Shown: positions 1-64,000 of the stretch, in pieces
Layout of the letters: each line of letters starts with the position of its first letter
How positions within the stretch are numbered: the first letter of the stretch is position 1
DNA from: Climacium dendroides
Lineage: Eukaryota; Streptophyta; Bryopsida; Hypnales; Climaciaceae
Reading direction: 5' to 3'
NCBI GenBank assembly: GCA_950106755.1
Contig: OX467082.1
Coordinates: 49,246,588-49,310,587, forward strand
Length of the DNA: 64,000 nt
Position numbers and translations under genes: made by a program
The notes under the pieces: model-generated
What the model was told of the DNA's origin: nothing
Seen by the model: only the letters and a program-made list of their open reading frames with translations
Databases searched by the model: none

Positions 1-331
1 TCTTTTTACGGGTTTAAGGACAACGGCTACAGGTCCGTTGTATTAACGGTATCCTACTTCCGTAGCTACGAGACCTATACGGTAGGTTCCTGTATTCCGG
101 ATGAGTCTGGATTTTGGATCCGGATAAGTTCCGGTTACGGGTTGTGCCGGAACGCTTATTTCCTAATTCAAGCTATCTGGTCCAAAAATTACACTCTAAC
201 TATAATTTTTTTGATTTTTTTTCTATTTTTCGCACCTACTTCTTGTATTATTGATCCGTTTCCGGATTTCGGATTCCCACATTACCCCTTTTTCAACTGT
301 GAGAGTCCCCGCGAACATCCTCATCTTCGTC
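1..331. other. Sequence downstream of the gypsy pol remnant
   Basis: This stretch follows the stop of the minus-strand integrase frame. It is rich in the words CCGGA and TCCGG, like the rest of the first 12 kb, so it probably belongs to the same retrotransposon (3' untranslated region or start of an LTR whose other end lies outside the window). I see no gene and cannot place an LTR boundary. Confidence 0.4.
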
Positions 332-1768
332 TTAGGAATCCGACTCTTGCGCGTACGTCTTGACCCAGGATTTATTCACCCTTGTGTCCATCCAAACCCC
401 TTGAAGATCTTCCAGTTGAATGGATCCATTAGAGAATAACTGTCGCACTCTATATGGGCCCATCCATCTGGTGTGAAGTTTTCTTGGAAAAATCCGGTAA
501 CGGCTATCATATAATAGAACTAACTCCCCTTCCTTGATCCCGTGATTGGTTGGTAATTTCTTGTCATGATCTGCCTTTCTTTTTTCCTGTATTCTCTTCG
601 TGTGATCGAGGGCCACCAATCTTGCCTCCTCCAAATCTTCGATAGCCATCAACCGGATGTCTGGATCGCTGGTCCGGATAGCGTTCCGGGTCGACATCAT
701 TCGGTGTGATTCCACCTCTAACTCAATCCCATGGGTGGTCTCCTGTCCAAATACAAGAAAGAATGGACTTCTCCCAGTGGTAGTCTTCTGTGAGGTGTTG
801 TACGCATGGACTGCCGATAGAAGTTTCAAATCCCAATCCGTCTTGTGCTTAGAGATGGTTTTATTCAAAACCTTTTCTACTACTCCATTGGCTCGTTCCG
901 TCAAACCGTTGGCCCTTGGGTTATAAGGAGTGGTCTTCCGGTGGGTGATCAGATATCTCTTGGTAATATTCTGAATGGTATCATTCAGGAAATGGAGTCC
1001 TCGATCACTGACTAACTCTAGTGGGTGTCCAAACCTCATCAGAATTTCCGTGAACAAGAACGATGCTGCAGTCTGGGTGGAACTATTTCGAGTAGCCCGT
1101 GCTTCCACCCATTTGGTGGCATAATCTGTCGCCAAGATGATATACTTCTTTCTTCTAGCCGTAACTGGAGAAATGGGACCTATGAAATCTATTCCCCATT
1201 TCTCAAATGGGGCAATAGGCATGATTGGAACGAGTGGCCAATGGTTCCGGAAGGAAGGAGCCCCTATTCGTTGACATTGGTCACAGCTCCCCACATACTT
1301 CTTGATGTCCCGGATCAGATATGGCCACCAATATCCGGCTGCTCGGATCCGGTTCACGGTGGTGATAGCTGCGAAATGTCCCCCAGAGGGTCCGAAATGC
1401 AAGGCTCGCATTATCTTCTTCTGGTCCTTTGTTTCCACGCATCGCCTTAGCTGATCATCTGCTCCCATTTTGAATAAGGTTCCCTTAATCAGTGAGTAAA
1501 GGCCAACCTTATGGTAGAACATGATTTTCTCCTCCCTGTTTAATCCTTCCGGGTATCTTCCGTCTACAAGGAAATCTATGATGTCCTGGTAATCCGATCG
1601 AGTTCCTTCTTGTAGGTGGAACACGAATTCTTCTGGAATTTCTGGAAAGTCATCCGGGAATTCTGTGGAAATGTCTTCAAGTGAAGTCGGTCCCCTAATT
1701 CTAGAGAGGTAGTCCGCATTTGCATTTGACTTTCCGGATTTCACTTTTACTTCATAATTGAATTCTTA
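332..1768 (-). CDS. Ty3/gypsy integrase part of pol (in a broken gene)
   Basis: The frame reads as the end of RNase H followed by a complete gypsy-type integrase. An HHCC zinc-binding region is visible (histidines near GGHFAAI, then CDQCQRIG), followed by the catalytic core with Asp in GIDFIGP, Asp in VSDRGLHF and Glu in ANGLTERAN, in the order of the DDE triad. The C-terminal part (KEGELVLLYDSR, then the stretch around GPYRV) matches the usual GPY-type end. There is no chromodomain. The frame is open for about 470 codons but is cut from the upstream RNase H part by one in-frame TAA at 1,766-1,768, where related proteins normally carry Gln. Integrase would insert the cDNA copy into the genome. 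Assignment to Ty3/gypsy is secure; activity is unlikely. Confidence 0.9.
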
Positions 1769-2281
1769 GAGCAATAACACCCATCTTACTATTCTTCCGG
1801 AAAGGTCAGGTTTGTTTACCAAATACTTGAGTGAATCATGATCCGTGTGGAATATTACTCGATACCCAAGCAGGTAATGTCGGAACTTTTTACATGCGTA
1901 GACCACTGCCAACGCCTCCCGCTCCGTGGTGGTGTACTTCCTTTCCGCCAAGCTCATTTGTTTGCTGGAGTAGTAAATGGGGCATTCTCTCTGGTGACTG
2001 TCGTGTTGCCAGAGAATTGCTCCTAAACACCATCCGGAAGCATCTAGGGTAACATGAAATTCCTTAGTCCAATCCGGTGAAGACAAAATAGGGGCCTTGA
2101 CTAACGCTGATTTCAAAGTCTCAAAAGCTTCTTGTCGTTCCGCATTCCACAAATACTCAGTATCCCTTTTTAGCAGTTCCGTAAGTGGAGTAGCTTTCCG
2201 GGCATATCCGTCTATAAATCTCCGATAATACCTTACACAACCAAGGAATCCTCGGATCTCTCGTACACAGGTTGGAGCAGA
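1766..2281 (-). pseudogene. Ty3/gypsy reverse transcriptase end plus RNase H, truncated
   Basis: Reading from 2,281 downward, the frame gives the thumb end of gypsy reverse transcriptase (REIRGFLG, then YYRRFIDGYA and PLTELLK) and then RNase H with the DASGWCLGAIL motif (catalytic Asp), YSSKQMSLAERKY and the HTDHDSLKYL motif. The reading continues into the integrase in the same frame, broken only by a TAA at 1,766-1,768. Upstream of 2,281 the match stops abruptly and the sequence becomes the AT-rich TGAGTCATAT repeat element, so the catalytic palm of the reverse transcriptase, protease and gag are missing here. This is a truncated, non-functional pol. Confidence 0.88.
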
Positions 2282-3812
2282 AAGGGTGAGTCATATTTTG
2301 CAGTAATGTGAAATATGACTGCGGTGAGTCATATTCTTGTTAATGTGAAAAATGATTCTCATGAGTCATATTTTTAAATGATGTAGAATACGACTGTCGT
2401 TAGTCATATTACTAACTACAATCACATTTTAAATGAACATGATATATAACTATCATATATCAAGATGATTTGACAATTGAATAAAAAGCCTCATGCAATT
2501 AAAAATAAATACATAATATATGATTTTAGAGATGTATGAGAGATAATCATATTAAAGAAGGAGAATGCAAGAACAAATACAACTATCTTCATTGCCATTT
2601 ATTAGTCACTAATATAAAATATATATATATATATCACAATGAATCATTCACACAATCCAATAAAGCCTACAATCCTTACAATAATGTGAAGATGGTTTCG
2701 TTGGGTTGTAAGTAGCCTCCAATGTCTTTGTTTCAACTTTTGGTGCCTGCATATACAATTAAAGAAATGAGAGGTTAATTTTTAGGGATTGAATAACAGA
2801 GCTCAACCTTCAAAGGTTTATAACAACACAAAATATGTAGCTCAAGTTTAGGATAGGAAGAATAAGATTGATGATGGAGGAAACAAGAAAAAAAAGATAA
2901 GTATTAAAAAATAACAAGAAGTAAAAGTTAAGATGCAACAAGAAATAAGAAGCAACATCTAAGCAACTACTAAGATACAACAAGAAACAAGAAACAACAA
3001 CTAAAACGCAAAAAGAAATACAAAACAAGAAACAACAACTAAAACGCAAAAAGAAACACAAAACAAGAAACAACAACTAAGACACAACATGAAGTAACAA
3101 TTAAGACACGAGAGGAAATAAGAAGCAACAACTAAGACATAACAAGAAACAACAAGAAATGAAAGTGTAGATGCAACAAGAAGAAATAAGAAGCAAGAAC
3201 TACAAAACAAGAACAAAAAAGAAAAAAGAGTTCAAATGCAAGAGAAAAAAAAGAATTTAGATGCAACAATAAGATGCAAGAAACATGAAGTAAAAAGCAA
3301 CAAGAAACAAGAGTTGAGATGCAACAAAAAGCAACAACAAATGAGAGCTAAGAGACAATAGAAGGTAAGGAAGAAAAACCACAAGAAGTGACGGCTAGGG
3401 TTCTAAAATCCTAAAAAAATAATGGCTAGGGTCTCAAAACACTAAAAAAGTGGTGACTAGGATTCAAAATCCAAAAAAGTAGGTGACTAGGATTTCAAAA
3501 TTTTACATGATGGCTTATTTATATTTTTTTAGAATTGCCCAAAAAAAAAAATTCACTACTATGAAAATATAATTGATAATATGACTCAACGTTCCCAAAC
3601 ATGTTCCCTACGTTCCTTATGAAGTACTTTGGTATTCCTAATGGCCATATAGTATACACTTGTGAAGTACAAGGCGTAAAAATGATTGGTAGTCATATTT
3701 TGCAGTCATATTTCTCCCCAAAGTGTTGGCCTTCAAGAATATAATTGCAAGCAGTTGCCAGTCATCCTCAGTCATAATTTTGCAGTCATAAAACACTGCC
3801 ATTGTTGTAGTG
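2282..3812. mobile_element. CACTA-like non-autonomous DNA element, left end lost
   Basis: The right edge, read on the minus strand from 3,812, starts CACTACAACAATGGCAGTG, the classic CACTA terminus. Both edges carry subterminal repeats of the type TGAGTCATATTTTGCAG in opposite orientation (2,287-2,400 and 3,560-3,790), as CACTA elements usually do. The left edge, which abuts the truncated gypsy pol at about 2,281, does not start with CACTA, so that terminus is lost or too diverged. No transposase is encoded. The interior is AT-rich and includes an A-rich simple repeat. Confidence 0.5.
2880..3420. repeat. Degenerate A-rich CAACAAGAAA simple repeat
   Basis: About 540 bp consist of loosely repeated AAGAAACAACAACTAA-like words on the plus strand, almost free of T. 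The long apparent reading frames on the minus strand are only the translation of this repeat (Phe, Leu, Cys rich) and are not genes. Confidence 0.8.
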
Positions 3813-4045
3813 AGATCCACCGTCCGTCCGGATGCTTACCGTGTCCGGAAACACGCTCTCTATCTCTCTCTCCCTCTCTTAATCTCTAATACTAATAATA
3901 ACCTAGCTCTTTAGGGACCGAAAGTGTCCTCCTGTTCTGTCACCTCACAAATCCGGAAAGCTTATCAGATTAGGTCATGCAGGGGCGGTCAAGGACTACA
4001 ACGACATTCTAACCTTAACCGGGCACTGAGCCTCCTATCGACCGG
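3813..4045 (+). repeat. Long inverted repeat, left arm
   Basis: Roughly 225 bp that recur, inverted and imperfect, at 10,691-10,915. Shared landmarks are the outer end GTCCGGATGCTTACCGTG, the CT-rich run, CACCTCACAAATCCGGAA, the stretch around CAAGGACTACAACGACATTC, and an inner end CTCAGTGCC next to CCGGT. The two arms enclose the gag-like element, so they may be its terminal inverted repeats, although the left outer edge abuts another element and cannot be checked. Confidence 0.7.
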
Positions 4046-4553
4046 TGTGGGAATGTGATCCCACATGTTAGGCCTAGAATACTAGCATATGACGGGAAAA
4101 TTCAAAAAATTGTTCCCTTAAAAAGGAAAGTTTTTGAGTTCTCCTAGGAAGTACGTTAATTTAGGAAAATTGGATTTCCGGATCCAAGAAAATTTCATTA
4201 GGTCTAAAAAAAACACCTAATTCCGGAACCCTAAAAAGTTCCGGAAATCGGATGACGGCGCCGGCCCTAAAAACCAGAAACCGAATCCGTACTAGGGATA
4301 GGGTTTTGCCGCCAAAACCTGTCCCTTACATTCATCCGACTAACCGACTATCTGGCCAGTATAAGACGAGGACTGTAGCCGGCAGTGGGCACGAGTACTT
4401 CCTTGTTTTTCCTTCCACCGGTGTTTTCCGTCTTCTTAGCTTTGTGAGAATTCCGGTAGATTGAAGGACTGTGTGAGTTGCGATCGTGCAGGGGTTACTG
4501 GAGTGAAATTTTGTGAGCAGGAGAATTAGGGAGAAATTGTGTGAGGCTTTCCT
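4046..4553 (+). promoter_or_regulatory. Leader of the outer gag-like element
   Basis: This segment precedes the gag-like frame and is shared, inverted, with 12,030-12,380. A TATA-like word (CCAGTATAAGACG) lies near 4,358-4,370, about 190 bp before the ATG at 4,563, so transcription may start nearby. The head carries TGTGGGAATGTGATC. Confidence 0.4.
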
Positions 4554-5095
4554 GTGAGCACAATGTCTTCCAGGGCAAGCCGGCGCAAGCTGAAGGATCT
4601 GCCCGAGGACTCAGACGAAGAGATGCCGCCACCGCCGTCCCGGCCGAGGACCATTCCGGTGATGAAGGTAGTTCCGGAGGTTCCTACCGAGGAGGACCAG
4701 CTGGTGCGCCTGCGAGAGAACCTCACCAACATGGGGTGTGATGGGCTCCTGGAGGTTCCGTGGGGCATCAAGGAGGACAGCCTGGTGTCTGGCCTACTTC
4801 GTCTGGAAAGTGGTATCTTGGATACCATCCTCCGGGCGAAACTAGAACTATGGGCGGTTAACACATGGAGGGCCATCTACAAGTTCCAGGAGGCGCCAGA
4901 CAAGGTCATAGAGAAGAATCAAGAGGTGGTGGAGGTAGAATTCCGGGCGCCCGCCAATCCGAAAGAAGGTCACCAAGTTTCCGACTTGGTGAATCCGGAG
5001 TACCGGGATGTGATAGCATTCCTTCATCCTATCTTCCATTCGACCAAGCCGTGGCGAGTGGTAGCGAAGGTAGCCTCCGCCATCTTGGGGAGCCT
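4554..5095 (+). pseudogene. Gag-like protein of the outer element, 5' part
   Basis: The frame can start at the ATG at 4,563 (MSSRASRRKLK). It gives an acidic, proline-rich N-terminus, then a globular part with WGIKEDSLVSGLL, a tryptophan-rich stretch (ELWAVNTWRAIYKFQ) and YRDVIAFLHPIFHSTKPWRV. The same layout recurs in the nested copy at 5,694-6,300. The frame is cut at 5,095 by the inserted relative and resumes, in phase, at 8,522. It resembles the plant-retrotransposon gag-like proteins often labelled putative plant transposon protein; that label is from memory. Its role would be structural (particle or nucleoprotein), not catalytic. Confidence 0.65.
5091..5095 (+). repeat. Target-site duplication AGCCT, left copy
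   Basis: AGCCT immediately precedes the nested element and is repeated directly after it at 8,517-8,521. The host frame is in the same phase at both copies, so removing the insert restores the alignment of the outer protein with the inner one. Confidence 0.9.
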
Positions 5096-5378
5096 TGTGA
5101 CAACTCATATTTTTTATTTTTCTTTGTTTACCTTTTTGAGTGGAACAGAAATTAGAAATAGGTATCCGGATTCATCTAAAGGGAGAAAGATAAATAAAAA
5201 ATAGTCACAAGAGGACCATACGGAACTAATCCAATCTTAGGTAGAAGCAGATCGGATTAGATTTCCAACCGGATTGTATTTCCAACCGGATTCGCCTTGA
5301 CCGGAATGGAGATAACCAGATGTCAAGAACCGGACCGGATATCCGACCGGTCATAAAGACAGTCCAGGGCATCAGGAC

Positions 5379-5386
5379 TATATAAA
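5379..5386 (+). promoter_or_regulatory. TATA box of the nested element
   Basis: TATATAAA lies in the context GGACTATATAAAGCC, about 315 bp upstream of the gag-like ATG at 5,694, and is followed by a pyrimidine-rich stretch suited to a start site near 5,410. It is the best-formed plant-type TATA box in this part of the window. Confidence 0.6.
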
Positions 5387-5693
5387 GCCTGACCCTGCCC
5401 ATTTTCAGGTCTCTGGTTTTTCACGTGTTGTCGTTTCCTGTCTTAGCGACTGACGTTTTCCCGTTTATCGCGGCAAGGAGGGAAAGTACAAGAGGGCCCG
5501 GTAGTGAGTGAGGGGTGTGAGACGGAGAGATCGCCTCCGGGTGGGTGAGACATTGAGTGCGAGCGGATACGGAACCGTGAGAGACTGAGAGTGTGAGCGC
5601 GCCAGGAGGTCGGTTTGCAGGTGGAGCGGAATATCAGAGTGTGAGCGCTCTCTTGTAGGACCGTAGAGAGCGAAATCGGGTAGAGCTACCCTC

Positions 5694-7378
5694 ATGCCGC
5701 GGCTGAACCGGAAGAGGCTAGGCTCTAGCACCCCGCCCCCAAGTGAAGTAAAGCTGAGAAAAGTGGTTCCGGTCATGCCGACCAAGGAACCGGAACAGGG
5801 AGAGCTCAGGGAGGATTTGTAGTCAATGGGTTGTCAGGGATTGGCCTTGAAACCTTGGAGTTTCAAAGATGAGAGGATGGTTAGTGAAATCCTGAGTGGC
5901 GTATCAAATCAATTCGATAACACCTTGAGAGGGAATCCGGTCCAATGGACCGAGGCTTTGTGGCGGGACGTATATGGATTCCAGCCGGGAGGACTCGGGC
6001 TTGCCAACCGGAAGGATGATTTTGTCCAGGGCAAGTTCGGAAGTGTTGTAAATCCGAAGGATGGCTACGAGGTAGAGGACTGCCTTGATGACCGGGAGCG
6101 TCGCCTGCTCTAGTTCCTGGTTCCGGTTTTGCATCCGGAAAAGCCCACCAGGGTGACCATCACCCTAGCTAACACGATCTTCGGAGCGCTAAGTGGAACC
6201 CGGAAAGTAGACTGGGGCCGGATTTTCTTTGATCTGGTGTCCCAGCTTACTACAAGAGTGGGGAGAAGTAGGGCTACCCCACTGTGCCCTTATGTGTACC
6301 ACCTCTACCAGCAATAGGAACTGCTGACGGAAGTGGAGCTGAAGGTGTGGAAGGCCCAGGAGCGGACTATAAAGTACGGTGAATCCGAGTCCGACCAAGA
6401 AGCGGATTCCGGAAACGAAACTGAGGAGGAGGAAGAAGAAGAAGAGGAAGAGGAGGAACCGTATGTCCCCTCCAAAAGGCAGAAGACCACGCCGATCCGG
6501 AATCGAAGGACGTCTCCGGTTCAACCCCATCCGCGCAAAGGGGAGACTCCACCAAGACCGGATGTGGCATCCGGATCGGGAATCGGAGATCCGTTCGACG
6601 AGTTGGTTGGGATACTCTGCGGAATCCGGGCGGATTGGGAAGTTAAGAAGCGGACGCTCGAGGAGATCGCGCAATTAATTGGAGCAGAACCGGACAGTCA
6701 ATTGCCGCAGCGGGTAGTTGAGAGTATCATCAATCCGGATGAGCTCCGGAAGATGAAGGAGGAAAGCAAGCGACAGTACGATGAGGTGGACACCCTCAAA
6801 GCCGAACTTTTCGCCTTGCTCGAGAACGCCACCGCGACAAAGGAGATGGCGGAGGAAATGAAATGGCTGCCGCAAAGGTGAAGGACGTGCTTGGAGGACC
6901 TGGAGCCGCGGTCACCAAGGTGTGCCTGTTCGAAGAGGAGGTGCACAAGGACAAGAAGATATCCGGAACCAGGGTGGTGCACATCCTCACCGATTTTAAG
7001 GAGCAGATGGAGAAGCTCCTATCTAAGGCACGGGAGTCAGCGGACCGGATCGTCGAGAGCAGCCAGAAGTTGATAGAGATTCCGATCTAGCTCTCTGAAA
7101 TTTCTCTTCCGGACTTGTTTCCGGAAGACGTAGCTCACGAACCGGGAAAGGACAAAACGCCCCAGTCCAGTAGGGCACAGAAGAAGACGCCCTCGACCGG
7201 ATCGCAGCCGATCAATTTAGACTCCCTGGAAACTAAGGAAGATCACCCGGCTCCACCTACGGATGGGGAACGGGAACGGAACCGGAATCTAAGTGAGGTG
7301 TTTGAACAGTTGGAGAGGCTTGACGAGAGCCCTACCATTGGATCCCGAGTGTATGAAACGGAACAAGAAGGGTTGTAA
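5694..7378 (+). pseudogene. Gag-like acidic coiled-coil protein of the nested element
   Basis: Starting at the ATG at 5,694 (MPRLNRKRLGS), the frame parallels the outer copy: a basic and proline-rich N-terminus, a globular part (SFKDERMVSEIL, ALWRDVYGFQPG), then GTRKVDWGRIFFDLVSQL, a run of about a dozen Glu residues, an NLS-like KRQK patch and a long charged helical part (LRKMKEESKRQYDEV and on) typical of a coiled coil. It is broken by TAG at 5,819, 6,111, 6,315 and 7,088 and by a one-base frameshift near 6,860. Each stop sits where a Gln or similar codon fits. The protein is therefore not made as such today. Confidence 0.7.
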
Positions 7379-8516
7379 AAATAGGAATTATAGAATAGGA
7401 ACCAGAATAGAATCCGGTTAAGGATTTATAGGTAGGACCGGATTGTCAACGCCTTCAGAGGCGGAAATCATGTATTCACTTTTTGCTTTTTCGCTTTTTG
7501 TATATAAAACAGTCTCTGAGCTGGAGACTGAGAGAGTTCTTTTGGCATTTCCTTGTGTACTTTCCATTGACTTGATTTTGTGTAATCTTTCCGAGTGTTG
7601 GCAGGAGTGCATAGAGTTGGAGTAAGAAGGTAGGTACGGAAGTGTTGGTAGAGTTCTCCCTTTGATGTGTGTTTCCAGTTCTAAGTACATGTGAGTGGGT
7701 TATGAAGAGTTAGGAGTGAATTCCAGTGCCTCAACAGCTGCAAAAGTTTAGTATTCCGGGTAAGAAATCCGTTGATTAGGCTAGGCGGATAGGGAGGGAT
7801 TCCTTAGCTGCGCTAGAACTCTTGGGTGGGAAATCCGGTCGAGTATCCTGACTCCTGTGAGGTCTTGCCACCGTTGTGGGTGAACGGAAGAACTTTTGTA
7901 GGTGTTGGAACGGACGGGTGCACTTGTAGCCACCTAAATTAGTACGGAACGGATCAGCGTCAAGGTCGTTGTAGTATGAGAGGATCGTACGGGGGGTCTT
8001 TGTGTGACCTGTGATCCGGATTGCTGTGAAGGACCAAACCGGATCCGTGTTAGTTAGGGGATCAGTGGATAGGAGAGTGGGTCTTCAGCCACTATAAGTC
8101 ACGAAAGGAGTGGTGAGCCTACCACTTTCAAAAGCAAGCGGCGAACCCTCTGATGGTAAAATAGAGGCAAAACTAAATCGAGTACAGAAGGGTGGACCGG
8201 ACCGGATCCGCCCAGGAGGGTATTTAGAACCGAAAGTTGTAGGGTCCAGAATTGAGAAGTTAGTCCAGAGACCATGGAACTAGTAAAACCGGAAGTAGGA
8301 TACAGTCCGATCGTAGTCTTCCAGTTGGTTTTGGATGTTCCGGTTTTCAGAGGTAGAACTGGAAAGTAGAATTGAAGGGTTTAATTGGGTTTATCTCCTT
8401 GTTAGAGTTAGCTACTTCACAGGATCTCGTGGGTTCGATCTTTAGGGTCATTTTGTTATGCTCTAGGGTGATTTTTGTGAGTATAATAGGGAAATTGCTT
8501 ACTCTGTACTGCGACA
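7379..8516 (+). other. 3' non-coding part of the nested element
   Basis: No protein homology is visible in this 1.1-kb stretch. It has many CCGGA words and a second TATA-like site (TATATAAA at 7,501-7,508). It is not similar to the 5' end of the same element, which argues against ordinary long terminal repeats. Confidence 0.45.
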
Positions 8517-8521
8517 AGCCT
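8517..8521 (+). repeat. Target-site duplication AGCCT, right copy
   Basis: Directly follows the element end GCGACA. Together with 5,091-5,095 it marks the insertion of the nested element. Confidence 0.9.
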
Positions 8522-10095
8522 CTAGGATAAAATGATGATGGATTGGGCAACCATCATCCACGAGTTAATCAGGGACCTTGTGCGTTCCCTCCGGTCGGGG
8601 AAGAAGGATCAGAGTCCCCTTCCGGCGTATTTGTCCCATCTGTATGCTCATCACTCCCTGCATAAGACAAACGAGGAGAGCGCCTATCAAAAACTAATTC
8701 AGCTCCAACAGTACGGAGGAGAAGAACCCTCTCCTCAAGATGGACCGGACGATGAGGAGACGGAGGACCAGGAGCCGCTCACTCCTCTAAAAAAGAAGCA
8801 TCGACGGACTAGGACGCCGCCGGTGAATTCGACAGAAGATCCTCCCACACCGGAGCCATAGGAAGAAGAAGTTCAGAAGTAGAAAACGGAGACCAGACCG
8901 GCCTCGGAAGAAGTCCGACCTTCTACGCAACAGGTTGGGACAGTGCAACCGCAAGCTGGTACCACTCAGGCCGAGGCCGGACCCTCCCGGTGTAGGATGA
9001 TGGAGGTAGAGGAGGGAGATAGGATTCACATGCAACTAGGAGGGACGCCATTAGAGGACATTCAAAAGATGGCTCAGCACCTGGTATGGCGGACGGATGA
9101 CCTCACTAAGCTCTGCGAGAATTACGAGGGGGCTCTCAAGCGGGTGTGCCGGAAGATGGCACTAACTGATCGGAACGCCATCTTCCGGAGGACGGATGCG
9201 TTGATGGTGGCGGAGCAGCAAAACGGTCTCCTAATAGAGGAATGGAAGAAGTTGGTGACGGAGTTAGGAACGTTACGTGTGGAGAACCGGACGTTGCGGG
9301 ACCAAGTTCGGGATTCAGAATCCAAGTGCGTGGGGATTAGAGAGCACTCTCCGCATAGCCCAGGAAATGGCTCGGCTCATAGAAGAGGACTACCGCCGGC
9401 AGATAGTGGCATTGTGTCAAGGTATAGTCCGGCTCCGGAGCTCTTTGGAAGTACCGGCGGATTGTATCAATAAAGCCCGGCTGTTTAAAGCCAACCTCGA
9501 CGCAGCCGCCAACTCGAGTCGGGTTCACATCATCAAGTGCTTGTTAGAGCAGGCGAGATGGATGGATGCATCCCGGGCAGATATGCGGGAGATGATGGAG
9601 TATTTGGCTCCCACTGAGTCGGATCCGGTAAGTCTTTCTTCTCCCTCTGCGCAAACTTTGGTGGTTATGGAAGGCAATAATCCGGAATCCATGGTTACTA
9701 AAGTATCACCGGTGGTACCGGTTGATCCGGAACTTTCACCACCACCCGGAAGGCCAGAAGGAGTGGACTAGGGAGCCGTGGTACCCCAAGGAAGCGAAGA
9801 TCTACTTCCGGTGACCCCGACCATCGACCTGACGGGTACTTCTCCGGAAGCTCACAGTGGTCAGGCGGTACAGTTTTCTCCTCATCATAAGAAGACCCAG
9901 AAGGATTCCCGGGGAAGTTCGGATGTTCCGATAGTCGGGACCCGGAGTGTAGACAGGGACCCCAACATCGTGGAGGTCCAAAAATGGGGACAAAGGGGTC
10001 CAAGTCAGTTTCCTCCGGGGAGTAACCGGAAGGAGGTGAAGTTGGATTTGCTAAAGGACTATATTCTTCCCGAGGATTCGGATTCCAAGGAATAG
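8522..10095 (+). pseudogene. Gag-like protein of the outer element, 3' part
   Basis: This continues the frame cut at 5,095: MMMDWATIIHELIRDL aligns with KVDWGRIFFDLVSQL of the nested copy. Then come an acidic stretch, a basic patch KKKHRRTRTPP, a proline- and threonine-rich linker, and a long charged coiled coil (about 8,990-9,600). The last part ends in LKDYILPEDSDSKE, which recurs in the inverted copy at 11,803-12,036. Breaks are TAG at 8,859, 8,880 and 9,769, plus a frameshift near 9,330 after which the reading continues one frame on. With the 5' part, the original protein would have been about 700 residues. Non-enzymatic; presumed particle or nucleic-acid-binding role. Confidence 0.65.
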
Positions 10096-10690
10096 TATAC
10101 AGTAACGTAGTATAGCGGCAATACCGGAGTTCGGCCATCAAAAGCCAGAAAAATAGGATCTGGGATTTACCGGAAATCTAGCGGGCCAGTAGGAATGTTT
10201 TGTAGGATTTTTAGGATGATGTTAGTCTTAGTATAAGTAGGAGTTTTGATGACCTTTCTAGTCATTCGCATCCATCCCATAGTTCCAGCATTGTATCTTT
10301 TTGAGCTTAATTCCAAGTGTTTGGAGTATCCATTCTCTTATCTTTTTGTATGTGGTACATGTTTGTGGGAGGTGTGGGTCATTCTTGCTTTTTCGGAGAC
10401 TGAGAACTTACCTTGAGTAGCAAGATTCGATTTCGTGAGCGATTTCCGAATGTACTAACTTGATGGGGAGATCAGTCGGATGGTTCCGGCAGTAGTGTTA
10501 GTGTAGTACTGCTCGAATGCCAGTATAGCCTGCGTGTAGGATACAACCTTAGGTGAAAGGGGTATTTGAGAGGCTGCTAGCAACTTTCGTGTACGAAAGT
10601 GTTGCAAGACGTGTCCGAATTCCGGATTGCCAGAATTCCACGTAGAACAGAGTCAAAGCCCCGGCGCAAGCCCAAGAGAGTACAAGGAAA
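10096..10690 (+). other. 3' tail of the outer gag-like element
   Basis: Non-coding tail, repeated in inverted orientation at about 11,190-11,800. Shared landmarks include AGCTTAATTCCAAGTGTTTG, the TATCCATTCTCTTATC stretch and GGCGCAAGCCCAAGAG. It marks the end of the family consensus near 10,690. Confidence 0.65.
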
Positions 10691-10915
10691 CCCACCCGGT
10701 CGACGGGAAGCTCAGTGCCTGGTTAACGTTAGAATGTCGTTGTAGTCCTTGACCGTCCCTACGTGACCTAATTTGGAAAGCCTTCCGGATTTGTGAGGTG
10801 ATGGAACAGGAGGACACTTCCAATCCCTGAAGAGTTAGAGTAGTGCTAGTATTAGAGAGAGAGAGAAAATGAGCGTGTTTCCGGACACGGTAAGCATCCG
10901 GACGATGGATCTGAC
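10691..10915 (-). repeat. Long inverted repeat, right arm
   Basis: Inverted counterpart of 3,813-4,045, starting CCGGTCGACGGGAAG next to the tail of the gag-like element and ending near GGATGCTTACC read on the minus strand. The arms differ by scattered substitutions and small gaps, so the pair is old or was never identical. Confidence 0.7.
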
Positions 10916-11189
10916 CACTCGTCATCCAAATCTAGGGATCCCGGAAGGGGCACTGAACAGTTTCCGGATTCTTCCGGAACCCATCCGGCACTAGTGGCCG
11001 GACCGGACCTATACTCCGGAGTAGTCTGATGGAGAAAAAGTGAGTGCTTAGATTGGGTTATCCTATAGATCTGTAATCCTCAAGTCCTTGTGGGAACGAT
11101 TCTGGAGCGGTTTACTCTAAGTGGGCCTTTGGTGTAAATTAAGGGTTAACTGGAGGAATACTGGTCCGACTAATCGCTACAACCGGGTG
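10916..11189. other. Spacer between the two tail-to-tail elements
   Basis: About 270 bp rich in CCGGA and TCCGG words. No gene, repeat or motif that I recognise. Confidence 0.5.
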
Positions 11190-12380
11190 GATCTCCTTGT
11201 ACACTCTTAGGCTTGCGCCGAGGCTTTTGACTCTGTCTACAGGGAATTCCGGCAATTCGGAATTCGGGCACGTCTTGCAAAACTCCCGTACACGGAAGTT
11301 GTTGGCAGCCTCTCAGATACCCTTTTACCTAAGGCCGTATCCTACTCGCAGGCTATACCGGAATCCAAGTGGTAGTATACTAATACTACTGTCGGAACCA
11401 TCCAACTGATCTCCCCATCAAGTTAGTTACACCCAGAAACCACTCACGAGGTCGACTCTTGCTACTCAAGGTAAGTTCTCAGTCTCCGGAAAAGCACAAA
11501 TGGACCCACACATCCCACAAACATGTACCGAATACAAAAGATAAGAGAATGGATACTTCCAAATACTTGGATTTAAGCTCAAAAAGATACAATGCTGAAA
11601 CTATGGGACGGATGTGAATGACCAGAAAGGCCATCAAAAACCCTACTTATACTAAAATCAACATCATCCTAAAAATCCCATAAAACATTCCTATTGGTTT
11701 GCTAGATTTTTGGTAAATCCTAGATCCTATTTTTCCGACTTTTGACGGCTAGATTCCGGTATTGTCGCTACTCTACACTACTGCACACTATTCCTTGGGA
11801 TCCTAATCCGTGTGAGGAGTATAGTCCTTCAACAAATTCAACTTAATCTCCTTCTCGCTACTCCCCGGAGAAAACAAATTTGGACCCCTTGGTCCCCATC
11901 TCGGAACCTCCACGATGTTGGTGTCCCTGTCCACACTCCGGGTCCCGACTATCGGAACTTCCGGACTTCCCCGGGAATCCTTCTGGGTCTTCTTATGACG
12001 AGGAGAAAACGCAGATGTAAAGAAATAAGAAAGCACTCGTGTCTTCCGCTGGCTACAGTTCCCTTCTTATACTGGCCAGACGGATAGACGATTGGATGAA
12101 AGTACGGGATAGGTTTTGGCGGCAAAAACCTAACCCTAATACGGATCTGGTTTCCGTCTTTTAGGGCCGACGCCGTCATCCGATTTCCGGAATTTTCTAG
12201 GGTTCCAAAATTAGGTTTTTATACCTAATGGAATTTTTCTGGATCCGGAGATCCGATATTCCTGAATTTTTTAAAATTTCTATGAAAATTCAAAAACTTT
12301 CCTTTTTAATGGAACAATTTTTGAAATTTCCCGTCAAATGCTAGTGTTCTGGGCCTAGCATGTAGGATCACATTCCCACA
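11190..12380 (-). mobile_element. Inverted, internally deleted copy of the gag-like element
   Basis: Read on the minus strand from 12,380, it starts TGTGGGAATGTGATC exactly like 4,046, follows the leader to about 12,030, then jumps straight to the last 70 codons of the gag-like gene and follows the tail to about 11,190. Thus the region equivalent to 4,400-9,880 is deleted. It faces the complete element tail to tail across a 500-bp spacer that includes the right inverted arm. Confidence 0.8.
11803..12036 (-). pseudogene. C-terminal remnant of the gag-like protein
   Basis: Encodes about 70 residues nearly the same as the end of the outer gag-like protein (shared FSPRHKKTQKDSRG, VPIVGTRSVDRD and LLKDYTP). 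The rest of the gene is deleted, so this is a relic within the inverted copy. Confidence 0.75.
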
Positions 12381-12382
12381 AA

Positions 12383-13808
12383 GTGCTTCGGACTGTCTCC
12401 GTGGTGAGGTCGGTAGAGGATGGAATGCATTGTTGGTATCTCGCTCCTGGGAACTACAAAGCATACGAACTTCCGTTGTCCATGCTAGGTGCATCTACAG
12501 AAATACTAAGGTGCCACTCAGATAATTCTACTATGGATATGCTATGCAGTCCTTACGCCCTGTCACCCAGCCCACCCACAAAAGGTCTGCCGATTCTACA
12601 AATGCCCACAAAACTTCTTGTCGTAAAAGAAGAGAGATTACATCCTATTATAGAGTTGTCTACCGAATCAGAAGGAGAGTCCCCCAATGTCAATTCTCAC
12701 AAGCAAACGTGTCCTGTCGATATGGCACCTACACAGATAGATATGGTGCACTCATAGTCCAGAACCCCGTCCAGAAGCATGTCTAATTCCTCACTGTCAC
12801 TACCGCTACCTAAATCACATATAGTTGGAAAAGCAAGCATAATGGATTGTCTAAAGAGACTTGCCAGTATACATCGCTCCCAAAATGAACTATCCACGAT
12901 GGATCTAAGCACCATGAAGCACCAAAGGGTTCCGTTTCTTCCACCAGTATTTGATGGAGATGTCATCTTCGAATTGTCTCCTTGTGGGTCATCTTCATCT
13001 TCATCGGGGGCCAAGAACTTGGAAGGGATGGACAAACGTTACGATGGACATCCGTGGTGCAAGCTTGTGACCACCAACATCCACAACTCCGACAACCTCA
13101 AATTCCATAAGTCCTACTGTGCTGGCCATTTTGCTTGTGAGAATGCCAACTGTGAGTATCTAAACAGAGCTACAAAGCGAAACGAAACTGAGTGGAGTGG
13201 CTACACTGTGTTTCCATTTACTAGCGGTGGGTGTCCACCAAAAGAGTCTACCCTAGTTTGCAAAGTCTGCAAGATGGCACCGACTTGTCTAAGCACATGC
13301 AAAGCTAGGATGTACTTTGTCTACACTGATAATCCAGAAATGACGAGGGCGGCTATTCATTTTGGTGAGCATGGACACCCCATTGCTAAAGGCATGTATA
13401 GGGATTCTACCGAAATGATTTGTGGACTCATTGCGGAGCAAGTGGCCAAAGCACCTACGGCCACAAACTCCGCAATAACTCTTTTGGCTAGTAAGGACTT
13501 CCTCGGAAGCTACCTATTTCACGATGGAGAAGGGGAGAAACAAATGCTGAAGATGGAAGAAATGGAGGAAGTCATGGACCGCTTCCAATACTTGAGTAGT
13601 CTAAGTATTTGCAACGTGATCTCTTCTTTCTGTTCAAACAATCGAGGAGGGATAATCGACAACATATGACTATGAAGAAAGAGTCAAAGTTCGAGTTCAT
13701 ACACGACAGCGTTTTTCCAGGCCAAGGCAAAGAAAAGGTTTACATTTTCAAGATGCTTACCGAGGGACCAAGAAGTGGAGTCGACCTAGTAAGGCGGATG
13801 CAACCGGA
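12383..13808 (+). pseudogene. MULE transposase, N-terminal part (split gene)
   Basis: The frame from 12,383 runs through one TAG (12,755-12,757) and a frameshift near 13,660. The visible domain, at about 13,060-13,400, has ordered Cys and His residues: a first cluster (SYCAGHFACENANC), then VCKVCKMAPTC and finally AAIHFGEHGHPIAKG, a His-x-His end like WRKY-GCM1-type zinc fingers, which often form the DNA-binding part of Mutator-like transposases. The last readable piece, GPRSGVDLVRRMQP, stops at 13,808, where the 18.5-kb element begins. The reading resumes in the same phase at 32,328 with the MULE core. Its job was transposition of its own element; it is now dead. Confidence 0.7.
13804..13808 (+). 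repeat. Target duplication CCGGA, left copy, of the 18.5-kb element
   Basis: CCGGA directly precedes the left end of the element and recurs at 32,328-32,332 after the right end. In both places CCG is a proline codon of the MULE frame, so excision rejoins the gene without a shift. Confidence 0.75.
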
Positions 13809-13836
13809 ACAGTATATTCAATATTTTGGGAGTTTT
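13809..13836 (+). repeat. Left terminal inverted repeat of the 18.5-kb element
   Basis: Matches the right end (minus strand, 32,326 downward) at AC-GTATATTCAA and TGGGAGT, with a five-base mismatch block in between. The solitary terminus at 52,042 (minus strand) shares TATATTCAATATTTTG exactly, except for one flanking base. Confidence 0.75.
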
Positions 13837-14339
13837 CTAGTGAAATGGGAGTAAATTTTGAATGACTTCGTGATTTCATAAGGCACATTATTGCAAATTG
13901 GGAAGAATGACAAGCCTCCAACACGTAAAAATCATTGAGTTGCAATCAAGAGAGGTATGAAATTAAGGAATGTGGAAAAGATATGCATCAATGCATTGAT
14001 TGAATTCCGAATAATAGGCAAAATTCATCTCATATACATGCCACCTGTACGTCCAATATGAACAACTTCCAACTATTGAAGTGTCCGCCTAGTATGAACA
14101 ACTATGAACAACTACCAACTATCAGAGTGTCCGTCTAGTATGAACAAGTATTAACCACGTGATGTACTCCTCAGCTTCTCAAGGGCCCTCAAAATTTCCG
14201 GGCCTCGACTGCATTTTGGCCTAACACCCGCACCCTCCTGGTGCATGTGTTCCCTCCGCTGCGCCTGTAGTGACCTCCGTTCTGCAGAGTCCCAAGTGGA
14301 AGTTGAGGAATGAGTACACGCCGGTCTCTCGACTTTCCT
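13837..14339. other. Left flank inside the 18.5-kb element
   Basis: Includes a short direct repeat around TCCGYCTAGTATGAACAA (about 14,045-14,150). Otherwise no gene is visible; it is probably 3' flank of the minus-strand cargo genes. Confidence 0.4.
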
Positions 14340-14673
14340 CTACAACTTACTTGCTTCAGTCGGTGCACGACGTGGGAGCAGAAGCTGTGCAACGTGGGGA
14401 GCATTGATTTCCACGTTCAAGTCATGTGGCGCATCGTTTTTCACTTTTGTTGTCTTCATTAGATAATTCGCATCTCCGTAGAGCTTTCTCTGCGTCCCTT
14501 TCTCTGAAGTAGTTGGCGACGATGAGGAATTCCTGACTTCCCTGGAGCGCAAAGGGGATGGCGAGCACGAAACTGGCAAGCGCGGCTTTTTCTCCGGAGG
14601 ACTGTCCACCACTCCGTCCTTGACGTGCTTCACAGAGAAATCCATGGTGGAATTCAATGTTGGAGCCGAGCAC
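14340..14673 (-). CDS. Basic, serine-rich unknown exon near the phosphatase gene
   Basis: A minus-strand frame of about 105 codons starting MNSTMDFSVKHVKDG. It has an NLS-like EKKPRLP patch, a serine-rich run and the stretch PHDLNVEINAP. It lies 420 bp downstream of the phosphatase frame on the same strand, with AG and GT dinucleotides placed so that it could be a last exon of that gene or a separate small gene. I do not recognise it. Confidence 0.35.
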
Positions 14674-14916
14674 AGGAAGTCCCCCGTGCTAAGAATAACG
14701 TATTGTCCATAGTCAAGAAGGGAGTCCTCTAACGCTTGACATGGGAAGACCCCACCCCTTCTAGATTTTGCAGAGGGACTTCGTACCTGATAGAAAACGG
14801 AAGAGAATTAGCATTGGAACCTTCAACCAAGCACAATCAGAGCAAGTCCACGATGAAGCGAAAGCAGAAGGGATGGAATACAGGCTAACTAAACAAACTT
14901 CGTCTCAAACAACATA

Positions 14917-15015
14917 TTAGCGCGAAGCGCGCAAAACTTCAGCATTTATAAAGGAGGAAAGTGTTATTCACAAACGCCATGATCGCCTACCACACCTTAG
15001 TGCGAAGCGCGCTAA
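14917..15015. repeat. Two palindromic sites 3' of the phosphatase gene
   Basis: Diverged copies of the element's palindrome at 14,917-14,934 and 14,997-15,015. Both have GCGAAGCGC in the middle instead of GCGASTCGC, so these two lack the GANTC centre found in most other copies. Confidence 0.8.
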
Positions 15016-15091
15016 AATACAGTGCGTGAGAATTAGAGGAACTGCAACATGCAAACAGCGGGAGCTTGACCGCATACCTCCACCAGTAAGT

Positions 15092-15849
15092 CTAACTAAC
15101 AATAACAGGCCCAAGCAAGATCTCCATGAGACTGTTATACTCTCGACGACCCCGTTCCTCGCACAGCATTCGTCTTCCAATCCTCCACATCTTATCCTCC
15201 CTAAAGGACTTGAGACCAATGCTACGGCTGCCGTTCAATTTTTGCAACCACGGCAGTAAGACGGATAGAAGAGTCGTGTCCTTTTCCCCATTCCCTTGGT
15301 TACTCCACGAATCCAACAAAATTACATTTTCGGGCTTATTCATGAGGTGTTTGCGAGGGCTGTCATCGACTATGACGGTGTTATCGGGAGCAAAAATCCC
15401 GTGGAAGCCACCGAAAAGGACATCGAGGTTTTTAAGGAACAAGTCCTTATCCGTTCCCGGCTCTTTGTAAGCCACCAATCTCCCGGCCTTGTCCTTGTAC
15501 TTGATCGTTTTGCAGGAGTTCTGCCCGAGAACAAGGAAGGGCCATCTTCCCTCACGAAAGAGGTAGACAGCAATTTCATCGACCGTTGTTTTCTTCATGG
15601 AGCTCCATACAGAAATGTTTGCGATCTTCTGTAGCTCCTTCAAGAACTCGGCGCAATTGGGACGAATATAAACCGCTTTGGGCCCGACAGCGGCAGGAAT
15701 GGTGGCTGAGTGCGGGTCCGAGGCCTTGTTAAACTGCTTGATGGAAGGGTTAGACTTCATGTCCTCGCAGCGACATAAGATGCCATTGAGGTCCAGGACG
15801 ACGTTCAACCACTTCTCTGCCCCCCAGACCTCAATGGACGATGGACGGC
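15092..15849 (-). CDS. FCP1/NIF-like HAD phosphatase domain protein
   Basis: The frame from a likely splice acceptor at 15,849 gives a complete FCP1-homology domain. Visible motifs in order: NVVLDLNGILC (motif I; the usual second Asp is Asn, as in a plant subgroup with DLNG), ISVWSSM (motif II), a Lys before DLFLKNLD, and VIVDDSPRKHLM (motif IV with two Asp), then ENVILLDSW. Family members remove phosphate from serine in proteins such as the RNA polymerase II tail; with the Asn change catalysis is uncertain. The frame has no premature stop and ends at 15,092. It belongs to the minus-strand cargo block, 560 bp downstream of the methyltransferase gene, and has palindromic sites on both sides. 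Confidence 0.75.
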
Positions 15850-16043
15850 CTGCGAAGATCCTTCACGATCTACTGTAGGATGAGACCCTTGCTAACAAAC
15901 GTAGGAATTTACAGCCAGTTACAATCGTGAAATTGGCTTCATTGGAACGACAAGACAAATCAGACAAAAGCGTTCCCCGATCGGGATTGAAAAAATGTTA
16001 ACAAAGTCCGTCCTCGTCATGAAGAAGGAAGTAGAGATTATAC

Positions 16044-16167
16044 CTTCTCCCAGTGCTGACTGTGAAGGCTGATCAACGTTCTTGCAACTTGCCGAATTCG
16101 GACTCGTCTGCAGCAGATTTTGCATCGGAGGGACAACACAATCTTCAGGACATGATTCAATATTCAA
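16044..16167 (-). CDS. Probable upstream exon of the phosphatase gene
   Basis: A short minus-strand frame (ESCPEDCVVPPMQNLL, then QPSQSALGEG) ends at a good donor (GAAG|GTATAATC) about 200 bp before the acceptor of the phosphatase exon. No domain is visible. The linkage rests only on strand, spacing and splice signals. Confidence 0.4.
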
Positions 16168-16360
16168 GAGGCCTGTAATTCCAGAATCGGGGAAAAATTT
16201 CTCTGTGAGAGATATATTACAATTTCAGAGACATCGTCTTTTAGAATACAGAACTCACTTTAGATATATCTACTGGCAACTACTATAGCTACAAAACATC
16301 CGCTTGACATCTAGCGCTGTATATACATACAAAAAAATCAGCTAGGAATCTATCACACAA

Positions 16361-16381
16361 TTTAGCGCGAGTCGCTCTAAA
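16361..16381. repeat. Palindromic site 3' of the methyltransferase gene
   Basis: TTTAGCGCGA followed by GTCGCTCTAAA: one mismatch from the perfect palindrome, with GAGTC at the centre. It lies 30 bp past the stop of the coiled-coil exon. Confidence 0.85.
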
Positions 16382-16408
16382 TCTGCATCACACATTCCGA
16401 ATAGAAGT

Positions 16409-17461
16409 TTATTGTGCAGAACCTGTAGGTTGATCTTCGGTGGGCAGGGCATCACTTCCAGACTCCACCTTGGAAGCATCCCTGGACAGGTTCTGCTCAA
16501 TGCTTGCCTCCGTTGCCGTCTCAGTCTCAGCTTGGAATTCGGGAAGGCCAATCTCCGTTGGTGCAAGTTCCTCGGCTTCAACGTCTTCAATCAGTATAGA
16601 AGCTGGCGGTTCGGGCGTCTCCACGGGAAGAGGTGGCGGCACGGGCAGGGCCTGCGACGGACTTGAAGCATTGCTGATGTTCGAGCCAGAGGGCTGACCC
16701 TGGGTGAGCAGCATGGGCGATGGTTCAGCGGGCGGCAGCCTCTGGATTGGCTCCACACCAACCTTCTTGAATAAGAGCTGGAGCATTTCCCTGTTCTACT
16801 GAGCAAGCTCTCGGTTGGCCCTCGACTCCTCCTGCATCCACTTCTGACTGGCCTTGTGCAACTCAATGTTTGCCAGCCTCTCCTTCGCTTGATCGGCCAC
16901 CATTTGCGCCAGTGCAAGCTCAGTCTTTTGTTGCGCCAGCAGAGCTTGCTGTTGCATCTGTTGCATGGACTCGTTATGCCGCTGAGAAATTTTGGCCAAT
17001 TCGCTCGCAATACTTGCAATTGTATCGCGCTTCCTCTTTTTCATTGGCCGTCCAGATCCGACAGGAGTCATTGGTGTCTACGACAATGGTGGCAACATGG
17101 AGCTTGCCGATGAACCGGGTACATCCGCTGATATGCGATTGGTCGGTGTCGCCATTTCATCAAGTCCTTCCGGACTGTCATCTGCAATCTCTTCTCCCTC
17201 CTCCTCCTCCTCGAATTCGGACTCTGCTTCGTTGTAGACAGGACTCTCAACGTTCTTCTGCAAATTGAGAGGAGAGCATTGGCTTGACCTCAGCTTTTTC
17301 TTGTAGGACGAGGGTGTTGAACATTGACCTTGATCACCAGGCATTGAGTACCCAATGTCAAGGAAATCCACGATGTCAAGTGTCATCGCCTTGACAAAAA
17401 TTTCGTCCCACCATGCTGATTGACTGGCTAAACCAGTGGCGAAGACATTCACATCACTCAT
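16409..17461 (-). pseudogene. ParB-methyltransferase gene, last exon (motif end, acidic and coiled-coil tail)
   Basis: The exon starts at a good acceptor (GGCAG|ATGAG) at 17,461. It begins MSDVNVFATGLASQSAWWDE, which continues the methyltransferase fold, followed by an acidic run of Glu, a basic NLS-like PMKKRKRD, a Gln- and Ala-rich coiled coil (about 16,800-17,020) and a Pro- and Ser-rich, Glu-rich tail ending at 16,409. Two TAG codons (17,078-17,080 and 16,796-16,798) interrupt one and the same frame; each sits where Gln fits, for example before NREMLQLL. The tail suggests nuclear localisation and self-association. The stops mean the protein is truncated unless they are read through. Confidence 0.6.
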
Positions 17462-17512
17462 CTGCCAACAGAACAAAGAGGATCAGTCTAATCCTGTATT
17501 GAGGATCCAGAA

Positions 17513-17674
17513 TTCAACGCGAGTCGCGCTAAATTATTGGTTTCTAGGAATGTGAAGATAGGGATACTATGAAGAAGTCTACATATATAGACTGTATGTT
17601 GAATATGTAACGCAAGTGACTTCAGCGCGACTCGCGCTAATACAACAGGTCATTTTAGCACAACTCGCGCTAAA
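17513..17674. repeat. Three palindromic sites in the last intron of the methyltransferase gene
   Basis: Copies at 17,513-17,533, 17,621-17,640 and 17,654-17,674. All lie between the donor at 17,695 and the acceptor at 17,462, so they are intronic. The first two keep a GASTC centre. Confidence 0.85.
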
Positions 17675-17695
17675 CAATTGACAGAAACCTCTTAC

Positions 17696-19050
17696 CATTG
17701 CTGCGCACGTCAGCTTCCCTCCAGCGAAGCCCGAGTATATTGACATCCCAGACTTGTAGAACTTCTTGACGATCCACAGATAGAACTCCATTCGCAATTC
17801 GGTGGGATGGATTCGGTATTCCAGCTCGCTGTATGCGCGCGGCTTGACATACCGTGCCGTCTCTGGACATTCAAATTCATCTGGAATGGCCACCTTGTTG
17901 ACATTGGTTGGGTTCTGCAGAAAGATCAGCTGCACTTTCTTCGGCGTTTTCGCAGCTGAGCAATCACCGAGTCGATCGTTCTTGCTGGGACAGTACAAAG
18001 CGTACGAAACCTCGAAGGTTTTTAAGACCACATTGGATTCAATCCAATGGAGGACTTGAGATTGTTCCTTTTCGTCCCCACAAATAAAGAGCCACGCTCG
18101 GACATCTTCAAGGGCAGGTTTCTTTGTCTTGGCCATCGAGGTGAGCACTTCAATGAAGTACGGATGGTCGATTGTGGAGCTCGGATTCTTCTAAATCCCG
18201 GGCATTGTCCTGAAGTCGAGAACCCCAAGCGCCATATTTTTGGCAATTTGCTCAGTCATCGCATTCGTTGTCCACTCCTTGTGTATATTGCCCACCACCA
18301 CATAGCCTCGGTAGTGGCCACTTGCGGTTGGGACCTGGAAATTAGACTTATGTTGCAGAAATCTCTTCAAGAAATCCTGCGCATCTTTGGACAGCTCTGT
18401 GATCTCTTTGTTGAGGGAAGACTTATTTTTGGCCTTCCCGAAGTATGCTTCGCCTGGCCTGTCAAGAAGGACGTCCATGGTAGCGCTGGATAACTGATGG
18501 TCCTTCTTGAAAGTCTTCCAGTTCTCGTGGATGATGTCGCCTTCCGCATTTAGAAACCCGAGAGCAGGCTTGATTCCATGAAGCTCTCTGATCACCAGAT
18601 TCTTCCGCTTACGGCGCTCAACCCACTCTTTTGTACTCCAACAGTCGTCAAGCACGTTCTTGATGCTCTTTACTGTCACCTTCGGGTACAAGAACCTACG
18701 CTTTTCACCTGTCTCGTTGAGCAAATGTTCAGCGAGTCTTTTCAATTCTGCGTAGCTCAAGTTCCCCAAGTGTTTGAAGAACTCCCGATTCAGCACACAG
18801 CTCTCGGGATTCCAATCGTCCCTCGCATTGAACATGCCTCCCGTATCAGGATTGACGAGCTCTCCATACGTAGCAGCGGTGATGACTTCACTCCAGAGCT
18901 TGTACACATCATCGGGTGCCGTGATGAGCCAGAGTTCGTTCGTAAGCTTCAGTTTTTCCTCTCTGGCCTTGGTTTTTGAGATTTTCAGGTTCTTGACAAC
19001 GTCAATCATAGAAAATCTGATTGTCATGGCTCTCTCAAATACTTGACACA
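17696..19050 (-). pseudogene. ParB-methyltransferase gene, beta-class DNA methyltransferase-like exon
   Basis: The N-terminal two thirds (VFERAMTIRFSMIDVVKNL and on) are unfamiliar and basic. From about 18,172 downward, features of a beta-class DNA amino-methyltransferase appear in that class's order: STIDHPYFIEVL (compare the DPPY motif IV), AWLFICGDEKEQSQVLHWIE (compare the strand and helix after DPPY), then HPTELRMEFYLWIVKKFYKSG leading into IYSGFAGGKLTCAAM (compare the FxGxGT motif I region). Such enzymes methylate adenine N6 or cytosine N4. The changed DHPY and GGK residues make activity doubtful. A TAG at 18,191-18,193 breaks the frame. The exon ends at the donor ATG|GTAAGAGG at 17,695. 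Confidence 0.6.
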
Positions 19051-19153
19051 CAATTAGACAAATGTAATTAGAAGCGACGACGTAGCTCATCAAAGATCAA
19101 TCACGTAGCATGCATTTTGGATAGGACTGGAATTCTGTTAGTCGACGAGGCAG

Positions 19154-19174
19154 TTTAGCGCGACCCGCGGTGAA
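19154..19174. repeat. Palindromic site in the middle intron of the methyltransferase gene
   Basis: TTTAGCGCGACCCGCGGTGAA, a decayed copy just past the donor at 19,182. It lies in the intron that separates the ParB-like and methyltransferase-like exons. Confidence 0.75.
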
Positions 19175-19182
19175 GTGCTGAC

Positions 19183-20628
19183 CTGAAATCGCTCGCGTTT
19201 CTTCTTGTTCTCTACAGTCTGCCGTACTTGAGACGCAGTTCCAATAGACTTGGTGGGCTTGGGATTTTCGGGCCTACCCATATCCTCCCACACTTGACGA
19301 GCCCCAAGGATGTTGCTCGCCCAAGATGGCTGCACAGCGATGAAGTGGTTTGTGCGGTTGTAGTAGGTAGAAATGCATCTGAGCTTTTCCGCGTTCTCCG
19401 ACCACACAATGAAGCAATTCCACTTCTGGAAGTGCTTGTGCTCGATTTTGTCGATGTTGTTGGAGTCATTAAACATGAACTTGCTGGCTCCACACTATGC
19501 TGCCCGTTTATTATGTAGAAATTGCCAGCTGCAATTTCTTCCCACGTCTCCGGCTTCTTAGTGCAGCCCACGGGCATGACGCAGAGCGTTTGTTTCGTGC
19601 TCTTGTCAGGAATGTTGAGGAGGTAGTTGACCATGTCCTCAACAATGTTATCCTGCTTCAACCGGATGTTATAGGTCGCAGGAGCTTCCACGAGCTGAGA
19701 GATATCAATCTCTCGCTTGTCACCAACACCAAAGATGTAAGCGTCTTCACAGCTGGTCCAAAATTGCTTGTAGACCTGGCTGACGTGCGTATAGTCAGGG
19801 CTTCTCAACGTCGCTCGGGAGTGGGGCAAGTTTGCCATCTCCTCAGCGTAACATCCTTCGGGAACTTTGGAGACTGGAGGCTCGATTGCTATTGCTATCT
19901 CTTTCTGAGGAGGATCATCCACTTTTTTTCCTTTTCGCTGCTGAGGCTTCGAAGGTTGTGCTTGAGTTTTCCTCTGACCTCGACTTGTCTCTGATTCCTG
20001 CTTCACGATCACCTTAGAGGTCTGGGTGACGCCTTGCTGCACCATTTCTCTTGTGACCGATCAGGGCTTGCTATACTCTTATTGCATGGAGAGCTTCCCC
20101 TTCAACGTATTGAAGTCGTTGAACAGCTGGCGGATTTTTGTGCACAGCCTCTTCCAGGTTAGGGGAGTGCCGTTTGCATTCTTCCACTCGTTGTTGTCAA
20201 GCTTCTTCTCCAGCTCTATGATCTCGTCGGCGTATGGAGTAGGCTGGAGGCTTTCCAGGAAGTGGCTGAGGTTGAAGTGGCTGAGGACCGAGTTGATGCA
20301 AATGGCGAAGTGGTATTGCATGCTCGCTCCCGGTACAGTGGACATGCATTTCACTTTGATCATGGGATGCGCGTCCACTTCGACATCTTTGATCATTTAT
20401 TGATAGGAGAGTTGGAGGGCGCATGTTGCGTTTTGAAACTTGTAGCTGAAGCAGATCATGTTTGTCATTGGTATCATGCATATGCTCCAACACTCTACTT
20501 CTTCAGGCTCTTTGAACTCCCAGTACTCACCTTCGACTACACTCTCGTCCGCATTGGAATCATCATCCGCGCACTGCACTTCACATCTTTTGAAGTACAT
20601 TTCAAGGGCTTCGACTTGGTCCTCCATT
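19183..20628 (-). pseudogene. ParB-methyltransferase gene, first coding exon with DGQHR-like domain
   Basis: An acceptor (TTGGTAG|AATGG) places the start ATG at 20,627. After about 180 residues of unknown N-terminus and a basic Lys/Gln-rich linker comes a ParB/DGQHR-like domain: ISQLVEAPATYNIR, then MVNYLLNIPDKS, CVMPVGCTKKPETWEE and NFYIINGQHSVEAS, where INGQHS takes the place of the DGQHR or GERR motif. It continues into WNCFIVWSENAEKLR and ends at the donor CAG|GTCAGC. ParB-type domains bind or cut DNA and use CTP or ATP, and in phages and plasmids often sit next to DNA methyltransferases. Breaks: TAA at 20,397 and 20,079, TGA at 20,061, and a one-base deletion near 19,490. Confidence 0.6.
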
Positions 20629-20736
20629 CTACCAAAACAATGTTACGGTGTTTCATGTCAAAACACTGATATGTATTAATTGGGATCTCTAGCTCAGATT
20701 TCTATTCATATTTGAATTTTGACTCCTTTGCCTAGC

Positions 20737-20990
20737 TCAATTTGGATCAAAGCATGATGACTCTCATATTGGCAGGAAATACTTTAGCGCGACTCGCGCT
20801 GAAGTTGAATTGGTTTAGATAGGATTTGGATCAAAGCATGATGACTCTCATATTGGCAGGAAATACTTTAGCGCAGCTCGCGCTGAAGTTGAATTGGTTT
20901 AGATAGGATTTGGATCAAAGCATAATGACTCTCATATTGGCAGGAAATACTTTAGCGCGACTTGCGCTGAAGTTGAAATGTTGAATTGGT
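20737..20990. repeat. 84-bp tandem repeat, three copies, each with one palindrome
   Basis: Units share GGATCAAAGCATGATGACTC, CATATTGGCAGGAAATAC and then the palindrome. The spacing of palindrome starts (20,783, 20,867, 20,951) is exactly 84 bp. The copies differ at only a few bases, so the triplication is fairly recent. Confidence 0.92.
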
Positions 20991-21496
20991 TTAGAGAGGA
21001 TTTGGTATGAATCACTGGTAGGAACTGATTAGCGCGAGTCGCGCTAAAGTGGAGGTCTTACACTATCATTATGTTGGAATAAACTTTAGCGCGAGTCGTG
21101 CTAAGGATGAATTGGTCAAAGGAGATGTCAGACAAGCATCGTTAGGAGTGATTTAGCACGAGTCACGCTAACTCAGAGAACATGCGCTAGATTGAAGGAC
21201 TGATACTTTCTTATCGGTTGATTATACTTTAGCGCGACGCGCGCTAATGTTGATTTGGTTGTTCTAGTTATCTACGTTTTCAATTTTTTTGTTCTAGGCG
21301 GGAGATTTTTAGGAACAGGATGCTGTTTAAGCATTATTTAGCACGACTCGCGCTAATATGGATGTGTATTTTATGACTATGTCTTGTGGATATCGGGTGC
21401 TATGTTTTTATTGAATGGGATGTATAAGACACTTGAGTGGCAGGCTTAGGGTAACGAATTTCTGGATATACCATTTTAGCGCGAGCCGCACTAAAA
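20783..21496. repeat. Cluster of nine palindromic TTTAGCGCGA sites
   Basis: Sites start at 20,783, 20,867, 20,951, 21,029, 21,085, 21,152, 21,228, 21,337 and 21,474. Each is a 20- or 21-bp palindrome made of TTTAGCGCGA and TCGCGCTAAA around a central G or C, with zero to four changes. Changes are mostly C-to-T or G-to-A. The three in the 84-bp repeat end in GAA rather than AAA. Confidence 0.9.
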
Positions 21497-22249
21497 TGGC
21501 CGATTAATGTTTTATTTAGTCATGGCTTTATTTTTAGGGTTTCAGGTTACCAAAAATAGGGTTCAGGGTTTTAGAACAAGAACAGGAACACGAACAGGAA
21601 CAGCAAACAGCAACAAGAATAGGAACAGCAAACAACAAGAGCAACAACAACAACAACAAACAACAAACACACGTATTAAACCTAAAACCCTAAACCACGA
21701 ACATCATTCGCTTCATTGTTACCAGATCATGACTAATTTTGGATTTGCTTCAATGGAAGATGACTAAGCAAGCAATAAGCAACCAAACAAGTCATGGTTG
21801 AAACATTCAAGCAAGCATGTAAGCAAGTCAAGGAAGAAGCATTCAAGCAAGCAAGCAATAAAATTAGAAATTTATTGACCACATACTTAAAAAATAGCAA
21901 CAGGTACCTCGCAGACAGCAGGTGCAGCTCAAAGATCACACCTCGCAACTCAAGTGGCTCTGTCCACACGAGAATGCCCTTATTGAAATTCCAATTATAC
22001 GAACAAAGAACAGAATAAAATCGCACCACAAAATCCTTGAAATTCAATCACACGGAAACAAAACCTTAATACAGCATAGCATCTAATATGAATCTCATCA
22101 AGCAAGGAACCGGCAACTTGTGAAATTAGCATTGCTCTCTGGCAAGCTCTCTGGCAATTTCTAGCAGCTTGAATTTAGGTTAAAAACGCGTGAAAAAAGA
22201 TTGGCAAAGTACCTGTTGAAACTAGGAATTCTGATTGTGTGCCTCCCAC

Positions 22250-22760
22250 TTTGCAGCTCAAGTGTCTCGCAACAATCCGCACGTCGGACCAAACAATCCA
22301 CACCTCGCACCTCGCACCTACGAGATTGCGTTGAGTTCGTAGCAATCCGCACCTTGCAGCAATCCGCACCTCGGACCAAACAATCCGCACCTCGCACAAC
22401 AGGTGCAACCCTAAATGTCGAACCGAGCAACAAGCACGAAGTACGAAGTACCTCGCAGCAAGCAATCCGCACCTCGCACAACAGGTGCACCTCGCACCAA
22501 GCAATCCGCACCTAGCGCCTCGCAATTCCAAATTTGAAGCATTGCTCAGAGCTCTCTCGACACGCTCCTCCGCTGCAGCCCAGGCGGCCAACAAAACTCT
22601 CCGCAATCCGCACCTCCCACCAAGCAATCCGCACCTCGCACCAAGCAATCCGCACCTCGGACCAAACAATGCGCACCTCGCACAGCAAGTGCAACCCTAA
22701 ACCTCGCACCTCGCAGCAAGCACCAAGCACCAAGCAATCCACACCTAGCGCCTCGCAATT
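22250..22760. repeat. GC-rich minisatellite of CAATCCGCACCTCGCACC words
   Basis: The word AATCCGCACCTCGCA, with spacers such as CCAAGC, occurs a dozen or more times. The Cys- and Arg-rich open frames here are only translations of the repeat. It lies in the presumed promoter region of the methyltransferase gene. Confidence 0.85.
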
Positions 22761-22850
22761 TCAAATGTGAAGCATTCCTCACAGCTCTCTCGCCGCACTC
22801 CTCCGTTGCAGCCTAGGCAGCCAACAGAACTCTCCACAATGAACTCAGTT
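22502..22850. repeat. Direct duplication of about 110 bp
   Basis: The segments near 22,508-22,610 and 22,747-22,850 match: both begin CCTAGCGCCTCGCAATT, then TGAAGCATT, CAGAGCTCTCTCG or CACAGCTCTCTCG, CTCCTCCG, GCAGCC and end CCAACA or similar followed by AAACTCTCC or GAACTCTCC. Spacing is about 240 bp, with minisatellite in between. Confidence 0.8.
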
Positions 22851-22859
22851 GTGGCCTCA

Positions 22860-23690
22860 ACGAAGAAACTAAAAAACAGCCAAACCAACAAAACTAAAAA
22901 AACTAGCAACAAATGCGCTGACCCTCTCCCCGCGCGGCGAAAGGAGGGTGACGACCGACCGGGGCTACACCAAGCTTCCAACCAGGGTCGGTATTAGGTT
23001 CGGGTTTAGGGTCGGGTAAAAGTTCGATTGCCGAGGCCACAGGGTCGGGAACCAAGTCCACAGGGTCGGGAACAGGGGCCGCAGGGTTGGACGTTGGTGC
23101 TACAGGCTTCTTTTCCATTTTTGAAGAAGTGCATATTGGCAATATAAAAAATGATATTGGTTTTCCAAATTGCAACATTCATCCATTTAAGGGAGCCAAC
23201 CCATTTTGACCACTTAAGCCATTTGGACTATTTGCACGGCTGATTTTTTCAAAACTTCCATTTCTACAAGTTTCGAAAGAGGCATTACAATGTAGGCATA
23301 ATTTTTGAGATGTTTTTTTGCAACATAAAATTATTGAGAATTTTAGTGGAAAATGGGCTTGCTTCTATTCTAATGATATAGCCCATTATCTTTCCAACAA
23401 TTTTGATTGCAATATTGAGACTCTCCTAAGCCAATTATATAGTGCGACAACTGCATAAAAAGTTGTGCCATATGTAATTGCTGCAAATTTTTTGTGCACA
23501 GTCAAAAAGGCAATGGTCTATACTACCAGAATGGGATGTCGGTTATAAATGGGTTGCCTCTTGTATTGGATGTATGGTATGGTTTTCATCCACAATTGGG
23601 CAATTTCATCTAATATATTTTTATATTTCAAAGTTGTCTAGCAATTTCATCCACTTTTTCTAGCATTTTCTATAATCTTTTTTAGGGCAA
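22860..23690. other. No recognisable gene
   Basis: A minus-strand frame at 22,903-23,178 contains a proline-rich VPDPVDLVPDPVAS repeat, but base use looks like simple repeat and there is no domain. The rest is AT-rich with nothing I can name. Confidence 0.4.
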
Positions 23691-24180
23691 TCCTTCCTTT
23701 TCATAAATCATAACAATCTTGCCCACTTAGAAGTTGAACTTTGCATGAATAAAAAAAAAATGGGAATAGAATGGGCCCTCCCCTTGAATGGTCCAAATCC
23801 TTCAAATGTCTTGCAATAATTAAAAAAGAATGCTCAAATAAATTTCAAGCAACTTGAAATTCGTGCTACACATTGGATTCCACATTAATTCTCAATGCTA
23901 GCCCATTTAGGAGTTAATTTACATGTGAAAAGGAAGGATTGCCAAGGATACGGCCGTTGTACCTTAACGGTTCAAAATTAAAAAGGTCATGGAATTTTGT
24001 AAGTGATTGCTCAAATTTTGATCAAGCAAGTTGTAAATAGTGGTACAAGCGACATCGTATGTTCATTTTCAATCTTGCCCACTTAGAAATTGAACTTTGC
24101 ATGAATAAAAAAAAAATGGGAATAGAATGGGCCTTCCCCTTGAATGGTCCATTCTATTCAAATCATGGCCTTATGGGATG
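23690..24180. repeat. Satellite-like repeat, period near 178 bp (set A)
   Basis: The word GCCCACTTAGAARTTGAACT and its variant GCCCATTTAGGAGTTAATTT begin at 23,721, 23,901 and 24,077, spacing 180 and 176 bp. The first and third units also share GAATAGAATGGGCC and CCCCTTGAATGGTCCA. An inverted copy of the poly-T and GGGCC part is at about 25,975-26,045. Confidence 0.75.
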
Positions 24181-24199
24181 AATTCATTAAATGGTAAAT

Positions 24200-25010
24200 A
24201 AAATATATATTAGTACAAGTTATGAATTAGATGAACTTTAAGATTTTATAATAAAAAAACACTACTAGTGCTTCTTTTATACATTTTTGGAAGCAAAATT
24301 AATATGTAATTCAATAACTCATGTGCTGTAGTATAGAAATACTAAAGTCCAGAAACCATGATGTATATGAAAATAATCAAACGCAAAAGACATGTACAAG
24401 TTGCATACTAATTGAACATTTAGATTTCATGATAAAACATTATTGATGGTCATTTCATTCATTTTAACACGCAAAAGAATTCTAATTGAATAAGTCATGT
24501 GCTGTAGTTTACAAATAATGAAGCCCAAAAGCCATGACATATATGAAAATAATAAATAAACGAAATACATGTACAAGTTGCATACCAGATGAACATCTAC
24601 ATTTCATGATAAAACTATATTAATTATTAAAGGTCCTTTTATGCATTTTGACATGCAAAAGAACTTCTAATTGAATAAATCATGTGCTGTAGTTTACAAA
24701 TAATAAATTCGAAAAGCCATGACATATATGAAAATAATAAAAACCAAAATACATGTACAAGTTACATACCAAATGAACATCTACATTTCATGATAAAACT
24801 ATATTAAAGGTCCTTTTATGCATTTTGACATACAAAAGAACTTCTAATTGAATAAATCATGTGCTGTAGTTTACAAATAATGAAGCCCAAAAGCCATGAC
24901 ATATATGAAAATAATAAAAACCAAAATACATGTACAAGTTGCATACTAAATGAGAAATTTAGATTTCATAATAAAACGAAACTAATGTTCCTTCTAGGCA
25001 CTTGGAGACA
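24200..25010. repeat. Satellite-like tandem repeat, period 176-185 bp (set B)
   Basis: ATGTGCTGTAG recurs at 24,321, 24,497, 24,682 and 24,859, each followed by AAGCCCAAAAGCCATGA-like words, ATATATGAAAATAAT, ACATGTACAAGTT and TTTCATGATAAAAC. Four units, about 80-90 percent alike by eye. No coding potential. Confidence 0.88.
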
Positions 25011-27480
25011 TGCCAAAACAAACTAATTGCAATAAATGGTACTGAGAGACTTCGAATTTTTATCCATATGAAATTGTAGTTCCATTTCGAATAATTAAAA
25101 GGTATGAAAGAAAAATATATTACAATCTACAAATTTATATTTATTGGGTTGAATTCAAAGAATCTTGTTACAAATCTTGAACCCAAATTTAAAATTAGGA
25201 ACATTCTAATTTAAGCTTATAATTCATAATTGAGAGTGTGATGTGAATGCATGGTGGACTCCACCATGATGGGTTCTCCAACTTCATCATTTCAATAATT
25301 ACTGTTCTTCACTTGAAGAGATGACCTCACCTTTTGCCACTTCCAAAGTTCATTGTATGTGTCAATTACCCAAATTTTCAGTTAAAAATGATTGTTTAGT
25401 CATGCGTTTATGTTTAAAAAAGTTGAAAAGTCTGTCATATAGGATCTTCATACACCATAATTATTATTTAGTGCAATAGGAAAGTCCTCTGCAAAGTGTG
25501 TTCATGATTCCATTGAACATCCAAAAAAATATACAATTACATAATTTTTAACATGAGTACCGAATGCATCTTTCAGTTTATGTGCTTATCTTTCTACATT
25601 CTCATGTGGAATGTAAAAATTCATGTAGTACATTGTAAAGAAACAAAAAATTATTTTATTTATTGTATGTGTACTTTGTTTTCAGTATAATGCCCAGCAC
25701 TAATTTGAATATAATGCCCACAACTAATTTGAACTTCCTTAATGAAAATTTTTCGCATTCACGTTTTAAATTTCATGACATTTTAAATTTTGGACATCTT
25801 CAGTCCAACGGCCATGAAACTTCTTTTGTCACGTGTACATGATTTATTAAATGGGCAAGCATTGAAAATTTGCTTGGAATCCAATGCATAACTTTAGTTA
25901 CAGTAATTTTAACTTGCTTCAAAGTTATTTGATTATTGACGTAACAAATTGCAAGACATTTTCAAATTTGGGCTTTGAAAGGGCCGGGCCCATTTCATTC
26001 CCAATTTTTTTTTATTCATGTAAAGTTGAATTTCTATGTGGGCACAAATCGGACATTATTCTAGAATATAATGCCCAGTAGCCACTAATTTTAACTTCCT
26101 TAATGAAAATGTGAGCATTCAGGTTAAAAATTTCATAAGAATGTCAATTTTGTATGTAAACACCCAATCCTTAAATTTAATTCTATGATTTCCAACAAGA
26201 TTCCTAAACTCCAATAAATATAAATTCAGAATTTGTACTCTAAAATGTTATTTACTTATCTTCCTCAATTTTGTATGTGAATGCTCATTTTCAACATTCT
26301 TAATTTCATCTTTGTGAATGATAAAACCGTGAATCTGGATTCTTTGCAGTAAATTCATGCTACTTTTATAGAAGTAGGTCTTGTACCATTATAGATTTCC
26401 TAAACCTTTTTATGATTGTTTACTACTTTTTGAGCACGATTGCTTGATTTAGAAGTTTCAATTTGAATTTGATAACTTTGTATGCAAACAAGTTTACTAT
26501 GGTTGCCTTTTGATTTCATAGGTAAGTTTAACATTTGTTAAAATGAATCTAAAAATTATTTTTTAAGGACACGATTGAAGTAGTAGTTGATTTGTTTTTA
26601 ATGATTGAAGTAGAAGTTGATGAAAATGAGGCATACAATTAAATTTCATAAAGAATCATAAGATAAGAACATTTGTTAGTATGAGTTGTATTTTCATAAA
26701 TACAAAACTTGAAAGTATTTGACATATATTATAGTCAAAGAGTACAAAGGAAGTAGAAATTTTAAATTATGTAACATTTATCATTATGTAACATTTATAA
26801 TTTGTGCCAGAACATGGGTCTACTATTCCTTGAACAAACACATTTTGTCTATTATTTCACAATAATGCTATTGTTATTTTAAAAAAATACATATTTTTAT
26901 GGATTTACCCCTCCAAAAACAACTTAGAACGTTATGAATAAGTTTGGTCTTCAATGTGACATTGAATTGTATTCGTCTACACGTATGCCTTTAAAGCTCC
27001 CTAACCAAATATTTAAATTTTCTGGCATCTATTCAATTTGGTACGTCAAAAGAATTAGCTTAGTGCCGTGGATTTCACATGACATACCCTCAAGCTTGAA
27101 ACCTAAAACCCTAAAAACCCTAATATCCTAAAACCTCAATGTGAACTTCGTGAAATGTAAAGTCTATTTAAGTATCTATTTATTAAGTATCTAAACTTTT
27201 AGAAGTGGAAACCTGAAATGCCGTGAGTGTAAAGTGGAATTGGAGTTTAGTTCCATGGACTCCATATAGAGTACTATTTTGAGGCGGTCAATATTTATTG
27301 AATTAAAAACGAGAAGGAATTTCCCCAATTGCAGTCACTGTAGAAGGAGAAGAATGTACCAACTTTAGAAACAGTTGCCTGAGGGCATCTTCCTTGGTGA
27401 ATAAAGTTGTCAGTCCAAATGACCCTTGACCATTTTTATCGAAGTGCGGAAAAGGCTAAAGGAATACAATAAGGCTACAA
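25011..27480. other. AT-rich gene-free centre of the element
   Basis: Only repeats are seen: ATAATGCCCA.CACTAATTT..AACTTCCTTAATGAAAAT appears near 25,685-25,750 and again near 26,065-26,110, and an AATTTATATTTATTGG word at 25,132 has an inverted partner near 26,205. It may be a later insertion between the two divergent transcription units. Confidence 0.5.
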
Positions 27481-27538
27481 ATAATAACTCCACTTGCCGT
27501 TCGTGACAATCTCCCATTCACAAGAAGACACGTCACCG

Positions 27539-27545
27539 TATAAAA
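27539..27545 (+). promoter_or_regulatory. TATA box of the DUF7869-type gene
   Basis: TATAAAA in the context GTCACCGTATAAAAGTCAACG. The downstream 400 bp are richer in G and C and carry a strong donor at 27,970, as expected for a non-coding first exon. Confidence 0.6.
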
Positions 27546-27969
27546 GTCAACGAGCAATAAAAACTTATTTCTTAAAAGGCTGCTGAATCCGTAACATCCG
27601 TGAGGAATTTGATTCATTCCTCTTTTAGGGTGCACCTGTAAGATTCCACCTGCAAAGGCATGAGGAATCCCAGAGCACCAGAAATTAGAAACAGGACGTT
27701 CAAATTGTTGGATTGGGTTGGCGCTTGTTTGTTCGCGCCAACAATCTGGGTTGCATCACCGAATCGCATGCACGTCCTTCCTCTTTCACCATTCTCTTGA
27801 ATCGAATCGTCGCATGTTTTTTGTTTCCGCACTTTGTGTGCATCTCGTTCACTTGCAGTGTTCTCCTCCGTGTCATGTTCTGGAGTCCCGATTCGTGAAC
27901 GCTTGCGTCTGTTTGGTTGTTATCCGCTGCTGTCGTAGCTCAAGAACTTCAACGTGAAACCTTGCCGGT

Positions 27970-28985
27970 AACGTACTTCTCCCTTCTACATCTGTTTTAC
28001 ATACTTCCATTCTGAACGTGAACGCTTGTCAGGATACATTCCGTCAAATGCTTCAGAAGCACACTTGATTGCGCAGGTCTTCATTTTTTCTAGATCGCAT
28101 TTCACATTGCAGCAATTGTACTTGAATTTCATTTGCAACCATTGTGCTTGAATATCATTTCGCAAAGTCTCTCCATCGTGCACGTCTAATGTTGTTCGTT
28201 ACTGGTTCCGTGAATTCCGGAATTACTAAAAATAGTAGTTTTGAGTTCAGCTTAGAAGTATGTATGGATTCCGATAAATACGGGATGTTCAGATGAATCA
28301 TCACCAAAGTTATGACTAGCAGTTTAGCGCGACTCGCGCTAAATTACGTTTCTGAAATCTCATACATAGTTTAGCGCGTGCCGCGCTAATGTATATTTCT
28401 GTTTTCTAATTCTAGACCTCGGGATATGAAGTACAGAATAGTCGCACTGCAATTCAGCGTGACTCGCGCTAAACTGGGTTTCTGTCTGATAAGCCTAAGC
28501 GAGGTAATTGATTTACGGAGTAACCCAACTATATTTCAGCGCGAGTCGCGCTAAAGTATGTTTGGGAAAAGTCCGTGAATTTCAGCGCGAGTCGCGCTAA
28601 GATTTTCCGTTTGATAATCTTGAACGGGGGATCGATATTCATTTTAGCGCGAGTCGCGCTAAAGTTTGCTCCCTCTAGTCAATCTGAATTAAAAAATAGT
28701 CCTGGTCCACGGGATTCATGTGCAGGGTAACTTAACTACATTTTAACTTATGCCTAGACAGTGCAGATTACAAACAATTACACGGATGAACAACTTTAGC
28801 GCGAGTCGCGCTAAACCATGATTCATGAATGAATAGAATTACAGTTTCCTACTATAGCAAAAGCGACACTAATGATTGTTTCTGTAGCACATTGACTTTA
28901 ATAATGAAAAGTTATGTTTTTATTTAAAATTACGCACCTGAACTTCAGCACTTATTCTTGTTTGTGATCTGTTCTTGATTTACAG
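27970..28985 (+). other. Probable 5' UTR intron of the DUF7869-type gene
   Basis: A donor (TTGCCG|GTAACGTAC) at 27,970 and an acceptor (TTGATTTACAG|AGAACATGG) ending at 28,985 frame about 1 kb with no coding potential. The acceptor lies five bases before the ATG at 28,991. The intron holds seven clear palindromic sites and one ruined one. Confidence 0.6.
28323..28872. repeat. Cluster of seven palindromic TTTAGCGCGA sites plus one decayed copy
   Basis: Sites start at 28,323, 28,370, 28,453, 28,535, 28,581, 28,643 and 28,795; a decayed copy is at 28,853. The sites at 28,323, 28,643 and 28,795 are perfect 21-bp palindromes. Six of seven have GAGTC or GACTC at the centre. Confidence 0.92.
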
Positions 28986-28990
28986 AGAAC

Positions 28991-31828
28991 ATGGCCTCAA
29001 ATTTTATACCAGATGACATCGTCGATTCATCGGATGATGAGTTCCAGGCTCTTGAGAGTATGAATGTTGGTGTTCCTGAGTGTGAAGGGCTTCCTCGCCG
29101 AATGTGGAACACAAGGTGTGTTACCTTGTACAATGGCGATGGCGTGCTTGTTGGAGAAGGGACTTGTCATAGCGTGGACTCTCAACTCGTACTTGGTGCC
29201 AATGGACCACTTGGAGACACGCACGTGTCTGTACACATTTCAAAGTCACACTCTGAAGTGGTCATTCCTCGAGAACGAGTGTACTCTTTGGTAGCTTGGC
29301 CAATTGAGCTCGTCCATTGTCATGGGGCGAGTCTGAAGGATCATGAAGCAAGGGACCATTTCAATCGTTCCCGAGAAGCGCTCTTGAACCCCCCTTCTTC
29401 TAAATCGGCGAGGCCCTATTCCAGTACCGTCAGAAACCCGCCTCGTGAGACTGCGTTGAAAACAAAGGAGTTTCTTACTCAGGGGTTGATCAATGCGGTG
29501 TCAAGCAAATTGTGCTGCAGTCAGAATTGCATTCAACCGTTTCCTAGGGAGAAAATACGAGCCTTTCGAGAACGCATGTATCGGAATTCAACTTTCAAGC
29601 ATAGAGCCTTCATGAAGACTGACGTGCACAGGCAGATCCATCGAGATGCACGCGGAAGGAGGATGGTAACAATTGAAGGAATAAATGTGTGTTTGCGCGC
29701 ATGGATGCATATTGCGGGGGTCGCAGAGTCTACTTTCTATTGCTACCTCAATTACATGAAGGCTGATAGGGAAGCAAGGGATCACGGGAACATGGGATTG
29801 CTCAAGCCTCGAGAGTATACCGAACAAGCCACGGCTTTATTGAAGTGCATTCTCGACAAGGAAGCCGATCACATGCCACATCGCTCTCGAACGTTGAAGG
29901 AAGGTGACAAGGTGGTGTCGAAGATTTTGCCGGCTTCTTTTCAGTGGAAGGACCAGTTGAAGAAAGTCAATGAAGCTAATGTGGCTTTTGGATTGAAAGA
30001 GATCTCAACTTCAAACTTGAGCAAGATAAGGTCGTCAAAGTTCCCGGAGTACGATGTGAAGAAGCCTGGGGACAATTTTGCAAGATGTGCTACTTGTGAC
30101 AAGTATAATGAGCTCGTGAAGGGCGCTATCTCGGGATCTCATACCGCCTTGAAGTAGTCAAGGATGTTGGATAAGCATCTACTCACAGCTCGTGCACACA
30201 GAGATGTTTATTATATCAACCGGGATTGGTCGTTCAAGTTTCCGCATGAGTGCGTTACAATCATACATGACAAGATGGATCATGCCAAGACCGCTTCTCC
30301 CGTCTTTTCGCACAAGAGTAAAGAGCTTGACGGCTTGATGAAGCTACCCGTTTCAGTGACGGGTATGATTGCGCACGGTCATGGTGATGTGCGCTATGCG
30401 CATTATGGCTTAGAAGTCTTCACCCATGACTCCAACTATACCATTGCTTCAATGGCAAAGTTGTTGCGAGATCTGGAGTTGATGCCGAAGTCTTCTTCGC
30501 GAGAGTTGTTCAAGAATTCAAAGTCCACAAATCTCTTTAAGGCTGTGTTAGAGGGTGCAGCAATGTGTGGCGCGTCTTTGCCGCCACCGCCAAGTAACTT
30601 AGCTCCGGCGGTGCCGCTGCCCTCTATCTTGAATGTTCAGATGGACAATGCAACTGGAGACAACAAGAATAGATATGTCTTCTGTTTTTGGTCTCTGCTT
30701 GTTGCAAAAAAGATCTTCCGGGAAGTTTATGTGAACTTCATGATTGTGGGTCATACGCATGATGACATCGACGCGCTCTTCGGAAGATGGAGCATGGATT
30801 TGAAGAAGGAGAACTTCCCTACAGTTCCTGCACTCATGAAGTCATTCATGGACGTGGATTCCATTCCCACTATCCCTCACCTCATCGAAGAAGTGCCCGA
30901 TTTCAAGGGCTTCATAGCGGGTTCATTTGAAGATGGCAATGAGATCCTTGTTGGGCATACAAGACCGCAACAATTGAAGTTCTTCTTGGATTCCAGTGGT
31001 TGCCCTGTCATGATGTAGAAACTCTTGTGCACTGATATTGATTGGCTAGGAAAAGATGGCAATGGCATCAAGTTGTGGAAAGAAGATGTTGAAGGAAGGA
31101 GTTTGTGGCCACGAGGTGTACCGTTGCCCGTTCCGTTGAAACCTATGAAAGACTTGGAGAACATCGTGAAAGGCGTGTCGGGGTTTGTGAAGTATTGGGA
31201 CAATTTGTGCAATGCGGACGTCACCGGGGAGTATCGGAGACGTTTTGAGCACGTGGTGAAGTATTGGCGTGGCGTGAAAGTAGCATTGATGGAACCGTTA
31301 CCCACATTTTCAACTTTGAAGGACGGTTTTTGGCCAAATACACGTGTTCAACCAAGTCGAGTGGATCAAATAGACGATGATGGAGAGGATCGTGAAGAAT
31401 TTGGAGAAGATGAACCATACGTTGGGCCAATAAGTGGTCGTCCAAATCCATCTTTCAGAGTAGCGCGAGACTTGTTTGAAGGCTATTTTGTTGCAGTTCG
31501 ACCTACTGAAGGTGACCTCCATCCTGTTTGGATTGGAAGGACATTGTCTAATCCAAACTGCGATCCAGAGAATCCGAACTGCGTTCTTATTCAATATTTT
31601 CGTCCGATGTCAAGGAATCAAGATGTCCAAGACTTCTACACCGGTTGGGACAGCGAAAGAGGTCTACGTTGGAAGGTTGATGAAACTGAAGGTCCAATGT
31701 GGCAGCACACGGATGCTCTTATGACAGCATGGAAGTCGAGGATCCAGAAGGACACTGTGGAGTGTATGATCAAGATCCCGGCTATACAAATCGAAGTCAT
31801 CAACGAAAGTCTGGCTTTGTATAATTGA
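28991..31828 (+). pseudogene. DUF7869-type protein, candidate DDE-like transposase
   Basis: One frame of 946 codons runs from the ATG at 28,991 to the TGA at 31,828, broken only by TAG at 30,155 and 31,016. N-terminal third: acidic start and a basic region. Middle: Cys pair FARCATCDKYNEL, then CVTIIHDKMDHAKTASP, SVTGMIAHGHGD, LNVQMDNATGDNKNRYVFCF and NFMIVGHTHDDIDALFGRW. The MDHAK, QMDN and HTHDDID acidic residues are ordered like a DDE/RNase H-fold catalytic set; from memory this block is the DUF7869 family. C-terminal: NFARCA-independent domain with VWIGRTLSNP, FYTGWDSERGLRWKVD. Related fragments occur at 35.2-41.2 kb and 51.3-51.9 kb. It is the best candidate mobility gene of the 18.5-kb element; family is fairly sure, catalysis is inference. 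Confidence 0.75.
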
Positions 31829-32176
31829 GAAGCCATAACCACATATCTATATAATTATGTGGCATGTTTTGTTTTGTATTTAACATCCTTATATTGTGTG
31901 TAATGGATGGAAATTATAGAAAGCCTAAGTTTCAATTATTGTGGTTTGGGTTTAGTGTTTGGTATGACCTCTATGTTTTGGATTGGATTTTAGTGTTTGG
32001 TATGACCTCTATGTTTTGGAAATGTACATCTTGTTTTTTATAAACAAGAGCACTCTATTTTCATTTTGATATATATTATTTTATTTATTTGAATTGACTA
32101 TATTTTTCCCCCATCATTTTCACTAGTTTTTTTTGCATAGTCGTGTTTTACACTTTCATTTTTATGCACTCATTTT
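31829..32176 (+). other. 3' flank of the DUF7869-type gene
   Basis: AT-rich, with a short direct duplication of TTTAGTGTTTGGTATGACCTC at about 31,950 and 31,990. It probably holds the poly(A) signals. No gene. Confidence 0.5.
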
Positions 32177-32327
32177 ACTCTCATTTTAATGGAAATTGTG
32201 CCTTCATACAAAAAAGTTTGTATTTGTCAACTTTAGTTGTTTGGAGCAAATCCATTCTTATAACTATCAAAATGGACAATATTATTTTGGGATACCCCAA
32301 TACTCCCATTTTTTTGAATATACCGTT
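32177..32327. repeat. Right terminal block of the 18.5-kb element
   Basis: Begins ACTCTCATTTTAATGGAAAT and ends at GAATATACCGTT. The same block (ACTCYCATTTTAATGGAAAT near one end, ACAATATTA and a TATATTC-type end at the other) recurs at 51,891-52,042 and 58,224-58,395. The last 28 bp form the right inverted terminus. Confidence 0.8.
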
Positions 32328-32332
32328 CCGGA
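32328..32332 (+). repeat. Target duplication CCGGA, right copy, of the 18.5-kb element
   Basis: Follows the right terminus GAATATACCGTT. Pairs with 13,804-13,808. Confidence 0.75.
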
Positions 32333-34792
32333 TGGGGATCTACAAAATGCGTGGTTGATGTTTGACCACGTCAAGCGCGTGAAGGACTGGACTACTGTGG
32401 CTTGCCACGTATACAATACTGAGTATAAGAAAGTAATGACGATTGCTATGTGCGATATGCAATCCAAAGATACCGAAGTTCAAGTACAATTCTGGCATAG
32501 CTTGAACGCAGTCATGCATTGCCACGGAGTGCCAAACCCTAACTTCAAGGGATTCATGGCAGATAGTGCTATGGCCAATTGGAATGCAGTTCGCATTGTC
32601 TACGGCACTTGATCTGCCAATGTCGAAATGGAGAATCGCAAGAGAACATGTTTGTTGCATTGGAGTACTTCTCTTCACAAGCACACGCAGAAGTACATTA
32701 AAGAAGCATTTCAACAGCAACATATCCGTTTATGTAAACAATACAAAGATTCACAGAATATGGAGCAAGCGGAGGTCCGTTACTTTACAATACGCTCATG
32801 GTGGTTGTCATCTGGAGCTACCAACGAAGAAGCTCTACATCACCTAGATCATTGGATGGCTTTCTGGCATTTCCGGTATCGTCAATAGGGAGGCTTCATG
32901 GACATGGTGAGTGAACCCTGAATTCCAAATTGTGTAAACGTTGAAGTACCTGATGCTAGTTTTGTACTAGGACATCGAACCTTGTTGTCATCTTTTTTTC
33001 TTTAATTTTAAGTTTTTATGAAATATAGAAAGAACTCTTCTTTGCGGCACCAAAATTGGGGGGTCCTGAGGACAATGTACAAACAATTGTCAAATCCGAC
33101 AATTGTATCCGAGGTGACAGCAAGACCTCCACATTTCAATAAATGGGAGACAGAAGTCCTATTCTGGAAGGACCAAAGTAAAAATATTTTCTTGAATTCA
33201 TTTATAGGAATTTCATGAGGGATAAATATGCTTCAGTATTTTAGGTGGTATTTGATAACCCTAAACTGATCAAACTCATTGAAAATCCTTTAAGTGCCTT
33301 CTGAAACTACCATGGCAATGTAAAATAATTCTTATGAAGTTGGAAATTGAAATGGTGGAGAATAACTACCACTAACCATTTCATTATTACATGTTGAATT
33401 TGTAGAAATTGACATTGGATGAGATGCTGGACTTGCCATCGTACAATTTATCCGAAACGGTGCATAACAAGTGGCTACAAATGTCCGGAAAGTGAGGCAA
33501 CAACTTGTTTAATGCCACATGTGATGATAGTATCCGTGCTTGGATGCAAATGACAAACTACCGTGCATATCTGAAAGGATACATAGTAGGATCAGGGCCG
33601 TCCAAAGGGGAGCTGAGGTTGAGAGCTGCGAGAAGAAGTGGAGATCCCAAAAAGATAGCGGAGGCGTTGAACACATTGCCTGGAGTAGAGGGTGTGGGAA
33701 CCAGAGTGCTACACTTGGAAGGAGAAGAGATTTTTGGAAGCACTAAGAGGAAGTTGGATGTGCTCATTGGTGATGCAGGAGACTCGCATAAACCGGACAA
33801 GATCAACTTTTCTCAACCCCGCGTGAGAACGAGGTCCACCGCAAGTGCCTCTCAATCTTCTAGAGACAAGGGTCAACAACCTCAGCCAAATACTTCTCGA
33901 CATGTTACGGTAGCATTTGAAATCGATTGTGATACATCCAAATGGCACATTGCTAGAATCAACCACAAATCCAATGCAAGATGCCAAGTTCAACAACATA
34001 GATCAAACATCAAGTGCACTAGCAAGATTGCAAAAGGGAAAAAGGTACTCCAGCTCCTACTTACCGCAGTCGGAAAGAAGAGTACGGGAGTAAGCAAGAG
34101 GTGGTGGCTGATTTCTGGTTTTGTTGGGATGACATTGAACGATGCGTGAAAGGGACAAAGCGGAAGTGGGTTCTTGATTGGCCAGAGGTGCCGGAGGTTT
34201 GGCCTATCTTGTCCGGAACTAACTTAAACAGGGAGGAGACATTGTTGCTACAACATGCAGGATTTTGCCTCCAAGAACGACCAGTCTTGTCACCACGTGG
34301 TTTGTTCAACATGTCAAAGATTTTCAGTCCTATTTTGTATGACCACCCTTTACCAAAAAACCCGGACGTGTATCCAACAGTGAGGAACACCAGAGCCATT
34401 CGAAGGATTGCAAATGCACCTACTACCAAACAACGGAACAAGTGAGAAAGTGCAGGTAATGTTAGAAGGCAAATTGTTGAAGTAACACTACTCCCTCTTC
34501 CAAGCCTTGGTGCAATTGTGGAGTTAGAGACAGGTTTGACTCTAAAGAAAATGCATATCGAGTTACAATGAGCCAATTCCCCACGTGCACGTGCCCAGAT
34601 TTCGTGAATATGGTAGTGTCCGCTATTGGAGGTCGGCAGCAATATGTCAATTGCAAGCACTTGTACTACTTGTACAGATACTTCTGCAAGATGGATGTCA
34701 ACCAAGACAAATTCATTCATGCACCAAGTTATAGCTTCAACGAGTTGAAAAAACTCCTAGAACGAGCGGGAATGATCACACTTCCAGAATAG
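32328..34792 (+). pseudogene. MULE transposase, core and SWIM finger (split gene)
   Basis: Reading resumes in phase with 13,808: PDGDLQNAWLMFDHVKRVKDW, then a MULE core with FKGFMADSAMANWNAV, and WWLSSGATNEEALHHLDHWMAF. A likely intron starts at GTGAGT (32,908). The next exon, from about 33,408, gives LDEMLDLPSYNLSE, YRAYLKGYIVGSGPSK, then basic low-complexity sequence. The last part has a SWIM zinc finger (CTCPDF ... NCKHLYYLY, a CxC...CxH pattern) ending at 34,792. Breaks: TGA at 32,610, TAG near 32,886, TGA near 33,493 and frameshifts. MULE core plus SWIM is diagnostic of Mutator-like transposases. Dead gene, and the host of the 18.5-kb insertion. Confidence 0.75.
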
Positions 34793-34859
34793 GCATGGCC
34801 ATAGTTTGCAATGTATTTCAATTGTAATGCAGTCATTTTATATATGACAATTGAAATGT

Positions 34860-35040
34860 GAATGAATTTGTGTTCACCAAGAGTGCTCAACTTTCATAAC
34901 CTGTAGGGCAAAAAGATATGGTGATTGATGGAGTTGCCCCCTCTATTAAAATTTGTGGATGAATTTGTGTTCACTGGTGGTACTTGGCTTTCACAACTTG
35001 TAGGAAAAAAAATATGGTGAGTGATGGAGTTTCCTCCAAA
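34860..35040. repeat. Tandem duplication of about 101 bp
   Basis: GAATGAATTTGTGTTCACC...CAACTTTCATAACCTGTAGG...ATATGGTGATTGATGGAGTT at about 34,860 is repeated as GGATGAATTTGTGTTCACT...CTTTCACAACTTGTAGG...ATATGGTGAGTGATGGAGTT at about 34,962. It follows the MULE gene and may be part of that element's end. Confidence 0.8.
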
Positions 35041-35238
35041 TTAGAAATAAATTTTCATACAATCCACGGTTATAGGGTACACGGTAATAGATCAGAAATT
35101 AGACATTTTTCCTCTTTTTTAACAACAAAATTAGAAAAAAAATTGGGGGGTCAAAATTTCTAATTTTTTTTTAAGTTCTGGGGCTCTTGGCTCACAAGCT
35201 CCACGCTCCATGCTCACAGGCTCCCCGCTCCCGCTCGT

Positions 35239-35800
35239 ACGCTAGCATCGTTGACTATGTGATCAAAAGAAGAGGAGATTCCTTTGCAAGATGTAGCATT
35301 TGCGACAACTTGAAGCAATTGCGGGCCTAGCATGCACCTGGAACCGAGGACTACAATCGAATCCAAAGGCGTTTCGAAAAGCATTTGTTTCTTCAAGAGG
35401 CTTGTCGCCATGCGTACTATTGTAGTCGATGGCTATCTAAGTTGCGCCCATCCCAACTTCTGGCCATCATGCATGACAAGATGGACCATTCCAAAACTAC
35501 ATGTCCTACATTGGCAAGGAAAACAAAAGCACTAGATGGATTCATGAAGTTGCTCGTCACAGTGACTGCAATGTTTGCACACGACCACGGTGATAGAAAA
35601 TACGCACACTATAGTCTAGATGTTTTCCCGAGTGACAGCAACTTCACCGTGGGATCAATTGCGAAATTGCTACGAGATCTGGAAGATCCCCCAGCCAAGT
35701 CTTCCCAATCATTGTTTCGAGGGTCCGACAGCACCGAGTTGTATTGAGCGTTGCTAAAGGATAGCGAGATTTGTGTAGGTTCTTTGGGAGACTATCCTTC
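35239..35800 (+). pseudogene. Second DUF7869-type gene copy, middle part
   Basis: A plus-strand frame starts abruptly with YVIKRRGDSFARCSICDNL, aligned to the Cys pair of the main copy, and continues LLAIMHDKMDHSKTTCPTLARK, TVTAMFAHDHGDRKYAHYSLDVF and KLLRDLEDPPAKSSQSLFRG. So it covers the zone from the Cys pair to just before the QMDN motif. TAG at 35,328 and TGA at 35,745 break it. The N-terminal third is missing and the remainder is displaced to 40,738. Divergence from the main copy is large, so it is an older relative. Confidence 0.75.
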
Positions 35801-37400
35801 GGATTGTTGCCACCTATGCTTCACATTCAAATGGATAGGTAGTGATATCAATGCTCAGGTTATTCATCTACTACCTAAGTAGCAACGTCCAAGCTCGATA
35901 AGACTTAAGTACGAGGTGCAATTCCAATATATAATAAACATTTCAAAGGAATGGAGGTCACTCATGAAGACCACCACTGAAATTACGCCTTGGATGCAAG
36001 AGCGGAGCTGTAAGTTCTTGACCCCTTCCGCTCAACAAAGCTCTCTCAATTTTTGTAAGCCTCTACGCGTTCAACCCTTGGCGGCGGAGTTGTTGCACCC
36101 CCCGCTGTAATTTGAGGTCTTCGCGTTAGCCATGTTCATGTGCTTATGGAAGAGCTAGTAATTTGTACAGGACTCGTGAATCAGTCCGTAGATGAGCGAA
36201 AGTACTATTGTAGTCTGAACCTCTTCCTTGCACGAATTTCAAAGCACACAGGCGGCGCATTCATAGGGGTTTCCACACACAACGTTATGTCCCAGGGATT
36301 TGTTTGCCCAGAAGTCATACGTCTGTCATTCATAAGACCCTTCAAAGTTGAATTCTATGTCTCTAGAGTTGTCGGTGACTCCGTCGGAGTCACATGAGAG
36401 TCATTTGTAAGTCCCGAAGTAGTCACATGCCAGAAATATTTCTGAAGAAGCACATATTCTCTACGTGGCGGTCACGTAGGAGCCACCATGGTCGTCTTCT
36501 TCCCTTAAGAACTATGTTTTTTATTCTTTCAAAACCACTGTCCAACCCTGCCTTCTCGCCCGGAGTGAATGCGCGCCATTGTCATGTGATTCGTTTTGTA
36601 TGTTGTCTCCGTCATTGTTTGTATTTTCTTGCCGAGGCTGTATCGATTTCTCTCGGTGTCAGGGCAAGGATAAAGCTATTGCCTAGGGTCGTAAACCGCC
36701 TCTCACTACTGAAAATAGACATGACGGAGTTGTGCAAAGGAATTTGCGGCGGGCAGGCGTTCCAATTAGGAAAGCACCGCACTTATAGGATGGTAAGTGA
36801 TGCCCTGAGATGAGGTCCGCGAGAGACTCGTCGTCGGAGGTGACGAAATCTGATGGCGATGCCATCGCGTCAGGTATGAATCCTAAACCTTTCCTTTCCT
36901 TGTACATAGGTTGAGCGTTAAGCACAATGAGGAGAAGAAGCCCACAGGTAAATGCACATTTCTTATCGTTCGTTGAGGCGCGATTGAGCAGTTTTAGGGT
37001 TTTTGTGTCTATGAAGGTAATTTCTTTTAGGGTTTTTCGAAGTACCATTTGAACAGTGCTTTGGAGAGTAGTATTTCAACCATAGTTGAAGCCCTTTTTG
37101 TGTCGATGCTTTAGCAATTTTTGTGTGGGCTTCTAGGGTAGCGGCAATAAGTTGCATATGGAAGACGTGTAGGTCAGCGGTCTTAGGTGATATGAAAACT
37201 TCAGAGTACGGAACCCCCTTGTTTGCTTGATCAGGTAAAGTTCTTGAAGGTGAGGACACGGGAGGTGGTTGTCCAATCGAGTGGGGTAAGCAACTGGAGG
37301 CAGTATGTGCAACATGGCCTCATTTCTATGCAGCCAATATAGTGATAGTAGATAGTAAACACAATAGGTTCCACTGCAATCCGGAGGCTAATGTTATCAT
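35801..37400. other. Unassigned sequence between DUF7869-type fragments
   Basis: No protein domain recognised. Several short frames exist, none with a motif. This begins the 4.9-kb stretch that separates the two parts of the second DUF7869-type copy. Confidence 0.4.
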
Positions 37401-37425
37401 CAGTACCCCATTCTATGTGAAGTAG

Positions 37426-37810
37426 ATGTGCTCATTGGCAGATGACAAGGAATACCTCAAACGATACTTGTGGCTGTTGTTGGAGGCTTTGCACTCGAGC
37501 GTAGATGTTGCTGATTTTCGATCCAAATTCCCTGAAATTGTCAACAAATCCATGTCACAAATGCTACACAGACGCCGTGTTGGACATGCATATGAGTTTT
37601 TGGACATTCTGGAAGGTGAGGGGATTAGCTACCTACGGACTTGGACATGTGAAAGTGCCCCTCACCTTCCTTTGATCTTCTTTTTTGATTACAAAATCAT
37701 ATGTGTGCAGGGAAAGGGACAAAAGCGGGACTCCCGACCAAGGACTGCCTCGACGGCAACCAAAAAAGCTCCCCTTCCGTCCTTGAAATCTGTAAGTTCA
37801 ACCTTCTAAC
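37426..37810 (+). other. Unrecognised possible exon
   Basis: A frame of 127 codons with balanced composition (YLWLLLEALHSSVDVADF, MLHRRRVGHAYEFLDILE, and a basic end RDSRPRTASTATKK). It could be an old transposon exon. No family recognised and no flanking gene to support it. Confidence 0.25.
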
Positions 37811-40737
37811 TCGTCCTCTGTAGTTCCAGGGCTGTGTCACGATGTTCTGTGGATGTCGGCTCTCCTATCATGATTTGCAAGCGGTTTCCAAATAACCTTC
37901 TCGTCCATGGTGGTATCATGGAATTGTTGGGGCACCATTTCATGAAGGTTAGTTCAAGGTGAGAGTGGGTCATTTCACTGCAGTTGGTTGGGGGTGCTTC
38001 ATATTACTTGTACAAAGTACATGGTACCCGTGCCCTGTCGAAGTGAATGCTCGAAGTGGCTCTACCCACTATGATGTATGCACTCGGTCAGGACATTGTA
38101 GTCACAAAGAAGTAACAAAGAAGTCCTTTTTCGCGACAAGTAAAAGAGAACTCATTTCCCAGTTCCATTGCAGTCACGTCCAAGACAGATGCAAGTCAGC
38201 ATATAGTAGGACGGTATGTGGAATAACTTTAAAATATTAGTTGCGTCAATCCTTCATGCATTATTTCTAATCGGTGGCCTTCTTGGAGTATCGTTGCAGA
38301 GACGAAGTATTTCTATTAAATCCGCGAGCGCACAAGCAAAAGGTGGCGGTGGGTAAGATCAGTGGATTACCGGGTAAACACAAGTACCACCATCAGGACA
38401 TTCCCGAAACGTAGTTCAAAGTGGACGTCTATGATGTTTTTGCGGGTGAAGTGGCACTCATGTTTCCTAACGTCTAAGGTGACCAGGAAGTTGTCAACGA
38501 TGTCAAAGGGTCGTGTACCATATGGAACCAGAAGTATCTGAAGTTGACAAAGTGAGGTAGCCCTACTCACTCTGTTTTTTGACATTGCATATAGGCTCGT
38601 AGTTTTGTGTTCTGTGATCTCCCATCATGAACGGAGTTTTCTTAATGCACTTTTTATTTTCAGTGAAGGCTTGTCTATTATTTTTGACCCCTTCCCTATT
38701 GCATGTGTGGATGTTGGAATGCATGAGGTCTGCTTTCGTAAGCTTGCCATGTCGCCTGTCATGGCTTTATTTGCATTCACCACAGGAGAGTGCTACAGTG
38801 TTAATGGCTACATAGGCACTTGTAGAATCTTTTGGTTGTCATTCTGGGTTTAGTCATTCTAGGTCACTAGCAGCGAGTGGAGTAGGAATAACTCGATAAG
38901 AACCTCGAAATGACTCCCTTTGTTGTCACACATTGCAATTGACAACTTAGAAATAACTCTAACGGAACTTACAAACGACTCGTAAATCAGCTTCGCGAGC
39001 ACAGGGATATTTGTCATCCCCCTATGTTGACTACAAAACAACTCTACAATGACTCCCACAAAAATCGTTACATCGCCACGCGTCAGCAATCAATAAGTTT
39101 TCCATGCATACAGAATGACTCTAAAATAACTCACCCTGAACTTACAAATGACTTATGCAAAATACCACGCAAACCATACCGAGCACTTTCTGTGACTGGA
39201 GAATGACTTTGAAACATATACGGAGGGTGCTAATGTGTCAATGCACAAGCTAGTTGCCAATGACTTCATGGTGACTAAAGAATGACTTCGAAAATGCCGA
39301 TGTCATGCCGCTTTTCCAAAATTTTGGAGTGGAACGGGCAACTGCCTACACTTTCTCACCCAATTGCCCGAAAATAACAAGTGCCACGTAGACCCTCTCA
39401 TCCGCTTTTTCATCCAAGCCTCATCGGAATGGTGCTAATACACTGCCAGTCACTGCTGTCACACACTTGTCCACAATGACTATGGGGCCCCGAGTCATTT
39501 ACTAGTCGAAAATGTACTAAATGATTGTTGTGGAGTCATTTATCGCATTCATTTATTCACTGTTTTTTTATAGTGTTTGCCAAGTCCCAATCACCGAGAC
39601 TACTAGCAGACACTCCCATCGTGACACTGGGCATGTCACTTAGTAACATGGGGCGGAACTTCCACCTTAATGTGCAAGGACCCATGGTGGCACTACTCAC
39701 CATGGTCTAAACGCCCTTGAATATCACCCCACTCCATGCTAGCCTTTTTTACATTTGCTACTCATCCACTAGAGGTAACCGGCGCTCACAACTCAGGACA
39801 CATCAAAGGAGGCCTAGCAAGGAGCGGGACTCCACCCAACCGATGCCACGGGACACACACAAGTGTCCCATGGTGCCTTGAAGTGGTGCTGAAGTCACCA
39901 CCATCGACCATGAGTCACCGGGACTCACCAAGGCTTCAAGAGGGAGTGAGGAGGGAGACCAACCCCTCCTATAGTACTCTCTATGGTATTCGGCAGACCC
40001 CCCGTCCTAGGTCAAAGGAAGTCCTTGGATAACTTTGGGTTGTGGAAGACCACCCACTTCCAACCCAAATCGCCAAGTTACGTCACCGTTTGGACTCCCG
40101 AACTTCCAACCGGCGTAACTTTGCGCTCAAAGCTCCGAATCCAACATGCGATCCCATTTTAGACATCTACACGACGAGTAGATGCCTATGGATTGCTTAC
40201 TCGTCCCATTTGGACAAGTTCTTACAAAGTTATGGCCCTCTAAAGATTCCGATGTACCGGGGGAGGCGTCACGCCTTCTCCACGGCTCTTCTTTTGGCCA
40301 TAACTTTTGACTCATGTCCTAGAACCTCATAATTCTTGTCATTCTAGGTTCCTTGTATTCATAGCTTTCCAATGATATTCCACATGACATACTTTCTTGT
40401 GTGATTCATTGGGAACCCCTCACACCTAGCCTTCAAGTGTCCCGACGCCACCGGGACCCAGTCAACTTTGAGCGGCCCTAACTTTTAGCTCACAACTCCA
40501 AATTGCGCGTTCTCTGCGCCATTTAAAGCATATCGTTAAGAGATTTCCAAGCATGTATGACACTCTCATGCCCTCTTCAAAACCAGGGAGCCATTGCGCC
40601 CTGTTTGATCAGGAGTCTCTCCATTCTCCCTACCTAGTCTATTGCAAGGCTTGGGAAGTCACCCCCAAGATCCCCCTTGCGCACTAAGGTTCATTGGGCA
40701 CCCCAAGTAGATAGGGGCATGACAAAGACGAAAGCAC
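37811..40737. other. Insertion-like unassigned stretch inside the second DUF7869-type copy
   Basis: 38,860-39,290 has repeated words of the type AATGACTC and ACTTACAAATGACT on both strands, typical of a subterminal repeat region. 39,640-40,730 is moderately GC-rich, of uniform non-coding character, and could be an LTR or other element interior, but no ends or repeats prove it. Confidence 0.35.
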
Positions 40738-41203
40738 GCGAGAGGAGCTAGAGGCAGAAGACCCTTACATCGGCATCTTGGAAGGGAGGTCACCGCGTGC
40801 ATACAACGTGGCCACTAATCTTCGTGAAGGCTTTTATGAATTTGTGAGACTAGCATTAGATTGCGAGGATCCGATTTGGCTTAGTAGGGTTGTTGCAAAT
40901 CCAAAGTTTGATCCAGAAGCAGACCACTTCCACAAAGTCCTCGTGCAGTGGTACATACTGTGCAGAACGTCCAAGGACATGCGGCGGTTGTACGTGGGGT
41001 GGGATACAAAGATCAATTTCAGATGGAAGATCAATCGAGCAGCAACCCAAGCTGACTACGTTTCAACGGACAGCATTATGGCATCTTGGAAGACAAAGAA
41101 GAATGAAGGACTGAGCTTTGTTGCGCCGCAACAACAAATTAGCTTTGCCGTCAATAATTTACGCCGCATTGTAGAAGAAGAACAACAACACAACCCAAAC
41201 TAA
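40738..41203 (+). pseudogene. Second DUF7869-type gene copy, C-terminal domain
   Basis: The frame (EDPYIGILEGRSPRAYNVATN, PIWLSRVVANPKFDPEADHF, LYVGWDTKINFRWKINRA, MASWKTK) aligns with the end of the main copy (VWIGRTLSNP, FYTGWDSERGLRWKVD, MTAWKSR). It ends with a stop at 41,203. It is the continuation of the copy at 35,239-35,800 after a 4.9-kb interruption; the QMDN and HTHDDID zone in between is lost or displaced. Confidence 0.7.
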
Positions 41204-43446
41204 ATGCTCTAACTTGGAAGAGCTTCTAGAAGGAAGGATCCCACATGCATGCAATGTGACCGTGCGTGGCTTTTCATTGTTTAGCTATTTCTTGACTCCT
41301 TTTTTTAGACTTCGAAGCTCTAAGGCAGACTTTAGGACGCATGTACTCCAACCTTTACCATATATGTACAAACTATTATATTCATCCTGAAATATATGAA
41401 GCTTTTCCACTTTCATTTGTCGACCACCTCCCATCAAGAATGCTACCTATGAAAAGACTCACCATTGAACACTGTAAAACACTAAGTGAATGCAAGGCCA
41501 CTAATTCCGATTGGGGAGGGGGGGAATGCGACCTGTACCTTGATCACCGAAAACCTCTACAAACATTGAGCACTCCACCACTTCCGTGCAATTCCATTAT
41601 AATGGTGCCAGTCCACATGCAATCTCAAAAACCGCCAAAATCGTCCTACTCTTGTAAATGGCATGCGGAATATCGCCATTTTAATGAAATTATCCATAGT
41701 TGTAGTAGTAGATTTTTTATGTTGTATTTCAAGTACTAGATTGCTCTTCCTATTATAGTTATAGGTTATAAGAATGATATTTGCATGCATATGTAGTACA
41801 AGATGTGGATATTGTGACTATATAGTAGATATTGATTTCTATTAATAATAAATATATATACTTTTTACTATTGCATCTCAAAATTGTATGTAGAAAATAT
41901 TTTCTTGCAAAAAGGAGTAGGTGACAAATTTGTGAAGTCAAAGTGTGATATCATCAAACTTCACATGTATGTTGTAAGAAGTAGAAGTTTCCATTTAAAA
42001 AAACATGTAATTTTAAAATGTTTTGAGGTATTTTGTTTACTTAAAAAATAGAAAAAAGAAGAAATCCAGATGTTGATAGTGCATATTTGTCACTTGTAGA
42101 AGTAAGAAAATAATACTAAAGTATAAATCTTGGCATTTTCGAGTCTCAATTTAATGAGAAGTCTCAATTTAATGAAAGTTTTTTTGGCCTTAAAATAGAA
42201 AGTCATTAAAATGAGACTACAATTTGTCTCATTTTAACAAACAAGGCCTTAACTTCATTTAGAAGCACATTTGTCCCATTGACAATTTTTACGAAGGTTC
42301 AAGTGTAATATTAGCTCTAATTTTAGCACCATTGATTAATTCATCCAATTAGTAAGTGTGCAATACCAGCATAACAATCAAATCAAAAGAAGTTATAGAT
42401 TTATCCATTATCTCAATTTATTTTCTATAGCTACAATACTAAATTACAAATTTTTGAATACTACCCAACATCTAGAGATTGTAGAGAGGTTATAGATTTG
42501 CCAAGTACTAATTTTATTTTGTGGAAAATGGTAGAACATACTCAATATTTCATGCCACACTAATTTGAAAGAAAATATATTACAACTAGTGCATCTTTTG
42601 TAAATTAATGTTCTACACTATTAGAAAGAATCACTTTAGTAACAACCAAGCCATAATTCCTAAACATGGATCCTCTACTAAATTGAAAAGCCTAAAACTC
42701 ACACCACATCTCCCAAACATGCACCTCCAAAACTATAATGCAAATGGGACCCTAATGGCAATTAAAACAAACCCAACCAAACAACACATAGAAGAGCAAG
42801 AAATGAAGGAAAAGACAACCTTGTAAACCCAAAACTTTGACTACAATAAACTTACATCAAAATCAATTTATTTCTCTTAAGCTCAAAGCCACATTGACAT
42901 AAATCTCACTAATTATAATCACCTAGCCTCAACATTGACTTCCAAAATTCACACTAAGGCAAGGACCAAAAATTGAATTATCTATTCATGAGCACATCAA
43001 CTACAATAGCAACAAGAACAACCTTGCTACTAGGAAAAAATAACTCCGAGCATGGCCATCTTAAATGAAACACCTCAAAACAATCATTGACACTTTTTTG
43101 TGAAAAGTCTTCTCAATACATTTTGAAGTTGCCAACAAAAGAATGCATATTGTAAAGACAAGGGGGTCTTAGGCCAATTCTAACTAAAATTTGCCTTCCC
43201 TTCACTTCAACTTCTTCACAAAAACCATCGTTGAAGAAAATGTAGAGACAACAACCTCTATGAATACCTCCCTTGAGTCATTTCCCACCAAGCAATTGTT
43301 TTCAATCAATGACCAACAAAGAAAAATTATTCACAAACAATGACAAATTACAAAGAAACTTTTCAAATTACAATTGCATGCCAAAATCATGGTCAAGAGA
43401 TTCAAAAAACAAGATAGCCAACAACTGGTCAAGATTGCCTTCTTGA
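41204..43446. other. AT-rich intergenic region
   Basis: No gene recognised. The last few hundred bases are presumably 3' UTR and terminator of the minus-strand PPR gene. Small frames present have no motif. Confidence 0.6.
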
Positions 43447-45255
43447 TCACCAATAATCACCACAAGAACACACACCATCTTGGAAGAGGTGAAAGCGATT
43501 GACATCCCTCACAACAATCTCTCGTTCAGTCACCTTTGAGATAAACTTGGTTGCTGTATGGCAGTCTGAACACACTCGAAGGTTCTTAAACACCTGAATT
43601 GGTTGTCCAGTGGGTGTCCGCATGAGTCCATAAGCAATAGCCAACTTCTCACTATGGGAGCAAAGAGCAAGTTCTTTCTCCTCCTCATCAATGTTCCGCA
43701 ACACTAGCCGGGTATCAGGAATGTACCCTTCGGCCTTAATTTTCTCACTCAATCTCCTCAGTTCCACATAGATCTCCTTCGCTTCTGAGTGAGAAGTATC
43801 CCCTACGACGAAGTCATGGACCTTGTTATCAACTTCAATCCAGCTACGCCCTGGCTCCTTGCGTATACCTCTCTCCTCCATCATAGTGCGCACCCACGAC
43901 ACCTCCTCCCACTTGCCAGCTGCAGCATAGATATTCGAGAGAAGCACGTATGAAGAAGCATCCATCGGTTCCAACTTGAGACGCTCATAAGCGGCAAGTT
44001 TGCCCAACTCCACATTACCGTACGTTCTACAAGCACCAAGCAAGGCTCCCCAAGTTGCACCATTTGGTTCCACCGGCATGTTGTCAATCAAGAGCTTTGC
44101 TTCCTCCAAGTGTCCTGCTCGGCCAAGAACATCCACCATGCAGTTACAAAGCACCACACTAGGTACGATGCCATAATCTTGTGTCATAGCCAAAAAATGT
44201 CTACGGCCCTCATCCACAAGGCCTGAATGACTACAAGCTGACAACACTGCAACGAATGAGATCTCACTGGGCTTAACACCGTCTGCAATCATAGATTTAA
44301 AGACTTCCAGGGCTTCAAGCCCACATCCATGCTCTGCAAGTCCACCAATCATCACGGTCCAAGTAATCACGTCCCGTTCCTCCATCTTGTCGAAAGCCCG
44401 TCGCGCATCATCGATACTGCCACACTTCGCATACATGTGCACCAGCGCACTGCCCACACGCACATCGGACTCGAATCCGGCTTCACGGGCATGCGTGTGA
44501 ACCTCCTTCACCCACTCCAAAGCCCCTGCGCTTGCACATGCATTCAGGATACTCGCATATGTAAAGGCGTCTGGCTTGAGACCTTCCCGTTTCATTTCGA
44601 GAAACAGTTCATATGCTTCGTGCCCACAGCCATGTTGCGCAAGTCCTCCAATCATCACGTTCCAAGTAACCACGTCCCGCTCCTCCATCTTGTCAAAAGC
44701 CAGGCGCGCATCATCGATACTGCCACACTTTACATACATGTGCATCAGCGCACTGCCCACACGCACATCTGATTCTAGCCCAGCATGTCTTACACACGCA
44801 TGAACCTCTTTGCCCCACTGCAAAGCTGATGGATTGGCGCAAGCCTTCAGGACGGTCGACAAAGTAAATGCATCTGGCTGGACCCCTTTTTGGCACATTT
44901 GATTGAAAAGTTCCATTGCTTTTTCGGCACGCTTGTGCTTTGCATAACCTCCAATCAAGATGTTCCAACTGAACACGTTCTTCTTCACAAGTTTATCAAA
45001 CACTCCACGTGCAGCCTCCAAGTCTCCACACTTGATATACAAGCTCACTAGGTTGTTTGCCACATATGTATTCTGCTCCATTCCACTTTGGTTGATGTAG
45101 TCGTGAACCTGCTTCGCTAAATTAGCTCGAACGTTTTTCTCCTTCAAGCACCGTCTCAAAACTTCAACATACATATCCGAGTTGATGGCCAAGCCTTGTT
45201 CTAGTCGATTCTTCAAATTACCAATTGCTTCAATCGTGGTTCTTGCACATTCCAT
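43447..45255 (-). CDS. PLS-class pentatricopeptide repeat protein with E and DYW domains
   Basis: Intact intronless frame of 602 residues from the ATG at 45,255 (MECARTT). The frame is open a further 30 codons upstream without another ATG, so an upstream exon coding a transit peptide is possible. Repeats of P, L and S type run from about residue 25 to 370 (NTYVANNLVSLYIKCGDLEAA, then repeated VGSALVHMYAKCGSIDDAR units), followed by E1/E2 (YVLLSNIYAAAGKWEEV, GIRKEPGRSWIEV) and a full DYW domain with HSEKLA (His and Glu of the deaminase site), CSDCHTATKF (Cys pair) and the final DYW. Such proteins bind specific organellar RNAs and convert C to U. The repeats are close to those of moss DYW proteins. 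Confidence 0.95.
   Translation of the reverse strand: MECARTTIEAIGNLKNRLEQGLAINSDMYVEVLRRCLKEKNVRANLAKQVHDYINQSGMEQNTYVANNLVSLYIKCGDLEAARGVFDKLVKKNVFSWNILIGGYAKHKRAEKAMELFNQMCQKGVQPDAFTLSTVLKACANPSALQWGKEVHACVRHAGLESDVRVGSALMHMYVKCGSIDDARLAFDKMEERDVVTWNVMIGGLAQHGCGHEAYELFLEMKREGLKPDAFTYASILNACASAGALEWVKEVHTHAREAGFESDVRVGSALVHMYAKCGSIDDARRAFDKMEERDVITWTVMIGGLAEHGCGLEALEVFKSMIADGVKPSEISFVAVLSACSHSGLVDEGRRHFLAMTQDYGIVPSVVLCNCMVDVLGRAGHLEEAKLLIDNMPVEPNGATWGALLGACRTYGNVELGKLAAYERLKLEPMDASSYVLLSNIYAAAGKWEEVSWVRTMMEERGIRKEPGRSWIEVDNKVHDFVVGDTSHSEAKEIYVELRRLSEKIKAEGYIPDTRLVLRNIDEEEKELALCSHSEKLAIAYGLMRTPTGQPIQVFKNLRVCSDCHTATKFISKVTEREIVVRDVNRFHLFQDGVCSCGDYW
44390..44990 (-). repeat. 303-bp duplicated PLS triplet inside the PPR gene
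   Basis: The word GCGCATCATCGATACTGCCA occurs at 44,403 and 44,706, spacing 303 bp, and about 90 flanking bases are nearly the same. 303 bp equal 101 codons, the length of one P-L-S triplet, so one triplet was duplicated in frame. Confidence 0.85.
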
Positions 45256-45668
45256 GGGCACACCACAGCCACCAACCCGTTCAATATGCCTCGACTCTCT
45301 TGCAGTACTAGACACAATGCTTCTTTTTCCATTGTGGCCCTCCGATATCCTGATTCATCAATACAGTCTTCATTAGGAAAAACTTAGGAAGAAGAACACT
45401 GATACGCAAAGAGGAAAGGGTGCAAGACCACCAATGCCCTGTACTCACGTATCTTAATGTGAACAAAATTGCGTCCATCCAATTTATTTCTTGATATCTC
45501 TCACATACACAGCAATTCTTTGAAAATCATCCCACTTTCAGTGCATCCAATAACTCCAAAGAAAGAACAGAGCATATTGCACGAACAAAAATCCTCAAAA
45601 TCACTCAAAATCACATATTTCTAGATGCACCTATTCTCATCACTAGACAGCACAATTCCTAAAGTTAC
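45256..45668. other. Short region between PPR and OSB genes
   Basis: Contains the promoter and possible upstream exon of the PPR gene and the 3' end of the OSB-like gene, whose last exon I could not fix. No TATA box is obvious. Confidence 0.4.
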
Positions 45669-46276
45669 CTGTTTTCTTGTGTTGTGTCTTGAGAATCTTT
45701 GGTGCGATAATCAACAAGAGGCTGCAATTTGCCTTCAGTTACCAACTTGAGCTTTGCCTTCACCCATGGTGGAGTTGACCAACCATCTATCCAAAGCGCT
45801 TTCCTTGCCACCTTATGTCTAAAGTCAGGTGATCTAGGATTCCTCTGTAGGCGCCACAACCCATGATCAGATCCTGAAAACTTGTCTCATGCTCATTTTG
45901 CATCCAACAATCAACATTCAAGGAATATTTGTTGTTGATATTGCAATGATCTGAGCAATTTTCAGTGCACTCTTGGATAACAAACAACGCAATTTCGCAC
46001 TTGGTGCTTTACTAAGTGCCCATGGCCTTGTACACGCAAGAAATATCCCCGTCACTTGTTGACCCGAGCATTGTATCCACTTTCATTTATCAAATAGTCA
46101 AACCTTATCGCCTCTATTGTCCCACCACTGCGTAGGATCCGCAAAATACTCTTCCCAAACTTCTTCAACCGACTGTGGTTCACCTGAATCCACCGCAACA
46201 TGCTTCGTCCATGTCAGTCACATGCTCACCAAGAGGGGCAAACTCTTTCTGTGAAAATGGGAATGTGATACATACC
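45669..46276 (-). CDS. Organellar single-stranded DNA-binding protein (OSB) PDF-motif exons
   Basis: Two exons join in phase. Exon 46,183-46,104 gives SVEEVWEEYFADPTQWWDNRGDK and ends at a GT donor; exon 45,844-45,669, after the acceptor CTACAG, continues RNPRSPDFRHKVARKALWID and STPPWVKAKL. Together these are the PDF motif of plant OSB proteins (W..FF..P.QWWDNR, NPR.PDFKHK, ALW, PPWV). OSB proteins bind single-stranded DNA in mitochondria and plastids and limit illegitimate recombination of organellar genomes. The exon upstream ends at 46,276 in the matching phase (RPPSNSNAS). The PDF motif is a confident call; the complete exon set is not resolved. Confidence 0.85.
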
Positions 46277-48080
46277 TGATGCATTGGAATTCGAAGGTGG
46301 TCTCTTCCAAACTGATGAAAATGATGAACACCTATTTGGTCCACTCCTTCGTATGGGAGAGGACAAGGGCAAGGATAAAGAAAGGTAGAGTGGCCATGGA
46401 GACCTGAAGCCTGTGATTGCACAGACGTCCTGGGCACACACATGTCAACACTCTGTCAATGAGCAACTTCGTACCATTTAAAGCACACTCTCCCCATCAA
46501 TACCGGGGCTTAGGGTTCGGTGAACCATGTTCATACCCGGTTACGTTTGGAAAAATGTGACTACGTCTATATCGAACATTGCTGTAAAGGAGAACCCACA
46601 TTTCGACACATTTGTTGCCAACATGACGACAGTAATCCATGTCACAAGTCATCCAAGCGCTTAATTTACTCACCTGAGCACCAGCTGGTCCACGCACCAA
46701 CAAAAAGCTTCTCTGTTCTCTCCCAAACTGCAATTGTTGTCTGCAATCTAAATCCCGCAACACCAATTGAGCTGGCAATCCCATCACTATCTGCCTGCAT
46801 TACAGAGACCACTCATTGACTGTTACTAAGAAGAACTCACAAAGACTAACGCCGGAATGGACCTGTGAAGAGAAACACATCAAATTGAGAAGAAAATTAA
46901 GGGAGTGAAAAATCTGCTACGAACTCCAAATCCTTAAATCCCGAACACACAATAAATCCACAAACAAAAACGCATACCTTACACTTCCGACGGTCAAATG
47001 AAGCAAGACAAGCTGCCAAAGGACGGCAAACCTCCACTGCAGCTTCACGAGGAGCAGCTCCGTCCACAGGATCAATCAATTGCTGAGGCAAGAATTCAAG
47101 ATCCACCCATTGATTAGCATATAACCCCAGTCAGTCAATTGACTTGTCACACCCCTATTCTGACATATGACGATACCTTGTATTGGGTGAATATGACTGG
47201 AATCAGCATATATGGCACCGATTTGGCCGTTCCCAGCACATTATTCAAATGTAACGCAAGCAAAGGTGATGGCGGAGTCGTTTTTGACCCTGTAACAACA
47301 ATTATTTCTGCCATGAATTTGCTAGAAACCAAAGTGTGAAGAGGAAAGCTTCACCTGAGTTTGAATTGCTACTCTAGCGCAATCCTACGACAGCAACATA
47401 CCCAGACAGATTTCAAGCACCAAATGGAACCCCCCTTCTACTTTTTCCCCTATCTGAGATACGAGACGCCCGTCTTCTTCTAACACTTTGCTACTCCACA
47501 TAGTCTATAAGCTTCGAAGGCACAAAAATTCTAAGATTCCAACATGCCTTATCCCCAAAGCAACTCTCTACCCTCGCGCACTTAATTTTAGCTACAAATT
47601 AGATACAAACAGGATCCCACACAAGATCATTGCCCCAAACGCTTGCCCAATTTACAAGCCCCCACAGTACGAATCAAATCCTCAAAAGGAGCAACGGAGA
47701 CCACACAAATATCAGCAGTACTACTACAACTACAGCTTCTACTACTACGGTGAGCAATCTACAACGAGAGGCCACTGCATACAGCAGGGACAGTTACAGC
47801 TAGTGCCAGCTTGATTTGAGCTTTCGCTCGTCCTTGCAACAGAGAAATCTCTCCCCCCTGCAACCCAGTGGCAAGAATTCGGGACCAAATTGGGTGAGCA
47901 ACTAACCACAAACAGAGGAAAGTGCACATGATCCGCGCAAACCGCAAAGCTCCTCGCGCTATCATCACCAACCCTGCGTAATAGTCTAGGTTTGGCCACA
48001 AGAACTTCCAAGCTCCAAGCGTGCATTCGATTCACAATTTCAAAACGGAAAGCAATCTGGATCCCAAGAATCATCCCCAA
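46276..48080 (-). CDS. OSB gene, probable upstream exons (OB-fold and transit peptide)
   Basis: Candidate exons with good splice signals on the minus strand: 46,431-46,276 (serine-rich linker, phase-matched to the PDF exon), about 46,586-46,545 (NVRYRRSHIFPNVTG), about 46,793-46,672 (GVAGFRLQTTIAVWERTEKLF or a shifted reading) and about 47,106-46,981. A basic N-terminal frame near 48,020 (MHAWSLEVLVAKPRLLRRVG, then ARSFAV) could be an organelle transit peptide. The exon order fits an N-terminal OB-fold followed by the PDF motif, but the OB-fold itself is not proven by eye. Confidence 0.4.
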
Positions 48081-50700
48081 ATGAAAGTATACTCGCCCTT
48101 TGCAACAAACGCTCAGAGAATGTGTGTAGTACCAGCGATTCCTTGCGACGAGAATCCCAGAAAACTAATGGACGCAGCAAACAAGGAGCAGATCCAAGGC
48201 AAGAAGAAACAGAGCAGCCCTTCATGTGCGCGGGCCTGGGCGGACCAACCCTGCCCGGTATTCAACTGTTAGGTTGATGTTGTGAAACAACTGATCCAGA
48301 TCCAAGAAAAATAATGCTTTTGAATAAGCATGTGTAATTAAATGAAATAAACCTGCTTGATATGAACCTATACCTAAAGCTAACATCATGTAACCTGGGG
48401 GGTCGCTCTACATAAAAAGGTAAAAAGAGGGGGAGGGGGAGGGAAAAAAGAAAAAAAAAAAAGGAAAAAAAGAGAAAGAAGAAGAAGAAGAATTGAGCTT
48501 TTAAATCAATTAAAAAACAAAACCTGTATATGGATACCTTATAGAAGAGAGTTTGACCTCTTAATTCATTGTCAATCACGAGAGTAGAGGCTTTGCATCC
48601 TTTACACCCATGTAAATGCAAAGTAAAAGTTGAATAAAAGTAAAAATAAATATACTATGGTAACATTTGTTCTAGTTTGTTTTGTATGTAATGTTGAAAT
48701 ATCCCCGAATGTGCACTCACCAATCATACTCTTTACACCATTGCAAAGTTTGACTCGATGAAAATTGTACTAAAGTTGTATCATTGCTTTTGGACATATA
48801 AGGGATTTGTAAGCAATTTTTAAGACCATAAATTGAATTAAATTATAGAAAATAGAATATAGAAATTTTTTATGTCATTTTTGGCATTGCCAAAAAGCTT
48901 TCAATGAAAAGAAATGCACCAAAGTTGTTTTGCACTTTATATTCTTAAATATGAAAGTTGTGGGTTTTCAATTGAAGTTTGTTTCTATAAATTAAATTTA
49001 ATTACAGGTAAATTATTTTAGAATGAAAAATGAAAAGAATACATAGGAAAATCACAGAAGCACTTGGACAAGTTGTTTATAAATCAAACTTAAGAAAATT
49101 ACATTGATCTGAAATTTAAAAAAGATAATAACAAAAAAATCTTTGTATTGAAGAAGGAAAGTTGTAAATTCAATTTATGAATCAAAATCATATTCTCTAA
49201 ATAATTAAATAAATATTCAACATGATTAAAAATTATAAAAATGAAATATTATAAACAATGTTCAATTTAATGGTAGATAAAAATAATAATAATTAGAATA
49301 TTTTTAAATTAAAATAAAATATTAAATCCTTTAGTATTATTGAAGGAAAAAAATCATATTATAAATCATTGAGTAAGGAAATATTTTTCATTGAACATTT
49401 GAAGGTATTCAATCTAGTACATAATTGAACGCAATTGATTTATTAGTCTCCCCTGCTAGTTCTTGTAGAAAATTGTTACATCCTTCAAAGTATTTTAATT
49501 TCTAGAATGTGGGATGTAATTGTTTATTTATTTTTTGACAATTTGTGATATTGTGTGATCATGAGGTTAATTTTCATAAATGTGTATATGCAAATTCCAA
49601 TTTCATCACCTATTTTATATTTAATAGGCCACCAATTCCTTTGAAAAAATTCAAATCATTAATTTTTATTATATCCACATACAGTCTTATATGCTAGTAT
49701 GACTTCATTAGATTTGAAATCAACAAGTGACATAGGCTACTTATAGCATATTAGATGTATTTGAGCTATAAATTTATTTTATTATTCTATTATCTTGATA
49801 TAACCAATCAATCCATTTCAATAAAAATTTCATTTTCTCTTCTTTTGCTAAGCTATAATAATAATATATATTTTTGGATATAATTTTATACCTTGAATCA
49901 TTAATTCCTAAACTCCCTATGCATTATTTTCATCAAAAACACTGAAATTTGCCATTTCTATTGCAAAGTGAAAAAATTTAGAATTTTTTTTATATATCTA
50001 ACCATAGAATCTTCAACTAAGGTAGACCCTCCTGTTCCACAACCACTCATTCAAAGACGATTTTGGCTCTCAAAACCAAGGACATGTACCATAACACTAA
50101 TGGTTAAAAGATGGTCGGAAATAAAAAATTGATGGTTAATAATTAGTCCTAGCCTCTATTGAGTTTTCTAAGACCTATAGATTGCCAATGGAATAGCGTA
50201 CCACATTCTCATAGCGCCTACGATGTTCTTGTTGAAGAAGGATAATGACCTATTGGGGAATTACCCTATTAGTATAATAAGTTCGTTCCAAGGGAGACGG
50301 TCAAGTAGGAAATGTATGCTAATGGATTAATCCAACTTGAAACTCTATCACCAAAAACATTATTACAACGACACACCAAATCCAATGAGGCTTACAAATT
50401 TTGCACTCTTGCATTTCATAATTTAATTTCATCACATCAGGTACACACATTTATACAAATTGGTGTGTAATTTCTCTTCTTATTTTTTTATTAATTTTCT
50501 AATTGGTGACATATCACCATTACAAATAAGTTTTGCATTTAACTCACTTATTATCCATCACTCAAACTTCACAAGCTATTTTGATTAACACCATCTGGCT
50601 TAATCTATCTTCCAACTAGGACCTAGTATTGAAATCCAAACATCATTGATTTCTCATTTCATACTCCAATTAGCACTCACAACAACCAACTTAACACACA
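48081..50700. other. AT-rich intergenic region with a polypurine tract
   Basis: Includes the presumed promoter of the OSB gene and an uninterrupted A/G tract at 48,420-48,493, whose translation makes meaningless Phe-rich frames. Beyond 48,650 the sequence is very AT-rich with no coding signal. Confidence 0.6.
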
Positions 50701-51010
50701 ACTCTCACTTCAACATAACATGAAACTCACACACCAAGCATACACACATCTGCACCACACACAAAAAATTACACAACACACTCGGCTGGGACTTGCACTG
50801 GACAACATTCGACAGTGGGTCCCAACAAATGGCTCCAAACCAAGACTTAATAGGAATCCCAATAGCGGTTACCAAAACTACTACGACACACACACTTAAC
50901 CACCAATTTGGAACCGCACCAACTTGGTCAACCGCATACCTTGCCAAACTGCAACTCCAACTGTAGTTTCCACACAACTTCCCAATTGGCAATCGCCCTA
51001 CAACCCACCT

Positions 51011-51124
51011 CCAACCCTCAAATCCTCCAACCCTCAAATCCTCCAACCCTCAAATCCTCCAACCCTCAAATCCTCCAACCCTCAAATCTTCCAACCCTCA
51101 AATCCTCCAACCCTCAAATCCTTG
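51011..51124. repeat. 16-bp minisatellite CAACCCTCAAATCCTC
   Basis: Seven to eight nearly perfect head-to-tail copies, one with CTTC in place of CCTC. The two overlapping proline- and serine-rich frames here are translations of the repeat. Confidence 0.95.
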
Positions 51125-51317
51125 TTACAACCCACCTCCATTCAAACCGACTTGGACTCATACCCAGTCATTCATCCACTTTCCAACCACTCAGTTACTC
51201 ACCCAATTTGGCAATTTCACAACAAAATACCACGAAATCCCATCCAAACACACAAAAACAGACCAAAATCAACTCAAAAACACTTCAAAAAATCAAATTT
51301 AATACCAAACAAGTTAT

Positions 51318-51890
51318 CTACAGTTCTCCACTCACGTTTGCTGTGCACAAGTCGTCCCAATAGTTTATGAATCCTGATAAACCTTTGACAATGTCATTGA
51401 CACCTTTCATTGGCTTGAGTGGTACTAGCAAAGGTACACCACGTGGCCACAAACTCCGTCCTTCATCGTCTTCTTTCCACAACTTAATGGCTTGACCGTG
51501 CCTGCCTAACCAGTTTTCATCCGTGCACTTCAACTTGTACTTCATGACTAGGCATCCAACAAAGTCTAGGTAGAACTTCACTTGTTGTGGTCTTGTGTGC
51601 CCCACAAAGATTTCATCACCATCCATCCATTTTCATGCAATGAAACGCTTGAAATCAGGCACCTCCTCTATGAGGTGAGGGATAGTAGAAATGGACTCAA
51701 CATCCATGAATGACTTCATGAGCGCCGGGATTGTTGGGAAGTTCTCCTTCTTCAACAGCATGCTCCACCTTCCAAACAATGTGTCAATGTCGTCGTGTGT
51801 GTGACCAACAATCATGAAGTTGACATACATTTTTGGAAAGATCTTGTTAGCAACAAGTAGAGACCAGAAACAAAAAACATATCTGAACAA
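51318..51890 (-). pseudogene. Third DUF7869-type gene fragment
   Basis: On the minus strand, FRYVFCFWSLLVANKIFPK, NFMIVGHTHDDIDTLFGRWS, MKSFMDVESISTIPHLIEEV, EIFVGHTRPQQVKFYLD and WKEDDEGRSLWPRGVPLLVPL match the main copy closely over about 190 residues, closer than the copy at 35 kb. A stop follows FKRFIA. It lacks everything before the NKNRYVF zone and everything after the VTGEYRR zone. The upstream edge touches an element terminus at 51,891. Confidence 0.85.
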
Positions 51891-52042
51891 ACTCTCATTT
51901 TAATGGAAATTGTACATTACAACTAATAAAGTTAGTGTTTGCCCACCTAAACTAGCTAACATTACAATTCACTTTTTAGGGCTTAAATGGACAATATTAC
52001 TATAAGAGGCTCTAAACCTCTCAAAATATTGAATATAGTGTT
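51891..52042. repeat. Solitary terminal block of the 18.5-kb element family
   Basis: Begins ACTCTCATTTTAATGGAAAT and ends GAATATAGTGTT, as at 32,177-32,327. It lies directly against the N-terminal side of the gene fragment, the opposite arrangement from the main element, where this block lies 3' of the gene. Confidence 0.8.
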
Positions 52043-52890
52043 GTGGGTAAATAAGCACGGGGGAGACACTCCCCGTGTTTTAGAAACCTACGTGCAGTGG
52101 AAAATGTAATACATGTAATACATCCTAAAATTTATTTATTTTTTCCAAAAATAATTATGAATAGATTGTGCTACTTTAAAAGTTTATGTTCTGAATTATT
52201 GGTATTTTTTTATGTTAATAAGAATTAGTCATAAATTTTAGAAGAAAAAAGATACACTGTAAAGCTAAAAATTACTTTCACACCCCTATATTATATAAGA
52301 AAAAAAAATTTGAAAAATGAAAAAAAAATTCTATAAAACAACTTTCTATTGAAAGATTATTTTGGTTGAATATTGATGCAGTAGTCATTATCATGTGATC
52401 TCTATAAATATTTTAGTTGAAAACCATGCCATTTTAGTTCATTTTTCAACCTTTTCTAGACAACATATCATATGTTATTTGGAATTGAAATTTTTGTCAA
52501 TAGAAACCTTTAGTCATTGTTAAACAAAGCTCAAAATTTTAGGATGAAATTATAGTTTATTCCAAAGTATTCTAGAGGTCAAAAAATCACTTCGCCGCAT
52601 GTAGGTACCCCAAATGTAATGAGAGTGTCCTCCCCATGTAAATAAGCGCTCACAGGGTGCAACAATGCATAATCCAAGTGGGAGTGGTCTACTGGGAATG
52701 GTATGCTCTACTACGGCCAAGCATATTATGGACATCTCTCATGATGCCTTGCAATTACGGACACTATAAGATCTTATTACAGTGACAACAAAATGTTACA
52801 ATGTCTGTAGTTGTGGACATAAAAACAAAGCTTGTTATAGTGGGTGTCCAAGAAAATCTCTCAATTTAAACACGGGGTTCTTCTATTGAT
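52043..52890. other. AT-rich sequence without genes
   Basis: No motif or repeat recognised. Confidence 0.5.
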
Positions 52891-52902
52891 GTTGTTCCAC
52901 GC

Positions 52903-53336
52903 ATGAAGTGAGTGGATGAGCCAACCAATGCATCTCTAGAGGCAACGCCAAAGGTGGCTACCATTGCATTTGATGAGGACGGCCGCTTCTCTGGAGTGTT
53001 CTACTTCAACCACGCAACGACTTGATGGGAAATCAGCCGCCCATTTGAAGAATTCAAGAACGTGGCTTGCAACAAGAAAAGTTTTGCAACATTGTAGAAG
53101 CCTACAGTATCAGAAAATCACACATGTCAATTGATGACCCCAGCAACCTCAAGCGGACTCCACAAACAAAGATGGACAGATGGAGAATTCCATTATAATG
53201 GCGCATCACCAAACGACCACACATTTTTAGACTTCAATTTGCGCTCTTTGAAATCTACACTTATCCTAGATGGCACTTTCTTGGTTCAAACCGCATGGTC
53301 TGAAAATGGCTTATTGTACATTGTCAGGACTGATTT
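52903..53336 (+). pseudogene. Decayed coding remnant of unknown family
   Basis: A plus-strand frame reads EPTNASLEATPKVATIAFDE, DGRFSGVFYFNHATT, stop, WEISRPFEEFKNVACNKK, stop, then a Thr- and Ser-containing stretch to 53,336. The base composition is coding-like compared with its surroundings, and the stops (TGA, TAG) again fit C-to-T change. Probably part of a transposase tail; family not recognised. Confidence 0.35.
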
Positions 53337-55188
53337 TTAACACGTGAAATATCACGGAAAGTATTAGATTCACAATATAATTGAGGTTATAGTAGTCTGC
53401 TCAAAAACCGCCCGTCCTCTTTAAATTGCCCCTATAATGAAGTCTTACATGGACCTCAAATGATCTTAAAATGGAGAATTGACAAACTCTTAATGGGCTG
53501 AAATTAAAGTGGGAGCAACTTCAAGTGTGTCAAAGATCACTTCAAGTTTTAGATGTGGATGGTTAAAGTATGTAGTTGGGTTGATTCTTGAATGTAGTGG
53601 TAGGTGAGCATTTATATATTTGAATGAGAAGTTAACAAGCCAACTATGTATTTGGAGAATGCAAAATCTGAAAATTGATTCCATACAAGTATGGTCACTC
53701 TAAAAAAACCTTGGTTATTACTTATTACAAATTTCCAAGTTTATTCTTGGTTTCCTCATCTCCTTTTATAGACTGCATGTGTGCTCATTTTGCCATACCT
53801 ACTAGCATAAATAGGTGTCTAGGACTAAAAACTTTGAAAAATTATAACTAATTCAAGATTACTCAAAAAATTATGAAACCACTTGTATCAGATGTCACAT
53901 CTATTTATCTATCTTGTAAAAATAAATAAAAATTATCACAGTCTATAGAAGCCTATAAAAAAGGCAGAACAATCAAGTTTAGAATGCTCTCCCTATACTC
54001 TCCATGATGACTTTGGAGGTGGCTTTTTAGTGGACATCAGTGGGTTGTAGTGTTATATGATTTCAAATTTGCACCAATTTGTTTCCCTCCGTCTCTTCCC
54101 TCCATTGGAAAGAAGTCTTAAATGGCTGAATTAGAGGTACAACCATGATGTACAAAGGGATGGATTCCAATTCAAAATACATATTCTTGTTCAATGCAAT
54201 ATTCGTTTATGGAAAAAAGAAATTTGTTGTTTTTGCATTCATTTGTTTTCTTTAGTGAAACTACACATTCAACTCCGTTTTCCAAGCAATTCCAACAAAA
54301 TAGCGTGCTTAACCCCCAAAAGGCCCGTGTGTCTCTATATATTTAAACTTATAAATCTCTCACCATTATCAATATAATTTTTGAATTGTAGTATGTAGTC
54401 ATCGTCATTGTGAATTTGCTTTGTATTGAAAAGTCTTTGGTCCATGTTTTTCAACAAATGCAAAGCCTAATACATAGCCACCAAGGGCTGTCAAGCCTAT
54501 TAAGGGTTCAATTCTCTAATGTGCGTACCTAAACAACACTCTATGGTCTTTTTATAAATGGAAGTGAGTGTAACATATCTCTTCAAACTAACATTTATAA
54601 TATTGGATTGCCAATTTTCACGACCTCAACTCTTACAATAGCTTCCTAGGAGTGCCAAATGGACGTTGCGCATCCCATCAATTTCATATATGGCACCACT
54701 TCATGCCATATCCAGGTCCCAGGCATGTCGATTTGGTCCCTAACAAACCCACAGCAACCTTCATTCATGTATTTTACACTCCTCAATGCCATGTTTTTGT
54801 GGATTTTCCTCTTCTTCAACCACCTCAAAACTCGTCATTTTAATGGAATGCCAACATTTTAATGAAATGGCCGTTAAATGTGTTTGAAGGAAATGCTTTT
54901 GAAGGAAATTTTTTCACATGTGTGTCATTTGTGTAACTATGATGGTTCATTGTATTGTTGTTGATTGTCGTTGTGACTTTGTGTTTGAAGTGGAGAATGT
55001 GACAATGCTTCTATGCAAGCTACAAGAGTAGGAGCATGGGAGGCTAGCACATGAAGAAATAGTGTTTATTAGATTTTTTAAAATCTTATGTTTTGTTAGG
55101 TTTCTATGGAATTTATGGTGTGCTGATGAATATATTGTTTTCAGAGTGCAGTAGTACAACATTGGAAGTCATGAAATGAAAAAGTAGC
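53337..55188. other. AT-rich region without genes
   Basis: Words such as CATTTTAATGGAATGCC near 54,836 recall the terminal blocks of the 18.5-kb family but the match is short. Nothing else recognised. Confidence 0.5.
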
Positions 55189-55480
55189 CACTAGTAGAAA
55201 ATCAATGACCAAATCAACAAATAGTCAACAATTTTCTGTTAACTTGGGTACTATATTGTCCATTTTCACAATTTTTTGTTGATTTTGCCCAAATTAACAA
55301 AATGGTCAAATTATTTTTGTTGATTTGGATAGTGCAACTAAAATCAACAAAATTTTGTTAAATTTTTGGAATCTTTTTGGAATCTTTTAGAATCTCCTGG
55401 AATCTCTTGGAATCTCTTGGAATCTTTAATTGTACAATGTAGATTATTTTAAAACTAAACATTAACAATTCGGTATTTCT

Positions 55481-55840
55481 TAAAGTCAGCATACTTCAGG
55501 GCCGGTTTTGACTTGATAAATGACCTTTTTTTCAAGAAACTTTGCACTAATAAAAGTTGGAAAATCAAGCTAACTTTCACCTCCAACAGTCCGTTTGAGA
55601 TTTCGATCCTCTAATCAAAAGTTACGGACAAAATTTAGATAGGGGTTTTAAAAATGTAAAAAAAATGATTCATTTTCACCCCTCTGATTTTTGTCCGTAA
55701 CTTTTGATTGGAGGATTGAAATCTCAAACGGATTGTTGGATGTGAAAGTTAGCTTGATTTTTCAACTTTTATTAGTTCAAAGTTTCTTGAAAAAAGGTCA
55801 TTTAGTAAGTCAAATCCGGCCCTAAAGTATGCTGACTTTT
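55481..55840. repeat. Large hairpin inside the CACTA element
   Basis: Two arms of about 160 bp (55,481-55,640 and 55,680-55,840) are inverted copies, starting AAAGTCAGCATACTT and containing AATCAAAAGTTACGGAC, with a short loop. It would fold into a long double-stranded RNA if transcribed. Confidence 0.92.
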
Positions 55841-55910
55841 AAAAAAAATGAGAAAAAAATGAAAAACTAAACAAATAAGATTTTACATACACTTTAAACA
55901 TGTATATGTA

Positions 55911-55973
55911 TAAGTGGTGCATTGGCTTGAGTCTTGGGCCTCAACCATGAGGTTCAAGGTTCAAACCTTGAAG
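55911..55973 (+). other. tRNA-like, possible SINE head inside the CACTA element
   Basis: An A-box-like AAGTGGTGCATTGGC is followed 40 bp later by GGTTCAAACC (55,958-55,967), which fits the Pol III B box. The fold is not a clean tRNA, so it may be chance or the head of a SINE that the element picked up. Confidence 0.3.
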
Positions 55974-56305
55974 GCAACATTTGCCACGTGAATTGCCAAC
56001 GGGGCATTCAATTAGCTTGTGTGGCTAGTTGGGGTGCCTATGTAGCATTGCCACGTGTTACCTTTTATTTATTTTTTTCCAAAAAAAATAATTTAAAAAA
56101 ATAATGTGACCAAATTAACAAAATATTTAACACTTTTTTGTTAGATAATCAACACTTTTTTGGTCTTAAACAACACATTTTTGTTAAAAAATCAACACTT
56201 TTCTGTTCAAAAGTGCCCAAATCAACATGTCCAAATCAACAAAAAAAAATCAACACTTTTCTATTGATTTTTGTTAATTTGGTCACTGTATTTTTCTAAC
56301 TAGTG

Positions 56306-58223
56306 AGCATTCCTTCTTTATACGTTGTGACATTATGTATATCATCTTTTTTGTTTTGTTTCTGCATGCCTTACATGTGAGGAGAGCAATGAAATGAAGA
56401 AGTGTTATTTTGGGAAGGCAATAGGTATGGAAATTGTCTAAATAAAGAAGTACATAGAGTGAGTTTAGGGGAAATTTTGTGGATGTGTCTGATAATCCCC
56501 TTTCTACATGGTAGGGTTGTATCATACGGAGTTCACATATTGTAGACCTTCTAAGCACTGCATGATGAAATTCATGAAGTTTTGGTGAGGATTTGTAATT
56601 TATGTACAAGGAATGTACAAGGAATTTTGAAATTTGGAGAGGTTGGGAACTTACTGAGGAATTAGGAAGTGTTTGTCAATGATTTATTCATGACTGGTGA
56701 ATTTTGATGAAGTCACTGCAGGAGGACATTAATGGAACTTAATGATTGTAAAGTTTCTGTACATGAATAGTTGATGATGATGAAGGTATGTAACCAAATT
56801 GTGTTTAAACCCAACACAATTACATTTGCAATGACTATTTCATTTTCAGGGTACCTACTGTAGATGTTGTAAATGTTGTACTAAATGGGTACCTTTTATA
56901 TCAGTGTCCCCAAAGACTGAACTTAATAGAATGATGTTGACGTCCATCAATTATCTTCGTTGGAAGAAAAAAGCTAATTAGATGCTAGAAAATAGGAAAA
57001 TTGTGAATGGAGATGTAGTTACAAAAATCAGTTATTTATGATTATTTGTGTCCCATAAAGAATATATGGAGTTATACTTTTGTAAGACTTATTTGGAGTG
57101 TACATTGAGGGTAGTACAAGTATGACATGCAAGGGGAAAATAGTGAATCTTTGAATATTTTTTATAATGAATTTATGACTAGTGTGTTGTAGGTAGAAGA
57201 GGTAGGTTGTACAATGCTAATAACTTGTTTAATTATTTTGGTGAAAGTAGGAAAGTGATCGCTATGTATAAAGAGAAGTATGAGAATTCTAATGAGATGG
57301 CATGTAGTGTACATACTAATATCACGGAATGTCAATGAATAAGAATATGTATATGTGAAACCCTTGAGGTCTTTCATTGTTTTGCCACAGACCACCATTG
57401 CATTGTAGAGAAGAAGGCTCATATTTTTTTGTAAAACTAGGTGAAGGGTAGGAGAAGTAGGCAAATTGTAATGACATACTACTTGGTGTTGATGTAGATG
57501 GAAACAATGATTATTGCGTGCATATAGCAATGCAACTTAACATGTGAATTTTTTGGATTCTTTTCTTACAGACCTTGTATGCATTGTCGGGAAGAAGGCA
57601 ATGCTACTAATGAAGGATCCATTGATGACCATGAGAAAACAAGAATGGAAATATAGATGGATTACTGAATTTTGAAGTGCATCTAAATGGAGTCTTTTAT
57701 TGAGGGTGGAGGTGCAGCAGTGTAGTCTTCCATACACATGTAATGATGTTGTCATGTTCCAATTCAAGTGTAGGAGGTGTATAGTATAGGATCGTAGTTG
57801 AAAAGATAGAGCCCCTTGTGCTTTAAAAGATAGAATGACAAGATCAAGCAGTGCTTGCAATGGCATACAATGTATGCTAAATATTTAGGGTTACAAGCAT
57901 TGGGGATCATGTTTCCACTAACAGGGAAGTGCCAATCATTAATTTCAAGCAATTATACTTCCATGAATGAAACAATACTTTATATTAATTTCTATGAACA
58001 TTGTCTCATGTATGTCAATGTTTTCTTGTTAGTAAGCAAGATTAAACGAGAGGCAATCAAAGTTGTCGTATTAATTATAACATATTTGTATGATTAGCCT
58101 CTTACAACCAACCGTTCAACTCATGACTTGGTGTTTAACAAGGAAAATAATATGAATTTATATATAAAAATCACTAAAATAGTAATGAATTGTAGTTTGT
58201 ACGAGGCGCTATGACTGCCCTTA
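56306..58223. other. AT-rich region without genes
   Basis: Short minus-strand frames exist but have no motif and no coding-like composition. Nothing recognised. Confidence 0.5.
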
Positions 58224-58395
58224 ACTCCCATTTTAATGGAAATTGTACTTTATATCCCTAAACCCAACTCCTTTCAATTGGAAATTACTTCAACTGAACT
58301 TAAAATTACTTCGACTCAAGTTCAATTTTTTGGCCTTGAAATAAACAATATTATTTTGGGAGGAGTAGAACTCTCATTTTAATGAATATAATGTT
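58224..58395. repeat. MITE-like terminal block of the 18.5-kb element family
   Basis: Begins ACTCCCATTTTAATGGAAAT, contains ACAATATTATTTTGGGAG and ends ACTCTCATTTTAATGAATATAATGTT in parts. About 170 bp, like the blocks at 32,177 and 51,891, here with no gene nearby. Confidence 0.75.
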
Positions 58396-61180
58396 CATAC
58401 TAGTTTCACTTTAGTACATATTAAACAATAGTATTACTATTGATTTGCAATGGCGTCAAGTGCACAAAAGAAATCCAAGTAGTTGTTCCTATTATAAACT
58501 ATTTTATATTAAAAATCCAAAGAACATATAAGATTCATTCATTCTATTTCAACTTTAGGGTAGCTATATCACCATACATCATCCAAATATCAAAGTTTAA
58601 ATTCAAAGTTCCTCATACATAGTTTGAACATGCCAAACTCTAATTCTTCTTGGTATATGTATGTGCATAATTATACATGTATACATATATCCCATTTCAC
58701 AATTTAATGAAATTGTATGCCCATGATGATATTAATCTTGGGCCTTCCTAGCATTATCAAGGTGCATCTTTTATTGATTGTATATAACATTTGTAGACAA
58801 AGTAGATCTAGGAATGTGGAATTGAATTTCAATGAATTCTTTGCAACAATAATCTTCAAAACATCTACTTTAAAGGTTACTTTTGAATCCCACCTCTAGT
58901 CCATCAATAATACACACAATTCATCCTAATCATGCTTGTAAACAAATATAATTTTTGTCTTGTGCATATTAATACCAATGAAGACCAAGTTCACAAAAAA
59001 TTCAATCGACATGAATCCATTAAAAGTTCAAAATATTGAGATTGAGTATTCAAGAAATTCTTAAAGTGATATGTATACTTTGAATAAATGTTTTTGAGTA
59101 ATAAAAGATTGATGTAGTCTTATTAGAATTGAAGTTCTAGAATGCGTTGCCTTGTGTTGTATGAAGCAACATGCTTTGGATTTTGTGCAAGTATAATTCA
59201 TAAAATTAGGTAAAGTAGAAGATATTATAAAAAGAATTGTCCATTAAAAGCTCTGAATGTAATCGACTGCCAAGGGCTAACCTTCTAATCTTTGCATACA
59301 AAACCACAATGATTCCAGAGATGCTTTGTCAATGCACCCAATCCTTATACTTTGAAGGATAGAAATCTATAGAAAATGGACCAATATTTCATTAAAATGG
59401 AAATATTTCACAAACTTGGCACTTTCAAAGTTTGAAGTGTTGTTAGATGTTTATAAATACTTCAATTACAACTGCATTAATGGAAAATTTTGTAAAAATG
59501 GTAGTAATCTATACACCATATTTTCCATTCATTTCTAGAACAAGTAATAATAACATCCAAAAAATTTTGTACATTTTTAAATTACTTATTTGGTGAATGC
59601 AACATTAGTTGATAAAAAATGTATGTGCAGATGAATATACCTCAATGTGGAAGACTTACAATAAAAAAATGACAACAATTGATCTTATTAATCCTTTTAA
59701 TCTATTTATTTTGATGAAAGTTTGTAAAATGGTAGAGTAGGTTATACATGGTGGATGCAAATTCTCTCATCATGGTTAGAAGTAACTGCAGTGTATAAAG
59801 ACATCAAATGGCAATGCAATTCAAATGTTCAACCTAGAGAATTCATGAGCTTTATTGAAATTATATATTAAGATGATTTCTAAAAATCCAAGCATTCTTT
59901 TCACCCAAAATTTGGAATAAATTGAACCTAAATCAAAAATTGATGTAAAAGATGAAAACATACAATTACATGCAATATTTTGAATTGGATTCCTTGGATT
60001 GATATCAAGTTGACACTTCATATAAGTGTGTTAGAATTGCACTATAAAAATCACCTTCATATTTGAATCACATTCTATAAAAAGTACCTTTGTTTTATAA
60101 AATAGTCCTATGGTTGCACTAATATGCTTTATAACATCTTTTATGTAGCATGAAATCTTTCTAGGCATAAGATCCACACCTAATAATTTCTACTCTCATT
60201 GGAGCATAATTTCCCTCATTGTCTATAGAATTGTTCAAAAGTACTACTTGTACAGTAATATGTGTTGTCATCTCTTTCGAACTAGTAAAGTGAACTTAGT
60301 GAAGATTGCAATAAACAAAAACATAGCAGCAACAAAGAGTCAATTTACATCCTAATGCTTTTAAAAATGAAACTGAATGAAAAAAGCATAATGAACTTAA
60401 AACATGGGATGCACTTATACGTAAAGGCATCTTTCACCCCTTAGCATACCAATCTCCAATTTTTAGATGACAATCAGAGTGAAACTAATATTTCTTTCTC
60501 ATTATTGTATGGATGAAAGTCATTCTAATTTGTAGAGATACTTTATCAAGTTTTTGATCTATCTAATGGTTGAATTTGGTGCTACTAGAGAATACAATTT
60601 TTTCTAAAATTACAAATGTGGAAGTTGTCAAATAGTTGCCAAAGCCCAAATAGTAGATTGTTGATGTATTCTAGTAGAGTGCAAAAATGTATTCTAGTAT
60701 TGAATTTGGTGCTACTAAGATTGCAAAAATGTGGTCATAGATTGAAAGAACAAACACTTTCTAAAAATCACCATATCATTAAAACTCATTTCACATCCAA
60801 TTCAATAAATTTTATTAAAAAAAAGACTATTTTCCTCAAAATTGAATTCAGGTGAAATTCTGAAATTTCCTTCCATCGATGAATCTAACCAAATAGATGG
60901 GTCTAGAACTCAAAATCTTAAGCTTTTATTCATATATCAATTTCAAAATATTCTTCCAAATAGTACTTTATTCTAATTTATCTCAAATCATCAATCCTAG
61001 AGTGAGTTCATTCTATATGGTATAATGGAAAATGGAAAAAAATTGAAGCTATGGATTGGCATTTTTGATATTTCAATGTTTACTTGGATAGATGATTTTG
61101 AAATGAATTGACAAATGGAAAAAATTCCATGGTAACATTCCTCTTCTCATATAAATATACCACAATGTGAAATTGAGTCA
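58396..61180. other. AT-rich region without genes
   Basis: No gene, RNA or clear repeat recognised. It may be downstream intron or intergenic sequence of the homeobox gene at the right edge. Confidence 0.5.
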
Positions 61181-61620
61181 TGCATAAGTGCTTGAGAGAG
61201 CATCCCTTGTGTAAGGGGGTGCTCTGACACAGATTATAATGAGAGATGTCATTGGCAATAACCCATTCCGGGAGAGCTCCCGATAGAAACTGAAAGTCGG
61301 GTTTTTCCAGTCTCGATCAGCAAAATTCTGTCCACAAAACCATCAGTTGACATCACAAGCATGAATCACTGAAACACACTGGCTCCAATTATCAAATCCA
61401 CATCTCCAGCTCAGTCTACTCACAAATTCTACCAAATCAAGTTTCTACATGTGTATTCTGCATAAGCCGCCGTGCTAATGTATCACAGGAGAACGTTTCC
61501 ATGCCAACTTCTGCTTTCAAGCAGGATTGTGCTGGGGGGTTCCTTAACCCTTCATTGCCTAAGGTGGTCCAAACATGCATAAAAGCATCTTGCCTTTGCA
61601 AGTATTAAAAGTCTAAATTT
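61181..61620. other. Moderate-GC island of unknown nature
   Basis: About 440 bp stand out from the AT-rich surroundings (CATCCCTTGTGTAAGGGGGT, CCATTCCGGGAGAGCTCCCG). No frame of note. Could be a solo LTR or other relic; the ends are unclear. Confidence 0.3.
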
Positions 61621-61954
61621 CAGTAAGGTATGAAAATCTCAACCATACAATCTTGTTGTGTGCATGTTGTAGATGGTGTGGAACAAATTTGGGGTCATTT
61701 GACCATAGAGATTGAAAGATTATAATGTTTTAGTGTTAAAAAAAGGTGCTGAAATTTTCTTAAAACACATTTGGAGGTGAAATTTAATTTCAAAACCTAC
61801 TCAAATGAAAAAACTTTAAAATACCAAGTGATTCAAAACCAAAAAACAAACACTTTAGTGGAAAAAAAATCATTCAAATGACTCATTGTGTTTGCAAAAT
61901 GGATTTGAAATGTTAAAAAATAGTGAAAAAAGTAGAAAAAAATCACATCTATAG

Positions 61955-62480
61955 CTGAACCTCCTACTAAAATGCTTCTTAGTCACTCATAACTTCTTGG
62001 ATCAATATGAAATTTTAACCACAAACTAGACTAGTATACAAAACTTTTACAACAAAAATTATTGAAAACAGGCCATGTATGAAGAAGTTATGAGCCTCCG
62101 AAGTACACTATAATGCAAAAATGTTTGGATTTTGAACTTCAAATTGCTCTCAAACATTCAAAATAGCTTGGATTGACATGAAATTTTTACCACAATAACT
62201 ACACATTAAGAGAAACAAAACACAACAAATTTTATTGAAAATGAACATTTGATGAAAATGATACAAATCCCCAAAATTGCAGCCATGAGAATGCAATGTG
62301 TTGAACTCAAATTGAACCTGTGACTCTTTGAATGGCTTTCACAAACTCAATTCGTCTTGGATTGATCTGAAAATTTTACCACACAAACTAGACTAGTATG
62401 CACAACTTTTACAACAAGTTTTATTAAGTTTGGATATCAGATGCAAAAGTTAGATCATTTCGAACTAGATTGTTACAATG
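61955..62480. repeat. Three diverged tandem units of about 190 bp
   Basis: CTTGGATYRAYMTGAAAWTTT followed by ACCACA and, in two units, AACTAGACTAGTAT and CACAACTTTTACAACAA occurs at about 61,995, 62,165 and 62,355. The units have a similar order of words but many changes. Confidence 0.7.
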
Positions 62481-62918
62481 TGTGAGGACACTTTTTGTCC
62501 GCTTCAGCGGTGGGTTAATGCTTCAACGTTACCCCTGCCAACATAAGTCATCACGAGTTTGTCAGCATCATCTTCCCTGAAAACAGATTCCAACAGTAGG
62601 ACTCTCAAGCACGCACAAAAATCAAACAAATAAACTGCTTGGTAAATTCAAAACTGCCACGTGTTGAGTTAACAGAGGGTCAATGAAACTCACAATCATT
62701 TAAACCCATCATCTTTTAGTACTTATCTGCATCTGTACGTGGTTTTGGAGAACGACCAATCTGCAGCCAGAATTTGAACTGTATAAATGATGCGAAAGCA
62801 CACAAAGTATCTTACGAAATGGTCAACTTGAAGCTGAAATCAAACTTAGCTACCGTATTGCTGTCAGAAAATCGAAGAGAATTTAATTGGATTCAAAGCA
62901 GTCAATGACCTTTCTTAC

Positions 62919-64000
62919 GTCTGTCTGCAAAAAGTCTTGATTTCGTTTTGGATTGTTGTCCATCCCAAGTTTGTCAAAGTTCTCAGATTCACCATCTCTA
63001 CTTCCCTTGGTGAAAAAAGGAGCTGCAGAACAAATACGATGAAGTTCAAAGTCAAAATTCAACCAGAACTCAATAACATACTGAACTACAGACGCAAGAA
63101 AATAAAAATAGAAAAATATGAAATCGTCATACATATCCTACTGGCAGCGTACAAGAACATTACCTTCTGTCATTGCAAGGTGTTGAAAAGCATCCGGTGG
63201 CAGAGGGTCAAAGACAAACCCCAAAGGTGGGCCGTCATCTCTCAGAGGTCCTCCCAGCTGATGCTCTACAGCGACAAGGGTTGCCTGTTCTGCTTGAGCT
63301 TGTGCATTCAACTTGGGCTTCCGTGGTGGCATGCAAAGATTCCTTGGTTTCCTCGGACCACTTCTTCTTCTGGGGGTGGGTTTAGATATAGGTTTCACAA
63401 ACTCTTCATGGCCACCATTGCCAACATCCAAACCGTTTCGATGAGCTGCGATCAAGTCCTCGTCATAATGTTCCTCAGCTAATACTTGAGCAGGATAGCC
63501 GTCTTCAGAGTCGTCGTCTTCCCTGCTGTTGAGATCAATTATTTCCCCTTTCTTTGACGACCCCGGCTGCTCGGCTTGGGTATCATATTTGCCACGTCTG
63601 GAATTGGCCATCAGCTTTTCATCGCCTATTCCATCCCGTCTGTCTTTGTACCGCCGATGAGTAAACCATATCTGGAGCTGCTTCTCGGATAAGGAAAGCT
63701 CTCGGCTAAGCACAGAACGAGTGGTTTCAGAAGGATATTTCTCCACTGCAATACAGGAGCAACAAGTGAAGGTCATCACATTTCAGGGTGGAAATCATAA
63801 AATATGTACCTTAACAATATACAACTTCCAAATTACGAACTTAAATGCACAGACGTACGCATAACTTTTACACAAATCTCGCATATCTTACAGGCGTATG
63901 CTCTCTCTAGAACCTCCGTTTGCGAGGCACTCTTCTTTTTCCTGGAAATACCCTTCGGTTTTTCAGGTGATCGGATCTTTGGAGATGGACCAGGTGACGT
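62919..64000 (-). CDS. Homeobox-DDT (RINGLET-type) transcription factor, N-terminal exons
   Basis: Three exons are visible. Exon 64,000-63,892 (open at the window edge) ends KKKSASQTEVLERAYA at donor GTAAGATATG. Exon 63,745-63,164 continues LEKYPSETTRSVLSRELSLS and QLQIWFTHRRYKDRRDG, completing a homeodomain with the WF.HRR recognition helix, then acidic and basic linkers and AVEHQLGGPLRDDGPPLGFVFDPLPPDAF, a block typical of RLT proteins. Exon 63,022-62,919 follows in phase 1 (APFFTKGSRDG to FLQTD). RLT proteins work with ISWI remodelers in chromatin. The DDT domain would lie downstream, beyond the exons I can place; the rest may be separated by long introns at 58-62.9 kb. Confidence 0.9.

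Follow-up and report, generated by a model that had tools for sequence, protein, structure and literature searches.

What has split a gene on this Climacium dendroides contig, and what does the intervening DNA carry? The window, the whole stretch of 64,000 bp analysed here, is G000:C1:49246588-49310587; coordinates marked u are C1 positions minus 49126587, window base 1 being u120001. The split gene, which we tentatively call MULE-like, as the preliminary description did, has a left part at 12370..13807 (+) and a right part at 32332..35038 (+). A MULE core and a SWIM finger had been recognised in it earlier; Pfam gave no MULE match in the flanking frames, and the SWIM finger stayed below threshold (E = 4.9). 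Between the two parts lies the element E1 (13808..32327, 18,520 bp, no strand assigned), with the left terminus AACAGTATATTCAA at 13808..13821 (+) and the right terminus AACGGTATATTCAA at 32314..32327 (-). The ends, flanks and coordinates described before were found in the sequence as given. The duplication, earlier taken as 5-bp CCGGA, is better read as 4-bp CCGG (left copy 13804..13807, right copy 32328..32331): the left junction runs GCAA CCGG and then AACAGTATATTCAA, and the right junction, in reverse complement, CCAT CCGG and then AACGGTATATTCAA. Both termini begin with AAC and share the form AAC[A/G]GTATATTCAA, and with this symmetric reading (AACRGTATATTCAA, zero extra bases) the extra base formerly placed between the right terminus and the duplication disappears. 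The split had also been called frame-exact, which is the outcome of removing any insertion that made a target duplication.

The paired ends of E1 alone were not beyond chance. When 14-nt inverted ends with ≤1 mismatch were sought next to 4-bp duplications, the window returned 37 pairs, many of them belonging to other repeats, and 30 first-order Markov sequences averaged 2.7. In an empty-site test, the E1 flanks were joined by script and compared with neighbouring gene copies across the junction. One nearby copy of the flanking gene was uninterrupted over the junction (84.7% identical, CCGG/ATGGGG intact), and a second was likewise continuous (77.5% identical), with two indels of 1 bp each next to the junction; these are the continuous copies whose presence had been proposed as a check. 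It is on account of these two empty sites, together with relatives that carry duplications, that E1 is established as an element, the ends by themselves being insufficient. Inverted ends, a target duplication of fixed length (imperfect in one copy, on C3) and empty sites were all found, and E1 is a cut-and-paste-type DNA transposon, which bears out the earlier view that a large element of this kind, with cargo, had split a gene.

Relatives were searched for over 100 kb on either side of the window and then over 20 kb more. E2 (u83843-101938, 18,096 bp, duplication AAGA, termini AAGGCCTTATTCGTTAAA) has the gene order of E1, and E3 (u10970-30120, 19,151 bp, duplication TACT) has it in reverse orientation; E4 and E5 are partial relatives near the window. 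Further away, a copy on C31 has the duplication ACAA and appears from its sequence to lie within the end of a further member of the family, and a full-length copy on C3 has the imperfect duplication CTCAG/CTCAA. The left end of a copy on C34 was not found, and few of its features were used. The ends of E1 recur as pairs in E3, E2 and the C31 copy; neither of the two outcomes named beforehand as refuting the earlier view, a lack of continuous gene copies and a lack of paired ends elsewhere, came about. With zero mismatches, AACRNTATATTCA occurs five times in the window: at both E1 ends, at 52042(-) and 58395(-), where similar ends had been placed at 51,891-52,042 and 58,224-58,395, and at 55139(-), which is probably a chance match. 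The first of these outlying ends belongs to a remnant (51324..52042, -) in which a right-type end stands beside a transposase fragment (77% at the amino acid level), and the second is a solo right-type end (58224..58395, -). Right-type ends (32327, 52042, 58395, u10970, u269475) also bear, directly inward of the terminus, a second inverted motif, CTCCCAAAATAATATTG, which may form a hairpin and is missing from left-type ends.

E1, E2 and E3 (u133808, u83843 and u10970 on G000:C1), the complete elements in and beside the window, each lie inside a copy of the MULE-like gene, at three different positions, while such DNA makes up 5.2% of the remaining neighbourhood sequence. On the other hand, no MULE-like flank was matched beside four other ends nearby, nor in six stretches fetched at three further E1-type copies (one without a left end), and for this reason an insertion preference is not claimed. 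Elsewhere in the window we observed an inverted repeat at 9873-12010, whose arms measure about 830 bp and are 86% alike, related inverted stretches (3825-4428 and 12005-12380) and a 370-bp foldback at 55476-55845 (86% match to its own reverse complement). A DYW-type PPR gene was also met, which is indicative of a land plant.

The preliminary description did not include the transposase, the nature of the cargo or the palindromic sites described below. The transposase frame of E1 (28979..31828, +, first ATG at 28991) has two in-frame stops and contains a DUF7869 domain at 30158-31018 (+; Pfam PF25273, E = 4e-41), scoring 141.2 bits against a cut-off of 26. A first structure model (498 aa, pLDDT 60.7) was uninformative, as was Foldseek with both models; a predicted structure, itself of low confidence, has an RNase H-like layout. 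The putative mover of the E1 family is this DUF7869 transposase, presumed to be of the DDE type. The E3 frame has zero stops. E1 (30155-30157) and the C3 copy apparently share an in-frame stop, after which the reading frame restarts with MLDKH and at which E3 is open; the subfamily may rely on another source of transposase.

MULE target duplications are 9-11 bp long. Those of E1 are 4 bp, and its domain piece matched only DUF7869, without the PF10551 core, so E1 is not assigned to the MULEs. For Sola2 elements, 4-bp duplications, short inverted ends, a similar transposase length and captured genes are likewise described, but the Sola2 duplications are AT-rich (AWWT) and those found here are CCGG, TACT, AAGA and ACAA (PMC3627910). 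The literature search turned up no description of DUF7869, and none of the E1 family was among the literature matches listed.

The cargo of E1 appears, from sequence likeness, to comprise an NIF/FCP-like phosphatase and a ParB-like, methyltransferase-like protein. One phosphatase exon lies at 15092..15862 (-; PF03031, E = 7.5e-20) and the probable last exon at 14340..14807 (-), with a co-linear match in E3, E5, E2 and L004, a metagenome contig considered below; a search of the PDB by sequence returned nothing at E ≤ 0.001. Among its homologues, Asn replaces the second Asp of the FCP/SCP DxD motif in 79 of 117, the other 38 having no motif match, and the phosphatase family may accordingly be catalytically dead. 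The ParB-like/methyltransferase-like gene (16409..20630, -) has several exons, placed by homologues and exon mapping, and in E1 it is broken by stops and one frameshift; in E3, each translated cargo piece (ParB-like, methyltransferase-like and phosphatase) has one stop. The names ParB-like and methyltransferase-like were assigned by eye, with zero significant matches in Pfam and PDB: the ParB-like profile found nothing in the PDB by sequence at E ≤ 10, and the methyltransferase-like part reached "DNA methyltransferase" in PHROG only at E = 0.032. The sole PDB match of the methyltransferase-like piece by sequence, a serine protease at E = 1.3, was rejected.

Similar gene sets were met in metagenomes. 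On apparently common contigs, at least seven transposase-phosphatase, at least five transposase-ParB and at least nine phosphatase-ParB pairs were counted among the best 120 of 637 transposase matches, equal length being taken as contig identity, and this co-occurrence suggests linkage. L001 and L004 are two contigs of the cyanobacterial metagenome bin AVDCRST_MAG81 with plant-like transposon genes, and are probably contamination by stray eukaryotic DNA.

The scan for chance ends also brought to the surface a recurring sequence, the 21-bp palindrome TTTAGCGCGASTCGCGCTAAA. At ≤6 mismatches there are 23 copies, all 23 within E1 and none in the rest of the window, and at ≤3 mismatches 21 copies in the window against a mean of 0 in 100 shuffles. 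Nine sites form a cluster upstream of the ParB-like gene (20783..21495) and seven another upstream of the transposase (28323..28815). Three stand in the intron that follows the methyltransferase-like exon (17513..17674), one directly past the putative donor site of the ParB-like exon (19154..19174), one between the ParB-like and phosphatase genes (16361..16381), and two degenerate copies between both phosphatase exons (14916..15016). Each full site holds four CpG, and the observed/expected CpG ratio is 0.84 in E1 versus 0.65 outside. Read as a peptide, the palindrome occurs at ≤1 mismatch in 9 of 82 ParB-like homologues, against a mean of 0.05 after shuffling, which may be plain coding homology. 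On viral contigs exact palindromes numbered zero, and of six stretches there that fitted a peptide pattern none was a relative.

Each type of element was found to have its own palindrome. The half-sites are TTTAGCGCGA in E1, TTTAGGGCGG in E3, TTATC[C/G]TCGA in E2 and TTTAACTCGA in E4, each mirrored in the second arm, so that both arms are altered symmetrically between E1, E2 and E3. The complete elements examined hold 20-23 palindromes each; own-type sites at ≤4 mismatches number 23 in E1, 21 in E3 and 20 in E2. The E3 pattern takes 6 of the 23 E1 sites and the E1 pattern 1 of the 21 E3 sites, in each case sites already counted as own-type, and none is common with E2. Perfect palindromes with arms of at least 8 number 30 in 264 kb, and the 15 that have at least four near-copies within 25 kb are all in E1-E4. 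On metagenome-bin contigs, the form TTTAGCTCGA adjoins a DUF7869 gene that is 53% identical over 923 residues, and TTCAGCTCGA adjoins a phosphatase gene that is 45% identical. Within single elements no co-variation of the arms beyond column make-up was detected (4820, 339 and 2130 of 5000 shuffles reached the observed value for E1, E2 and E3, respectively), so that the palindromic constraint is visible between types and not between sites.

To follow the types over the whole assembly (412.6 Mb, 123 contigs), sites were counted wherever located, inside elements or not. E1-type sites numbered 590 at ≤2 mismatches and E3-type sites 970 at ≤1, tolerances that differ between the two figures, and the reversed control patterns gave zero for either type. 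Hybrids with one E1 arm and one E3 arm numbered 18 at ≤1 mismatch and none exactly; 17 of the 18 differ from a pure type by one substitution, and the remaining one, inside E1, differs by two.

The positions of the sites correspond between E1 and E3, with three in the methyltransferase-like intron, one after the ParB-like exon, two in the phosphatase intron and clusters before both genes. The clusters themselves cannot be aligned, although the surrounding spacer and the transposase stretch (79%) do align. In the spacer between the clusters (22016-26152) the main blocks are 88-94% alike, above the likeness of the genes, which suggests recent exchange. The methyltransferase-like parts of E1 and E3 are 47% identical, the phosphatases 60% and the transposases 81%, and the palindromes differ even beside the transposase. 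The E5 phosphatase, in turn, is 80-84% like that of E3 and its site is of the E3 type, and the C3 copy, whose three compared genes are 94-96% like those of E1, has 21 sites of the E1 type. The palindrome type, judged from these sequences, thus tracks the cargo genes rather than the transposase in the few elements compared.

A comparable arrangement has been described in Arabidopsis. In VANDAL21, the nine-base motif YAGTATTAY is mainly non-coding; it is present upstream of VANA21 and within introns of both VANC21 and VANB21, and tandem repeats spread it (PMC5735166). VANC proteins are described as binding non-coding regions and removing silent marks (PMC10398659). The sites of E1 resemble this system in being short, element-specific, numerous both within introns and ahead of the transposase, partly tandem and of a type that varies between related elements (PMC5735166, PMC10398659). 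They are concentrated in the non-coding parts of the element, and they change together with an encoded protein between E1 and the C3 copy on one side and E3 and E5 on the other, few elements as these are. The palindrome is 21 bp long in place of nine bases (PMC5735166). A VANC relative was not recognised, and the likeness to VANDALs is one of layout, the motif, the transposase and the proteins being different.

We consider it rather probable that an element-encoded homodimeric reader binds the element's own palindromes, a VANC/VANDAL-like self-recognition in a large DUF7869 transposon family. Different palindromes in one nucleus, not expected of a shared host factor, together with a type that tracks the cargo, point to a reader encoded by the element. 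The ParB-like/methyltransferase-like product would be the most likely candidate and the phosphatase a less likely one; no DNA-binding domain was recognised, and frames of E1 are themselves broken. Such a protein would bind the 21-bp palindromes, both the intronic ones and those ahead of the transposase and ParB-like genes, and once bound would keep the genes of its own element active or free of silencing, a putative anti-silencing function.

The palindromes might instead be internal binding sites of the transposase that act as transposition enhancers. Repeated transposase sites occur in other transposons, and one cluster adjoins the transposase gene; this reading is nevertheless unlikely, since the E1 and E3 transposases are so similar and their termini alike while the palindromes differ, and since many sites are in introns and none was found in the terminal 500 bp of the element. 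Slightly less likely still is a host transcription factor with promoter or silencer sites, which the clusters upstream of gene starts would suit. A shared factor would keep the palindromes constant within one nucleus; moreover, the E1-type control pattern is absent from the genome, and the three patterns have two matches in the 228,233 bases that lie outside E1-E3, both in further relatives (the E4 upstream cluster and the E5 phosphatase intron). ParB/parS-like centromere or replication sites of an extrachromosomal stage would account for the ParB-like motif, recognised by eye, beside palindromes, but the sites are dispersed by gene and intron rather than set in one array and an ATPase partner was absent among the frames scanned, which makes this improbable. 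That small mobile inserts accumulated in the element is hardly credible, for although tandem duplication produced some copies (an 84-bp repeat), inserts would not switch type in place, and corresponding positions of E1 and E3 hold different sequences.

Self-recognition by an element-encoded reader could be taken one step further, although this extension is tentative and we hold it with less than even confidence: the family may have evolved, apart from the VANDALs, a self/non-self system at the level of the element, in which a ParB/methyltransferase-derived dimeric reader would recognise a CpG-rich palindrome, several private pairs would exist per genome, and new pairs would arise when some twenty sites are converted in concert, symmetrically in both arms.

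DUF7869, named only as a domain of unknown function, is now placed within complete mobile elements that have ends and duplications. It has long been asked how a regulator can change specificity jointly with its many cis sites, and because several palindrome types coexist in one genome with transposases still closely alike, specificity can be compared directly here. If the sites are anti-silencing, the family would offer a case independent of the Arabidopsis VANDALs, with CpG-rich targets.
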